Assembly: GCA_023053685.1 (NCBI GenBank)
Contig: JALIGW010000058.1
Span: 749,001-813,000, forward strand
DNA length: 64,000 nt
Origin: Diadophis punctatus similis
Taxonomy: Eukaryota > Chordata > Lepidosauria > Squamata > Dipsadidae
Direction of reading: 5' to 3'
A program made the translations under genes and the position numbers. The notes beneath the pieces are model-generated. The model searched no databases and had not been told where the DNA came from. It saw nothing but the letters and a program-made list of their open reading frames with translations. Shown piece after piece: positions 1 through 64,000 of this stretch (the first letter of the stretch is position 1; each line of letters opens with the position of its first letter).

Positions 1-380
1 CAATAATACACGAGCTCACAATAGATACAAACTTAATGTAAATCGCTCCAAACTTGATTGCAAAAAATTCGACTTCAACAACAGAGTGGTCAATGCCTGG
101 AACACTTTACCTGACTCAGTAGTTTCTTCCCCAAACCCCAAAAACTTCAACCTCAGATTATCTACCATCGACCTCACCCCATTCCTAAGAGGTCGGTAAG
201 GGGCGTGCATAAGCGCATAATCGTGCCTACCGTTCCTGTCCTAATGTACCCCCATATATTCATACCTCTTTTACTCTTATTCATTTGTACTGTTACATAT
301 ATATTCAATCATGTTTTACTGTTTATACTTTGCTAATAATCATATATGCTTGACAAATAAAACAAATACAAATACAAAAT
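1..380 (+). mobile_element. Rex1-like non-LTR retrotransposon, 3' end
   Basis: The plus strand encodes the carboxy-terminal part of the same reverse-transcriptase protein found at 44210-45136 (minus), with the shared words RYKLNVNRS and TLPDSVVSSPNPKNF. The same 3' untranslated region follows and ends in an (AAATAC)-type tail near 355-378. The copy is cut by the window edge. The clade name (Rex1/Babar within the CR1 superfamily) is my best guess. Confidence 0.75.
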
Positions 381-1140
381 CAGATTCACCATTTCATCAG
401 CTCCATCTCCGCCTCTCCAGGCCTGTTGCCAAAGCCAGGTTCCCTCAGCCAAATCTCTCTCTTTCCTAAGGATGCTTCCATTACTGGGTGTGAACCGGAA
501 ACAGGTTTGAATTTTGAAATCGGAAAGTCTTAGGGAAAAGGCAGAGATCCAGACTTCTGGAGGGCAAGCCAGCAGATGGGCATTTCTGAATTAATGGGCA
601 GTGATTCGGAGAGCTAGAACGGAAAGGGAGGACACCCAGTGCCTCCAGGAGAAGGTCAACAGGTACCAGGCAGTGGTTTCACCTTTTCCTCCAGGTGTGC
701 AGGTGTGTGTGTGTGTGTGTGAGGGGGGAAGAGGGAGAGAAAGAGAGAATAAAGAAGTAAGGGATACGAGCAGAGGACCTTCCTTGTTCTCTGACTTCTA
801 ATTGTTCTTCATTGGATCAAGAAGATTGCACAATAAATCCACCTTTGGGAGGATCCATCCAAGGTCATCCCTGGATTCTGGAGAAACGATTGGAACTGGC
901 ACATTGTGTGAAGCTATGTGTGTCAGCTTTGATTAAATCTAATAGAAACAACATTTGCTGCTGTAAGCCACCCATGCTGTAAGATGGGCGTCTTTACAAA
1001 TCTATAATAAAACAAAAGAATTTCCACAAAGCCTCCCTCATAACTAAGGTCATACTGGCGCACATGAGCTGTCTCTGTCTGGACTTTAGGATGGCAAGGA
1101 ATCCAAATAGAAAATGCTAATGGGTGACCATACAGATGAA
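381..1140. other. Unassigned intergenic stretch
   Basis: I see no coding exon or recognised element here. A short (GT)n run lies at about 704-720 and is followed by purine-rich sequence. Confidence 0.5.
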
Positions 1141-1337
1141 CTGGAATGAAATGAAGGTCAAGAAGTAATCGGTGGAAGATCATTAAACAGAAATCCAAGC
1201 TAGAACTAGGGAGAAATTTCCTGAAATTGAGAACAATTAACCAGTGGAACAGCTTCCCTCCAGAAGTTGTGGGTGCTCCATCCCTGGAGGCTTTCATGAA
1301 GAGACTGGACAGCCATTTTTCTGGGATGGTATAGGGC
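1141..1337 (+). mobile_element. CR1 LINE 3' end, left part
   Basis: It carries the typical squamate CR1 carboxy-terminal wording: do-not-tolerate-frame versions of LELGRNFLKLRTINQWNS and a tail reading 'ggatggtataggg'. It is interrupted at 1338 by a hAT element and resumes at about 3160. Confidence 0.8.
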
Positions 1338-1799
1338 GGGGGTCTGCAACCTGCGGCTCCGGAGCTACATGTGGCTCTTTGGGCCCTCTGCTGTGGCTCC
1401 CTGTCGGGTGATCCCATCACTGACTGCCCCTCCCCCTCACTCTCCCCTCCCAGTCACTCCTTGCCTAGCCTGAGAAGGTAAGGGCAGTGGCTGGGGATGG
1501 AGAAGTGACTGGGGCTGATTCTCTGGCGCCTCATTCTTGCTGGAGCTTCTTCCGGCCCTTGTTGGTGCTGGGTGTGCCTCGGTCGCTTGGGGAGACGCGC
1601 AACCTGCTCTCCGTCCCGAGACACTTGCCCGACCCAGCCGCGACTGATGCCGGCCTCACTATCGCAAGGGATGGTGGGGTGGGAATGGGATCTGGGAGGA
1701 GAGGATGACAGAAAAGGGAATGGGCCTGCAGCGCCCAGCTGCGGCTTTAAAATGTGCACGGGGAACTTTCGTCGCCCGGAGGATGCTTTTCAATTAAAG

Positions 1800-1801
1800 C
1801 C

Positions 1802-1836
<35 letters not shown>

Positions 1837-1852
1837 TGTGTGACTCTGTGTC
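1800..1852. repeat. (GT)n microsatellite
   Basis: Interrupted GT/TTTG array inside the hAT element. Nearby long frames are low-complexity artefacts. Confidence 0.9.
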
Positions 1853-1987
1853 TCTTCTCTCTCGGAAACCTGGCGAGCTCTCCTTGGGGCTCTTTGCTAC
1901 TCCTTTTCTTTCTTCTTGGCAACTTTTTGGAAATCCAGGCTGGCTGAGGAATGAGCGCAAGCCACAGTGGAGGCTTCCCTTCGGGTG

Positions 1988-2240
1988 ACCCTCCTCCTCC
2001 TCCCCCTCCTTCTCCTCTCGCGATCCCCTGGCTGGCTGTGGTGGGGCCAGGAGGGTGCTCACAAGTGGGGAGACCCTCCTCAACCAGTGCCCACCTGCCC
2101 TGTGTGTGCCTTTTCTGCACTTTCGCCGAGCCCAGCCGCTCGCTTGAGGAGGGTCTTCCCATTCGTACGCACCCACCCAGCCTCGCCACAGCCAGCAAGG
2201 GGGTCACGAGAGGAGAAGGAGTGGGAGGAGGAGGAGGAGG
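1988..2240. repeat. Fold-back inverted repeat inside hAT
   Basis: GACCCTCCTCCTCCTCC at the left reappears as its complement GGAGGAGGAGGAGGGTC at about 2224-2240. The inner words 'ctggctggctgtgg' and 'ccacagccagcaag' and 'gagaccctcctcaa'/'ttgaggagggtctt' also pair, giving imperfect arms of about 110 bp. Confidence 0.75.
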
Positions 2241-2689
2241 GTCACTGGAGCCTTAGTGCAGGAGCGAAGTGGCCCTGTACTTGCCTTCGGGCCACGTTTG
2301 TGCTCAAGGCAGCCTTTGCCTCCTGCCGCTTGGGGCTGGAGCTGGCGCCCACCACGCTCCGCCGAAGAGCTGCTGGGGGAGGGGGGAGAGGGGACATGGC
2401 AAGGCAATGGCCGGAGCCTTAGTGCAGGAGTGAACCAGCCCTATATTTGCCTTTGGGCCACATTTGGCTCAAGGCAGCCCTCGCCTCCCGTTGCTTTGAG
2501 CTCGGAGCTCTAAGCCGTATCCTGTTGCTAGGGGCGAGTGGGACAGGGTCGCATTATGGCTCCATGTCGTAATGGGCTCCCGGAGGAGGAAGAGACCCCA
2601 TCTCCCTCATTGTGAAGCGCGCTAAAGTTCACTGTGCTGCGCAGGGCACTGAGAGAGTGCCTCACGGCCTCATATCAGAATCAGAGGGG

Positions 2690-2935
2690 GGGAGGGGAAG
2701 AGAGACATACAGAGAGAAAGACACAGAGAGAAAGAGATACAGAGAGAGGGGGAGAGAGGTGGGGAGAGATAGACAGAGAGAGAGATACAGAGAGTGGGGA
2801 GAGTGGGAGAGATACACTGGGAGATACAGAGAGAGATGGGAGAGAGGGAGGAGGAGAGAGAGACATAGAGAGAGATAGAGAGATATAGATATAGATAGAT
2901 AGATAGATAGATAGGGAGGGAGGGAGGGAGGGAGA
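2690..2935. repeat. GAGA/GATA-rich simple repeat
   Basis: Degenerate (AGAG)n with ATACAG interruptions, ending in (GATA)n and (GGGA)n runs. Confidence 0.9.
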
Positions 2936-3159
2936 GATGTCAAAAGGGTTTTGTGGCTCCTGGTGTTTTTTAACAACCAGTTCTCTGCCCTAATGACTGG
3001 CTAGATAGGTGTGGTTAAGGGGGGGTCATGTGACTGGGTGGGAGTGAGTGATGTTGAGTTGGCCACGCCCACCCAGGTTTTGTAGCTCCCGATGTTTTCT
3101 TTTCTGTGGGAAACGGGTCCAAATGGCTCTTTGAGTGTTTAAGGTTGCAGACCCCTGAT

Positions 3160-3232
3160 AGGGTCTTGTGCTTGACCAAGGGGTTGGACTAGAAGACCTC
3201 CAAGATCCTTTCCAACCCTGTTATTCTATGTC
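3160..3232 (+). mobile_element. CR1 LINE 3' end, right part
   Basis: It continues the CR1 copy cut at 1337 and shows the diagnostic 'ggggttggactagaagacct' word followed by 'tattct'. Confidence 0.85.
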
Positions 3233-3697
3233 CTAAATGTGCAGAGGGTCACGTTGGCTGAATGACAGCCCCTTGCAGTATCAGGTTGGCTTGGGGAGTC
3301 TCCTCCCTGGTGTCAAGATAGGATTTTCTCCTGTCAGAGGCGATCTTGGATCTTGCTTCTTTGAAGTCATTCGCATTAGAAAATAAAACCGAGATTCAAA
3401 TCTAATTAACAAAATATTTATTTCAGTACAAAAATAATAAAATAGACCCTTAATAAGCTACATCTTGTCAGCTAATGAAGTCACGTCTGCCTTCGGCAGA
3501 AATGGAGAAGAGAAGGGAAGAAATGGGAGTTGACAAACCCTGGAATGCACGCATGCGTAGTAAAACATATCACATGTCTGCTTGATCATAAATACAGGAA
3601 CCTTAGGAAAACATAGAGGTGCACAAACTGGCAATATTCACATCGTGACACCTGGCACTTAAATCTGGGTGCCATCCAGGGCTCAGTGCAAGACACT
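3233..3697. other. Unassigned stretch
   Basis: No exon or named repeat could be supported. It is AT-rich around 3360-3480. Confidence 0.4.
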
Positions 3698-3705
3698 GTT
3701 GAAAC

Positions 3706-3868
3706 CAGCGGTGGGTTGCTCCTGGTTCGGACCGGTTCTAGGAACCGATAGTGCCGCCGGCGGGAGGCTCCACCCACCCACCTGGGATGCTTCTGTGCAT
3801 GCGCAGAAGCGTTGTGCGCATGAGTGCTCACGCGAACCGGTAGTAAAGGGTTTTAGAACCCACTACTG
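3706..3868. mobile_element. Short hAT MITE (GAACCGG family)
   Basis: Termini CAGCGGTGGGTT and (complement) CAGTAGTGGGTT form inverted repeats. The insertion is flanked by a perfect 8-bp target duplication GTTGAAAC at 3698-3705 and 3869-3876. The interior has 'gaaccggtagt' and 'gcatgcgcagaagcg' words shared with copies at 19269, 26526 and 42880. Confidence 0.9.
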
Positions 3869-4200
3869 GTTGAAACGATTGAACCCGGCAATCTCGAAGT
3901 CATGAATTGAGTGGACTTAATGGATAAGAAGCCGAGAGAGGCCCCCAACAGGCATGGCAGATTTGAATGTAAAATAGTTGGCAAAAAATATTGAAAAGGA
4001 GAGGTAAGGGATAGGGCGGTGATGCCAAATGATTGAGCACCCCAATAGACATCTTTATGAAGGGGGACTCTGTTGGGATGCTCTCCCTTGTGGAGCTCAT
4101 CAATCTGCCGCCCACCCAGTGGGAATCGCGCTCCAGGCTGGCAAGAGGGAGAAATCCCCATTTTTTTGGCTCTGTTCCTCTTCCTTAATCCTTAGGATTG

Positions 4201-4291
4201 TGAGAGATTCATTCATCCATCCATCCATCCATCCATCCATCCATCCATCCATCCATCCATCCATCCATCCATCCATCCATCCATCCATCCG
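4201..4291. repeat. (CATC)n microsatellite
   Basis: About 20 uninterrupted ATCC/CATC units. The Ser/His/Pro frame across it is not a gene. Confidence 0.95.
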
Positions 4292-4479
4292 TCTGTCGGT
4301 CTCGTTGAAATGCTGCCTGCTCCCACCAAAAGGCCAAGTCTCTATTCTGAATGTGTAAGTGACCTTCAGTGGTCGCTGCTTTGGAGAGCAGCTTGGCAGA
4401 TTCTAGGCTTGTGAGCTGTCCACAAGGCAGCTTGCAGTGGGCCTGCCCCTCCCTCTCCCTGTGGCACCCTCACTGCTCC

Positions 4480-4582
4480 TGTAAAGCAGCCCCCTCCCCT
4501 CTGGAGATTCGGATGACCCCAACCCTGTTATCAATTTACAAGGCATTGAAGATTTGGCTGTTTTCTCAGGCATTTCAGGGTA
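4480..4582 (+). mobile_element. L2 LINE fragment (ORF2 carboxy terminus)
   Basis: The translation EIRMTPTLLSIYKALKIWLF matches the closing words of the adjacent intact L2 frame (EIRTIPTLLAFRKALKTWLF). It is therefore a diverged older L2 tail next to the younger copy. Confidence 0.6.
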
Positions 4583-4589
4583 GTTCAGG

Positions 4590-7070
4590 GTCCGACTCAT
4601 GAGGGAGGTCACACGCTTGACCTTGTGTTTTTCTCGGGGCAGTGGAGAGATGATCTGAGGCTGAGGGGTTTAGTCACAGTACCCTTGTCGTGGTCAGATC
4701 ATTTCCTTCTGAGGTTGGATTTCATGGCACCACTCCTCCACCGCAAGGAGGCGGGGCCGATTAAGTGGTTCCACCCCAGGCGCCTAATGGAATCTGAAGG
4801 ATTTCAGAGGGAACTTGGGGAAATACCTGACTCCCTGGTACACGATTCATCTGAGGCTCTAGTGGCTGCCTGGAACCAGGTGGCAACGGGGGCCTTAGAT
4901 CGGATTGCGCCTTTGCGGCCTCTCCGTGGCAGCGGACCCCGGAGGGCTCCTTGGTTTACTGAGGAGCTCCGGGAGATGAAGCGCCTAAAGAGACGCCTAG
5001 AGCGACGATGGAGAGCCAGTAAAGCTGAGTCTGACCGGACACTTTTAAGAACTTGCATTAAGTCTTACTTAGTGGCGATAAGGGCGGCAAAATGCGCGTA
5101 TTTTTCCGCTCTTATTGCGTCCGCCGACTCCCGCCCAGCCGCCCTGTTTAGGGTGACTCGCTCCCTCCTAGCCAAGGAAGGAGCTGAAGATCCCTTGCAG
5201 GGCAGAGCTGAGGAATTTTCTCAGTTTCTGGCGGACAAAGTCGTTCAGATTCGGACAGACCTGGACTCCATTTGGACAGGGCAAGCCGAGATGACAGGGG
5301 CGAGTCTTAGTCCTGTTATATGGGATGAGTTTGAGCCTGTCACTCCTGAGGATGTGGACAAGGCCATAGGAGCGATGAGCGCCTCCACCTGTTTACTGGA
5401 CCCGTGCCCTTCCTGGCTGGTCTCTGCCAGCAGGGAGGTGTCACGCGGCTGGCTCCAGGCGGTTGTGATCGCTTCTTTGAGAGAGGGATCCATCCCACAG
5501 CCTTTAAAAGCTGCGGTGGTGAGGCCCCTCCTCAAGAAGCCTTCCCTGGACCCAGCGGATTTAAAGAACTTCCGTCCAGTCTCCAACTTACCCTTTTTGG
5601 GTAAAGTTGTTGAGAAGGTGGTGTCGCTCCAACTCCTGCGGCTATTGGAGGATACTGATTACCTGGATCCCTTTCAGTCGGGTTTCAGGCGCGGCTACAG
5701 TACGGAGACTGCTTTGGTCGCGCTGATGGATGATCTCTGGCGAGCCCGGGATGGGGGTTATTCCTCCATCCTGGTGCTACTTGACCTCTCAGCGGCTTTC
5801 GATACCATTGACCATGGTATCCTTCTGCGTCGTCTTGGGGAGATGGGAGTGGGAGGCACTGTTTTACGGTGGTTCTCCTCCTACCTCTCTGATAGGACGC
5901 AGTCGGTGTTGACAGGAGGACAGAGGTCGGCCCCTAGGCCCCTGGTTTGCGGGGTGCCACAGGGCTCGGTCCTCTCGCCCATCCTGTTTAACATTTACAT
6001 GAAACCGCTGGGTGAGATCATCCGACGACATGGGGTGAGGTATCAGCAGTATGCTGACGATACCCAGTTGTACATCTCCACCCCGTGTCAGTTCAGTGAA
6101 GCAGTTGATGTAATGTGCCGCTGCCTGGACGATGTGAGGGTCTGGATGGGAGTGAACAGACTCAGGCTCAACCCAGACAAGACTGAGTGGCTCTGGATAT
6201 TGCCTCCCAAGGACTATGTCGACTGTCCCTCCTTGGTTCTTGGGGGAGAAAAATTGACTCCCACAGAACAGGTTCGCAATTTGGGTGTCCTCCTAGATCC
6301 ACAGCTAAAATTGGAGCAACATCTTTCAGCTGTGGCTAGGGGGACCTTTGCACAAATCCGTCTTGTGCACCAATTGCGACCTTACTTGGAGAGGGAGGCC
6401 TTGCTCACAGTCACTCATGCCCTTGTCACCTCACGGCTAGACTACTGTAACGCGCTCTACATGGGGCTACCCTCGAAGAGCATCCGGAGACTCCAACTGG
6501 TACAGAATGCAGCTGCGCGAGCTGTAGTTGGTGTACCGAGATACACCCACGTAACACCTATCCTTCGCCAGCTGCATTGGCTACCAATTAGTCTCCGGTC
6601 GCAATTTAAGGTGTTGGTCGTTACCTTTAAAGCCCTACATGGCTCAGGGCCAGGTTACCTGCGGGACCGCATCCTACCACATACCTCCCTAAGACCGGTT
6701 AGGTCCCACAGAGAGGACATCCTCCGGGTCCCATCGGCCAAACAATGTCGATTGGCGGGGCCACGGGGGAGGGCCTTCTCTGTGGGAGCCCCGTCCCTCT
6801 GGAACCAACTTCCACCAGAGATCCGGACCATCCCCACCCTGCTGGCCTTCCGTAAAGCCTTAAAAACATGGCTCTTCCGGCAGATGGGGTGAATAGGATA
6901 ATCAGATTCCCCCTGAATGTTGCGTTTATAATGTTTTCTTTTTTAATTATATTTTTAATTTAAATTATGATTATTGTTTTTAAATGTACGTTTCTTATTC
7001 ATGCTGTACGCCGCCCTGAGTCCCACGGGATTGGGCGGCCTATAAGAGCGTCTAAATAAATTTAGGTGAG
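4590..7070 (+). mobile_element. L2-clade LINE, 5'-truncated
   Basis: The copy starts inside ORF2, just after most of the endonuclease domain, and runs to a 3' end containing 'gccgccctgagtccc' and 'gggattgggcggcc'. A short 'aaataaattta' tail follows. The 3' motif recurs in all other L2 copies of the window. Confidence 0.9.
4625..6892 (+). CDS. L2 ORF2 fragment: reverse transcriptase, open frame
   Basis: The frame stays open for 755 codons and ends with TGA. Its first residues (about 1-40: FFSGQWRDDL, then WSDHFLLRLDF) are the end of the apurinic endonuclease domain, so the natural amino terminus is missing and the ATG used here is only the first one in frame. The reverse transcriptase follows: LLDLSAAFDTIDHGILL for the first catalytic Asp, [18 protein letters not shown] for the template-grip region, and QYADDTQLY for the paired catalytic Asp at about 6050. 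The carboxy-terminal segment (SRLDYCNALYMGL, LQLVQNAAARAVVG, LRQLHWLPI) is typical of the L2 clade. In life such a protein nicks target DNA and copies its own RNA. The lack of stops points to recent insertion, but truncation means this copy cannot move by itself. Confidence 0.93.
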   Translation: MFFSGQWRDDLRLRGLVTVPLSWSDHFLLRLDFMAPLLHRKEAGPIKWFHPRRLMESEGFQRELGEIPDSLVHDSSEALVAAWNQVATGALDRIAPLRPLRGSGPRRAPWFTEELREMKRLKRRLERRWRASKAESDRTLLRTCIKSYLVAIRAAKCAYFSALIASADSRPAALFRVTRSLLAKEGAEDPLQGRAEEFSQFLADKVVQIRTDLDSIWTGQAEMTGASLSPVIWDEFEPVTPEDVDKAIGAMSASTCLLDPCPSWLVSASREVSRGWLQAVVIASLREGSIPQPLKAAVVRPLLKKPSLDPADLKNFRPVSNLPFLGKVVEKVVSLQLLRLLEDTDYLDPFQSGFRRGYSTETALVALMDDLWRARDGGYSSILVLLDLSAAFDTIDHGILLRRLGEMGVGGTVLRWFSSYLSDRTQSVLTGGQRSAPRPLVCGVPQGSVLSPILFNIYMKPLGEIIRRHGVRYQQYADDTQLYISTPCQFSEAVDVMCRCLDDVRVWMGVNRLRLNPDKTEWLWILPPKDYVDCPSLVLGGEKLTPTEQVRNLGVLLDPQLKLEQHLSAVARGTFAQIRLVHQLRPYLEREALLTVTHALVTSRLDYCNALYMGLPSKSIRRLQLVQNAAARAVVGVPRYTHVTPILRQLHWLPISLRSQFKVLVVTFKALHGSGPGYLRDRILPHTSLRPVRSHREDILRVPSAKQCRLAGPRGRAFSVGAPSLWNQLPPEIRTIPTLLAFRKALKTWLFRQMG

Positions 7071-7132
7071 TAGATAAGCCCTGTTTTTATTGATGTGGGG
7101 TTTGGGTTTTTTTTGGAGGGGGGGTAAGAGGT

Positions 7133-7382
7133 CAGGGGTGGGTTCTACTTACCTTCCCCACTGGTTCGTATCGTGATGGAAGTGCACTTCCCAGAAACGA
7201 CCCTCTGCGCATGCACAGAAGCCTTTGCGCATGCGCAGAGGTTTTTTTTTTCAATCAGCGGCGACCGGAGGACCGGTTCAGGAGCGTAGACCGCCGGTCA
7301 TCGCTGCCAGTTCAGCGAGTGGTGCCAAATTTCTGGTACCAGCTCTAAAGAACTGGTCCGAATCGGCAGCAACCCACCCCTG
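7133..7382. mobile_element. hAT-like MITE (GAACCGG family)
   Basis: Left end CAGGGGTGGGTT and right end AACCCACCCCTG are a perfect 12-bp inverted repeat. No clean target duplication was found. The interior shares 'gcatgcgcagag' and 'aggaccggttc' with the other GAACCGG copies. Confidence 0.75.
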
Positions 7383-7634
7383 CTGGAGGTGCGTTTTCTC
7401 TGTTTTAAACTTTGTAAACTACCCAGAGTCTTGTGTGAGAAGTAGAGGGAATGGCGTGGGAATCACATAAATCATATTTTCTTATTCCATGCTCTTAATT
7501 TCTTCCTCTTAGTATTTTTTATTGTGTATTTATTACAAATGTATGCAAGCTGACTATTTCTACAGCTCTTGGTTTCTTGCAGTATCCAGTGTTTTCCCTC
7601 CTTTTGTTGTTCCCAGAACTGGGCTCTTGCTTGG

Positions 7635-8014
7635 TGTCGAAGCCGATAAGTCACCGGACACAAGGTGTGATACAGAATTATAGTTTTATTTTGGTACCAA
7701 GATATAAGGACCCCGGTTTGAAAAGCTAACCAAGGGCCTAGATTAGAATCTTAACAGCAATTTTTATAGTCAAGGGGTGGTCGCATTCAACCCTTTGCCC
7801 TTCCCCTAATAATGCACGCATAACAGATAATATTGATTGGTTATTTGGATTTCAGCCCCCTAAACCTTTACGCTTGTTATGCTAAATAGCTAAATGCTTT
7901 TCACCCCAGGTCACGGGTATCTTGCAAAGTGTGCCAGCTATGTGGTTTTGGGGGAGTTTCTTATAAGCGAGCTATTCTTGTGTCTCTAATATCCTGGCTA
8001 GTGGTTTTCTAACA
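7635..8014 (-). mobile_element. Possible solo LTR
   Basis: Read on the minus strand it starts TGTTAGAAAACC and carries 'aataaaact' (a polyadenylation-like signal) near its end. It could be an endogenous LTR of about 380 bp. No target duplication or internal region is visible, so the call is weak. Confidence 0.35.
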
Positions 8015-8507
8015 GGTAAGGAGGTATTGCAGAGCAGCTCAAGGCAGCACCCCCACCCCCTGCGGACCCCCCCCCGCCTCCTTCTGCAGTGAGAGAAGAC
8101 AGGAAAGAGCAAAGCTGCTTAATTGTTTGTTGTAAGGCAAAGAAATGAAGACAAGAGAAAATGTTTTATCAGAATTCATATTCCTCACTCTCATGTCCAT
8201 CACTTCCTCTGCTTTGAATAACATCGCTCATGCTGAAAGGGAAAAAATGTGAATTTTTAATATATGCATGGTTTTATCTCCAGGCCTTTTTAAACCTTGA
8301 AATGCCGGGACTAATTGCAGCCACCAGATCACATCAGTGACTCTGGTTGGTTTACAAAAATTGAAATGGAAAACTCATCACATGGAACCCGGGATGCCCA
8401 AGAATAACTAGCGATGTACGTGTCATGTGTAGGACAGTTATTCTCTTCTGCCCTGAGTAATCTTCCTTCTCCTTTTTCCTTGAAGCAAGAGAAATGGAAA
8501 AGAATTA

Positions 8508-9495
8508 CCGTATTTTTCAGAGTATAAGACGCACCTTAGTTTTGGGGGAGGAAAACAAGGGAAAAAGGCCTCTGCCTCCAAGCAATTTGCCAAACAGCAA
8601 ACAGCAAACAGCACAGATGATATACACTGTTTGCTGTGTATTTCTGTGCATGTGTGCCTGACCCATAGGAATAGCAAAGAATTGGAGAAATGTACATTAT
8701 GCCAGAAAGTTTTCTTAAATGTAGTCACACGAACTCCTCCCAATTATTTAAATAGATCTACTCCAAGGTAACTAAACTCTAATATTAAACAGGACACTGT
8801 TACATTTCAGACTATACTTGTACAGAGCTGTTAAAATTAATTAAAATTTCTGGAAGTATACATTATTCTCTATTTAAAAGAAGATACAATAGCACTGGGC
8901 CTCTTCAGAGCAAGCATTTATTTTTAAAAGCTTCTTTATTTTGTTAAGTTGTCTAGATTTACAGGGATCTCCAACCTTGGCAACTTTAAGACTTGTGGAC
9001 TTCAACTCCCAGAATTCCACAGCCAGCAAAGCTAACAAAGCTGGCTGTTGAATTCTGGGAGTTGAAGTCCACAAGTCTTAAAGTTGCCAAAGTTGGAGAT
9101 CCCTGGCTCTAGAACAATAATAAAACAGTCTTTAAAAAGTAAGTCTAATAATTTGAATATTCTACAGACATTTAGTTATTCACTTACCCCCTTTCCATCC
9201 AGTTCAGCAAAAAATAAAAACCTGCCTGTCTCTGCCAGCTATTTGCCTTTGTAGTTAGTTTCACTTTCATTTTTCCAGGTGGCAAATCAGCTGTAGATCG
9301 GGGAAACTGCTACTGACTTGCTTGGCTTTACAGGCTCTTCCCTCTTTCCTGCAAGCAGGTAAATTGCTGGAAGACAGAGGCCAAAGGGTGGGAGTGGCTG
9401 GGTGGCTGGGGCTGCATTCAGTGTATAAGACGCACCCAAGTTTTCACCCTCTTTTTGGGGGTAAAAAGGTGCGTCTTATACTCCGAAAAATACGG
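8508..9495. mobile_element. Mariner/Tc1-like non-autonomous DNA transposon
   Basis: Long terminal inverted repeats: left CCGTATTTTTCAGAGTATAA and on, right its complement with one mismatch across about 29 bp. The element is flanked by TA on both sides (8506-8507, 9496-9497), the target duplication of the Tc1/mariner superfamily. There is no transposase frame. A palindromic hAT MITE is nested at 8962-9105. Confidence 0.88.
8962..9105. mobile_element. Palindromic hAT MITE (AACTCCCAGAATTCC family)
   Basis: Two arms of about 65 bp facing each other: CAGGGATCTCCAACCTTGG through 'acttcaactcccagaattcc', then its complement ending CCCTG. This is the best-preserved member of a family found about ten times in the window. 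Confidence 0.85.
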
Positions 9496-9618
9496 TAGGA
9501 ACCGAGGCGGAATCAATTATATTGCAGACCAAGTAGAAGCAGCTTCTTCTGATCCTTCTTGGTGGAAAGGACTTGTTGGCTCTTGCCTGATTTCTCTCCT
9601 GTATCCGCTGAGATAACA

Positions 9619-10000
9619 CAGATGGTCCTCGACTTACGACCACAATTGAGTCCCAAATTTACATTGCTAAGCAAAACAGTTGTTTAGCGAGTTTTGCCCC
9701 ATTTTACAACCTTTCCTATTGCAGTTGTTAAGGGAATCACTACAGTTGTGAATAACACGGTCGTTGTGCATCTGGTTTCCCCAATGGACTTTGCTTGTCA
9801 GAAGGTCGCCAAAGGGGATCACATGACCCCGGGACCGTCATAAATACGAATCAGTTGCCAAGTGGCTGAATTTTGATCATGTGACCATGGGGATGCTGCA
9901 ACGGTCATAAGAGTGAAAAACGGTCATAAGCCACTTTTTTTAGTGCCACTGTAGCTTTCAATGGTCACTAAATGAACTGTTGTAAGTCAAGGGATATCTG
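9619..10000. mobile_element. MITE, 'TCCTCGACTTACGACC' family
   Basis: Left end CAGATGGTCCTCGACTTAC pairs with a right end whose complement is CAGATATCCCTTGACTTAC. The interior has 'ccacaattgagtccc', 'gttttgccccattttac' and 'gatcatgtgacc' words repeated at 16797, 19741 and 23216. There is no coding capacity. Confidence 0.75.
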
Positions 10001-10489
10001 CAGGTGGTCATAGTTGGGAGGAGGATGTGGAGAGGGAAACGCCAGGAAGCTTTTGGGCCTTTGGGTATAAAGGTAGCTTGCATCAAAAAACCAAGTTCCA
10101 CTCTGTTTGCCCATTAATTAAAGCTCAGGCATGAGGCTCCCCAAACATGTATGTACATGTACATATATGTACAACACATACATACATTCTGCAAACCTTC
10201 ACAGCCCCGTGCTCTCTCTCCCCCCCCTCTCTCTCTGTGCTTCCCACCCTCTGAGCAGCATTTGCAAAATCCCAGACGTGATTAAAAGGCAGTCATTACC
10301 CAGGAACCTCCATGAACTTCCTCTTTAAATCGGAACTAGAGAACTAGAGAATCCCATGACCTGGCAGAGATATTTCCATACCAGGTTCCTCAGAGCCACC
10401 TAGTGTAGTGCTGTCATTGGAAAATTCTTAATAATTCAGGGAGACAGTCAGACATTTCTGCCTTGAAAGTAGCCCATACTGAACTGAAT
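10001..10489. other. Unassigned stretch
   Basis: No supported exon. It contains TACATG-rich and CT-rich simple sequence at 10140-10235. Confidence 0.4.
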
Positions 10490-11000
10490 ACACAGTTTAA
10501 TATTAGCACTTTATAATGCCCTGGTAAGGCCACACTTGGAATTCTGCATCCAGTTTTGGTCGTCATGATATAGAAAAGATTGTTGAGACTCTGGAGAGAG
10601 TTCAGAGAAGAGCAACGGAGATGATTAGGGGACTGGAGGCTAAAACATATGAAGAGCGGTTGCAGGAACTGGGTATGTCTAGTTTAATGAAAAGAAGGAC
10701 CAGGGGAGACATGATAGCAGTCTTCCAATATTTGTAGGGTTGCCACACAGAAGAGGGAGTCAAGCTGTTCTCCAAAGCACCTGAGGGTAGAACAAGAAGC
10801 AATGGGTGGAAACTAATAAGGGAGAGAAACAACCTAGAACTAAGGAGAAAATTCCTGACAGGGAGAACAATTAACCAGTGGAACAACTTCAGAAGTTGTG
10901 GAAGCTTCATCACTGGAGGCTTTTAAGAAGAGATTAGACAACAATTTGTCTGAAGTGGTATAAGGTTTCCTTCTTGAGTAGGGGATTGGACTAGAACTAC
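10490..11000 (+). mobile_element. CR1 LINE 3' fragment
   Basis: It encodes the late part of CR1 ORF2 (RATEMIRGLEAKTYEERLQE and [17 protein letters not shown] words) and ends with 'gggattggactagaact'. It contains in-frame breaks, for example a stop within 'ttccaatatttgtag'. Confidence 0.85.
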
Positions 11001-11040
11001 TTTCCCCCCACTTTTCTGACAGTGAGAACACTCAACCAAT

Positions 11041-11168
11041 AATTTTGCGAAGCTTCTTCTCCGGTAACATTGTATTGCTAAGTAGGGCATACAAAACCTT
11101 TACCAGACCAAGTCTTGAATACAGCTCATCTGCCTGGAATCCACACTGTATATCAGACGTTAACATTA
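11041..11168 (+). mobile_element. Rex1-like LINE, left part of a split copy
   Basis: It encodes RSFFSGNIVLLSRAYKTF and the following words of the Rex1-like RT and stops in the middle of that protein. The copy resumes at 14165 after two DNA transposon insertions. Confidence 0.85.
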
Positions 11169-11175
11169 ATCGGGG

Positions 11176-12084
11176 TAGAGATGTAAAATTTCTGGAAATT
11201 TTGAAGCTCGGAAAAAAACCTGGTTTTTTCCGTTTTTTTCGGGGGGGAAACGGAAATTTTCGGAAAAATTGAAAAAAAATGCTACATTAGCACTTTTTTG
11301 TCTTTTTAAGATTGAAAGTCATTCTGTTACTTTAGTCATAAAATATGACTATGGACAATTTGACTTGGCATAAAATTATCACAACTAGCATATTAAAAAT
11401 ATAATGTAGCCAAACAATTATCACAAACAGAATTTACTTTTTTATAATATTTATTTGTAATTGTAACAAAGGGAGCAACAATCTCCTGAACTGCTTACTA
11501 GTTTATGTGGAACAGCCAAAAAGCCTCCACAAAACAATTTTCAAAACCAAAAGTAACAATTTTTCATATTTCCTCTCCACAGTATTAAATAAAAATAAAA
11601 ATAAAAACCCCATTCTCATAAGTCCCTTCATTCAGCACAGGCCCTTTTTGTTGCTCTGTATTTTCTTCCAATGCTTTTGAGGCCTAGTGAAGAGGACAGA
11701 ACAAACCAAACACACCCACTAACATGCAAAAGCAAAACTGAAACCTTTTTCTTCTTACAATAGCAGCACCTCCTAAAGGAAGAAATGCAAACTGTTCTTG
11801 CATTGGAGGGTTCAGTTTGTTACCTAGGACTTGCTTGTCCTCACTCAGTGCACAGAAATTAGAATAATCTGATATCATACATTTTTTTTAGAAATGATTT
11901 GGAAAATATTTGAACACCCTGTCTTAAAATATTTTATTCATCATGTTAAAATAAAATATTCCACAATGTATTTTTTTCTTTTTTCAAGTTTTCCAATTTT
12001 TTGGAAAAAAACAAAAAAGCCTTCAGGAAAAAAACGGTTTTTTCCCGAATTTTTCCGTTTTTTTCCCAGGCCTTCACATCTCTA
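11176..12084. mobile_element. hAT-like AT-rich DNA transposon
   Basis: It begins TAGAGATGT and ends ACATCTCTA, with mirrored inner words 'cctggttttttccg' and 'cggttttttcccgaat'. It sits inside the Rex1-like copy. The flanks do not show a clean 8-bp duplication, so the superfamily is uncertain. No transposase is visible. Confidence 0.6.
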
Positions 12085-12591
12085 GTCCAGAGGTACCGTG
12101 TTTCCCCAAAAATAAGACATGTCCTGATAATAAGGCCAACAGGGCTTTTCAGGACATGCGTTGAAATAAGCCCCCCCAAAATAAGCCCCCCCAACTACTT
12201 TCTGGGGAAAGGGGGGGACATGCAGGGAGCTGCTCTTTTTGAGGCGGGCACTCTTTTGGCCAGGAGAGCGAGAGCAAGAGAGAGGCGGGTGCGCACACAC
12301 CCCGTGGGACTAGCTCGGCTCCTCTGGGCTCTGCCTACGGCAATTTAAAATGCGTTTCTGTCTGTGAGGAAGAAGAGGTGAGCATCGACCCCTGCCTCCG
12401 CACAGGCAGGAGCATGTTTCAAAACAGCCCAGAGCAGCAGAGCCAGTCCCGCGGGGTGTGTGTGTAGCCGCCTCTCACTTGCTCTCGCTCTGTCTCTCTC
12501 TCTCGCGGCAAGGGGGAGAATCGGGACAGGCAGAAGCTGCCGGGTAAAGAGCAACCAGAATCGAGGGAATCCTCTCCTGCAACAGACGAAG

Positions 12592-12700
12592 AGCCGGAGT
12601 TTGGGGGAAAGAAAGAAAGACTTCTGCTGCTTCTGCTTTTGGCTGCACGGAAGGAAAGCAGCAGAAGTCTTTCTTTCTTTCCCCCAAACTCCGGCTCTTC
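12592..12700. repeat. Palindrome in fold-back element
   Basis: Arm 'gagccggagtttgggggaaa' plus 'gaaagacttctgctgctt' is answered by 'agcagaagtctttc' and 'ccaaactccggctc'. The spacer is only about 25 bp. Confidence 0.85.
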
Positions 12701-12859
12701 GGCTTCCAAACCCAGCCAGGGCAGCAGCCGCTCTGAACGAGCATCTAGGACGGGTGTCTCACAGTGGGGTTGCAATTTGGGGGTGGCAGCTGAGGCGGGG
12801 TGGGTTGGGGTGGGCCGTGAGATGCGCGTCCTACCTGGGACTTGTAGCTCCATCACGTT

Positions 12860-13320
12860 CCTCGGTGTTGTGTCCACTGATCCTCCCCCGCCTCCGGCTC
12901 TTGAGCGAAGCGGGAGGGGGAATAAACTCTCGCGGGCTGCCTGAAGAAGCTGAGCTGGCAGCTAAACTTCTAGCCAGCAGAAGCAGCCAGGCATACACTT
13001 CCTTGTCTCTTCCAAATGCGCTCCTCTCTCTCTCGGCGGGGGGGGGGAGTGCACGTAAGACACAGCACCAGGAGAAAGGAACCTTTTGGCTGCATGCTGA
13101 ACGCAAGAAATCTTTCTCTCTTCAAAACTCTGCCAGAAATGAGTCTTTGTGAGAATCATCACGCCTGTGCAGCCTCTTGGAGTGAACGGGGAGCTAAATG
13201 GTTCCTTCTCCTAGTTTGGCTTCCTCAGGCAGCCCGCAAGAGTTTATTCTCCCTCCTGCTTCACTCAAAAGCCGGAGGCAGGGGAGGATCAGTGGATACA
13301 ATACCGAGGAACGGGTGGCT
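12860..13320. repeat. Long inverted repeat in fold-back element
   Basis: The arm at about 12860-12958 ('cctcggtgttgtgtccactg', 'aataaactctcgcgggctgcc') is the imperfect complement of about 13205-13318 ('ggcagcccgcaagagtttatt', 'cagtggatacaataccgagg'). Confidence 0.8.
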
Positions 13321-13735
13321 GTTCCTGCAGGGGATTCCCACGCACCACTCTCTCCTTCCTGAAGGATGCGGGGAGGGCAAGTGGAGGATGAGTGAGCCGG
13401 TGAGCAAGTGAGGGAGGCGGCGTCGGGAGGCAGAGCTGAAGGGGTGCTGACAGGGACAGGCTGGATGTGCCCGTCTGCTGCCCAAGGCCTGCGCTTATGG
13501 GCTCGCTGTACCCGACTGGCCTCGCTGCCTTCTCGCAGACAGAAGCGCGTTTCAGGCAGAGTCCGGCTCAATCGCCATCCCGTCTGGTGACTCCCAAGGT
13601 GGAGAGGTTGCCAGGCATGCCGGCAGGTGCTCCAGTCAGTCAGCGCTCAGGTGGGGGGACCGCAGGGAGATTGGAGCGGAGAGGAGCAGTGGGGAAGGGG
13701 AGGCCTCCAATGACCGTCACCATAGAGCGGGAAGG

Positions 13736-13940
13736 GCACTCGCAGAGCAGCCGCTGCCCTGGCTGGGGTTTGGAAGCCGCAGAGCCGGAGTTTGGGGAAG
13801 AGAAAGAAAGACTTCTGCTGTTTTCCTTGCGTGCAGCCAAAAGCAGAAGCAGCCGAAGTCTTTCTTTCTTTCTCTCCCCCAAACTCCGGCTCTTCGGCTT
13901 CCAAACCCCAGCCAGGGCAGCGGCCGCTCTGCGAGTGTGC
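13736..13940. repeat. Palindrome in fold-back element
   Basis: Arms of about 95 bp: 'gcagagcagccgctgccctg' to 'gacttctgctg', then the complement ending 'cagggcagcggccgctctgc'. It shares the CCGGAGTTTGGGG core with 12592-12700, so the core is present four times. Confidence 0.85.
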
Positions 13941-14164
13941 TTCCTGCTCTATGGTGATGGCTGGAGCTGGAACTGGAACTAAACCGACCAGCTGAGAGAC
14001 ACCACGGAGCTGCCAGATTCCAGTAAGACACGCATCTCACGGCCCGCCCTGCCTCCTGCACCCCGAAAATAATAAGCCCCCCCCGATAATAAGGCCAAGG
14101 GCATTTTGGGGGGGGGGTTGTCAAAAAAATATAACCCCTGTCTTATTTTCGGGGAAACACGATA

Positions 14165-14665
14165 TTTCAGGAGAAGAGTACTCCACTCCTCTACTCACAA
14201 TACAATCCTTTATGCTACCAGGCTTGAAATTCTGGGCTTGGACAACCTGGAATTGCGCCACCTGCAGTCCGATCTAAGCATAGTACACAAAATTGTCTGC
14301 TACAATGTCTTACCTGTCAACGACTTTTTCAGCTTTAACCACAATAATACATGGGTAAACAATCAATACAAACTCAAGGTAAACCGCTCCAAACTTGATT
14401 GCAAAAAAATACGACTTCAACAACAGAGTGGTCAATGCCTGGAATGCTCTACCTGACTCCGTTGTTACTTCCTCAAATCCTCATAGCTTCAACCTCAATC
14501 TGTCTACCGTGGACCTCACCCCATTCCTAAGAGGTTCGTAAAGGGGCGTGCATAAGCGCACCAGCGTGCCTACCCTCCCTGTCTTACTGTCCCCATTTAT
14601 CTTACTTCCTTTGTTCATGTTCATGTTTATACCTATACTTGCTATCTTGTACATGTTTGACAAAA
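14165..14665 (+). mobile_element. Rex1-like LINE, right part of a split copy
   Basis: It resumes the RT tail (RRVLHSS, LEILGLDNLELRHLQSDLS) and runs into the usual 3' region 'gggcgtgcataagcgc'. Frame breaks are present. Confidence 0.85.
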
Positions 14666-14687
14666 CAAACAATAATAAAAAAAGGAA

Positions 14688-14930
14688 CAGCTTGCATTCA
14701 GGAGTTGTGGGAGTTTCATCACTGGAGGCTTTCAAGAAGAGATTGAACTGCCATTTGTCAGAAAGGGTGTAGGTAGGGTCTCCTGCTTGGGCGGGGAGTT
14801 TGACTAGATGACCTCCAAGGTCCCTTCCAACTCTATTAATCTTTTCTTTCAGTGCTAACTTCGAACAGTCACTAAACAAATGGAAGATCTCCAAGGTCCC
14901 TTCCAACTCTGTTATTCTGTTGTTATTCAC
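14688..14930 (+). mobile_element. CR1 LINE 3' ends (two short pieces)
   Basis: Both pieces (14688-14845 and 14885-14925) have the 'gacctccaaggtcccttcc' signature. Confidence 0.8.
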
Positions 14931-15009
14931 CTGACCACAGGAAATGTTTTACAACATATTCTAAAATGCTTTATGATAATTTTCATTTCATAAAAGGTTT
15001 TATAAAATT

Positions 15010-15092
15010 ACAGATTACAGCTACTCTGGCTGTGGAATTCTGGGGGTTGGAAGTCCACAAGTCTTCAAGTTGCCAAGGTTGGAGACCCTGTG
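15010..15092. mobile_element. AACTCCCAGAATTCC-family hAT MITE fragment
   Basis: A single arm reading 'gtggaattctgggggttgg', 'aagtccacaagtct', 'ccaaggttggagaccc'. Confidence 0.7.
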
Positions 15093-15099
15093 ATGTAGA

Positions 15100-16250
15100 G
15101 GAGCTCACTCAGGTGTATGGAGAGCCCCTCAACCTGCCTCCTTTCTTTCTTCTTTCCTTGAGCTGACAGGTTGTCCCTTCCTAGGGAGCCCTGCGGGAGA
15201 CAGACGAGACACCTGGCCCAGGAACTGTGTCAGCTCTGCCCTCACAGGCATCCTGCCATCAAAAGCTGGACAGGGAAAGATGAAAGGGGGGAAGGATGAA
15301 AGGGCAATAAAGGTTTGTGTGTATGTGATAAGAAATTGGGGGGGGGAATGATAAGTGATAAGAACCAGGTGAGCCGAATCCTGTTTGTACCAGCATTCCA
15401 TGGCCCTGAAAAATATGCGGGTTACCCCCAAACACCTCAGAGTTCTGAAAACATTTTGGCGACCTCCGGTTGGCTGGAAACGGACCGATCACGGGGGAGA
15501 GATATACTGGGGGCAAAAACCTCCTGAACCTTATTTTTGTATCTAGCGAGTGTGGGAGATTTCAGAGCCGGCTTGGCTTTCCTGCAACCAGCATCCTTAG
15601 TAAAAGGACCCTTTGCTTTAACCAGATGGCGTCCAGGGCTTTTCTTTCCTGAGGGATCGGATTGAGGCAGGTCTGACAAACTGGTTCCGCCAGCTGATTC
15701 CTGTTGCTTTTCTCCACCAAGACTGGTAAAGATTGTTCCTATCTGGCTGCTGCTTCCTGTTCTTGTAAGTGATGAAATGAGGATGGTTATCATGCCCGGG
15801 TGTTAATTTCTCAATTACTTAAGGTTATTGTCCCATTAAAGGCACAATTGCATATTGATGATGGTGTCCTGCTACAATGTTGGGAATGCCAGAGGCTAAC
15901 CGGTATTTTGTGAGTGGGGGCTGAACGTTGTTCCATGTACAGTGCAGGTCAAGAAGGACCTGCTTGGGAAAGAGGCATCTGCTAATCCTTGTGGCCCAGA
16001 CCTAAGGGCTGCTCTGGGCCGTGCCACCTATTCCGGTCTCTCCCAACAAGTTACGTAGATTCATGGGGAAGGCAAGGAGCCGTCTTCTCCTCAGTCTTCC
16101 CTCACGCGTCTCTTTTCCAACCCAGGCCAAGGGAGATGTCTGTAGAAGTAGCGGAAGATGGGTGGACTGCCTACGTTGAGTTCACGCTCTGTGTTTGGAG
16201 ACCGCTGGATGTCATAGCTTGCCCACAAGGGCTAAGTTGCATGTAATCAT
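15100..16250. other. Unassigned 1.1 kb
   Basis: No exon with splice support and no recognised element. The open frames here are short and lack known motifs. Confidence 0.4.
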
Positions 16251-16299
16251 GGCCCCTCTTCACTTACGGCCACAATTGAGCCCAAAATACCCAGTTATA

Positions 16300-16485
16300 T
16301 TAGAACCTCCCTTGATCTTGATTGTATCCCTCTGTTAATGCAGCTTAGGATTGTATTGGCTTTTTTGGCTGCCGCTGCACACTGCTGGCTCCTATTTAGC
16401 TGGTTGCCCACTAAGACTCCAAGATCCCTCTCACAGTCACTGCTATTAAGCCTGGTTTCACCCAGTCTCTATGTGTACTTTGCTT
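16300..16485 (-). mobile_element. CR1 LINE reverse-transcriptase fragment
   Basis: On the minus strand it reads [14 protein letters not shown] followed by [12 protein letters not shown], the same words as in the CR1 copy at 52788-53888. It is 5'- and 3'-truncated. Confidence 0.8.
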
Positions 16486-16796
16486 GTTTGCTTGTGGCCA
16501 GTGGTGGTGGTGGTGGGGTTACCGTTTTTATTCTTGTTATATTGGGCTTTCTATTGTCTGTAAGCCAGTCAGAGTCACTGAGAGCGAGTGGGCAGCCATA
16601 CAAATCCTCTGAATAAATAAAATCAATAAATGTAAGCGTATCAGGATCTGGGTGCGTTTGCCAGCAATTGTGGGCAATGATGCCAAGCCATGAATAAACT
16701 TGCCTGATTCTGGGAGGCTGAAGGCGGGGGAACAGCAGCCCTGCCAAAACCAGATTGGCTGACTCTGCTCAACACAAGGGCAGACACAGCCATCCC

Positions 16797-16982
16797 AGGT
16801 AGTCCTCGAATTACGACCTCAATTGAGCCCATCATTTGCATTGTTTAGTGAAACACTTGTTAACTGAGTTTTGCCCCATTTTCCATTAGGTGAATCACTG
16901 CAGTTCTTAAGTTAGGAACCCGGTTGTTAAGTGAATTTGGCTTCCCTATTGGCTTTGTTTGTCAGAAGGTGGCAAAAGGGAA
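16797..16982. mobile_element. MITE fragment, 'TCCTCGACTTACGACC' family
   Basis: It starts 'gtagtcctcgaattacgacc' and continues with 'ttttgccccattttcc'. Its right half is missing and it abuts a CR1 tail. Confidence 0.65.
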
Positions 16983-17095
16983 TGAAGAAGAGACTGGACA
17001 TCCATTTGTCTCGAATGGTGTAGGGTTTCCTGCCTGAGCAGGGGGTTGGACTAGAAGACCTCTAAGGTCCCTTCCAACTCTGTTATTCTATTCTG
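16983..17095 (+). mobile_element. CR1 LINE 3' end
   Basis: It has 'gggggttggactagaagacc' followed directly by the (TTCTG)n array. Confidence 0.85.
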
Positions 17096-17165
17096 TTCTG
17101 TTCTGTTCTGTTCTGTTCTGTTCTGTTCTGTTCTATTTCTAATCTATGTTCTGTTCTGTTCCGTT
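17087..17165. repeat. (TTCTG)n microsatellite at CR1 tail
   Basis: About ten TTCTG units plus variants grow out of the 'ttattctattctg' CR1 end. Confidence 0.9.
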
Positions 17166-17335
17166 CCATTCACTGGTGGAACGACTTGCCTCCAGATGTT
17201 GTGAATGCTCTAACACTGAAGGTTTTTAAGAAGACTTGACAGCCACCTGTCTGAAATGGTATAGGGTCTCCTGCTTGAGCAGGGGGTCAGACTAGAAGAA
17301 CTCCAAGGTCCCCTTCCAGCTCTAGTCTGAATTGA
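17166..17335 (+). mobile_element. CR1 LINE 3' end
   Basis: A second CR1 tail with 'gaacgacttgcctccagatg' and 'ggggtcagactagaagaa'. Confidence 0.8.
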
Positions 17336-17572
17336 ATGGAATGGAAAAATGACCCAAACTTTACTGCTGCCAGGTTTGCCAGAAGGGATGTCCTGCCTGG
17401 CTGATCTCAGGAGACCCCTAAGTGCACAGGTTGCCTGGGCAGGTGGAAAGAGCTGTTGGGATCTCCAGGACCCTCCCTGAGCAGAAGCCAGAGCTGCCAT
17501 CCTCAGGGTCCAGCTCCCTCCCTCCAAGGAGGCTCTGGGGGATCCGGGTTTGTGCCGGTGCCGGATCTGTCA

Positions 17573-17597
17573 GGCTGCTGCTGCTGCTGCTGCTGCT
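17573..17597. repeat. (CTG)n triplet array
   Basis: Eight CTG units, about 155 bp upstream of the start codon of the secreted-protein gene. Confidence 0.9.
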
Positions 17598-17702
17598 GTG
17601 TAGGAGGCAGAGGCTTCTGGGGAGGCTTTCAGGGAAGAGAATACTAAGCTGCTTAATCAGAGGGCCTGGCAAGCTGTCCTGCCAGCCCCACCCAGGACGG
17701 GG

Positions 17703-17708
17703 TTTATA
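17703..17708 (+). promoter_or_regulatory. TATA-like box of secreted-protein gene
   Basis: TTTATA lies 44 bp before the ATG at 17752. With transcription starting about 30 bp downstream of it, the 5' untranslated region would be about 20 nt. Position and context support it, but no transcript evidence is available. Confidence 0.55.
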
Positions 17709-17751
17709 GCCTGGGACAGGCACGGCCGTCTGTCCATCTCTGGGTGCCAGG

Positions 17752-20700
17752 ATGAAGCCAGGACCTGCCCTCTTGTTGCTTGTGGGCTCTGTGGCCCTCT
17801 GGACGGGGCTGCCGGCTGCACCACCCCGAAGTGAGTACTGGCTGATGCTGAGCACAGGTGAAGGAAGGAAGCCACTCACCTTGCTGGCTTCTGGGAGTGG
17901 AGCAAGGGAGGGGGGTGGGCGAGGGGCTGGAGGAAGAGAAGGGGCTCAGTTCCTGCACCCTGCACCTCGGCAGTGTCCTCTCTCTTGGAAGAGGTCCCAG
18001 GTTTGGGTACGGGCAGTCCTCGAGTTATGACTGTAACGGAGCCTGCTCATTACGGTTGTCATAATGGTCATAAAACAGGTCAGTTGGAAGAACCACTTGT
18101 CTGAAATGGTCTCCTGCTAGATCAGGGGGTTGGTCTAGAAGACCTCCAAGGTCCCTTCCAACTCTGGTATTCTGGTCACGTGATCATGCCAATTTTATGA
18201 CTTTTTTGCAATGGTCATTAAGTGAAGGCAGCCGTCCTTAAGTATGAACCCTTTCTTTGCGACAGCTGCAGTTTTGCCAGAAAAACCAAAGTAATTTATT
18301 TATTTATAAAATTTATTAGACACCCATCTTCCCACAGAGTAACTCTGGGCAGCTTACAAGTAAGGGCAAAACCATCGTAAAATGTGACCGCGTGATTGCA
18401 AGCAGCTGCAAACGGCTGTAAATGTGGCCACAAGAGAGTCTCAAAGTGAATCACAAGATTGCTGGGTTGGGAGAGCGACCATCGAAACTTCGGATCCAGG
18501 TCGTAAATCTCCTTTTTCAGGTAGGTCGTAACTACTTTGGACGGTCATTGAGTGACCCATCGTCTGTTGAGGACTACCTGTAGTCACCAGAAAATGTGGT
18601 GGGAAGATGTTTCCGCAGAAGAGCCTGCCGGCCCAGAGCCTCATGGAGCTTTTGGGGCTGTTTCTGGTGCACTTCATCCCACCGTCCGTCCGAAGGCTCC
18701 AGCTAATAGGCTGCTTTGGGCTTTCTCTAGAGCAGCGGGACCCAATCTTGGCGACTTTAAGACTTGTAGATTTCAACTCCCAGAATTCCCCTGCCCAGCA
18801 TCCACCCAGCCAATGTGTAGGACAGAACAGAAAAGAAAAAAGAAAAAAGAAAAAAGAAAAAAGAAAAAAGAAAAAAGAAAAAAGAAAAAAGAAAAAAGAA
18901 AAAAGAAAAAAGAAAAAAGAAAAAAGAAAAAAGAAAAAAGAAAAAAGAAGATAAGATAAGATAAGATGATAAGATGTAATGGACTAGACTAGACTAGACT
19001 AGACTAGACTAGACTGGAATGGAACGGAACGGAACGGAACAGAACAGAACAGAACAGAACAGAACAGAACAGAACAGAACGTGGAGGTGTTGGAGCACCC
19101 ACAACTTCTGGAGGCAAGTCGTTCCACTGGTTAATTGTCCTCACTGTTGGGAAATTTCTCCTTAACTCCAGGCTGCTTCTCTCCTTGGTTAGTTTCCATC
19201 CGTTGTTTCTTGTCTTGCCTTCGGGTGCTTTGGAGAATAGGTGGATTCCCTCTTCTTTGGGGCAGCCCCAGCGGTGGGTTGCTCCTGGTCCTGTGAACCG
19301 GTAGTGGTGGGGGCAGGAGGCTCCGCCCACCCACCTGGGACGCTTCTGCGCATGTGCGCGAACCGGTAGCAACAGGTTTTAGAACCCACTACTGGGCAGC
19401 CCCTCAAATATTGGAAGACTGCTATCATGTCTCCCCTGGTCCTTCTCTTCACTAGACGAGCCATGCCCAGTTCCTGCAACCTCTCTTTGTATGTTTTACC
19501 CTCCAGTCTCCTCATCATCCTGGTTGCTCTTCTCTGCACTCTTTCTAGAGTCTCAAGTCTACAAATGTAAGACTTGTGGAGTTCAACTCCCAGAATTCCC
19601 CTGACCAGCTTTGTTGGGTGGGGAATTCTGGGAGTTGAAGTCCAGAGGTCTTAAAGTCGCCAAGGTTGGACTTCCTTGCTCTCTAGAGCCTTTTCTGACT
19701 GACTTTCAGCATTGGCAAGGCTGCCCTTTGGGCAGTACAGATAGTCCTCAACTTACAACCATCCGTTTAATGACTGAAGTTACAACGGCACTGAGAAAAG
19801 CGACTTATGACCGGTTCTCACACGTATGACCATTGCAGCATCCACATTGTCACATGATCAAAATTCAGGCACTTGGCAACCCACCCGAGCAGGCTGGGAT
19901 CTGGACTCTGGCCTGACCTCCTTCCCAGAGGGGCTGCTGCCCAGGTGGGGGCCACAACCCCTTTCCCTGTTTTCAGGGCCTGACTTCCTCCTGGATGTTC
20001 CCAAAGCTCAGCCAGAGTCCCTGTGTGAGCTGGGAAGCATCGGGCACCCTGCGAAGGGGGGGGGCAGTGGGCGGATGCCGTTGGAGTCAGGCTAGGAAAC
20101 TCCGGGTCCCCCAAATTGCCCAGCTGGGCTCCGGGGGCTCCTGGGCCTCCCTTTGGAGATCATGGGGTTTCCAAAGACCCCGTTGAACACTTAGGGATGC
20201 ATGGACCCTCCTCTACAAAATCACTTGACCAGCTTGGTATAAGGTCTCCTGCCTTGAGCAGGGGGTTGGACTAGAAGATCTCAGAGGTCCCTTCCAGCCC
20301 TAGGTTTCTATGTTCTGTGTTCTAAAACAGGGGCCTCCAAACTTGGCAACTTTAAGACTTGGGGACTTTAACTCCCAGAATTCACCAGCCAGCTAGCTGG
20401 GGAATTCTGGGAGTTGAAGTCCCCAAGACTTAAACTTGCCGAGTTTAGAGGCCCCTGTCCTAAAAGCACAGCAGGCTTTCTGGGAAGAATGTCAGTGAAG
20501 AGGCTGGAACTTGGGGGTGGGGGGGGTGGGGTCCCTCGCCGTCCCCCTCAGAGTCAGCTTGCCCTGGTTTGGGAGGCAGAGCTGAACAGTCCCTGCCCCA
20601 TAATTCTGATTACTAATCATTTCCTCCTAATTATTTCCAGGTAATTTTCTCTAATTTACACCTGCAAGAGTTGGGAGGTGTTCGGCTTCACTGAGGTTGT

Positions 20701-21556
20701 CCGCCCCCAGAATATTTTGTAGCCAGATAGAAATGCACCTCGCAAATTCCTGGGACTTTTGAGTTTCGCACAGAAACAAACAGGAGAAATACAAAGAAAA
20801 CATCAAAGGCTGGGTGGAAGTAACAGGCTTGTTGTAATTACACACCTCATAACAAGTGTTGTGATTGTGTAATATAAGGAATGCTAAACAATTAGTTTCT
20901 GCCGAAGCCAGGGGAAGGAAACACATAAAAATAGCAGAGGGTGGGTCCAAATGTCACCAGAGGTGTTTGGTGAGAAACCAGGTAAAATCTCATGAGGAAT
21001 CCAGTCCTGGCTGTCCAACCTTGGCCACTTTAAGACTTGTGGACTTCAACTTCCAACCTGGCTGGCTAGGGAATTCTGGGAGTGGAAGTCCGGAAGTCTT
21101 AGAGTGGCCAAGGTTGGACACCTCTGATCTGGCCTAGTCGCTGAGGTGAGCCAAGGCTATTGATTGTACCAATAAAGGAGAATTTTTGTAGCTCAGGGTT
21201 GAAATGAGGGGTCTTTGGTGCTCTCAGAGCTTGGTGATTTTCTTGCAGACGTTTCATGACCCAACTAGGGAACGTCATCAGTGCTGCAAGGGAGAGGAGT
21301 TTGCAGAATGGAGGAGAACGAAAAAGGGGGGAGGAGGAGGATGGAAGAGCGAGGAGGAAGACTGTTTGGTCCTTCCTTGGCTGTTTTGTTGCAGATGTTT
21401 CATTGCCCAACTAAGTAGCATCATCTGTTTTAGAAGGGAGGGGGTTGTGAAAAGGAGGAAGAGGAGGAGGAGGAGGAGGAAGAGGAGGAGGAGGAGGAGG
21501 AAGTTTCCTTTCAGATGTTTCAGTCCCCAACTAGGTTTTAGAAGGGAGGGGGTTGT

Positions 21557-21588
<32 letters not shown>

Positions 21589-23056
21589 AGAAGTGTACTT
21601 GCAGATGTTTCAGTCCCCAACTAGGGAACATCATCCCAGATGTTTTTCACCAAGGAGACTTCCAGACATCCCTTATTTGAGGGGGGGGGACCCCAGAAGG
21701 AGAAGGATCTCTGTCCTCTCAGAGGGAATGAGGGACCCATCAACTGAGTTCCAGTGGGGGGGGGGGTGCAGAAGGAGCCCAGGAGAAATCCCCCCCCATA
21801 CCATGCACTGGCAGCTCCAGATCTCCCTCCCTCTAATGCCATTTGTCTTCTCTCTCTCTTATTCAGGGGTTTCTGGACAGCCCCCTCTTCCCCCCAGCGG
21901 TGCCCCTGGGGAAGCCCCACAGGACAAGATCTCGCAGAAGGAGGAAGCAAAGCTGTCATGCATGGAGGCCCAGAAGGGCCCTTTGCCCCAGGGGAAGGAA
22001 AGTGGGGGGGACAGAAAGATGGGGGCTGAAGAGCCACAGCCTGGCAAGGAAGGCAGCCTTCGCCCCGAGGCAGCAGGTCCAGCCCCCCCTGGAAAGCTCC
22101 TCTGTAAAGAGAAGCCACAGCTGGAAAGACCCCCTGTAAATTACTTGGAAGTTGAATCTTCTGGGGGTCCCAGACCAGTTGAAAAGCCCCAGGGGGCATC
22201 TGAGAAGGACCCCTCTCTGGACGCCCGGACTCAGCTGGGAGGAGCTCCTGTCAAGCCCAGCTCTCTTGGCAGACCCAAGTTGGCTTCCAAGCCAGCATTG
22301 CCCAATCTGGAAACTTGGAACCCAGTCTGGGATCCCAGTAACGTGGCCACATCTGGTGGGAAGCCAAACACTAGCGAAAAGCCCACTTCTAGCACTCCAG
22401 GTGACAAACCCACGTCTGGAACGGGGAAGGCCACCCCAACAGAGAAGCTGGTTCCTGGTTCTGGACACACCATCCAGGACAAGCCGAAACCAGCTTTGGC
22501 TGCTGGGCATCACATGGGCCCCACATCTGGAGAGAAGCCAGCTCCTAACAGTGGCCCCGAGGCCCATGGCAGGCCCGTCGCTGGTGAAAAGCCGTCTTCT
22601 CAGGTGGGACATGAGAAACGCCCATCTGCCGACAAGCCAACTTCCTCCGAAAAGCCAGAAGATGGTGAGAAACCCGAAGCCAAGAAGGAGTCAAAACCTG
22701 AGAAGGAAGCTGAGGAGGGGAAGAAAACTGAGGAGGAGGAGGAGGAGGAGGAAGGCCTCTTTGATGACGAAGATGAAGAAGAGGAGGGGGAGAAGGACAA
22801 AGAGAACGAAGGAGGCACCCCAGAAGGAAACCAAGATGGCGACGATGCCTTTGACAAGGAACTGGATTACGGATTAAACAAGCCCCCCTTTGACGCCTAC
22901 TCCTACCATGATGGCTGGAGTGACGAGGGGCCCGAAGAGGCCGATGTTGGCTTGATGGGAGAAATGGCAGTTGTTCCTCAGGCTGGAGATGCCAGCAACG
23001 ATGGGAAGCCGACATTTGACGCCTGGGGAGATCTTGTGGGAGGGTCGAGGCCCTAA
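17752..23056 (+). CDS. Lys/Pro/Glu-rich secreted protein, two exons
   Basis: Exon 1 (17752-17830) encodes a 26-residue hydrophobic signal peptide region beginning MKPGPALLLLVGS. It ends in phase 1 at a strong donor (GTGAGT). Exon 2 (21867-23056) follows a pyrimidine tract and 'ttattcag' acceptor, joins in frame, and carries the stop, the 3' untranslated region and an ATTAAA signal at 23158. The predicted precursor has 422 residues. After residue 27 it is low complexity: Gly/Pro/Lys-rich to about 185, then roughly ten [DE]KP or GEKP motifs (about 190-310), an acidic block of Glu and Asp (about 310-345), and a tail rich in Asp, Phe and Tyr. Two Cys are present and there is no transmembrane segment. 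The layout (signal exon plus one protein-coding exon, phase 1) resembles seminogelin-type genes in mammalian WFDC/Kunitz clusters. I do not recognise an orthologue and do not assign a function. The long intact frame in repeat-like sequence and the matched splice phases argue for a real gene. Confidence 0.75.
18010..18260. mobile_element. MITE with CR1 tail inserted (intron 1)
   Basis: MITE words 'cagtcctcgagttatgac' and 'tggtcattaagtgaaggcag' surround a CR1 3' end at 18090-18175 ('gggggttggtctagaagacc'). Confidence 0.6.
18727..18800. mobile_element. AACTCCCAGAATTCC-family hAT MITE, one arm
   Basis: It reads 'cccaatcttggcgactttaa' to 'caactcccagaattcc'. The second arm is absent. Confidence 0.7.
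18828..19082. repeat. Compound microsatellite block
   Basis: Consecutive arrays: (GAAAAAA)n 18830-18947, (GATAA)n to about 18980, (GACTA)n to about 19013, (GGAAC)n to about 19040, (AGAAC)n to 19080. It abuts a minus-strand CR1 copy. Confidence 0.95.
19083..19558 (-). mobile_element. CR1 LINE 3' region split by a hAT MITE
   Basis: The minus strand encodes RRATRMMRRLEGKTYKERLQE and the neighbouring CR1 words. The copy is interrupted at 19269-19394, and the last roughly 100 bp of the usual CR1 tail is missing where the microsatellite block begins. Confidence 0.85.
19269..19394. mobile_element. Short hAT MITE (GAACCGG family)
   Basis: Ends CAGCGGTGGGTT and (complement) CAGTAGTGGGTT, with a perfect 8-bp target duplication GGCAGCCC at 19261-19268 and 19395-19402. 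It lies within CR1, so it is younger than that copy. Confidence 0.93.
19559..19676. mobile_element. Palindromic hAT MITE
   Basis: Two facing arms of the AACTCCCAGAATTCC family ('acttgtggagttcaactccc' and 'gggagttgaagtccagaggt'). Confidence 0.75.
19738..19890. mobile_element. MITE fragment, 'TCCTCGACTTACGACC' family
   Basis: It starts 'gatagtcctcaacttacaac' and includes 'cattgtcacatgatcaaaat'. Confidence 0.6.
20205..20320 (+). mobile_element. CR1 LINE 3' end
   Basis: It contains 'gggggttggactagaagatc' and 'gtcccttccagccctag'. Confidence 0.8.
20328..20457. mobile_element. Palindromic hAT MITE
   Basis: CAGGGGCCTCCAAACTTGG at the left and its complement ending GGCCCCTG at the right. The target duplication is TTCTAAAA/TCCTAAAA (7 of 8). 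Confidence 0.88.
21005..21126. mobile_element. Palindromic hAT MITE
   Basis: Facing arms 'gtccaaccttggccac' and 'gtggccaaggttggacac'. Confidence 0.8.
21140..21665 (-). repeat. Tandem modules, possibly Penelope-like 3' ends
   Basis: On the plus strand the word 'cagacgtttcatgacccaac' or close variants appears four times (about 21246, 21391, 21511 and 21602), separated by (GGA)n runs. Read on the minus strand, 'gggtcatgaaacgtctgcaa' resembles the tail motif I associate with Penelope-like retroelements. Family assignment is from memory and tentative. The block ends about 200 bp before exon 2 of the secreted-protein gene. Confidence 0.5.
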
Positions 23057-23157
23057 CCGCAGGCCCAGAAGCGCCTGGAAAGGGATGGAGCCCAAGAAGG
23101 GGGATTGGAAGCACAATCTTGGGGGTCTGGAGCTTTGAAGCTTTCATTTTCAAACAC

Positions 23158-23163
23158 ATTAAA
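23158..23163 (+). terminator. Polyadenylation signal ATTAAA
   Basis: It lies 102 nt after the stop codon of the secreted-protein gene and is followed by T-rich sequence. It is the first canonical variant downstream. Confidence 0.6.
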
Positions 23164-23213
23164 ACTTCTAATTTCAATTTAATTTGGAGCCAGGGCAGTC
23201 CCTAATCTGTTCA

Positions 23214-23610
23214 TATCTCGCTTCATGGCTTCATGACTCCTCAACTTATGACCACGATTGAGCCCAACATTTCTGTTGCTAAGCGAGACATTTGTTTTGT
23301 CCCATTTTACGACCTTTCTTGCCACAGTTGTTAAGTGAATCACTGCAGTTGCTAAGTTAGTCACACGGTTGTTAAGTGAATCCGGCTTCACCATTGATTT
23401 TGCTCATCAGAAGGTCACAAATCATGTGACCCCAGGACACTGCGACCGTCATAAATATGAACCCATTGCCAAGTGGCTGGATTTTGATCACATGACCACA
23501 AGGACGTTGCAACGGTCCTAAATGTGAAAAATGGTTATGTCACTTTTTTCAGTGCTGTTGTATCTTCTAATGGTCACTAAACAAATTACTGTAAGTCAAG
23601 GACTTCTTAC
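23214..23610. mobile_element. MITE, 'TCCTCGACTTACGACC' family
   Basis: It runs from 'tgactcctcaacttatgacc' to 'tgtaagtcaaggacttc', with all inner family words in order. Nearly full length. Confidence 0.75.
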
Positions 23611-23794
23611 ACTGCCTGATACTGTTTTTTCCCCTATAACTGTATATATACATATACATTACACACACATACACACACACATTTTTTTTATATGCTTTGG
23701 AAAAAAAGTCTCCTTTGTGTTTTGGGGCAGATTTTTTGCATCAAAAATTCTTGGTAATTTTTGAGGGTTTCTACCCTGCAGCCACTAAGTTGGG

Positions 23795-23872
23795 GTATCC
23801 ACTCTTGCCAACTTTAAGACTTGTGAACTTCAACTCCCAGAATTCCCCAGCCAGCTCTGTTGGACACCTCTG
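23795..23872. mobile_element. AACTCCCAGAATTCC-family hAT MITE fragment
   Basis: One arm followed by a short remnant 'ttggacacctctg' of the other end. Confidence 0.7.
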
Positions 23873-24041
23873 CTCATGCTATGAATGTGGCTTGATTGAC
23901 ATGGATGTGTACTTTCCCGCATGAAATTAGCTGGTTGTGTTTCATGGGACTGAGAAAATGCAGGGGAGATTCTCCGTTTCTACTTATGTCAGTAATGTTT
24001 CAGCAAGCCACGCTCCTGGAGATTGTTCGTGCAAGAAATGA

Positions 24042-24850
24042 ATGAATGGCAGAATAATAGAGTTGAAGGGACCTTGGAGGTCTTCTAGTCCAACCCCCTG
24101 CTCAAGCAGGAGATCCTATATCAGTGATGGCGAACCTTTTTTGGCTCGGGTGCCGAAAGGGAGCATGTGTGTGCGATAGCGTGCACGCGCATGCCCACAC
24201 CCATAATGCAATGCCCTCCCCCCACGCATGCACAAAACCCCTGCGTTGCCCCCCGCGCATGCGCACAACCCCCCCATGCTCTCACCCACGCATGCGCACA
24301 GGCCTCACTGAAGCCTCTGGACTTCCGGTAGGCTCGTTGGGCTGTTTTTCGCTCTCCCCAGGGTTCAGAAAAGCCTCCTGAAGCCTGGGGATGGCAAAAA
24401 ACAGCCCAACAGGCCAACCAGAAGTTAGTTTCTGAACTTCTGGTTAGCCTGTGGTCCCATTTTTCCCCATCCCCAGGGTTCAGGAGGCTTTCCTGAAGCT
24501 TGAGGAGAGCGAAAACGGCCGTAAAAGACGGCTGAAAATCAGCTAGCCAGCGCTCGCATGTGCGCTGGAGCTGACATAGGGCAACGCCTCATGTGCCCTC
24601 AGATATGGCTCCGCATGCCACCTGTGGCACGAGTGCCATAGGTTCGCCATCACTGTCCTATATCATTGTGGACAAACGGCTGTCCAATCACTTCTTAAAA
24701 GCCTCCAGGGTTTGAGCACCCACAACTTCTGGAGGCAATTAATCATTTCACTGATTAATTGTTGTAAAACTGTCAGGAAATTTCTCCTTAGTTCTAGTTT
24801 GCTTCCCTCCTTGATTAGTTTCCATCCATTGCTTCTTGATTTCTTGACAG
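24042..24850 (-). mobile_element. CR1 LINE 3' region split by a hAT MITE
   Basis: The minus-strand CR1 tail is at 24042-24121 ('ggaggtcttctagtccaacc') and its continuation at 24656-24850 ('cacccacaacttctggaggc'). Confidence 0.85.
24122..24655. mobile_element. hAT MITE (GATGGCGAACC family)
   Basis: Ends CAGTGATGGCGAACCT and its complement AGGTTCGCCATCACTG. The 8-bp target duplication TCCTATAT at 24114-24121 and 24656-24663 is perfect. Non-coding, with alternating purine-pyrimidine GCATGCGCA words. Confidence 0.95.
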
Positions 24851-25020
24851 TTAGAACAATTCATCATTGGAACAATTTGCCTCCAGAGGTTGTGGGTGCT
24901 CCAACACAGGAAGTTTTTAAGACAGTGGACAACCATTTCTCTGAAATGGTGGGGTTTCCTGGTTGAGCAAGGGGTTGGACTAGAAGACCTCCGAGGTCCC
25001 TTCCAACTCTGTTATTCTGT
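24845..25020 (+). mobile_element. CR1 LINE 3' end
   Basis: Plus-strand tail ending 'aaggggttggactagaagac' and 'ttattctgtc', placed head-to-head with the minus-strand CR1 just before it. Confidence 0.8.
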
Positions 25021-25384
25021 CTTCAATTGAGGTGCAGAGTTTAGTTTTTATCCTACTTCTTACTTTATCCTACTTTAGCCACCTAAAACATGTTCTGTGA
25101 AGTCAACCCATTATGAAAAACCTCACAGGCATCTCAAAGGGATTTACGCATGCCCAGGTCTGGCCCTGATGCTCCTCATAGCTTGCTCCGACCGACCTCC
25201 TGCCCTGGGGCTGTGTAGGTTGTGCAGAGTTTTGGCAACAGCTTTTGCAATGTGGGCAGCAAATGGCCGGCAGGAGGCAGTCGTGTCCTCCAGCTGTCCC
25301 ACCCACAGCCTCTTCGCTTCCAGGACAGGAGCTCCCAGAATACAGGAGAAGGGAGTCGGAAGGGGCCTGGGAGGCTTTCTGGTC

Positions 25385-25575
25385 CAACCCCCTCCTCAAG
25401 CAGCGAATTCTAGTCCTGCCTTAGGCATGAAAGCTGGCTGGGTGACTTTCCACCGGCCCACCTCACAGGGTTGCTGTTTGCAGGGAAAATAAGAGGAGGG
25501 AGGAGTATTAGGTGTGTGTTCACCACCCTGAGTTACTTATAATGTAATAAAGTTAGGATAAAAATATCTAATGAA
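25385..25575 (+). mobile_element. Sauria-type SINE, 3' part
   Basis: It contains 'gaattctagtcctgccttag' (B-box region), 'cacctcacagggttgctg' and a tail 'aataaagttaggataaaaat' as in squamate SINEs derived from tRNA and a BovB end. The 5' part is missing. Confidence 0.65.
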
Positions 25576-25639
25576 GTTACTGTCTGAAGCTGGTTTGATT
25601 CAAACCTTAAATTATGGTCACAACACATAGGATCACCTC

Positions 25640-26015
25640 GTTTGATTTAGTTTGAAAGGATTGGCTAGTCCAGAGAAAAGAACTAGAGGTGACATGATAG
25701 CAGTATTCCAAGATTTGAGGGGCTTCCACAAAGAAGAGGGGGTCAAACTATTCTCCAAAGCACCTGAGGGTAGAACAAGAAGCAATGGGTGGAAACTAAT
25801 CAAGGAGAGAAGCAACTTAGAACTAAGGAGAAATTTCCTGACGGTTAGAACAATTAATCCGTGGAACAGCTTGCCTCCAGAAGCTGTGAATGCTCCAACA
25901 CTGGAAGTTTTTAAGAAGATGTTGGATAACCATTTGTCTGAAGTGGTGTAGGGCTTCCTGCCTAAGCAGGGGGTTGGACTAGAAGACCTCCAAGGTCCCT
26001 TTCAGTTCTATTCTA
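25640..26015 (+). mobile_element. CR1 LINE 3' end
   Basis: It encodes [17 protein letters not shown] and [20 protein letters not shown] and ends with the 'ggactagaagacctccaagg' tail. Confidence 0.88.
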
Positions 26016-26525
26016 TGGAGACCTTTTCCCATGCTTCAGCCCAAGCTTGCAAAAAATGTTTTATGAAATCCATTCTTTAAAGTTGAAGCCACTCTTAACA
26101 TTTAGAGGCTCCTTGCGGACGTCTGGATGGGAGTGGGCTGCATTTTGCCCCACGCAGCAGCCCTTCCTCCCAATCATTTTCAAACTGTGTGTGGCCCTTC
26201 TGGTGCCCTCTGTGGCTCTGAGACCATTCGCCCCCCCTTCTAAGCCATTAATAAGACATGCCCCCCCTCCAGGATGGTTCCCACTTGATCTGGAACAGCG
26301 GAAGATGGTTTTCTTGAGCCAGCTTCTCTCCACTTAATCCTTGGCCATCCTGGTCTAATTAGAAGGTTGGGGGCTCCTCGGCCATGCATCCCACAGCTGG
26401 AGAAATTTGGAGACTCTTAATTTGGATTAATTTTTGTGGCTTTGTGTGTTGCTCTGTGGTTAGTTTCTGATCCAGTGTGTGGTGTGAGCACAGAAAAACA
26501 GGTTGATTCACTATCTGGTTTGACG

Positions 26526-26734
26526 CAGGGGTGAAATTCAGCAGGTTCTGACAGGTTCTGGAGAACCGGTAGTGGAAATTTTGAGTAGTTCAGTCAGTGG
26601 ACCGGCAAATGCCACCTCTGGCTGGCCCCAGAGTGGGGGGGGGGGAATGGAGATTTTGCAGTATCCTTCCCCTGCCACGCCCACCAAGCCACGGCCACAG
26701 AACCGGTAGGGAGAAATTTTGAATTTCACCCCTG
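26526..26734. mobile_element. hAT MITE (GAACCGG family)
   Basis: CAGGGGTGAAATTCA and its complement TGAATTTCACCCCTG are perfect 15-bp inverted ends. The flanks share GGTTTGA but not an exact 8-mer. The interior has 'gaaccggtagtgg'. Confidence 0.85.
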
Positions 26735-27778
26735 GGTTTGAGGGAGGTGTGAGAATCCAGGCGCTGGATATGAAAGGGGACGCGTTAAGCTGGCAAAATA
26801 GGTGGTGGGCTCCTGTAGGCAGAGGGGGAGACACTCCAGAAAGCCTCCCCTCCCCCATGTCTGTGATGGCTCCTTGGGTGGGTAGGACTGGCACACCCTC
26901 CTCTGTATGGCTGGCAAGGAGGATAAAGAACAGCCAGATGGGCACCCAGCAAGTGTGTGTGAGATCTGGGGCAAGTGGGTGTATTTATTTATCTATTGGT
27001 TCAATTTCTACAGATGCATGGGGGCCACCATAAACGTGCCTGGCAGATCTGGCAAACTCCGTGCTTTAACGGTGAAGGGGAGGCAGCCTCCTACGACTCG
27101 CACAGCATCTGGGGCCACAGGCAATAAGTTATTGCAGACTTCCACCCAGTCCAAAGTGGCCTGGCTTCTTTTTTTCCTTACGGCAAAGCAGCTTCATTCC
27201 ATGGTACTTTCTGGAGCCTGGAAAAGGGAAGGAGGCGTCAGAAACGGCCTTCCTTGACACATTGCAGAGCCCCCCCCCTTCTTGCTAGGCTGACCCGTCC
27301 AAGAACCAGAGAGACCCCCCTCCCCCTTTGTGAGGGGCTGCTTTGCGCAAGAACACCACAGCCACTGCCTTTGTGACACCCCAGCCAGTCTAGGTGCCTA
27401 CAATTTGGTGCAGGCCAGCCCCCTCCCCCAAGGATGGACAGCCTTCCCAAGAGAGCCCGGCTCCAGAGGGCCCGATGCTGCAGCAGAATCTTGGGGGGGG
27501 GAGAGGCAGGGAGAAGGCTCCTTCTGCAGTGCTGCCAGTGCGGGGGGGGGGGGCTCTCCTTCCCTCCCTTCCTCTTTTTTGCACACAGCCCTCAAGGTAT
27601 GGATTGAGGGGAGTTGTGGCAGGACCTTCTTCCCGCATGGCCTCCCACCTTTCATCCCCACCTCCTCAGCAGCACTGCACACCTACCTCTCTTCTGGCAC
27701 TTCCCACACTCCCCCCTGGCAGTGGGGGTGCAGGCAGGAGCTCCTGCTGTGCAGAGCATGAATGGAGCAGAACTGGGG
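26735..27778. other. Unassigned 1 kb
   Basis: C-rich and G-rich homopolymer stretches, with no splice-supported exon or recognised element. Confidence 0.4.
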
Positions 27779-28149
27779 TGACACCCCCTATTCTGGATTG
27801 GAGAAATCGATTTCTTCCAGATAGATAACTCAGCACACTAGATATCACAGATTATTTTATTACAGGCATTCACACAACAACTCACGATTATGATGTAAAT
27901 CCTGTTGCAGTATAATCTCTCTCATGTGCAGGTAAAAGGACATTGCTTGTCTCGGAGGTTACATGATGCAGAATCTTTGAAGAACAAAGGCTAACAGGCG
28001 TGCTAACATAACTAACTCCTCTTCCCAGATGAGGACCAATAAGGTCACATAGATGTGGTCACACAAAAAACTACATTACCCCTAATGCAATTGTTTTAAA
28101 GAAACATTTCCTACATCCACTAAATAATCCTGTCCATGGTGACAGTACA
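27779..28149 (-). repeat. BEL/Pao 3' LTR
   Basis: On the minus strand it starts TGTACTGTCACC right after the purine tract 'ggcggggag' and ends in CA at 27779. It contains 'attattttattacaggc' and 'ggtaaaaggacattgct' words (plus-strand view) shared with the right LTR, but is clearly diverged from it. Confidence 0.75.
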
Positions 28150-28413
28150 CTCCCCGCCTGGAATTTGTAAAATTCCACTACTAACTAGCGAATACACTGG
28201 CGTAAACAAAGATATAGGCTAAATATTGTAACTTAACTATCTGACTGGAATACACAAGCATAACATAGGCAATATAAATGACTATCTAATTGGCTAAACA
28301 AACAAATAAACGTAAACAGCGTGACTTAACTACCTGAATAACTAAAGTGAACAGATTATATCATCGAGCAATGCCAACATTGAGGTAGACAGTGGGCATG
28401 CAAAGCTTGAGGT

Positions 28414-29646
28414 TCAATCTCGAAGCTCGATCTTTCTTCTCAGCAAGACTAGGTCGGTGACTGGTCTGGTGTAGAGCTTCTTGACGGAGGTCTTTGGGTC
28501 GTGGCCTGGGTCTTGCGGCTTTGTGACTTGGACTTCTACTTGGCGAATCAGTCCATCAGTGCTGGTCTGAACTCGGTGGACAAGTCCCATTGGCCAAGAG
28601 TTTCGATGTGCGCCTTTGTCCCTCAACAGGACGAGGTCTCCTTCTTCCAGGTTCGGCTCTGGGGTATCCCATTTGCGGCGAACCTGAAGGGTAGTCAAGT
28701 ATTCTTGCTTCCAACGCTTCCAGAAGGTGTTGGCCATCAGTTGAACCTGTCTCCACTGTTGCTTATATCTGTCCTTAGGAACGAAGTTCACTTCTGGAGC
28801 TGGCCATTCGCCTGTCTTTTGTGTTAACAGAGTGGCTGGTGAAAGAATAGTCAGGTTCTCAGGGTCTGATGAGATTGGACCCAGAGGTCGAGCGTTGATG
28901 ATAGCAGCCACTTCCGCCATGAGGGTGGTAAGGACCTCATGTGTCAGCGTAGGTTCTTTCGTCATCATGGAGTCAAAGATTTTGCGGGCTATTCCGATCA
29001 TCCTTTCCCATGCTCCACCCATATGGGAAGCATGGGGAGGGTTAAATGTCCATTCGCAGCCTTGGGCCCTCAGATAGCCATCAATTGCTGGGTTGAGGCG
29101 AGTGCTTTCATTGATCTGTAGTTCTTTACAGGCTCCCACAAAGTTTGTTCCACGGTCAGATCTAAATGCTTTGACCGGGCCCCTGTGGGCTTGGAACCTT
29201 CTCAGAGCGTTAATGAAGGAGGAACTGTCCATAGATTCGATGACCTCGATGTGGACGGCTCGAATGCTGAGACATGTGAAAAGGACGGCCCAGTGTTTGT
29301 TGTGAGCTTGACCGCCTCTGGTTTTATGGGCAGCCACTAACCACGGGCCAAAGACATCTAGGCCTACATAGGTGAAGGGTGGTTCGGTACTGAGACGTTC
29401 TGGTGGCAGGTCAGCCATCAACTGATGTTGCGTCCCCCCTCTTTGTTTGCGGCAGCACAGACACCTATGTAAGACAGTTGAGATGAGCTTCCTGGCACCC
29501 ACGATCCAGAATCCGGCAGCTCGAACAACTCCCTCTGTGAAGTGGCGGCCTTGATGGTGTGCTTTTTCGTGATAGTGCTGAACCAACAGGTTTGTTACGT
29601 GGTGGCAAGTGGGAAGGATGATGGGGTGTTTTATGGTGAAGTCCAT
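28414..29646 (-). CDS. BEL/Pao integrase region
   Basis: The frame of 410 codons begins inside the pol polyprotein (its ATG is internal). It shows an HHCC zinc-binding module (HYHEKAHHQG with CLCCRKQ) at about residues 20-70. The DDE catalytic core follows, with GLDVFGP for the first Asp, RSDRGTNFVGA for the second, and GGAWERMIG for the Glu. A carboxy-terminal extension (LEEGDLVLLRD) follows and the frame ends at a stop. Integrase inserts the cDNA into the host chromosome. Upstream it is cut off from the rest of pol by a frameshift in a run of G at about 29660-29672. Confidence 0.93.
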   Translation of the reverse strand: MDFTIKHPIILPTCHHVTNLLVQHYHEKAHHQGRHFTEGVVRAAGFWIVGARKLISTVLHRCLCCRKQRGGTQHQLMADLPPERLSTEPPFTYVGLDVFGPWLVAAHKTRGGQAHNKHWAVLFTCLSIRAVHIEVIESMDSSSFINALRRFQAHRGPVKAFRSDRGTNFVGACKELQINESTRLNPAIDGYLRAQGCEWTFNPPHASHMGGAWERMIGIARKIFDSMMTKEPTLTHEVLTTLMAEVAAIINARPLGPISSDPENLTILSPATLLTQKTGEWPAPEVNFVPKDRYKQQWRQVQLMANTFWKRWKQEYLTTLQVRRKWDTPEPNLEEGDLVLLRDKGAHRNSWPMGLVHRVQTSTDGLIRQVEVQVTKPQDPGHDPKTSVKKLYTRPVTDLVLLRRKIELRD

Positions 29647-29657
29647 ATTGCCCTTGT

Positions 29658-29957
29658 TCAGACGCCCCCCCCCACTCGCAGCAAGTCCTCACTGTCAAGA
29701 TACGGGTTCAATGTCAGAAGCAGGCTGTATTTTGGAATAGGTTTCTTAGCTTTAAGGTGTTCTAACTCCGCCGAGTAGACATTGTGTTGCACAATCCGTA
29801 GGATCCCTCTCTCTGCTTGTAGGCGGCTTTCTGAATCACTAATCTGTGAAGCCATTCTGCGGCACAGAAAGCGTAGGAGCACTTCCACGCCCCGCACGAT
29901 GGATTTCCATCTAGAAAATTTCTTGAAGGTGACTGGCTCTAGTTCATGTTTAAGACG
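29658..29957 (-). pseudogene. BEL/Pao integrase amino-terminal region, broken
   Basis: It codes the stretch between RNase H and the integrase zinc module (SDSESRLQAERGIL, then PKYSLLLTLNPYLD). A TGA at about 29958 separates it from the upstream frame, and a G-run frameshift separates it from the downstream frame. Confidence 0.8.
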
Positions 29958-31121
29958 TCAGTTTCCTGTGTCCTTGACTGCTGTCGCTGAACAGGTCACA
30001 AGGGCGTTCACGTCTTTGCCCGATATAAGAGGTTTTCCGGGCACTTGAGGTCGAACATTCTCATCTTGGTCTGGGTCAACAAGGTCATAGTGTTCTGGCA
30101 TCTGTGGCGTCGAACTCTGAGAGCGGACTAGAAACTCGGGGCCCTTTAGCCAGGTGGATTCTGCCAACTGGGAGGCGGGAATCGATCGTGTAGCATGATC
30201 CGCCGGGTTCTTATCTGTTGGCACAAAACGCCATTGTTCTGGATTGGAGGACATTCTGATTCTGTCCACTCTGTTGGCTACGTAGAGATAGAAGAGTCTT
30301 GTCTGGTTGTGAATGTAGCCTAGCACCACCTTGCTATCTGTGTAGAAGGTGGTGGGTTGTAGTTCAAGGTCTATGGTTTTAGTTATCAAGTCTGCGAGCT
30401 CTACGGCTAATACGGTGCCGCAGAGCTCCAATCTTGGTACGGTGTGACCTTGTTGTGGTGCTAGCTTTGCCTTCCCCATGACGAAGCCGACGTAACTGTC
30501 ACCCTCCCCGCCGTAGACTCTGAGATATGCCACGGCGGCTATCGCCTGTGTGGATGCGTCCGAAAAGATATGCAGCTCTCCTTTCGTCGTGGTGGCGGGT
30601 GAGATGGGAACGTATGTACGGTGTACACTGACACCTTGAAGATCACTCAGGGAGGCACGCCATGTCTCCCATTTTTGTTTCTGTTCTGTCGGAAGTGGCT
30701 TGTCCCAATCCTTGGTGCTTTGGGATAGCATCCTTAGAAGGAATCTTCCTTGTATAGTTACTGGCGCAGCAAAACCTAGAGGGTCGAAAAGGCTGTTTAC
30801 TGTCGACAAAACTCCTCTTCTTGTAAAGGCGGTATTCTGAGCTGGGGCTCTGAAAGTAAAGGCGTGCTTCTTCAAGTCCCAACACAGGCCAAGACTCCGT
30901 TGGACAAGAGGGGTGTCGGCGCCAAAATCAAGGTCTTGTAAACCCTTGGCGTGGTCTTCAGGATTGAAGGCTTTTAGTACTTCTTCACTGTTGGATGCTA
31001 TTTTGTGCAGTTTGAGGTTGGCCTCCGCTAGCATCTGGCGTGTCCTTTTCAATAGGTCTATGGCTTCTGATGGTGTAGGTACGGATTTTAGACCATCGTC
31101 GACGTAGAAGTCTCGTTCCAC
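29958..31121 (-). CDS. BEL/Pao reverse transcriptase end and RNase H
   Basis: It opens with the catalytic YVDDGL word of reverse transcriptase (residues 5-11) and continues through the thumb region (SLGLCWDLKKHAF). An RNase H-like domain follows with HIFSDAST, LELCGTVLAVELADL and FYTDSKVVLGYI. These acidic residues degrade the RNA strand of the hybrid. The ATG is internal to pol. A frameshift at about 31150 separates it from the main gag-pol frame, and TGA at 29958 ends it early. Confidence 0.92.
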   Translation of the reverse strand: MERDFYVDDGLKSVPTPSEAIDLLKRTRQMLAEANLKLHKIASNSEEVLKAFNPEDHAKGLQDLDFGADTPLVQRSLGLCWDLKKHAFTFRAPAQNTAFTRRGVLSTVNSLFDPLGFAAPVTIQGRFLLRMLSQSTKDWDKPLPTEQKQKWETWRASLSDLQGVSVHRTYVPISPATTTKGELHIFSDASTQAIAAVAYLRVYGGEGDSYVGFVMGKAKLAPQQGHTVPRLELCGTVLAVELADLITKTIDLELQPTTFYTDSKVVLGYIHNQTRLFYLYVANRVDRIRMSSNPEQWRFVPTDKNPADHATRSIPASQLAESTWLKGPEFLVRSQSSTPQMPEHYDLVDPDQDENVRPQVPGKPLISGKDVNALVTCSATAVKDTGN

Positions 31122-34100
31122 GAAGCGCCTGGCATCTTGACCGTATTTGGCCTCACCTCACCTACACGAGTGGTGTGTTGGAGGCCATAATTGGCGATTG
31201 CAGGAGAGGAACCATTTCCAAAGACATGTACTCTCATTCTGTACTCTGTGACCCGTTGATCGTGCTGTTGGTCGCTGAACCACAGGAAGCGCAGGTGATT
31301 GCGGTGATCCTCCCTGACAACAAACGAGTAAAACATCTGCTGGATGTCAGCCATGAAGGCTGTGGCCTCTTTTCTGAAGCGAATAAGCACACCTAACAGG
31401 CTGTTGATAAGGTCGGGTCCTGTAAGGACTTTGTTCAAGGAGTGGTTTTGGAACTGAGAACTTGCGTCAAAGACCACTCTTATTTGCCCTGGCTTTTGTG
31501 GATGGTATACTCCAAAGAACGGCAGGTACCAACATTCTTCATCCTGTTTCAGAGGTGGGGCAGTTTCAGCATGTCCGTTTTTGATCATCTTGTCTATGAA
31601 CTCCACCAAATGAGCTTTCATTGCGGGCTTCCTGTTCATAAGTCTTTTCAGACTGAAGAGGCGAGAGATAGCTTGCTCACGGTTGTTAGGTAAGCGCTGC
31701 CTGGGTGCGCGAAAGGGCAGTGGTGCAACCCAGCTTCCACCAGCGTCTCGTTGCAGTTCCTTTTCCATGAGTTGTAGAAAGCGTTTATCTTCTATTGACA
31801 TGCTTAACTCGTTGTCTTCCTTGCTGGTCTGAAACACCGTCGCTCCTAGAACGGAGTAGTCCATTGAAACCGTGAAGTGTTCGTGGCATGGCTTCCAGTG
31901 GGATGCTCTACCATTGCTGAGGATGGTCACAGAAACATCTGCTTGGTTAGGGGCTTGCAGCCTATCGATGCAGACTGTTCCGTAGATGGCCCACCCAAGT
32001 ACAGTTCTGATGGCAATTGGTGCTCCTTTCGCACCTTTGACCGCCTCATAGGGGAAGGAGAGGTCGGGAGTGTCTGAGCCCAATAGGAGGAGGATGCTGG
32101 CTTTGGGGTCCAAGGCAGGAAAAAGGTGAGCTAAGTGCCTTAAATGAGGTATACTGCTTGCTACCTCTGGGGTCGCGATCTGCCTGCGATCATTTGGTAT
32201 GTTGTCACACTCTAGCAATGGCGGCAGTTTGAATGTTTCGCTCCCGTCTAATGGCTCTATGTAGAATCCAGTTACACTCCTCCCCGCCGTGCGCTGTGAA
32301 CCAGAGCACGTGGACATCGTGAAGTGCGTTTCTTCAGCCGGTGCATCGAAGAGGTCAAAGAATGCAGATTTGGCTAACGACCTATTGCTCTGCGAGTCCA
32401 GTATTACATACATGTTCACTGCCTTTTCTGGCCATCCCGCTGGGTAGACTTTAGCCAAGTATATGTGATGACATGAGTGAGGGAATGGTGAGCCAGCGCA
32501 GATTGACGTGCAATGGACATTGACGTTTACGGTCGTTGGTGTCTGAGTCTCCACAGAAGCGGCAGAATTCGGAGTGGGTCGTGTATTAGGGGGTGACCGT
32601 AAAGCAGGAGGTGGTCGTGGGTGATCGGTCGGTCGTGAGTTGGGAGTTGTTCGTGTGTAGGTAGTCGACCGTGGAACAGGGGTAGCCCGTGTAAAGGGAG
32701 GTGGTCGTGTATAATGAGCTGGCTGGGTTGCTGGGTCAAAGTCTAGGTGCAGGGCAGCAGGGTGCTGATTGCTCTTGCATATGTAGCATCGTATTTGCGC
32801 TGTGCATTCGTTGGCCAAGTGCTCCCTTGAATTACAACACTTGAAGCATACCCCGTAGTCTCTTATCAGAGCCTTTCTTTCATCTAAGGGCTGGCTCCGG
32901 AAATCTCTGCAATTATTCAGAGGATGTGGGAGGTTGTGGAATGGGCACTGTAGATATGTAGGTGTCGTCAGAGGGGAACGTGCAGGTCTACTTGGTGGCT
33001 GCTCGGCGTGGTACCTCGTGGAAGGAGTAAAGACCTGTGTGTCATGCACAGATACACTCGCTGTGAGCGATGGGTTCTTGGAAGAATCAAGGGTCTGGTT
33101 GTTAACTTTGTTAACTGCGTGGCAATTCTCCAAAGTGAGGAGATTAACAGGATCATTATATATAGTTGCTTGGTGGTTGATGAAGTCTGTGAGGAAGGCA
33201 AAGGAAGGGTTTTTTTGTTGGTGATTCACTTTATAAGCTGCCGCTGCTTGGATCCATTCTCTGTTTAGTTCCTTTGGAAATCTAGCAATGATGTGCTGTT
33301 GTGTGTCATAATGGTCGAGACACATAAGTCCCGGTAAGTTGGGATCCCCTTGGGATGTCCGCAACAGTTTCAGTTCATGGGCAAATTTCCACAGCCTTTT
33401 AGGGTCTTTCAAGGTGATGTTTGGGAAGTTCTTGATATGGTTTAATAATGAGGACTCTATCACTACGGATGACCCAAAACGTAGGTCGAGTGCAGCCCAG
33501 GATTCCTGAAGGGCGACGTCTGCTTTAACTAAGTTGGTGGAGTGGATATCTCTAACAATTTCAGCAGAATCAGGTCCCAGACATGCTACCATGTGTCTAA
33601 GCTGTTTGGCTGGGCGTAGCCTCTCTTCCTGGATGCCATTCATGAAATTGTCCTTCCATAGCATGTATCTTTTGCCGGGTATGTCCGAGAATTTCTCGAT
33701 CCCACTGGCTGCCAGATCCACCTTTGTCTGTCGGGATGTACATGCTATATGCCCTTTACAGAGGCATACGGGGTCCTTTGGGACTTCCACCGGGTGATGT
33801 ACAGGAGGTGATGGTAAGCTGTGCATCTCAGAAATGTCAGTGGCCTGCTTTAGGGGTGGTTGGCTCCTTCCTGTCCATCCGACGTAAAAGGGGTTCATCA
33901 GGTCTTGCCAGATGGGCGGATCTTGGCCATTGGGCTGTGTAGCAGCAGTAGAGATGGTCGGGGGGTCAGGCGCAGTCACGATGGCTGGAAGGTTGGGCGC
34001 TGTCATGATAGGCATAGTCGCGATGTCCGAAGGGTTGGGCGCAGTCGCAATAGGCACAGTCGCGATGGCCGGAGGGTTTGGCAGGAATGTCTTGGCATCG

Positions 34101-34228
34101 ACGTTGAGATTAAAGGTTGCTACTGGCGCCGGCTGAGACCCTCTAGTAGTTAAAGGGTCAGCCAGTAGTGAGCTTTGTTCATTTACATAGGTCTGTACTC
34201 GATCGTTCGGGTCCTCCTCTTCCAACAC
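31088..34228 (-). CDS. BEL/Pao gag carboxy terminus, protease and RT start
   Basis: A 1046-codon frame. Capsid-like residues come first (DIPGKRYMLWKDNF region), then two zinc knuckles (CFKCCNSREHLANEC and CYICKSNQHPAALH) at about 475-510. An aspartic protease site reading VILDSQSN follows, and the fingers of reverse transcriptase (AFMADIQQMFYSF) lie near residue 980. The protease motif has Ser-Gln-Ser after the Asp rather than Thr/Ser-Gly, a possible loss of function or a lineage variant. The frame is joined to the preceding gag frame only through a frameshift at about 34300. Confidence 0.9.
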   Translation of the reverse strand: MLEEEDPNDRVQTYVNEQSSLLADPLTTRGSQPAPVATFNLNVDAKTFLPNPPAIATVPIATAPNPSDIATMPIMTAPNLPAIVTAPDPPTISTAATQPNGQDPPIWQDLMNPFYVGWTGRSQPPLKQATDISEMHSLPSPPVHHPVEVPKDPVCLCKGHIACTSRQTKVDLAASGIEKFSDIPGKRYMLWKDNFMNGIQEERLRPAKQLRHMVACLGPDSAEIVRDIHSTNLVKADVALQESWAALDLRFGSSVVIESSLLNHIKNFPNITLKDPKRLWKFAHELKLLRTSQGDPNLPGLMCLDHYDTQQHIIARFPKELNREWIQAAAAYKVNHQQKNPSFAFLTDFINHQATIYNDPVNLLTLENCHAVNKVNNQTLDSSKNPSLTASVSVHDTQVFTPSTRYHAEQPPSRPARSPLTTPTYLQCPFHNLPHPLNNCRDFRSQPLDERKALIRDYGVCFKCCNSREHLANECTAQIRCYICKSNQHPAALHLDFDPATQPAHYTRPPPFTRATPVPRSTTYTRTTPNSRPTDHPRPPPALRSPPNTRPTPNSAASVETQTPTTVNVNVHCTSICAGSPFPHSCHHIYLAKVYPAGWPEKAVNMYVILDSQSNRSLAKSAFFDLFDAPAEETHFTMSTCSGSQRTAGRSVTGFYIEPLDGSETFKLPPLLECDNIPNDRRQIATPEVASSIPHLRHLAHLFPALDPKASILLLLGSDTPDLSFPYEAVKGAKGAPIAIRTVLGWAIYGTVCIDRLQAPNQADVSVTILSNGRASHWKPCHEHFTVSMDYSVLGATVFQTSKEDNELSMSIEDKRFLQLMEKELQRDAGGSWVAPLPFRAPRQRLPNNREQAISRLFSLKRLMNRKPAMKAHLVEFIDKMIKNGHAETAPPLKQDEECWYLPFFGVYHPQKPGQIRVVFDASSQFQNHSLNKVLTGPDLINSLLGVLIRFRKEATAFMADIQQMFYSFVVREDHRNHLRFLWFSDQQHDQRVTEYRMRVHVFGNGSSPAIANYGLQHTTRVGEVRPNTVKMPGASWNETSTSTMV

Positions 34229-34287
34229 CGTGGGATCGAATTTGGGGATATCGCTTTGGACGCTTGCCTGTAAAGCTTCGGCCCTTG

Positions 34288-35289
34288 CTATATCTTTAGC
34301 GTGGTCTCCCTTTTGCTCTGCAAACTGACAAGTTTGGCTTGTGCTCTGGCTATTTCTTCTTTTTGTAAGTTCTCTTGCTCTGTTAGCTGTAGAGCTACCT
34401 TGGCTACTGTGGCATCCACTTGTGCTCTTTTAGCTTTGTCGGCTAAACTCTCTGCTCTGGAGGCCTTGGATCTACAGCTGTGACGGGATGAGTGCCGTGA
34501 GATGCTGCTGCCCACGTGAGATCCGGCTGGCTTCGAGCAGCAGGAGGAGGCTTTCTTTGATCGATGGGCTGCCTCTGATCTGGGCTTCTCGTTCGTTGTG
34601 TCCTTGAGACGTGTGGATGTGGACTTGTCAGAAGCACGTGAAGGTGCTTCAGATGGTTTTGGTGAAGGCATGTGCGGAGGAGTAGACAGCTGGTGTGCGT
34701 CCTTCTCGCTTGTTGTGGTCTCCGTTTGAAGCTCGGTTTGAGGCAGAAGGTCGGCTTTGAAAGGGTCAAATTTGCTTAGGAGAAGCCTTTCTCGTTCTTT
34801 ATTTCTCAGCTGAAGAGCTTGTAGGTCCTTCAGAAGCCCCTCACTTTGTAACTTCTTCTGGATGCGGATATGTTTAGGCACACAGTCTTTCCATTGTAGG
34901 AACATAATTTTGTAGTCTGCATCCATCTCGGGAATGCGACTTGGGGAGAGTGCTTCTCTGTCAGCGGTGTAGTACTGTAACAATCTATTCCAGAGCGTGT
35001 TATTGTGTTTGTAGCACTTATCCCATTCCTGGTTTAGCTTAGCTCGAGCGCGCTTGGTAAGCTTTATATTCGGCCTCAAATCATAGCTTTTCTGGGGTGC
35101 TTCTGCCTCTCTTGAAATTGGAACATCAAAATCTGCGATTAAAGTGTTGTCAGACAGGTGACTCTGCGTTTCTAGCAAATCGGATGCTCCTTCCCCACTT
35201 GGGAAAGATTCCATGACATCATTGTCCATATTACTGTTGAGATCAGTTGGTGAGGTGATCTCTGCCAGTGCCCCAGCAGCCTCTGCCAT
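34288..35289 (-). CDS. BEL/Pao gag amino-terminal region
   Basis: A 333-codon frame starting at the first ATG after the leader. It is rich in charged residues with a coiled-coil-like stretch (KAKRAQVDATVAKVALQLTEQ, residues about 285-330) and Ser/Thr-rich middle. The stop at 34288 results from a frameshift, because the gag sequence plainly continues in another frame. Function inferred from position: structural polyprotein of the particle. Confidence 0.8.
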   Translation of the reverse strand: MAEAAGALAEITSPTDLNSNMDNDVMESFPSGEGASDLLETQSHLSDNTLIADFDVPISREAEAPQKSYDLRPNIKLTKRARAKLNQEWDKCYKHNNTLWNRLLQYYTADREALSPSRIPEMDADYKIMFLQWKDCVPKHIRIQKKLQSEGLLKDLQALQLRNKERERLLLSKFDPFKADLLPQTELQTETTTSEKDAHQLSTPPHMPSPKPSEAPSRASDKSTSTRLKDTTNEKPRSEAAHRSKKASSCCSKPAGSHVGSSISRHSSRHSCRSKASRAESLADKAKRAQVDATVAKVALQLTEQENLQKEEIARAQAKLVSLQSKRETTLKI

Positions 35290-35579
35290 GCTTAGAAAGA
35301 GATAAGGTAACTTTCAAAGGGAAGAAAAAAAATATTTGAGATGCAACTCACTTTCAGGTCTATAGGGGGCGCCGTCGAGGTTTAGGAATGTGGCTGCAGT
35401 TCACTTGAGCATTAGGGCTTCTTATTGGCTTTCCTTGGCTTTAGTGTATTTAATGAAATTCAGCTGATGGCCAGTAAAGGGAGGCAGCGAGCGAGTCTTA
35501 CGGTTTAGCTTATTTTAACTGAGTTTCAGGCTTTGGCCACCAGATGGCGCTTTTGCTAATTAATGCTTGGGCAGTAGGT

Positions 35580-35754
35580 CTTCTTTATTTCCTTTGTTTA
35601 AAGTCTTGCCATGTGGATTTCTCAGAGACTTTGCTAGTGCTATACTCTGTTTACTTTAGTCAGATGATTAAGTTACATTATTTAGCCTATACCTTTCTTT
35701 ACTTCAATTTATTCGCTAGTTAATAGTGGAATTTTACAAATCCCAGACGGGGAG
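35580..35754 (+). mobile_element. BEL/Pao 3' internal end in opposite orientation
   Basis: The plus strand reads 'cagatgattaagttacatta', 'ttcgctagttaatagtggaa' and the purine tract 'gacggggag'. These match the minus-strand sequence just before the 3' LTR at 28150-28260. It is a piece of a second BEL copy or an inverted end. Confidence 0.8.
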
Positions 35755-36393
35755 TGTGCTGTCACAGATGACAGGATAGTTAGCTTAATTTAAGATATGT
35801 CTCTTTAAGACTTTGCATTAAGGGAATTGTAGTTTACATGGCACTCTGGGTATTGTAGTTACACATGTGACCACTTCTATGTATTCTTATTGGTTCTGAT
35901 CTGGGAGGAGGAGTGATTGGGAGAAAGCATTTCATTCAGCCTTTGTTCTTAAACAAGCAAGTCAACATGTAACATGGGGAAAAAGCAATGTCCTTTTACT
36001 GTCATGGAACGAGAGCTGAACTCCGTCCAGAAAGTTAAACTGAGCAAACGGGTTATCACAAATTAGTTTATTACAGGTATCTCCAATCATAACTTATGAT
36101 TACGTAGAGGAATTCTTCTGTAGTCTAATCTTTTCCCATTGTTTGCAGGTAAAAGGACATTGCTTTTTCCCCATGTTACATGTTGACTTGCTTGTTTAAG
36201 AACAAAGGCTGAATGAAATGCTTTCTCCCAATCACTCCTCCTCCCAGATCAGAACCAATAAGAATACATAGAAGTGGTCACATGTGTAACTACAATACCC
36301 AGAGTGCCATGTAAACTACAATTCCCTTAATGCAAAGTCTTAAAGAGACATATCCTAAATTAAGCTAACTATCCTGTCATCTGTGACAGCACA
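35755..36393. repeat. Near-perfect LTR palindrome
   Basis: Arms 35755-35999 and 36149-36393 (245 bp each) are complementary with a single difference that I could see. The 149-bp spacer is the remaining LTR part. The left arm begins TGTGCTGTCACAG right after a purine tract, and the right arm ends with its complement. Confidence 0.92.
36000..36393 (-). repeat. BEL/Pao LTR, minus orientation
   Basis: A complete LTR of about 394 bp, TG...CA on the minus strand. It shares 'ttattacagg' and 'gcaggtaaaaggacattgct' with the left LTR. Confidence 0.75.
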
Positions 36394-36399
36394 CTAGCT

Positions 36400-37370
36400 A
36401 TTTGCACAATCTTGGCCTTTCAACATCTACTCTCAGCCATTCCATCAAACAAATTATAAAGGCAAGGCAATAGGCAGAGCATTTATTTTTCTTAAGGTAT
36501 AGCTTCTATTGGGCGTTGAAATTGGATGAAGAAAGGCAAAGTTTTTTTTTGTTTTTTGTTTTTTGTTTTTTTCAGGAGAGCAAACTTTAAAGTTCAGTAT
36601 TTTCCAAAGAAATCACACAGTATTTCTTCAACAGATCACAAAAGCAAATCAGATACTTCAAACTGCTTTTGAAATGCAAGGGGGGCAGCTTTGCCATGGT
36701 GACAGTACACCCCCCCTCCCTTCCAGATGGGTTATTAGGGTTAGGATTAGATGTGTAGAAACACAGCAAAGCTGCCATTTTGCGTATTCATTCCGGACTC
36801 TTCTCTTGCCCCCCCCAAGTGTTCCCTGCCTGCCTGCCTGTCTCAGGGACCCCCCACCCTTCAGCCCACCCCCTTCTTGAAAGGAAGGGGCTGAGTTTGC
36901 ACTGCTGTCCAGCAGGACCCTGGGTTCAGGCCAAAGGCCACTGAAGGCCTATGCAACCCCCATGGCTTGAGTCCCAGTCTCTCCAGGACCCCAGCCCTTC
37001 ACCCCTCACCCAGAAGGGCTGCCCCGATGGGTGAAGAAGCGCCACTCATTCAGCCCCATCAGAGTTGGGGGGGGGGCAGAGGAGGTGCAGGAAAGAGGGG
37101 AGCCTCCCTCCCCCAGTACTGGACTCTGAGATCAGCTGCACCAAAGGAAAAGCAAGCAAGGGGGACTGCGTTGTGCAAGGGCAGAAGCCCCAAAAGAAGC
37201 TTAGAAGAAGATGCACGCAGCTGGGTTGGGCCTTTTCCCACCAAGGCACAGGAGACCCCCCCTCCCCAAGACCCCTGCTACTCCTCAGCCTGCCCCCCCT
37301 GGCCCAAGGAATGACCAGGCCTATCCCAGGGGCCCTCAGGCCTTGCTCCGCCCTGCCCAACAGCCAGGCT
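36400..37370. other. Region downstream of the Kunitz exon; no exon identified
   Basis: A terminal exon of the Kunitz gene would be expected on the minus strand here or further left, but no candidate stands out. It has a (TTTTTTG)-like run at 36540-36572. Confidence 0.4.
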
Positions 37371-37373
37371 CAC

Positions 37374-40309
37374 CAGCCACTCCACAGTTTTCCTGGCATT
37401 GCTTGAAAGTGGGGTAGTTGTTGCGGTTCCCGGGGCAGCCAAAGTAAGTGAAAGGCTCGCAGCTCCTGGAGGTGACGTTGTAGAAAAAACGTTTTTCAGG
37501 CTCCTCGCATCGTTTGGAATCGTCGGGGAAGGTGCTGCAGCTTCTGTCGTCTGGCAAGAGAGGAGATTCTGGAAACTCAAAGCTTTCCTCAGTTGTAGGT
37601 ACTCTGGGGTGTTTGTGGGGGGATAGAGCAGCCCCCAAATAGAGGCTGGGGAATTCTGGGAATCTTAAGGTTGCCAAGGTTGGAGACCCCCCCACCCTAA
37701 TAGAATTTGCACCCAGAGCTTTGGGGGCTTTGGGGTTGTCTCTTGACACAGGGAGGATCCCTCTGGATCCTGGGCTGGTTCTTTTGTTCTTTTGTTTGTC
37801 TTTCTTACATGGTTACATTTTAACTGAAACTCAGGGGCCCTGAAGCAATGGGAAACATCACACCAGAATGCTGGTGCTGCACCCGATAGAATGCTAGGGC
37901 TGGAAGGGCCCTCGGAGGTCTTCTAGTCCAACCCCCTGCTCAGGCAGGAGACCCTAGACTAGTGATGGAGAACCTTTTTTGGTTCACATGCCAAAAGGGT
38001 GTGCGTGAGTGCGCTAGCGTACGCGCAAGCCCACACCCATGCCCTCCCCAGCGCATGCGCACAACCCCCCATGCACGCACACACTGCCCCCCTTGCATGT
38101 GCACAGGCCTCACAAGGGATTCCTGAATCCTGGGGAAGGTGAAAAACAGCCAAACCGGAAACTAACTTCCGTTTTGCCGTTTTGCCGTTTTTCCCTGTCC
38201 CCAGGATTCAGGAGGCTTCACCTGAAGCCTGGGGAGAGTGAAAACAAGGCCGAAAATGAGCTGGCCAGCTCACGCATGCACGCTGGAGCTGACATAGGGC
38301 AACGCCTCGCGTGCCCTGCGATATGGCTCCATGTGCCATGTGCCAGTGGAACAGCTTGCCAGCGGAGGTTGTGAGAGCCCCAACACTTGCGACCTTCAAG
38401 GGGAGACTGGACTGCCATCTGTCTCAAATGATGTAGGAATTCCTGCTTGAGCAGGGGGTTGGACTAGATGACCTACAAGGTCCCTTCCAACTCTAATAAT
38501 AAATCTAAAAATTCCATTCCATTCCATTCCATTCCATTCCATTCCATTCTAGTGATGCCTACATAAATATATACCTGTGTTCATTCTAAAGTGAAATGTT
38601 TTCTTACCCATTTTATAGAGAATTAGTTTGTTTCAATTCAGTCTATGTTTAAGTACAAGCTTTCTTTTTAATTAGGAATTACATGAAGGAATTACATGGA
38701 AATTGTAATGCTTTAAACTGTAATGCTTGTAGTCAGGAAAAGAGCAAGGTAACTCCTGCAAACAGAGTTAATGGATTTAAAACCAGTGAACCATTAGAGG
38801 TAGTATTTGCAGATATTATTGGTTAAATTATTAAATTATTAAAAAAAGTCTACCCCAAAGCAAACGAGCAGCTGAGAAAGAACCTAAGAGCAGCTGCTCA
38901 GGCTAATTGAAAGCCTGGGCTACTGCCAAAAGCCATTAACCCTTCCAACTCTATTCTATGTTCTAAATTGGGTGCTTCACAGCAGAAGCAATACAGCTGG
39001 CTGGACTACACATGCATTAAATTGACAGCCTGTATGATCAAGCTGCATCGTTGTCCCCTCCTGTATAACAAGAAGTAGCCAACACTGCAGCAGCTGTAAA
39101 AGGTCGTGGGAAACTCCAGGGAGTATCAGCTGATCACAGAAGTATTACTCAATACTCTTTATAATAAAAATATTTGTAATCTTGTCCTTCTTCCTGAAGG
39201 GAAGAGGTTAATCCCATCCTTAGATGGGTGATTGATGGGTTTCCCTGCCCTAATCCTGTCAGTTTTTGTTGTTTATTGACTTGATTCAGCGTGTATCGGC
39301 TGCATTCCAGCTGCAACTTCTGTTAAGTGGAGCTATTACTGAAGGGAGACAGAGAAAAAAATAAACCAACCCTCCCTTGCAGTTTATTTTTAACCAGTTC
39401 TCCGAACTGCCTAAGCAATTTACTAATGGTTTGGGCAAATTGGTGAGAACTGGCTGGATTTCACCTGTGCTCATCTCCCAAGGAGGCATCGGAGGCTGCA
39501 GTAGGAAGATGCCCAGATCTGTGGGGAGCAAGATGGAAGATCATAGGAGTAGTGGGGTTCTGGACTTCTTCCTCCTGGACCACTTCACAACTCCCAGTTG
39601 CAAGCCTGGCCGGTCACTAGATAGGCCCCCTCTCCCCTCCCCCACCCCAGAGGGCTCAACCCTTGCTGCTGCCCATTTGCAGATTCAGGTTCATTCTCCT
39701 CATGAGAAACATCCTGATTCTAGTACCCGAATTCAGTTGGTGTGGAATTCTCTTCTCCCAGGCGAGACGGAAGAGATTAGTTTTGCATTTGGTCACCTGT
39801 AGAGTTCCCGTCAAGATCACCCAGGGCCCCGTTTATGAGCAGATCCAGCCCACTAACTTTATTGAGCACACCACGGCAACTGAGCTCGAACACAACAGAT
39901 TTTGTACAATTGCTGCAATTAACCCTAATTGTTAGAAGGTGGAAGTTGATGATCGGGTAACCTAATTGTATTTTTATTATTATTATTAACAGTGTGTAAA
40001 AACTATACTGAAAACTATAACTTTTAAGGACTAGAAATTTGGGGGACTTCGAGATATAACCCTGGGAGTGATTATATCTTGTTAATGATTGGCCTTATTA
40101 GTTTGTTCAGATAATTGGGGTATTGGAATTATGGTGGAATATTGAGTAATTCTTTCCTTCTGGGAGGGGGCTTCGTGGTACCCGAAGAAGAACACCCAGA
40201 TTCAGTCACATTTTTGTTGCGTGTAGCATCAACCTTGTGAACTCTCAAGTTTCCTCTTCACGCTATGTATTCAAAATGGAAAGTGATTATTTATGTGTAT
40301 TTATATGTT

Positions 40310-40388
<79 letters not shown>

Positions 40389-40400
40389 CATCCATCCATC

Positions 40401-40477
<77 letters not shown>

Positions 40478-40552
40478 CCTACCTACCTACCTACCTACCT
40501 ACCTACCTACCTACCTACCTACCTACCTACCTACCTACCTACCTACCTACCG

Positions 40553-40648
<96 letters not shown>

Positions 40649-42559
40649 ATCTATCTATCACAAAAAACATATTAGGAATACAAGTTAAAATAGGGAAGAA
40701 AATGGTAAGTTAGCACCTGTCTACCCTAGACGAATTCAAATCACCAGGACCAAGGTTCTGAAGGAACTGGCAGATGAGATTTCAGAACCACTGAACTATA
40801 TCTTTCAAAGATCCTGGAGCACCGGGGAACTGCCAGAGGACTGGAAAAGAGCTGATGTAGTTCCCATCTTCAAAAAAGGGGGAAAAATAGATCCAGGAAA
40901 CTACAGACCTATCAGCCTGACCTCAATACCAGGGAAGATTTTGGAAAAGATAATCAAGCAACTAATCAATGAACACCTAGAAGCAAACAAAATAATAACC
41001 AAAAGCCAACATGGGTTTGTCAAAAACAGATCATGCCAGACTAATCTTATTGCATTCTTTGATGAAGTGACAAAATTAGTGGATCAGAGGAATGCTGTTG
41101 ATATAATTTACTTGGACTTCAGTAAGGCATTTGATAAAGTAGACCATAACCTACTACTAGATAAAGTAGAAAAATGTGGGTTAGACAGCAACACCACCAG
41201 ATGGATTCGAAACTGGCTGACCAACCGCACTCAACTTGTAGTGCTCAATGGAACTGCATCTACACAGAAAGCCAAACAAGGAATAACGGATGGAAGCTGA
41301 CCAAGGAGAGATTCAACTTGGAAGTGAGGAGAAACTTTCTGATGGTGAGAGCAATCAACCAGTGGAACAGCTTGCCAGCGGAGGTTGTGAGAGCCCCAAC
41401 ACTTGCGACCTTCAAGGGGAGACTGGACTGCCATCTGTCTCAAACGGTGTAGGAACTCCTGCTTGAGCAGGGGGTTGGACTAGATGACCTACAAGGTCCC
41501 TTCCAACTCTAATAATAAATCTAAATCTACACGGACTTCCGGTTTGCCCATTGTGCTGTTTTTTGCACTCCGGTGGCTTCAGGGAAAGCACAACGGGCAA
41601 ACCGGAAGTTCGGAAAATGGACTTCCGGTTTGCCCGTTGTGAAAAACAGCACAATGGGCAAACCGGAAATCCGTTTTTCCGAACTTCTGGTTTGCCCTTT
41701 GGGCCGTTTTTTCACTGTCCCAGGAGATCTGTGCCATTGCTCTGGGGCGGGGGGATTGTGCATATGCGCAGGGGGCAGCACGGGGGTGTACATGCATGGG
41801 GGGAAGGGAATGGGTGTGTGGATATGTGCGCTGTGCCCGCTAGCGCGCGCGCACACCCCCTTTTAGCACACGAACCAAAAAAGGTTCACCATCACTGCCC
41901 TACACCATTTCTGATGGCAGTCCAGTCTCTTCTTGAAAGCTCCCACAACTTCTCAAGGCAACTTCTGTTCCATGGGTTGATTGTTCTCACTGTCAGAAAA
42001 TTCCTCCTTATTTCTAGGTTGAATCTCTCCTTGATCAGTTTCCATCCATTATTCCTTGTCTGGCCTTCGGGTGCTTTGGAAAACAGCCTGACCCCCTCCT
42101 CTCTGTGGCAGCCCCTCAAATATTGGAAGACTGCTATCATGTCTCCCCTGGTCCTTCTCTTCGCCAGACTGGCCATGCCCAGTTCCTGCAAACGTTCTTC
42201 ATACTGTATGTTTTAGCCTCCAGTCCCCCAATCATCTTTGTTGCCTTATGGGATTTAATTAATTAATGGGATTCTGCCCACCCAGAGTGTATGCAATGGG
42301 TAGACCCTACCTTCTGCAAAGGGAGAAGAACAACCTGGCTTCATGTGGACCAATTGCAATTCCATGTTAGTCAAACTAAAAGTATTCTTAGTGAGGTTTA
42401 AAGTCCTGGATTGAGCAGACGTGTGGGAGACACCCTCAGGCTGTGGTGCTTACCTTTTGTAGGAAGAAAAGAGGGTCGGAGACTGGGGATCTTTGCTGTT
42501 GTTAGCTGAGTTGAAAGAATGAGGAGACCAGCTAGGAGTAGAAGAATCCAAGGTTTCAT
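37374..42559 (-). CDS. Kunitz-type secreted inhibitor-like gene, partial
   Basis: Exon 1 (42454-42559) encodes a 22-residue or so signal peptide ([13 protein letters not shown]...) plus a short pro-region, and ends in phase 1 at GTAAGC. Exon 2 (37374-37550, 177 nt) lies between a 'tcttgccag' acceptor and a GTGAGC donor, both phase 1, and encodes one BPTI/Kunitz domain. All six Cys are present with standard spacing, except that the first loop has nine residues instead of eight. The FFYN and GNRNN core words are kept. At the reactive site the usual Gly-Pro-Cys is Lys-Arg-Cys and the P1 residue is Glu. Most family members that block trypsin-like enzymes have Lys or Arg there, so a different target or no protease target is inferred. 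An N-V-T glycosylation sequon lies in the domain. The final exon was not found. The 4.9-kb intron is packed with repeats. Snakes have both venom and housekeeping members; I cannot say which this is. Confidence 0.85.
37885..37962 (-). mobile_element. CR1 LINE 3' end (Kunitz intron)
   Basis: 'cggaggtcttctagtccaac' tail on the plus strand, 5'-truncated. Confidence 0.8.
37963..38343. mobile_element. hAT MITE fragment (GATGGCGAACC family)
   Basis: It begins 'tagtgatggagaacctttt' and shares GC-alternating words and 'ggagctgacatagggcaacg' with the copy at 24122. The right terminus is replaced by a CR1 tail. Confidence 0.75.
38344..38552 (+). mobile_element. CR1 LINE 3' end with (CCATT)n tail
   Basis: It encodes [19 protein letters not shown] and ends with 'ggactagatgacctacaagg'. 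A (ATTCC)n array follows at 38511-38550. Confidence 0.88.
38553..39469. other. Unassigned stretch in the Kunitz intron
   Basis: AT-rich, with no element recognised and no exon with splice sites. Confidence 0.4.
39470..40310. repeat. Duplicated block A
   Basis: Nearly identical sequence recurs at 48799-49240 (matching the first half) and 49939-50615 (second half): for example 'caaggaggcatcggaggctg' and 'gtttatgagcagatccagcc'. A shorter relative is at 54235-54470. The underlying unit was not identified. Confidence 0.85.
40311..40660. repeat. Compound (CT)n(ATCT)n(ACCT)n(ATCT)n microsatellite
   Basis: CT 40311-40385, ATCT about 40400-40475, ACCT about 40475-40551, then 'cgt' and ATCT to about 40657. 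The frames across it are artefacts. Confidence 0.97.
40700..41525 (+). mobile_element. CR1 LINE with internal deletion
   Basis: It codes [20 protein letters not shown] and neighbouring RT words up to about 41270. It then jumps directly to the last ORF2 part ([19 protein letters not shown]) and the standard CR1 tail, so the RT centre with the catalytic Asp pair is deleted. Confidence 0.9.
41528..41903. mobile_element. hAT MITE fragment (GATGGCGAACC family)
   Basis: The right end 'aaaggttcaccatcactg' is intact. The left end is missing. The interior has three copies of a 'cggacttccggtttgcccat'-like unit, two facing each other. Confidence 0.7.
41904..42236 (-). mobile_element. CR1 LINE 3' region
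   Basis: The minus strand encodes [20 protein letters not shown] and neighbouring CR1 words. Confidence 0.87.
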
Positions 42560-42879
42560 GATGCAGCTCAAGTCCAACCTGCAGCAACAATTCTTCGTCT
42601 CAACTGTGTATTTCTAATCTCACTTGGATGGGGGCTGTTCTGCAGGGAGGGTCAGGTGATGCAACATCCTATGATGGATTGCTAGCATGTTGTGTGCAAG
42701 AAAGGGGCATATCCAGGAGAGGCTGAGTAGAACTTGCTGTTGGTCAATCTGGCCTTGGTCAATTTCTTGACCTTCCTTCTTCTGTGGCTTGAACTGCTCT
42801 GGGTTTTCCATGCTTTGCGTGTCAAAGTTCTCCACCCCAAGGAGATGTAAGATAGAGGGGGACATTTACAGTTACTGCA
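42560..42879. other. Upstream region of the Kunitz gene
   Basis: Presumed promoter side of the minus-strand gene. No convincing TATA box was found. 'tgctgcaggttggacttgag' lies just before the ATG on the minus strand. Confidence 0.4.
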
Positions 42880-43236
42880 CAGGGGTGGATTCTAACTTAC
42901 CTCGCTGCTGGTTTGCTTCCTCCCGCGCCGCGTGGTCATGCCATGTGGGTGTGCACATGTTTTGCACGCCCATGCACAGTGCCAATTTTTTTTTAAAAAG
43001 CTGAAAACAATATGGTGACACATGCGCAGTGCTGGAAACTCGGCTTCTGCGCATGCGCAGAAGAATAAAAAACCCGGGAAAAAATCTCCCCCCCCCCAAA
43101 TATAAAAAATTCCAAAAAAAGATGGCAGTGTCCATGGACCAGCACCAACCGAACCGGTTCTGTGATGTCATTGTGACATCAGCGGTTTGCTACTGGTTTG
43201 GGCGAACCGGTCCAAACCGGGAGGAACCCACCTCTG
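42880..43236. mobile_element. hAT MITE (GAACCGG family)
   Basis: Ends CAGGGGTGGATTC and GAACCCACCTCTG. The target duplication is TTACTGCA/TTACTGGA (7 of 8). Confidence 0.85.
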
Positions 43237-43239
43237 TTA

Positions 43240-43490
43240 CTGGATATGAAGAATGTATGAAGAACGGTTGCAGGAACTGGGCATGGCTAGTCTAGAGAAG
43301 AGAAGGACCAGGGGAGACATGATAGCAGTCTTCCAATATTTGAGGGGCTGCCACAGAGTGGAGGGGGTCAGGCTATTCTCCAAGGCCAGACAAGGAATAA
43401 TGGATGGAAACTGAACAAGGAGAGATTTAACCTGGAAATAAGGAGACATTTCCTGACAGTGAGGACAATCAACCAATGAAACAGAAGTTG
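43240..43490 (+). mobile_element. CR1 LINE fragment
   Basis: 'agaacggttgcaggaactgg' and 'gaccaggggagacatgatag' words. It is truncated before the usual tail. Confidence 0.8.
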
Positions 43491-43989
43491 CCTTCAGAAA
43501 TGATCTAGGGCTAAATTACATATAAAGAACTTCTTTATGAAGAAGGAATTAGATTACAGTTAAAATCTATTGAGCAACTAGGTCAAGAAGGAATAATTAG
43601 AACTTGGTTTCAATATGGGCAATTGCAGGCTAGATGGAAAGAAGATTTAAAAACTGGTATCTTGCAGCAAGATGATAAGTTGATAATTCAAATAAAAAAT
43701 AAAGGTCCAATGCACATAAAGAGACTGTATAATGTGTTAGTGGAATTAGATTCGGAAACAGAGCTAGTCAAGGATTGTATGATAAAATGGGCTCAAAATA
43801 TTGGAGAACCTATAATGATGGAAACATGGGAAAAGATATGGGTTAGAAACGTAAAATTTACACAAGCTCAAAACTTAAGAGAAAACTTTTACAAAATGCT
43901 TTATAGATGGCACCTAGATCCAAAAAAACTGGCTCGTATGTATCCAAATTTACAACCTTAAATGTTGGAGATGTGAATGTGAAGATGCT

Positions 43990-45284
43990 ACATTTGTATT
44001 TGTATTTGTATTTGTATTTGTTTATTTGTCAAGCATATATGATTATAAGCAAAGTACAAACAGTAAAATATGATTGAATATATATGTAATATTACAAGTA
44101 TGAATAAGAGTAAAAGAGGTATGATTATATGGGTACATAGGACAGGAACGGTAGGCACGATTGTGCGCTTATGCACGCCCCTTACTGACCTCTTAGGAAT
44201 GGGGTGAGGTCAAATGGTAGATAATAAGAGGTTGAAGTTTTTGGGGTTTGGGGAAGAAACTACTGAGTCAGGTAAAGTGTTCCAGGTGTTGACAACTCTG
44301 TTGTTGAAGTCGAATTTTTTGCAATCAAGTCTGGAGCGGTTTACATTAAGTTTGTATCTATTGTGAGCTCGTGTATTATTACGGTTGAAGCTGAAATAGT
44401 CGTTAACGGGTAGGACATTGAGGCGGATAATTTTGTGAGCTACACTTAGGTCAGATCGAAGGCGGCGGAGTTCTAAATTTTGAAGTCCCAAAATTTCATG
44501 TCTGGTTTCATAAGGAATTCTGTTGTGAACAGAGGAATGTAATACTCTTCTTGTGAAGTATCGCTGGACATTCTCAATTGTGTTAATGTCTGATATGTGG
44601 TGTGGGTTCCAGACAGATGAGCTGTATTCAAGAATCGGTCTAGCAAATGTTTTGTATGCTCTGGTTAAGAGTACAATGTTACCAGAGAAGAAGCTGCGCA
44701 AGATTAGGTTAACCACTCTTAATGCCTTCTTTGCTATGTAGTTGCAGTGGGCTCTGGCACTTAGATCGTTAGAGATGAGTACTCCGAGGTCCTTTACTGA
44801 GTGAGGATCATCATCAAGGTCATGATCATCAAGTTTGTATTTTGTGTTTTGATTATTTTTGCCGATGTGTAAAACTGAGTATTTGTTGATAGAGATTGGT
44901 AGTTGCCACTTGTTTGACCATTCAGATATATAATCAAGGTCTTTTTGAAGGGTTGTAGTATTATCTGTGGTGTTGAATAGTTTTACGTCATCTGCGAAGA
45001 GGACGCAGTTGCTTTGTATCATATCACAAATGTCATTTATATAAAGAATGAAGAGAGTAGGTCCTAAAATGCTTCCTTGGGGAACACCGCTGTTAACAGG
45101 TACAGGGTTTGATAGAGTTGATCCTATTTTAACCACTTGTTGTCTGTTTGACAGGAATGCAGTTATCCATTTGTGTAGGGGGCCAGAGATGCCATAAGAT
45201 TTTAGTTTTAGGAGTAGTTTGTCGTGTACTACGGAGTCAAAGGCTTTACAAAAGTCTATGTAGATTGCGTCTATTGCTTTGCCC
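43990..45284 (-). mobile_element. Rex1-like LINE inserted in L1
   Basis: It carries the longest Rex1-like coding piece in the window and an (AAATAC)n tail at 43990-44020 on the minus strand. The 5' end is truncated inside the RT domain. Confidence 0.85.
44210..45136 (-). CDS. Rex1-like reverse transcriptase fragment
   Basis: An open frame of 308 codons. It begins within the RT palm (NSGVPQGSILGPTLFILYIN), carries the catalytic pair as CVLFADDVKLF at about residue 45, and continues through VKDLGVLISNDLS and the carboxy-terminal domain to a stop at the start of the 3' region. The ATG is internal. More coding sequence precedes it in the same direction (about 45140-45280: KAFDSVVHDKLL-like words), then the copy is truncated. 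Clade assignment (Rex1/Babar) is from memory and less sure than the RT call. Confidence 0.85.
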   Translation of the reverse strand: MVKIGSTLSNPVPVNSGVPQGSILGPTLFILYINDICDMIQSNCVLFADDVKLFNTTDNTTTLQKDLDYISEWSNKWQLPISINKYSVLHIGKNNQNTKYKLDDHDLDDDPHSVKDLGVLISNDLSARAHCNYIAKKALRVVNLILRSFFSGNIVLLTRAYKTFARPILEYSSSVWNPHHISDINTIENVQRYFTRRVLHSSVHNRIPYETRHEILGLQNLELRRLRSDLSVAHKIIRLNVLPVNDYFSFNRNNTRAHNRYKLNVNRSRLDCKKFDFNNRVVNTWNTLPDSVVSSPNPKNFNLLLSTI

Positions 45285-45936
45285 TACATATTTTCATATA
45301 TGGTGGACTTGTAAAAAAATTAAGGCTTTTTGGATAAAAATTTGGTGGATTATTCTAAATATCTTAAAGAAAAAGATTAAGTTTACACCACAGTTTTTTT
45401 TGTTGGGAATAATTACGGACTGTACTGTAATAGAGACTAAATTGGTTTTGAATTTGATAACAGCTGCCAGGTTGGTGGTAGCACAGTATTGGAAGAAAGA
45501 AGATATACCTACCATTGAGGAATGGACATTAAAAGTTGTACATCTGGCTGAAATGGCAAAAATCTCATCATATCTTAAAGATCATTCAAACGAGAGATAC
45601 ATATTGGAATGGAGTAAATGGACTGATTATATTCAAAAAAAGTATCAGATTAAGAAGATATAAATAGTTTAATAATGATATATGTTAAATTTTTAGAATG
45701 TGTTTAAAAGGTTTTAAATAATGAGGAGTTAAAGAACTAGAGAAATTTTGAATTTATAATTTGTTAGTATATTTTTATTTTATGCTTATTGAATATTATA
45801 CCCTGTGCTTTTTCTGGGAAGTCAGGGGGGGGAAGGGGAGGGGGTTGGGGGGAAGGGGGGGGAGAAAAAGAGAAAAATGTTTGTACTTTGTACTAATAAA
45901 ACTTTTTGAATTAAAAAAAGAAGAAATGATCTAGGG

Positions 45937-46501
45937 CTGTGATGGCGAACCTATGGCACGCGTGCCACAGGTGGCACGCGGAGCCATAACGGAAGGTACG
46001 CGAGGCGTTGCCCTATGTCAGCTCCAGTGCGCATGTGCGCACTGGACAGCTGATTTTTGGCCTTGGGGAAGGCCGTTTCGCCCTCCGGAAGCTCCAGGGA
46101 AGCTTCCCTGAAGCCACTGGAGTGCGAAAAACCGCCCAACGGGTAAACTGGAAGTTCAGAAAACCGACTTCTGGTTTGCCCGTTGTGCTGATTTTTGCAC
46201 TCCAGTGGCTTCATGGAAGCTTCCTGAAGCCCCAGAGTGTGAAAAACAGCACAATGGAAAAACCGGAAGTTTGTTTTTCCAAACTTCCAGTTTGCCCGTT
46301 GGGCCATTTTTTCACCGTTCCAGGCTTCGGTGAGATCTGTGAGCATGCACGGGGGCGGGGAGGGTTGTGCACAAGCGCAGGGGTCATCGCGGGGGTGTGC
46401 GCATGCATGGGGGGAGGGAATGGGTGTGGGCATGTACGTGCATGCTAGTGCGCGTGCACATCCCCTTTTGGCACATGAACAAAAAAGGTTCACCATCAGT
46501 G
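45937..46501. mobile_element. hAT MITE (GATGGCGAACC family)
   Basis: CTGTGATGGCGAACC at the left and GGTTCACCATCAGTG at the right. The flanks do not match, so the target duplication has been lost or the ends eroded. The interior has paired facing 'cggaagttcgg'-like segments. Confidence 0.75.
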
Positions 46502-46504
46502 CAG

Positions 46505-46615
46505 GTTATTTCAGCTGAATGCTACCTGCAGTTCAGCTGTTCAAATCTCACCGGCTCAAGGTTGATTCAGCCTTCCATCCTTCTGAGGTCGGTAAAATTA
46601 GGACCCAGATTGTTG
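46505..46615 (+). mobile_element. tRNA-derived SINE fragment
   Basis: 'gttcaaatctcaccggctca' fits a tRNA B box followed by 'ttgattcagccttccatcct' and 'gaggtcggtaaaattaggac', a common squamate SINE body. The A-box half is missing. Confidence 0.55.
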
Positions 46616-46624
46616 GGGGCAATA

Positions 46625-46850
46625 TGATGAACTTTATATATATATAATGTGTGTGTGTATCTGTGTGTCTGTGCCTGTCTGCGTGTGTGTATTTGTGTGT
46701 ATGTATGTATATAGCATGTGTATATGTGTGTTATGCATGAGTATGGGTAGAGATATGGGTATGTGTTATGTATGGGTATGGGCAACAGAATTTCATTTTT
46801 AATGTGGGCCAGTGTGGTCACAATAGAAATTGACCATAATGGTCAGATAC
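46625..46850. repeat. Duplicated block B, first part
   Basis: GT-rich sequence and 'atgggcaacagaatttcatt' match 50900-51070 almost base for base. Confidence 0.85.
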
Positions 46851-47204
46851 ATTTATTGAATAGCCCGAAGGCCTTTTCAAAAAAAGAAAAACAGAACAAA
46901 CAGGTACAGAAACAACCGTACAAAAATATATATGCTACATGACATCAAAATTCAACGATATCAAAATTCAATAACTAAATTTCTAAAACTAGATAACCCA
47001 AATAAAATATCTTGTCTCTAACTCAGCTCATCTTTCTTACAATCAATGAAATTCTTTTCAATGTAGCTGGCTGGTATTGCTGTCATCCTATTAAGATAGT
47101 GAGTGATAGCCCTTACCAGGGGAGGAGAGTCTGCCTTCAATAGAAATGTTGATTTATGCCTTACATTCCAGGTCATTACCTTAACCTTTATGGTCATTAT
47201 GAGC
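46851..47204. other. Insertion in block B, unidentified
   Basis: It is absent from the second block-B copy. It contains 'attgaatagcccgaaggcct' and a short minus-strand frame without known motifs. Possibly the 3' end of an unrecognised element. Confidence 0.4.
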
Positions 47205-47718
47205 AACAAAGATGATTAGGAGACTGGAGGCTAAAACATATGAAGAACGGTTGCAGGAACTGGGTATGTCTAGTTTAATGAAAAGAAGGACCAGGGGAGA
47301 CATGATAGCAGTGTTCCAATATCTCAGGGGTTGCCACAAAGAAGAGGGGGTCAATCCATTCTCCAAAGCACCTGAGGGTAGGACAAGAAGCAATGGGTGG
47401 AAACTAAACAAGGAGAGAAGCAACTTAGAACTAAGGAGAAATTTCCTGACAGTTAGAACAATTAATCAGTGGAACAGCTTGCCTCCAGAAGTTGTGAATG
47501 CTCCAACACTGGAAGTTTTAAAGAAGATGTTGGATAACCATTTGTCTGAAGTGGTGTAGGGTTTCCTGCCTAAGCAGAGGGTTGGACTAGAAGATCTCCA
47601 AGGTCCCTTCCAACTCTGTTACTCCTATTATTCTATTCTATTCTATTCTATTCTATTCTATTCTATTCTATTCTATTCTATTCTATTCTATTCTATTCTA
47701 TTCTATTCTATTCTATTC
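47205..47718 (+). mobile_element. CR1 LINE 3' end with (ATTCT)n tail
   Basis: It encodes [19 protein letters not shown] through LKKMLDNHLSEVV and the 'ggactagaagatctccaagg' tail. About 17 ATTCT units follow at 47628-47718. Confidence 0.93.
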
Positions 47719-48305
47719 TTAATCTCTTAATCTCTAATTGAGCTCGCTTCTTTTGGCTTGGAATCCTGGGGGTGGACATGTGCAGAGGGAGGGGCTTCTC
47801 CTTGTGGGTGTGCTGGGGGGGTGTCCACCGTGGTCTTCCCTCCCCCTCAGGAAGGGGTTCTAGGGGATGAGGGGGGGGGTCAGAGGCTTTTTCTGCTGGC
47901 TCTGGAGACCCCCAAGGTCCCTTCCGACTCTTGTATTCTGTGACCGGACAAGTCCTTCCTTCCTTCCTTCGGTCTCCTGGAGGGGCAGGAGTTGCAGGGA
48001 GTGATGAGTTCAAGTCCCACGGAGGCCCCATCCTGCTGACCATTGTCCTCTGAGCTGGCCCACCCAGGACCCCCCTGGACCCCCTCCAGGCCAAGGAGGA
48101 GATTTGTGCTTCGTTGTGAGGTTCTTTCTTAGCTGATGATGCTGAACTCATCAAACAAGAGAGAGCCTTTTAGGCCCAGTAGTTAAAGCACCAGGCCAGG
48201 AACCAGGAGACTCTGAGTTCTAGTCCTGCCATTGTCACAAAGCCAGCCTAGGCCGGCCACTCTCTCCCAGCCCTAGGAAAGAGGCAATGGCAATCCACCC
48301 CTGAG
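47719..48305. repeat. Duplicated block B, second part
   Basis: A nearly identical copy is at 51082-51668. A minus-strand open frame of 148 codons is shared by both copies but has no recognisable domain and no splice or promoter support. Confidence 0.88.
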
Positions 48306-48345
48306 AAACCTTGCCAAGAAAACCACAGGGAGCGGGCCACGAATG
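48163..48345 (+). mobile_element. tRNA-derived SINE (squamate)
   Basis: A-box-like 'tagttaaagcaccaggcc', B-box-like 'gagttctagtcctgcc', then 'caatccacccctgagaaacc'. A second, shorter copy is at 51526-51668 as part of the duplicated block. Confidence 0.65.
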
Positions 48346-48798
48346 AAACGGACTCAAAGGCACAAAAACCAATGAAAAAGTTATTAAAAGGGGAATTCTT
48401 GACTGTTTCTTCTGCTAGTGTTGCATCATCAGTTTTTGGGCCAACCTCCTGGCTCACCAATCCACCCTTCCAAAGAGCCAAGGAGGGCAGGGAGCCTCTT
48501 TGACAGGCAGGGTCTGACCCAGAGGCATCTCAACCGTCCCCTTCAAGTTGGTTCCCAACACAACAATCATAGGAAAGATAAAGAAGGATCAAATCAACCC
48601 ACCAACCATCGTTTGTTCCTGAAAGAATGGAGGCTGCAACCAGTCCTTGCTGAACATTTTGTGAGGCATCCGGTGGATGTTAAAACAATAATAATTCTTT
48701 TTTAAAAATATCCCTCACATCTCTAAAACTCCCCCAACCTCATACATATCACGCTTCCTCCCCACTCCACCCTCAACTTATGGGTCCAGTGGACAGTT
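48346..48798. other. Unassigned stretch
   Basis: No exon and no recognised element. Confidence 0.4.
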
Positions 48799-49240
48799 TC
48801 ATCTCCCAAGGAGGCATCGGAGGCTGCAGTGGGAAGATGCCCGGATCTGTGGGGAGCAAGATGGAAGATCTCGTATAGGAGTAGTGGGGTTCTGGACTTC
48901 TTCCTCCTGGACCACTTCACAACTCCCAGTTGCAGCCTGGCCGGTCACTAGGTAGGCCCCCTCCCCCCTCCCCCACCCCGGAGGGCTCAACCCTTGTGCT
49001 GCCCATTTGCAGATTCAGGTTCATTCTCCCCATGAGAAACATCCTGATTCTAGTACTTGAATTCAGTTGGTGTGGAATTCTCTTCTCCCAGGCGAGACGG
49101 AAGAGATTAGTTTTGCATTTGGTCACCTGTAGAGTTCCCGTCAAGATCACCCAGGGCCCCCGTTTATGAGCAGATCCAGCCCACTAACTTTATTGAGCAC
49201 ACCACGGCAACTGAGCTTGAACACAACAGATTTTGTATAA
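48799..49240. repeat. Block A copy 2, first half
   Basis: It matches 39470-39910. The match breaks off at 'tttgtataatttctggg'. Confidence 0.87.
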
Positions 49241-49369
49241 TTTCTGGGATTTAGACATGGCACCTACAACAAGCATACTGAGGCCGACTGCTCCAAAGGT
49301 CTGGGATAGCTTCAGGGGCCAACCCCGGGGGGGGGGGAATCCCATGAGCTCTACTTGCATACAGGTGTT

Positions 49370-49790
49370 AGCACATAGAATATTAGACTTGGGAAGGACC
49401 TTGGAGGTCTTCTAGTCCAACCCCCTGCTCGAGCAGGAGATCCTATACCAGGGGTGTCCGACTTTGGAACTTTAAGACTCGTGGACTTCAGCTCCCAGAA
49501 TTACGCAGCTATCCATGCTGCCTGGGGAATTCTGGGAGTTGAAGTCCACAAGTCATGTCCACTCCTGTCCTAGACCGTTCCAGACAAATGGCTGCCCGAT
49601 CTCTTCTTAAAACCCACTACTTCTGGAGGCAACCAGTTCCACTGATTAATTGCTGTACTGTCAGGAATTCTTTCCTTAATTCCATGTTGGTTCTCTTCTG
49701 GATCAGTTTCCATCCATTGCTTCTCATCCTGCCTTCAAGCGCTTTGGAGAATAGGGGTCCATCATTGCTTAGACATCATAAGCCTGGAAA
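49370..49790 (-). mobile_element. CR1 LINE 3' region split by a palindromic MITE
   Basis: Parts 49370-49448 ('ggaggtcttctagtccaacc') and 49568-49790 ('cttctggaggcaaccagttc'). Confidence 0.83.
49449..49567. mobile_element. Palindromic hAT MITE
   Basis: CAGGGGTGTCCGACTTTGG to its complement ending ACTCCTG. Target duplication TCCTATAC/TCCTAGAC (7 of 8). Confidence 0.87.
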
Positions 49791-49938
49791 AAAAAATCCT
49801 TGTGATGTGGCTGCCCTTGAGGATGTCCTGTAGACAGACGTTCTTGTTCATGAAATTGCAAAGTGGACTACACAAACAGCATGCTATGTCTAAGTACCAC
49901 CAATTATACAAATTCTGTTGCCCGTGGTGTGCTCAATA

Positions 49939-50615
<677 letters not shown>

Positions 50616-50617
50616 AG

Positions 50618-50885
<268 letters not shown>

Positions 50886-50899
50886 TCATCTATCTATCA

Positions 50900-51070
50900 T
50901 ATATATGTGTGTGTATGTGTGTGTGTGTGTGTCTGTGTATAGCATGTGTGTATGTGTGTTATGCATGAGTATGGGTAGAGATATGGGCATGTGTTATGTA
51001 TGGGTATGGGCAACAGAATTTCATTTTTAATGTGGGCCAGTGTGCTCACAGTAGAAAATGACCATAAAGG
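50900..51070. repeat. Block B copy 2, first part
   Basis: It matches 46625-46850. Confidence 0.85.
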
Positions 51071-51081
51071 TTACCTTAATC

Positions 51082-51668
51082 TTAATCTCTTAATCTCTAA
51101 TTGAGCACCTTCCTTTTGGCTTGGAATCCTGGGGGTGGACATGTGCAGAGGGAGGGGCTTCTCCTTGTGGGTGTGCTGGGGGGGTGTCCACCGTGGTCTT
51201 CCTTCCCCCTCAGGAAGGGGTTCTAGGGGATGAGGGGGGGGGTCAGAGGCTTTTTCTGCTGGCTCTGGAGACCCCCAAGGTCCTTTCCGACTCTTGTATT
51301 CTGTGACCGGACAAGTCCTTCCTTCCTTCCTTCGGTCTCCTGGAGGGGCAGGAGTTGCAGGGAGTGATGAGTTCAAGTCCCACGGAGGCCCCATCCTGCT
51401 GACCATTGTCCTCTGAGCTGGCCCACCCAGGACCCCCCTGGACCCCCTCCAGGCCAAGGAGGAGATTTGTGCTTCGTTGTGAGGTTCTTTCTTAGCTGAT
51501 GATGCTGAACTCATCAAACAAGAGAGAGCCTTTTAGGCCCAGTAGTTAAAGCACCAGGCCAGGAACCAGGAGACTCTGAGTTCTAGTCTTGCCATTGTCA
51601 CAAAGCCACCCTAGGCCGGCCACTCTCTCCCAGCCCTAGGAAAGAGGCAATGGCAATCCACCCCTGAG
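51082..51668. repeat. Block B copy 2, second part
   Basis: It matches 47719-48305 and stops at 'cacccctgag'. Confidence 0.88.
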
Positions 51669-51934
51669 CGAACCTTGGTCTGGTTCGCTCGCCTTTGTTC
51701 TCTGGTACATCCCACCCTCGTCGCCAGATGTTACATCTCAGTAAGAATGAGACTAGAGGCGAAGCTTGTGACTTCAGCTCTTTATTTGGTTACAGTGACA
51801 TCTCCAGCAAAAACTGGGACCATGGCAGGGGTTTAAATAGACCGCTGGACTGGCAGAGAGCCAATCAGATTTTACCTGCTCAAGTTCCTGGTTGGCTGGA
51901 GTGAAGACTCACCCCAGTTCCTCAGAACATAACA
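51669..51934 (-). mobile_element. Gypsy-like LTR with primer-binding region
   Basis: LTR 51729-51934 on the minus strand runs TGTTATGTTCTGAGG to AGATGTAACA, with a TTTAAA-type promoter word near 51830. It is followed after two bases by 'tggcgacgagggtggga', which I take as a tRNA primer-binding site of a Ty3/Gypsy element. The element is cut off at 51669, where block B begins. Confidence 0.6.
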
Positions 51935-52787
51935 CCGCACCTCCGGATGACTCCTGCGGGGAAGGTTTTGGCGCCCGGGGGTCCTGCGGAGAAACGTCAG
52001 CGGGGGCCGGGCGGAGGGGCGGGGCGGGCTCCGTGGCTTCCCAAAAGCAGGACTTGAACTCCCATCTCCTGGTGATTGGCTCAAAGTCACTCAGCCAGTT
52101 TTCATGTCTAAGGAGAGGCTAAAACTCACAATTTCCTAGTTTCTAGCCAGGTTTTTACTTCTAACAATCTTGATCTTTTGTCTCTTCAAATAATATTGCA
52201 GAACTTAATTTCTTGTCATTTCTTTTTGCCCTTCAGAAAATGTTTCAAACCTTCAACAAGCCCGTTTTGTAATTCCAACACAGAAAATTATCCGGGCACT
52301 CTGCTATTTTAGTGTTTTTACATCCCTTTTAGATATGAAGACATCTTGTATGTCCAGTGTAACCTCTTTTTCCGTGTCGTTCTTGTAAGCAAATCATTTT
52401 TATATCCATGTTCATGTCTAATTTTCCATCTTATCTGGTAGAACCTGTTCCCCTTCCATGACATCATCCACACACAGCCCATCTATCAAGGCAGAGGCCG
52501 TTAAAATTAACATCTGGATCTATTGTTCAGCATGTAACATTCAACATGTCCAATGTTAAAATGTTTTGCTTCATTCTCTTATTGTAGGTTAAGTTTAAAT
52601 GTTCTCTAAATTGTAATGTTTAGTTCCTTTTAGTTCTTTCTAGTCCAATTTTTCATTTTTTCATCTTACTATTGTTTTTTTAATCAAAAGCATTTTCATG
52701 TTCTAATTTTATCTGGACCCTTAATTATCTTATTTAGCCTGTTGTTGTTTATTTTGGATTCTTTACATTGTTAAGTTTCTGATTAAA
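51935..52787. other. Unassigned stretch
   Basis: GC-rich start (51940-52035), then T-rich sequence. No exon or element could be supported. Confidence 0.4.
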
Positions 52788-53975
52788 ATGTTCATTGAAG
52801 GTATTTTCAAACTTCAAACGTCAAAGATTTCTAATAACTTAGAAGCATTTGACAAAGTAGACCACAACCTACTTCTTCATAAGCTAGAAAAAAGCGGGAT
52901 AGACAGCTACACAACCAGATGGATTAACAACTGGCTGACCAACCGTACCCAACGAGTAGTCCTCAATGGCTCTAAGTCCACATGGAGAGAAGTAAGCAGT
53001 GGCGTACCACAAGGTTCCGTCCTAGGCCCAGTACTCTTCAATATCTTTATAAATGACCTAGATGAGGGAATAGCAGGAGAACTAACCAAATTTGCAGACG
53101 ATACCAAGCTGGCGGGAGTAGCAAACACCCCAGAGGACAGACTCAAAATCCAGAGGGACCTTGACAGACTCGAACACTGGGCCCAAACCAATAAAATGAA
53201 ATTTAACACGGAGAAAAGTAAAATTCTACACCTAGGTAAGAAGAATCAAAAATACACATACAAACTGGGTGAAACCACACTCAATAGCAGCGATTGCGAG
53301 AGGGATCTTGGAGTCTTGGTAGACAGCCAACTAAATATGAGCCAGCAGTGTGCAGCAGCAGCCAAAAAGGCCAATGCAGTCCTGAGCTGCATAAATAGAG
53401 GGATACAATCAAGGACCAGAGAGGTACTAGTACCACTCTATAAAGCCTTGGTCAGACCACACCTAGAGTACTGCATCCAGTTTTGGTCACCACACTACAA
53501 AAAAGACATTGAAACCCTAGAGAAAGTGCAGAAGAGAGCAACCAGGATGATAAAGGGTCTGGAAAATAAAACATACAAAGAGCGGTTGCAGGAACTGAGC
53601 TTGGCCAGTCTGGCGAAGAGAAGCACCAGGGGTGACATGATAGCAGTGTTCCAATCCTTGAGGGGATGCCACAGAGAGGAGGGGGTCAGGATGTTCTCTA
53701 TGGAACCAGAAAGCCAAACAAGGAATAACGGATGGAAGCTGACCAAGGAGAGATTCAACCTGGAAGTGAGGAGAAACTTTCTGACGGTGAGAGCGATCAA
53801 CCAGTGGAACAGCTTGCCAGCGGAGGTTGTGAGAGCCCCAACACTTGCAACCTTCAAGAGGAGACTGGACTGCCTCTGTCTCAAATAGTGTAGGAACTCC
53901 TGCTTGAGCAGGGGGTTGGACTAGATGACCTACAAGGTCCCTTCCAACTCTAATAATAAATCTAAAAGTAGCTAA
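52788..53975 (+). mobile_element. CR1 LINE, 5'-truncated
   Basis: The longest CR1 copy here. It encodes RT from the first catalytic Asp region to the carboxy terminus and ends 'actctaataataaatctaaa'. Confidence 0.95.
52836..53888 (+). CDS. CR1 reverse transcriptase fragment, open frame
   Basis: The open frame of about 350 codons starts at [12 protein letters not shown] (first catalytic region; the frame itself opens at 52788 in flanking sequence). It continues through [20 protein letters not shown], the catalytic LTKFADDTKLAG near 53090, [13 protein letters not shown] and the CR1-specific tail ALVRPHLEYCIQFW. The amino-terminal endonuclease is missing. No internal stop is present, so this is a relatively young copy; it cannot transpose by itself. 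Confidence 0.93.
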   Translation, partial: NLEAFDKVDHNLLLHKLEKSGIDSYTTRWINNWLTNRTQRVVLNGSKSTWREVSSGVPQGSVLGPVLFNIFINDLDEGIAGELTKFADDTKLAGVANTPEDRLKIQRDLDRLEHWAQTNKMKFNTEKSKILHLGKKNQKYTYKLGETTLNSSDCERDLGVLVDSQLNMSQQCAAAAKKANAVLSCINRGIQSRTREVLVPLYKALVRPHLEYCIQFWSPHYKKDIETLEKVQKRATRMIKGLENKTYKERLQELSLASLAKRSTRGDMIAVFQSLRGCHREEGVRMFSMEPESQTRNNGWKLTKERFNLEVRRNFLTVRAINQWNSLPAEVVRAPTLATFKRRLDCLCLK

Positions 53976-54234
53976 TGAGAAATGATTAGAAAGTGACATT
54001 TGCAAACTCAGTGTCCTTTAAAAGTCTCTGCTACAAATATGAGCAACATGGTTAATCCCATCATCTCCCTGTGCCCAAAGCCATGGAAAACCTCCGCCTT
54101 GTTATGGCCTTATGAGGAGCAGCTTTCCGGAGCACATGTGGGCAATCTCCCATTTTCTCCTTATCCAGAGATGTTCCAAGGAATCTGCTTACTTATACCG
54201 GTATCCCTCACATCTCTAAAACTCCACCATTGTC

Positions 54235-54480
54235 CTCGTCAGAAGGATCCTGATTCTAGTACCCAAATTCAGTTAGTGTGGAATTCTCTTCTGTCAGGCA
54301 AGACGGAAGAGTTTAGTTTTGTGTTTGGTCAACTCTACTGTTCCAGTCACAAATTCTGTTGTGTTCCAGCTCAGTTGCCGTGGTGTGCTTCATAAAATTA
54401 GTGGGCTGGATCTGCTCATAAACGGGGCCCAGGGTGATCTTGACTGGAACAGTAGAGTTGACCAAGGGTTTTTAAGGTAT
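54235..54480. repeat. Block A relative with inverted repeat
   Basis: The first half matches block A words ('gattctagtacccaaattca'). The second half is the complement of another part, so 'ggtcaactctactgttccag' at 54328 is answered by 'ctggaacagtagagttgacc' at about 54440-54463. Confidence 0.8.
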
Positions 54481-54582
54481 ATTTGTTTATTTGGTTCAAG
54501 ACAAGGTTAAAATCCGAAATACAAAAGGGTTGCAGGAATTGGGTTTGGCTGGTCTAGAGAAAAGAAGGACTAGGGGTGACAT

Positions 54583-54770
<188 letters not shown>

Positions 54771-54990
54771 GAGTTCTTATATGCCGCCCTACTCCCTGGG
54801 GACTCAGGGCGGCGTACAACATGTCAAGAACCACTAAACAATATAAAAGATTTAATAACAATTTAAAAAAGAATTTATTAAAAAAAACATACAACAACCA
54901 TACATACATGGGGGAGACCGAAGAAGTGAATTGTCTCATAACCCCACCTGCAGGAAGAGTCATGTCTTAATGGCTTTTCAGAAGGCCAGC

Positions 54991-56361
54991 AAGGTGGGGA
55001 TAATTCGGATCAATGGGGGTAGTTGGTTCCAGAGAACAGGGGCCCCTACAGAGAAGGTCCTCCCCCTAGGCTCCGCCAGTCAGCATTGTTTGGCTGACGG
55101 GACCTGGAGGAGACCCACTCTGTGGGACCTGACCGGTCGAAGGGAAGTATGAGGTAGGATGCGGTCCCGGAGATAGCCTGGTCCTAAGCCATGTAGGGCT
55201 TTAAAGATGATGATCACCACCTTGAATTGTACCCGGAGACCAATGGGCAGCCAATGCAGCTGGCAGAGTATAGGTGTTACATGGGTGTATCTTGAAACAC
55301 CCACCACAACACGCGCAGCCGCATTTTGCACCAGTTGTAGTCTCCGAATACTCTTCATGGGTAGCCCCATGTAGAGCGCATTACAGTAGTCCAATCGGGA
55401 GGTGACAAGGGCGTGAGTGACCGTGAGTAGAGCCTCCTTCTCCAAGTATGGCTGCAATTGGTGCACCAGGCGAACCTGTGCAAACGCCCCCCTAGCCACA
55501 GCTGTAAGGTGTTGGTCTAATTTTAGCTGTGGATCTAGGAGGATCCCCAAATTGCAAACTCATTCCGAGGGAGTTAATTTTTCTCCCTCAAGAACCAAGG
55601 AGGGACAGTCGACATGGTCCTTAGGAGGCAATATCCAGAGCCACTCAGTCTTGTCGGGGTTGAGTCTGAGTCTGTTTCTCCCCATCCAGATCCTAACATA
55701 GTCCAGGCATTGGCACATTACATCGACTGCCTCCCTGAATTGAGACAGGGTGGTGATGTACAGCTGGGTGTCATCAGCGTACTGTTGAAAACTCACCCCG
55801 TGTCTACGGATGATCTCCCCCAGCGGTCTCATGTAAATGTTGAACAGGATGGGCAAGAGGACCGAACCCTGAGGCACCCCACAGGTCAGGGGCCTAGGAG
55901 ACGACCTCTGTCCTCCTCCTAACACCGACTGCATCCTGTCGGCGAGATAAGAGGAGAACCACTGTAAAACGGTGCCTCCCACTCCCAACTCGCCAAGACG
56001 ATGCAGAAGGATACCATCGTCGATGGTATAGAAAGCCGCTGAGAGGTCAAGTAGCACCAGAATGGAGGAATTACCCCCATCCCGGGCTCGCCAGAGATCA
56101 TCCATCAGGACGACCAAGGCAGTTTCTGTACTGTAGCCGCGCCTGAAACCCGACTGATAGGAATCTAGATGATCTGTTTCCTCCAATAGCCGAAGAAGCT
56201 AAAAAGCTACCACCTTCTCCACAACTTTACCTATAAAAGGTAAGTTGGAGACCGGACGAAAGTTCTTCAAGTCCGCTGGATCCAGGGAAGGCTTCTTAAG
56301 GAGGGGTCTCACCACCGCAACCTTTAAAGGCTGCGGTACAGATCCCTCCCTAAAAGAAGCT
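54991..56361 (-). pseudogene. Outer L2 ORF2: reverse transcriptase part
   Basis: Two frames (56186-55560 and 55550-55080) cover [46 protein letters not shown], and the carboxy-terminal LQLVQNAAARVVVGV. A stop/frameshift at about 55555 and a TAG in 'agaagctaaaaag' near 56200 break the frame. The first catalytic region reads FYTIDDGIL, where intact copies have FDTIDHGIL, so the catalytic Asp is changed to Tyr. Confidence 0.88.
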
Positions 56362-56990
56362 GCAATGCCCTCTACATGGGGCTACCCTTGAAGAGTGTCC
56401 GGCGACTACAATTGGTGCAAAATGCAGCTGCGCGAGCTGTGGTGAGTGTACCTAGATGCACCCACGTAACACCTATCCTCCGCCAGCTGCATTGGTTGCC
56501 CATTAGTCTCCGGATCCAATTTAAGGTGTTGGTCGTTACCTTTAAAGCCCTACATGGCTCAGGGCCAGGTTATCTTCGGGACCGCATCCTGCCGCATACC
56601 TCCCTACGACCGGTTAGAGCCCACAGAGTCGGCCTCCTCCAGGTCCCGTCGACCAAACAATGTCGGCTGGCGGGACCAAGAGGGAGGGCCTTCTCTGTGG
56701 GAGCTCCCTCCCTGTGGAACCAACTCCCTCCAGAGATCAGGACCATCCCCACCCTGCTGGCCTTCCGGAAAGCGATAAAAACCTGGCTCTTCCGGCAGGC
56801 GGGGTAAATGAGATACTCTTTTAACTTTTGTAATTTCTGTATTTTTAATTATTGCATTTGTATGGTTTTATATTTTAATGATAGCTTTTATTTTGTAATG
56901 GATCGAATATGTTGTGAGCCGCCCTGAGTCCCTAGGGATTGGGCGGCATAGAAATCCAGCAAAATAATAAATAAATAATAATAATAAGCG
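56362..56990 (+). mobile_element. L2 LINE 3' fragment inserted in outer L2
   Basis: It encodes YMGLPLKSVRRLQLVQNAAARAV to the end of ORF2 (stop at about 56807), then the 'gccgccctgagtccc' 3' region and an (AATA)n tail ending at 56990. Only a few bases (AAGC) are repeated at the ends. Confidence 0.9.
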
Positions 56991-57381
56991 TTGGCCACTG
57001 CCTGGATCCAGCCGCATGCCACCTCTCTGCTGGCCGAAACCAGCCAGGAGGTGCATGGGTCCAATAAAGAGGTGGAAGAGCTCATTGCACCCACGGCCTT
57101 GTCCACGTCCTCAGGAGAAACAGGCTCAAACTCCTCCCACAACGCTGGACTAAGACTTGCCCCTGTCAACTCAATGGACTCTGTCCAGCCGGAGTCCAGA
57201 TTTGCCCGGATCTGAGCGACTTTATCCGTCAGAAACTGTGCGAATTCCTCAGCTCTACCTTGCAAGTGCTCCTCGCTCCCCCCTTTGGCAAGGAGGGCGC
57301 GAGTCACCCTAAACAAGGCGGCTGGACGAGAATCTGCGGATGCAATTAGAGCGGAAAAATGAGATTGTTCTTTTCTCTCTT

Positions 57382-57659
57382 CTAAGTTCTTAGAAGTGTT
57401 CGGTCGGATTCGATTTTACTGGCTCGCCAGCGTCGCTCCAGACATCTCTTATGGTGTTTCATCTCTCGGAGCTCCTCGGTAAACCAGGATCCACTGCCAC
57501 GGAGAGGTCGCAAAGGCGCAATCCGATCTAACGCCACTGATGCTGCGATGTTCCAAGCAGCCACCAGGGATTCAGATGAATTCTGTACCAGGGTTTCAGG
57601 TATTTCCCCAAGTTCCTTCTGGAATCCTTCCGGCTCCATTAGGTGCCTGGGGCGGAACC
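57382..57659 (-). pseudogene. Outer L2 ORF2: linker after endonuclease
   Basis: It reads LMEPEGFQKELGEIPETLVQ and matches residues 55-190 of the frame at 4625. Part of the following helix region is deleted at about 57360. Confidence 0.85.
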
Positions 57660-57999
57660 ACCTAGTCCAGTGGTTCCCAACCTTTCTAATGCTGCGACCC
57701 CTTAATATAGTTCCTCATGTTGTGGTGACCCCCAACCATAAAATTATTTTCGTTGCTACTTCATAACTGTAATTTTGCTACTGTTATGAATCGTAATGTA
57801 AATAATATGCAGGATGTATTTTCATTGTTACAAATTGAACATAATTAAAGCATAGCGATTAATCACAAAAACAATATGTAATTATGCCAGATTAGAAATT
57901 CTCGGGCCAGTCTTTGCAAGAGCACAAGGAATATCATCTTCCACAACAAGTCTACTTCTGTATTTAGACTTGATAACCAACAAGTGTACAGCAATATTT

Positions 58000-58112
58000 C
58001 TCAATCTCAGCAACTTTTAAGGTGCCTGGACTTCAACTCCCAGAATTCAAAGCAAAGCTGGCTAGGGAATTTTGGGAGTTGAAGTCCAGGTATATTCAAG
58101 TTGTTGAGGTTG
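58000..58112. mobile_element. Palindromic hAT MITE inside larger hAT
   Basis: Facing arms 'ggacttcaactcccagaatt' and 'ttttgggagttgaagtcc'. Diverged member. Confidence 0.75.
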
Positions 58113-58409
58113 AGAAATTGTGGCCTGCAGTGTCGAAAAACTAGAAATCAGATAAGCTTCCAGCAAAGTAATCCCTGTTTAGTAGCTTTCTCCCAGGACT
58201 CCAAAGTTTCAGGAGGCAAACAGGGGGCAAAAAAACCCATGATTGGTCCAAAAACATTGCCAGAGTCCCCAAAGCCAATTTCCTCTTTTAAGCTCTTTCT
58301 TCTTAAAACAGCCCCATATTCCTTCCTCCCCCGTGGGGCCTGCTCACCCACCCTTCCCAAAACCCCTGCAAAGACAACAATTTTAATTTGCAAGGCTCTT
58401 TTTTCAACA

Positions 58410-58840
58410 GTTTCTTTCTTACTTACTTTCTTTCTTTCCCTCTCTCACTTTATTCTCTTCCTTTCTTCCTTCCTCCCAACCTTCTTCTTTCTTTCTTTCT
58501 CTTTCTTTCCCTCTCTTTCTTTCTTCTCTTCCTTCCTCCCTCCCTCCCAACCTTCCTCTTCCTTCCTTCCTTCCTTCCTTCCTTCCTTCCTTCCTTCCTT
58601 CCTTCCTTCCTTCCTTCCTTCCTTCCTTCCTTCCTTCCTTCCTCCTTCCTTCCTTCCTTCCTTTCCTTTCTTTTTCTTTCTTTCCCTCTCTTACTTTTTT
58701 CTCTTCCTTGCTTCCTTCCTCCCACCCTCCCACCTAACATTCTTCTTCTTCCTCTTCTTCCTCTCCTTCCCTTCCTTCCTCTCCTTCCTTCCATCTCTGG
58801 TCTTCCTTCCTTCCTTCTCTTTTCTCTTCTTCCCTCTCCT
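58410..58840. repeat. (TTCC)n-rich low-complexity tract
   Basis: Pure TTCC units at 58560-58640 within a 430-bp pyrimidine tract. Long Phe/Leu/Ser and Lys/Glu/Gly frames across it are artefacts. Confidence 0.95.
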
Positions 58841-59096
58841 AGCCCTCAGTACCGCAAGATCCGTGCGTGCCAAACTCTCTGGCAACCTGGACAAATAAGC
58901 GCATTGTGGTTATTCAGTCACTCCAGGAAAGCGGAGAGAGCAGGGAGGGGATCCTGCCCGCCCTGCTTACACTTGTAGCAAAGCCAGCCTGCCCCACAGA
59001 GCCGACCTTGTCCGGGGAACCAGCCAGCCAGCCAGCCCACCCTCGCCTCGCCTTCTCCAAAAGGCGCCCTCTGCTGCCAGTCATAGGGACCCCTGA

Positions 59097-59370
59097 TTAG
59101 AAACCCCCTCCCCCTGCTCTCTCTCCTCCCTCCTGGAGACCAGTAGCTGCATCGTGTTGCCGGCCGTCGTTATCTGCGGCGGAGGAAGAGCCCGGGCGGG
59201 CTTGCAAGGCGGGGCTTTGGCGGCTCGGGATCCTCCTGCCTTCCTTCCTCCTCACTCGGCCACCTCTGCGGCTCCTCTCCGCCGCGGTGGTGGCGCCTTT
59301 CCCTCCCCAAGCGCACCCGGGGGTACCCTCTCCAAAGCCGCCCATGCGCCCCGGGCGCGCCGTTGCGCAC
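59097..59370 (-). other. GC-rich flank downstream of captured exon (intron 1 remnant)
   Basis: CpG-rich sequence following the donor-like GTGCGC on the minus strand. It codes nothing kinase-like, as expected for the start of an intron. Confidence 0.5.
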
Positions 59371-59466
59371 CTTGTAAATGTCGCCGTAAGTGCCGGAGCC
59401 GATGCGCTGGATGAGCTCATAGTGCAGCCGCGGGTCCTGCAGTGAGACGACCCGCAAGGCACTTAT
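59371..59466 (-). pseudogene. Captured first exon of a MAP4K-family kinase
   Basis: 32 codons on the minus strand read ...[16 protein letters not shown] followed by SGTYGDIYK: the amino terminus of a Ste20-type germinal-centre kinase with its glycine-rich ATP loop. From memory MAP4K2 begins with the same SLQDPR word and its residues up to the homologous Lys also number 32, so this is a whole first coding exon. The codon at the expected start is ATA within 'gggaccataagtgcc', a start-codon loss if the parent had ATG. After the exon comes GTGCGC, a weak donor, and no kinase coding follows. The exon lies within the hAT at 57668-62227, away from any further kinase exon. Use of an upstream ATG (59559) would give an unrelated extension. 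I judge it a non-functional capture; MAP4K3 or MAP4K5 as source is less likely. Confidence 0.8.
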
Positions 59467-59616
59467 GGTCCCCTCGCCCAGCCGCCTTTTCAAAGATTCC
59501 CCTTTGTGGCTGGAGGACAATTCCTTCAAACTCTTTTGTTCCTCCTTCATTCTTTGCAAATTTGATTCATGAGAAGCGTCAAACTCTCTCCTTCCTTACA
59601 CCCGTTTGTCCTCTTG
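59467..59616 (-). other. Captured 5' flank of the kinase exon
   Basis: Sequence upstream of the exon, presumably 5' untranslated or promoter DNA of the source gene. No TATA box. Confidence 0.4.
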
Positions 59617-61200
59617 GGTTTTATTTATTTATTTATTTATTTATTTATTTTGGTTTTCTTATATGCCGCCCAACTCCCGAGGGACTCAGGGTGGTGTACA
59701 GCAAAAATACAAAAGCACCAACAAATAAACATTGATTAAAAGCAAATACAAAAATTAAAAATTCATTATTAAAAAAACATCCGTCGGCCAGACATACCCG
59801 GGGGAGAGCTCAGATGGATTAGTCTCTACCCCCTGCCTGCAGGAAAAGCCATGTCTTGACAGCTTTTCGGAAGGCCAGCAGGGTGGGGATGGTTCGGGTC
59901 TCTGGGGGAAGTTGGTTCCAGAGCGCGGGGCCCACCACAGAGAAGGCCCTCCCACTAGGGCCCGCCAGCCGGCATTGCTTGGCTGACGGGACCTGGAGGA
60001 GGCCAACTCTGTGGGCCCTAACCGGTCGAAGGGAAGTATGAGGCAGAATGTGGTCCCGGAGATAGCCTGGTCCTAAGCCATGAAGGGCTTTAAAGATGAT
60101 GATCAACACCTTGAATTGTACCCGGAGACCGATGGGCAACCAATGCAGCTGGCGGAGTAAAGGTGTCACGTGGGTGTACCTTGGCACACCCACCACAGCA
60201 CGTGCAGCCGCATTTTGCACCAACTGAAGTCTCCGGATACTCTTCAAGGGTAGCCCCATGTAGAGCGCGTTGCAATAGTCCAAACGGGAGGTGACAAGGG
60301 CATGAGTGACCGTGAGTAGAGCCTCCTTCTCCAAGTATGGCCGCAACTGGTGCACCAGGCAGACCTGTGCAAAGGCCCCTCTAGCCACAGCGGTAAGATG
60401 ATGCTCCAATTTTAGCTGTGGGTCTAGGAAAACCCCCAAGTTGCGGACCTGATCCGAGGGAGTCAGTTTCGCTCCCTCGAGAACCAAGGAGGGACAGTTG
60501 TCATAGTCCTTAGGAGGCAATATCCAAAGCCACTCAGTCTTGTCGGGGTTGAGTCTGAGTCTGTTCCTCCCCATCCAGATCCTAACGTCGTCCAGGCACC
60601 GGCACATTACATCAACTGCCACACTGAATTGAGACGGGGTGGTGATGTACAGCTGGCTGTCATCAGCAACACACCCCGTGTCTGCGGATGATCTCCCCCA
60701 GAGGTTTCATGTAAATGTTAAACAGGATGGGCGAGAGGACTGACCCCTGAGGCACCCCCATGACAGGGGCCTAGGGGACGATCTCTGCCCTCCTGTTAAC
60801 ACCGACTGCATCCTGTTGGCGAGATAAGAGGAGAACCACTGCAAGACGGTGCCTCCCACTCCCAACTCGCCGAGATGATGCAGAAGGATACCATGGTCGA
60901 TGGTATTGAAAGCCACTGAGAGGTCAAGTAGCACCAGGATGGAGGAGTTCCCCCCATCCCGGGCTCGCCAGAGATCATCCATCAGAGCGACCAAGGCAGT
61001 TTCTGTACTGTAGCCGCGCCTGAAGCCCGACTGATAGGCGTCTAGATGATCTGTGTCCTCCAGTAGCCGCAGAAGCTGAGTAGCCACCACCTTCTCCACA
61101 ACTTTGCCTATAAAAGGCAAGTTGGAGACCGGACGATAGTTCTTTAAGTCAGCTGGATCCAGGGAAGGCTTCTTCAGGAGGGGTCTCACCACCGCACCGC
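59617..61200 (-). mobile_element. L2 LINE nested inside the hAT
   Basis: The 3' tail (TTTA)n is at 59617-59650 on the plus strand and the 3' motif at 59660-59700. The 5' end is truncated within RT near 'ccagggaaggcttcttcagg'. GGGTTT occurs at both edges and may be the target duplication. Confidence 0.92.
59819..61192 (-). pseudogene. Nested L2 reverse transcriptase, broken
   Basis: Frames 61192-60707 (VRPLLKKPSLDPADLKNYRP to the PQGS region) and 60622-59819 (DDVRIWMGRNRLRLNPDKTE to the carboxy terminus) are interrupted around 60660. The segment holding the catalytic YADD is partly deleted there. The first catalytic word reads FNTIDHGIL, with Asn for the catalytic Asp. Confidence 0.87.
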
Positions 61201-61349
61201 AGGGTTTATATGTCTTCTGCTTTAAGAACTATATTTTATATTTTATTAAATCCTCCCGCCCAGACACTCCCTGCTACCCCCTCCAGCATCCCCGTCTCCT
61301 CGCTTGCCAAGTCCCACATCTCCGACTACAGCCGGGACTCGCAAACCGG

Positions 61350-61955
61350 GGCCGGCTGGGGCTCACAGCAGCAATTTATTCCCACTGGTGTCAAAGAGAA
61401 AGGGAGTCACGGGGGGAACGGCCAGCCAACAACCACTTAAGTTTAACAGCGCATGACGGTGGGAAGGAGGACAGCCGGGTCAGGCTCATCTGTCTGCCCT
61501 CTCGCCCTCGGCTGGCGCGGAGACCCAGCGAAGAAAGAGGCAAACAGGGAGGGAGGGAAGAGAGAGACTGAGAGATATTAGCACAGGGCTAGCCTGATCA
61601 TACGGAGCAGGGCGGCGGCGATGGACCATGCTCCGGCACCACCTCCTTCTCCAGTTCCCTCCGGCTTAGCTCCTCCTGCCCCCGGCGGTGGCGCCCTCAG
61701 CACCGAGGCTGTATGATCAGGCTAGCCCTGCACTAATATCTCTTAGTCTCTGTCTTCCCTCCCTCCGTTTGCCTCTTTGTTCACTGGGTCTCCGTGCCAG
61801 CCGAGGGCGAGAGGGCAGACAGATAAGCCCAACCCAGCTGTCCTCCTTCCCGCCATTATGCGCTGTTAAACTTAAGTGGTCGTTGGCTGGCCGTTCCCTC
61901 CCGTGACTCCCTTTCCCTTCGACACCAGTGGGAAGAAACTGCCGCTGTGAGCTGG
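61350..61955. repeat. Large fold-back repeat inside the hAT
   Basis: The arm at 61360-61603 ('cactggtgtcaaagagaaag', 'gggctagcctgatcatacgg') is the imperfect complement of 61706-61940 ('ctgtatgatcaggctagccc', 'cccttcgacaccagtggg'). The spacer of about 100 bp is GC-rich. Confidence 0.9.
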
Positions 61956-62235
61956 AGACAGGGGCGGCCACAGATGTCTTAAGCACCGCCTTGTACTCTC
62001 CAGCGTGCAATCTTGCGATGCCCCGCCCCTTAGCTCGGCCACCAGGCATCACAAGCGCCTCTCACCGAATGGCACCTCTCCCAACCAATCGGAGGGCTCG
62101 GGCGAATTGAGCTGATATGGCCAGGCTTGTGGCAGTGGGGGGAGGGAGCTGAGGATTCCAGGGTGACCCCTGGGAAATGGTCGTTCGACCCCCAAAGGGG
62201 TCCCGACCCCCAGGTTGGGAACCACTGACCTAGTC

Positions 62236-63098
62236 GGTCCCGCCTCCCTGCGGGGGAGGAGTGGGGCTGTGAAATCCAACCTCAATAGGAAATGATCTGA
62301 CCACAACAACAGGGTGGTGACTATATCCCCTACCTTCAGATCATCTCTCCACTGCCCCGAAAGAAACACTAGGTCAAGCGTGTGGCCTCCCTCATGAGTC
62401 GGATCCTGGATTACTTGGGTCAGGTCCATGGTTGTCATGGAATTCATGAACTCCTGAACTGCACCAGAGGTTTCGCCAGCCGAAGGCAGGTTAAGGTCCC
62501 CCAGCACCATAAGCCTGGGGAACTCCACCGCCAGGCTAGGTATCACCTCAAGCAGCTCAGGCAGGGCCTTAGTAACATAGCTGGGAAGCAGGTACACTAA
62601 CAGAAGGCCCACCTGAACCCCTAAGTCCAACTTCAGAAGGAGCATCTCACACCCAACAATCTCCGGGGCAGGGATCCTACGAGGATGCAGATTCCGGTGC
62701 GTTATAATAGCCACTCCTCCTCCCCTTCCCTGGGGTCGTGAATGATGCTGCACTGAGAAACCGTCTGGGCTTATCTCAGAGAGGGCTACTCCCCCCTCCT
62801 GGCCCAGCCAGGTCTCAGTTATACATACCAGGTCCGCCCCCTCATCAGTGATTAAATCACGTATCAGGGGGGCTTTGTTGACAATCAACCTGGCATTCAG
62901 CAGCATCATCCTGAGCCCAGGGCCCTGAAAACCCTGGTTGCCAGGTACTCGGGTTGAGCAAGATGGAACCACATTGGAGGGGCTGGAACAAGGGATCGCT
63001 TGTGAACAGCGAGGTCTTATTCCCCGAGAGCCCCCCACCCCTCTGCTCCCGCCATACCTACCTCTTCCCATCATGACCGGAATATTCCAGCTCTCCAC
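62236..63098 (-). CDS. Outer L2 ORF2: endonuclease domain
   Basis: The frame opens at ATG 63098 and stays open to the hAT junction. The apurinic/apyrimidinic endonuclease fold is visible: MLLNARLIVNK (substrate-binding Asn), VCITETWL (catalytic Glu), LMVLGDLNLP (Asp/Asn pair), HTLDLVFLSG and WSDHFLLRLDF (Ser-Asp-His). The enzyme nicks target DNA to prime reverse transcription. The frame runs into hAT sequence after AGPTR and ends inside the transposon at 62049, so the protein is truncated by the insertion. Confidence 0.92.
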
Positions 63099-63299
63099 CC
63101 CCCCGAGATCCCCTCCCCCTCCCCCCTGGTCCTCCTTGCTCCCTGCAGGCCATCCATACCATCCACACTGAGCTGGGGGTCGAAATCAAGGCCCCCTCCG
63201 CTTCTGTTTCCACATTCAGCAGAGGGGGTCGGAATCCCAGCGCCCGACTTCTTCATTTCTTCACAATCATTCAAGCTACTCATACACCCATACCAATCG

Positions 63300-64000
63300 T
63301 CATCACTACTCTCTCACACCCACACAACATATCAGAGGTAGAAACACAAGTTTATAACACAAGTTTAAAACAAAAGGAGGAACCATCCAAGTAAGGGTAT
63401 GCTGGGAAGACAGATCCCCTGCCTAGCCTCAGCCTGTTCTGTCCTTTTTCATATGATGTCTTTGAGAACTCCTAGGGAGAAACGTCGGGAAGATTAAAAA
63501 GTCTCCAGTTCTTAAAATCTGTATACATTTACTATTCTTCATGGCATAATAGGGATCATCAGGGAGTTGATAATCCAGGGGTCGTGAAAACTCTCCCTTA
63601 CTCAAATGTCTTTGGGAGCCCACAATCCCCCTCCCCTCGGTATACGATTGACCTCTACCCGAGGGGGGGGTTCCCCCGCAAGGAACGTACACACCAGGGA
63701 AAAGTGCTAGTCACCGCAATAATCCACCACATCTTTGTCCCGATCGTAATGGTCGTTAAAACGCCCAGGGACACCCACGGCGACAGAGATGGTAATAGAT
63801 GGAAGAACAGCCACAATGACTATAATCGCCTCGGGTACAGCTGGCGGCAATGGAGGGTGCAGCCCTTGGAAAATACCTCTGCGTCCGTTTGATGCAAAGT
63901 TAGACTCCCACCAAGCAGCCAAAATGATGATAAAAACAACGATAATGGTGGCGGTAATGGTAGTGCTTTATAAGTGTTCCCCGGACATCAAAGGTTGGAG
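63300..64000. other. Unassigned right edge, possibly L2 5' region
   Basis: It may be the 5' untranslated or ORF1 region of the outer L2 (minus strand), but no motif supports this. It has no recognised exon. Confidence 0.3.

Follow-up and report, generated by a model that had tools for sequence, protein, structure and literature searches.

The window, a 64,000-nucleotide stretch of the Diadophis punctatus similis genome, carries a transposon copy at 57668-62227. Its terminal inverted repeats (57668-57683, plus strand; 62212-62227, minus strand) are perfect over 16 bp, rather than the 15 bp of the preliminary description, and it is flanked by the perfect 8-bp target-site duplication ACCTAGTC (57660-57667 and 62228-62235) reported there. 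A scan for paired ends with ≤3 mismatches, spaced 100-6000 bp apart and flanked by 8-bp sequences with ≤1 mismatch, returned this single pair from the whole window. The insertion interrupts a LINE with an endonuclease frame on the minus strand (62236-63185), recognised by Pfam and by the frame across the junction. Excising 57668-62235 closes a 411-codon minus-strand frame, and the part of this frame right of the insertion encodes an endonuclease domain (PF03372, E 7e-11). The earlier claim that removal restores a frame therefore stands; the name L2 was the preliminary description's own, as our analysis shows Pfam domains only. Neither an Rfam search (gathering thresholds) nor a tRNA scan yielded a match in the window.

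The ends of this copy match L036, a 3558-bp hAT element found elsewhere in this genome, whose ORF spans 613 codons. Identity to L036 is 94% over the left end (57668-57886, plus strand; consensus 1-222) and 92% over the right end (62162-62227, minus strand; consensus 3249-3309). Next to the left end lies a transposase C-terminus stub (57887-57984, minus strand; consensus 224-321; 98% identical), so that the kinase element retains a 98-bp remnant of an L036-type transposase. The L036 ORF matches Dimer_Tnp_hAT (PF05699) at 21.6 bits, barely above the cut-off of 21.4. An 8-bp duplication, short inverted ends and a transposase in a related element were thus all found, as in hAT transposons. Target duplications of the form nnnTAnnn belong to the Buster/Charlie-like type of hAT element. 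The ends, duplication type and transposase may resemble those of SPIN elements, which are hAT transposons that have been transferred horizontally among vertebrates, including squamates. No SPIN element with gene cargo was found in the literature listings available.

Between the hAT parts lies the MAP4K-like first exon that had been described there, at 59371-59466 on the minus strand. The kinase-derived part of the window copy is about 1.5 kb long (57983-59486), far beyond one exon. It begins with intron 1 of a MAP4K2-type gene in reverse orientation (57983-59134, minus strand; donor offsets 3409 to 1671), within which lies a CTTC/TTTC microsatellite (58411-58817). Next comes a segment that originates upstream of exon 1 and is inverted (59135-59308, plus strand; donor offsets about 1200-1396), corresponding by alignment to consensus 1817-1968, its start extended by eye. 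The adjoining block (59300-59486, minus strand; donor 1638 to 1451) spans the 20 bp that precede the start codon, exon 1 and the first part of intron 1. The coding part of the exon is 96 bp long, with the ATG changed to ATA and the splice donor GT kept. Among solved structures, its 27-residue peptide matched MAP4K1 best and then MAP4K3; no MAP4K2 chain was present among the 60 matches listed. Relative to the consensus, the window copy is missing 306 bp of cargo (consensus 1427-1732) at 59072/59073.

Beside the kinase DNA lies about 1.1 kb of further cargo (consensus 2147-3248), for which loop-pattern and cargo-peptide searches of the genome found no source. In the window copy it begins at 59487-59624 (minus strand), where it forms one open frame with the exon, and resumes at 61202-61360. 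It continues into a palindrome of ~0.6 kb, with a left arm (61361-61603), a loop holding an ATG-led 31-codon frame beginning MDHAPAPPP (61604-61713, plus strand) and a right arm (61714-61952), and ends in a GC-rich segment (61953-62161). The stretch at 59625-61201 (minus strand) is a nested LINE copy with an RVT_1 domain, which inserted after the window copy had formed; it shares 86.7% identity with a LINE stretch at about 54743-56319. This later LINE insertion, the intron-1 cargo, the further cargo and the copy number given below are absent from the preliminary description.

The donor is a gene on contig C13, where exon 1 is followed by three further matches in gene order. It is probably MAP4K2-type, the paralogue name coming from a single human MAP4K2 query. 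An alignment of the kinase segment to a true MAP4K locus had been proposed, and the segment aligns to this gene. Continuation of a MAP4K gene along the window's own contig had also been raised, as an objection; the gene lies on C13 and the window on C373, although separate contigs need not mean separate chromosomes. None of the 56 gene matches listed lies on C373, which says little on its own, as 55 of 1623 candidates were scored and even the window's own exon is unlisted. The captured gene DNA amounts to ~1.96 kb and is mostly intron 1, together with exon 1, the 20 bp upstream and the inverted upstream piece. Within 5.1 kb around donor exon 1, blastn gave no match to the element ends or the transposase stub. 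The only trace of the transposon found there is a decamer that repeats the opening 10 bases of its ends and lies 18 bp beyond the donor breakpoint. On the element side, the left breakpoint sits inside the transposase tail, away from the element end, and the stub and the gene DNA overlap there by 2 bp (AG). A breakpoint at 1595/1598 in a first consensus was rejected as a gap-column artefact, a second consensus showing continuous intron.

Because of the AG overlap, the local inversion and the absence of any hAT match beside the donor, the gene DNA would have entered the element via template switching while DNA was being replicated or a gap repaired. Template switching leaves the decamer unexplained. 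The decamer instead favours a different origin, in which hAT sequences next to or inside intron 1 moved jointly, as a single large transposon, and took the intervening gene DNA with them. We consider this improbable, since the blastn comparison recovered neither ends nor stub around exon 1 and the left breakpoint falls in the transposase tail rather than at an end.

A 39-base pattern across the junction of transposase stub and MAP4K2-type DNA had 1652 matches in the genome at ≤3 mismatches, compared to 0 for the reversed control. An exon-1 pattern had 214 (control 0; places given for the first 100), the gene itself being one. Perfect 8-bp duplications were found at 12 of the 26 element loci read; all 12 differ, and all have a central TA at positions 4-5. 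Two further loci have an 8-bp duplication with 2 mismatches, and at 12 of the 26 no end pair with matching flanks was found. Of these 12, L014, L018, L019, L025 and L028 have both ends, with 8-bp flanks that do not match. The same ends with kinase DNA, which the preliminary description had suggested seeking elsewhere, thus recur at other loci with duplications of their own. As in Pack-TIR elements, host DNA is flanked by transposon sequence, the donor has been located and the multiple copies carry different duplications.

These copies bear on whether a transposon captured the gene DNA at all. Independent repeats and a duplicated fragment of the gene might have been stacked by nested insertion, with neither capture nor joint transposition, as the LINE nested in the window copy and the hairpin repeat in the captured intron could suggest. 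However, the left junction is shared by copies at different sites (in one alignment, whose bias is that 21 of 23 sequences were selected by, or equal to, the window's left end), and perfect duplications bracket the composite at the 12 loci above. Copies such as L012, L014, L015 and L016 skip across the window's nested LINE. Among loci not selected by the left end, L031, L033, L034 and L035 cross the junction and L032 is without it. Stacking is therefore rejected as highly improbable; for the family, the shared junction combined with different duplications tells against it. The GC-rich and microsatellite content might point to an assembly artefact or a chimeric contig, and the preliminary description had named an artefactual GC-rich segment as an objection. 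The 213 exon matches beyond the gene and the many contigs involved argue against this; with the structure repeated at many loci, copy number tells against it as well; it is rejected, and the chance of it is negligible. Ends, duplications, stub and C13 donor all agree with the original description of a hAT transposon holding host kinase DNA. We conclude that a non-autonomous hAT transposon very probably captured MAP4K2-type DNA and then multiplied. A presumed active transposase from relatives like L036 would have mobilised the family. Internal deletions gave rise to shorter lineages; besides the window copy, 3 of the 9 others aligned lack consensus 1427-1732, the gap ending 2 bases later in one of them.

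Relative to the donor, more than 80% of copies share 13 differences in the intron stretch (22 copies) and 7 in the exon block (11 copies). The start codon is ATA in all 12 copies covering that position, whereas the splice donor GT is kept in 12 of 13. These common departures from the donor sequence, with ATA in place of ATG among them, suggest that a single capture of the gene DNA took place. Divergence at the three codon positions of the exon is.063/.037/.068, compared to.063 in the flanks, and CpG divergence is.145 versus.031. The slower second position (.037) may reflect weak past constraint on the exon. As the ATG is lost and there is no clear constraint, the captured exon is most likely a passenger. 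The element could alternatively act as an exon trap, in which a captured promoter and the exon-1 splice donor would yield chimeric transcripts at insertions in genes, with a precedent in HelibatN3 and NUBPL (PMC4778049, available text). The retained splice donor is consistent with this, as is the open frame of the adjoining cargo, which enters the exon in both the consensus and the window copy. We nevertheless regard a trap as unlikely, because the gene's own sequence stops 20 bp before the ATG, the upstream piece is inverted and the ATG itself is ATA. The HelibatN3 arrangement, in which the captured gene contributes its promoter, correctly oriented ahead of the splice donor, was not found here.

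The further cargo is also widespread. A 36-mer from the palindrome loop had 423 genome matches at ≤1 mismatch (places given for the first 100); of two such loci read, the MAP4K2 intron cargo is present in L031 and absent from L032. With the cargo peptide, 150 of 230 candidates were scored and were 92-100% identical, 2 with an internal stop, donor and element copies being indistinguishable among them. The corresponding DNA averages 98.6% identity to the consensus in the 12 sequences holding it. Because the best-ranked matches are biased and the DNA is this similar, we draw no conclusion of selection from the peptide. Its weak match to PCF11 (E 0.024, below Pfam's cut-off) was taken as chance, as was a weak catenin match (E 0.62).

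The available text of a survey of 100 reference genomes reports 370 cases of Pack-TIRs in animals, four of them multicopy (Tan et al. 2021, PMC8277862). It describes Pack-hAT-N8_XT of the western clawed frog, with the CAPSL 5' UTR and three insertions shown, another frog case with five copies and a few Ssk-FB4 copies in flies. Like Pack-hAT-N8_XT, the snake element has a host gene piece between hAT ends, an unlinked donor and a separate duplication for each copy. Unlike it, the family here has 1652 junction matches, and its captured piece, ~2 kb long, combines exon 1 and intron 1 with an inversion. Pack-TIRs are therefore already known in animals, but a copy number as high as this is without precedent in the available text of that survey, whose screen could miss a family so abundant. 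HelibatN3 of Myotis, a Helitron without inverted ends, carries the NUBPL promoter and first codons (PMC4778049, available text). As in HelibatN3, a gene start with a splice donor is present at high copy number in a vertebrate; in HelibatN3, however, the captured gene's promoter is part of the cargo, and the element here is of the cut-and-paste kind. HelibatN3 insertions are not known to have an 8-bp duplication. Plant Pack-TYPE elements, as outlined in the accessible part of PMC8903248, are likewise non-autonomous DNA transposons with coding DNA, but in plant hosts. Neither MAP4K2 capture nor a high-copy Pack-hAT in a reptile was found in the literature searched, in which subscription journals were thinly covered.

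In the survey text, animal cut-and-paste gene capture is mostly single-copy, with few copies in each multicopy case (PMC8277862). The present family shows that, in a vertebrate-type genome, a capture can expand into a repeat family of large size, and here both the donor and a relative with a long transposase ORF have been located. The GC-rich gene starts, namely the MAP4K2-type exon and the palindromic cargo with its ATG and possible splice donor, might conceivably serve as dispersed first exons and perhaps promoters, although we hold this to be doubtful. If true, a subset of the 213 exon matches other than the gene itself would supply host genes with new first exons, by way of the retained splice donor and the upstream frame fused to the exon, in a vertebrate cut-and-paste counterpart of HelibatN3. 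The family preserves traces of its capture, of deletion lineages and of decay, and offers many candidate sites for new first exons.

The window copy of the hAT transposon (57668..62227) has perfect inverted ends, which are 16 bp long rather than the 15 bp of the preliminary description; the duplication at its borders and the interrupted LINE frame described there were both borne out. A scan of the whole window gave this element as the single end pair with matching 8-bp flanks. A 306-bp deletion of the window copy is common to three of nine other aligned copies, and a nested LINE entered the window copy after that deletion, the same place being without the LINE in, for example, L012, L014, L015 and L016 (other element loci in this genome). 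Elsewhere in the window, retroelement-like frames lie on the minus strand at 28414-35313. Pfam matches there are a Pao peptidase (PF05380; 29961-31157) and DUF5641 with a below-cut-off integrase match (28417-29688); a 1113-residue frame within the same stretch and strand has no Pfam match. Reverse-transcriptase frames (RVT_1) lie at 4553-6889, 44213-45283, 52728-53885 and 55563-56198, and there are two tandem repeats: 17 perfect copies of a 7-bp unit at 18831-18949, and 2.7 copies of a 42-bp unit at 33968-34082.

The family was searched for using the first 533 bases of the element. All 40 scored matches (the best 40 of 1912 candidates, the window's own among them) were at 98-100%. Twenty of the other 39 were read over about 8 kb each (L009-L028), and five further loci were picked by pattern matches, L031 and L032 by a loop pattern and L033-L035 by an exon pattern. 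Both ends and a perfect duplication were present in 12 of the 26 loci inspected, window copy included; two (L013, L027) have a duplication with two mismatches, and 12 lack a matching pair, five of which nonetheless have both ends. The 12 perfect duplications are all distinct, with TA at the centre. Recurrence of the same ends with kinase DNA, which the preliminary description had proposed looking for, was found at other loci with their own duplications.

The donor was sought with human MAP4K2, the sole MAP4K query. Exon 1 matched contig C13 at 7377076-7377174 (76%), and later protein parts matched C13 at 7405133, 7423701 and 7431862, in order (61-69%). Judged from these matches, the donor is a MAP4K2-type gene on C13. 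The proposed alignment to the true MAP4K locus succeeded: our second consensus (3314 bp; columns set by five full-length copies, letters by ten sequences, which differ from it by 2.7-5.1%) aligns to this gene. Consensus 320-1794 is donor intron 1, 1817-1968 an inverted segment from upstream of exon 1, and 1960-2146 exon 1 with its edges. Two bases, AG, are common to transposon and donor at the left breakpoint. The element ends and the stub, a transposase remnant, gave no blastn match in 5.1 kb around donor exon 1. The 10 bases that begin the transposon ends also occur in donor intron 1, 18 bp beyond the breakpoint (offset 3428 of the joined donor reads L029/L030). The hairpin repeat in the captured intron (window 57996-58118) is present in the donor gene too, and recurs in the window at about 8972-9071, 19577-19668, 20363-20422 and 49468-49548.

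A search with a 66-residue query (best 150 of 2782 candidates scored) yielded L036, a 3558-bp element with duplication CTTTAGTT and a stop-to-stop frame of 613 codons, whose product has a hAT dimerisation domain scoring just over Pfam's cut-off. Seventeen of those 150 scored hits cover at least 57 residues at 72-80%. Consensus 1-222, 224-321 and 3249-3309 match L036, and the stub (224-321), on the minus strand, is coding for the end of an L036-type transposase. From stub to right end, the kinase element carries cargo where L036 has its remaining sequence. Transposase-like open frames of hAT type lie at C112:255767714 (613 residues, L036), C112:244755863 (613) and C364:79463025 (641).

Within consensus 2147-3248 are a frame in phase with the exon, an approximately 0.6-kb palindrome whose loop is ATG-led, and a stretch rich in GC. 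Neither a loop-pattern genome search nor cargo-peptide searches located a donor for this part, which may represent one or more additional captures. Small elements were also seen, in reverse complement: one of 860 bp (L009, 5730-6589) that has related ends, GC-rich filler and the duplication TGTTAGGC and is possibly a second gene capture, and elements of 362 bp (L024, 4572-4933) and 250 bp (L032, 460-709) with similar ends and matching 8-bp duplications.

An exon 34-mer, allowing up to 3 mismatches, gave 113 forward and 101 reverse genome matches, one being the donor gene itself, and none for the reversed control. All three exon-matched loci read regardless of left end lie within element copies. 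One of these copies is full-length and has the duplication GGTTAAAG, another has a fragmented right end, and the third lacks its left end. A junction 39-mer gave 836 and 816 matches (up to 3 mismatches; control 0); half of it is donor sequence entering the hairpin repeat, so reading whole loci matters. The junction region, with MAP4K2 intron past the hairpin, is present in 22 of 23 sequences (window, L009-L028, L031 and L032, the last being the exception), a count biased high, as divergence is biased low, because L009-L028 were selected for similarity to the left end of the window copy, including the junction. At least 70% of the exon's length is present in 12 of the 23. Shorter lineages without inner parts (L031, 1647 bp; the L032 element, 803 bp) each have their own duplication.

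The start codon is ATA in all 12 copies covering it, versus ATG in the donor gene. More than 80% of copies share 13 differences from the donor in the intron stretch (n=22) and seven in the exon block (n=11). From sequence, we infer one founder, then decay of the copies. Divergence at codon positions 1, 2 and 3 is.063,.037 and.068 (flanks.063; n=11 copies), and CpG is lost fast (.145 vs.031). These values fit a captured exon that is a decaying passenger, although the slower second position is one point against this. A stop lies within the exon in one of 11 copies, and the splice donor GT is retained in 12 of 13.

The family resembles Pack-hAT, working in the same way and showing the features tested. 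Among animal Pack-TIRs, Tan et al. 2021 (PMC8277862) count 370 cases across 100 reference genomes, four of them multicopy. HelibatN3 of bats is the high-copy precedent, from a different transposon class (PMC4778049); promoter pieces from 15 genes amount to 4,690 copies in that paper. A snake repeat review (PMC8303610) lists hAT-Charlie among the dominant transposons; neither 'gene capture' nor 'captur' occurs in that review. The aspect of this Pack-hAT-like family that is new to us is its scale.
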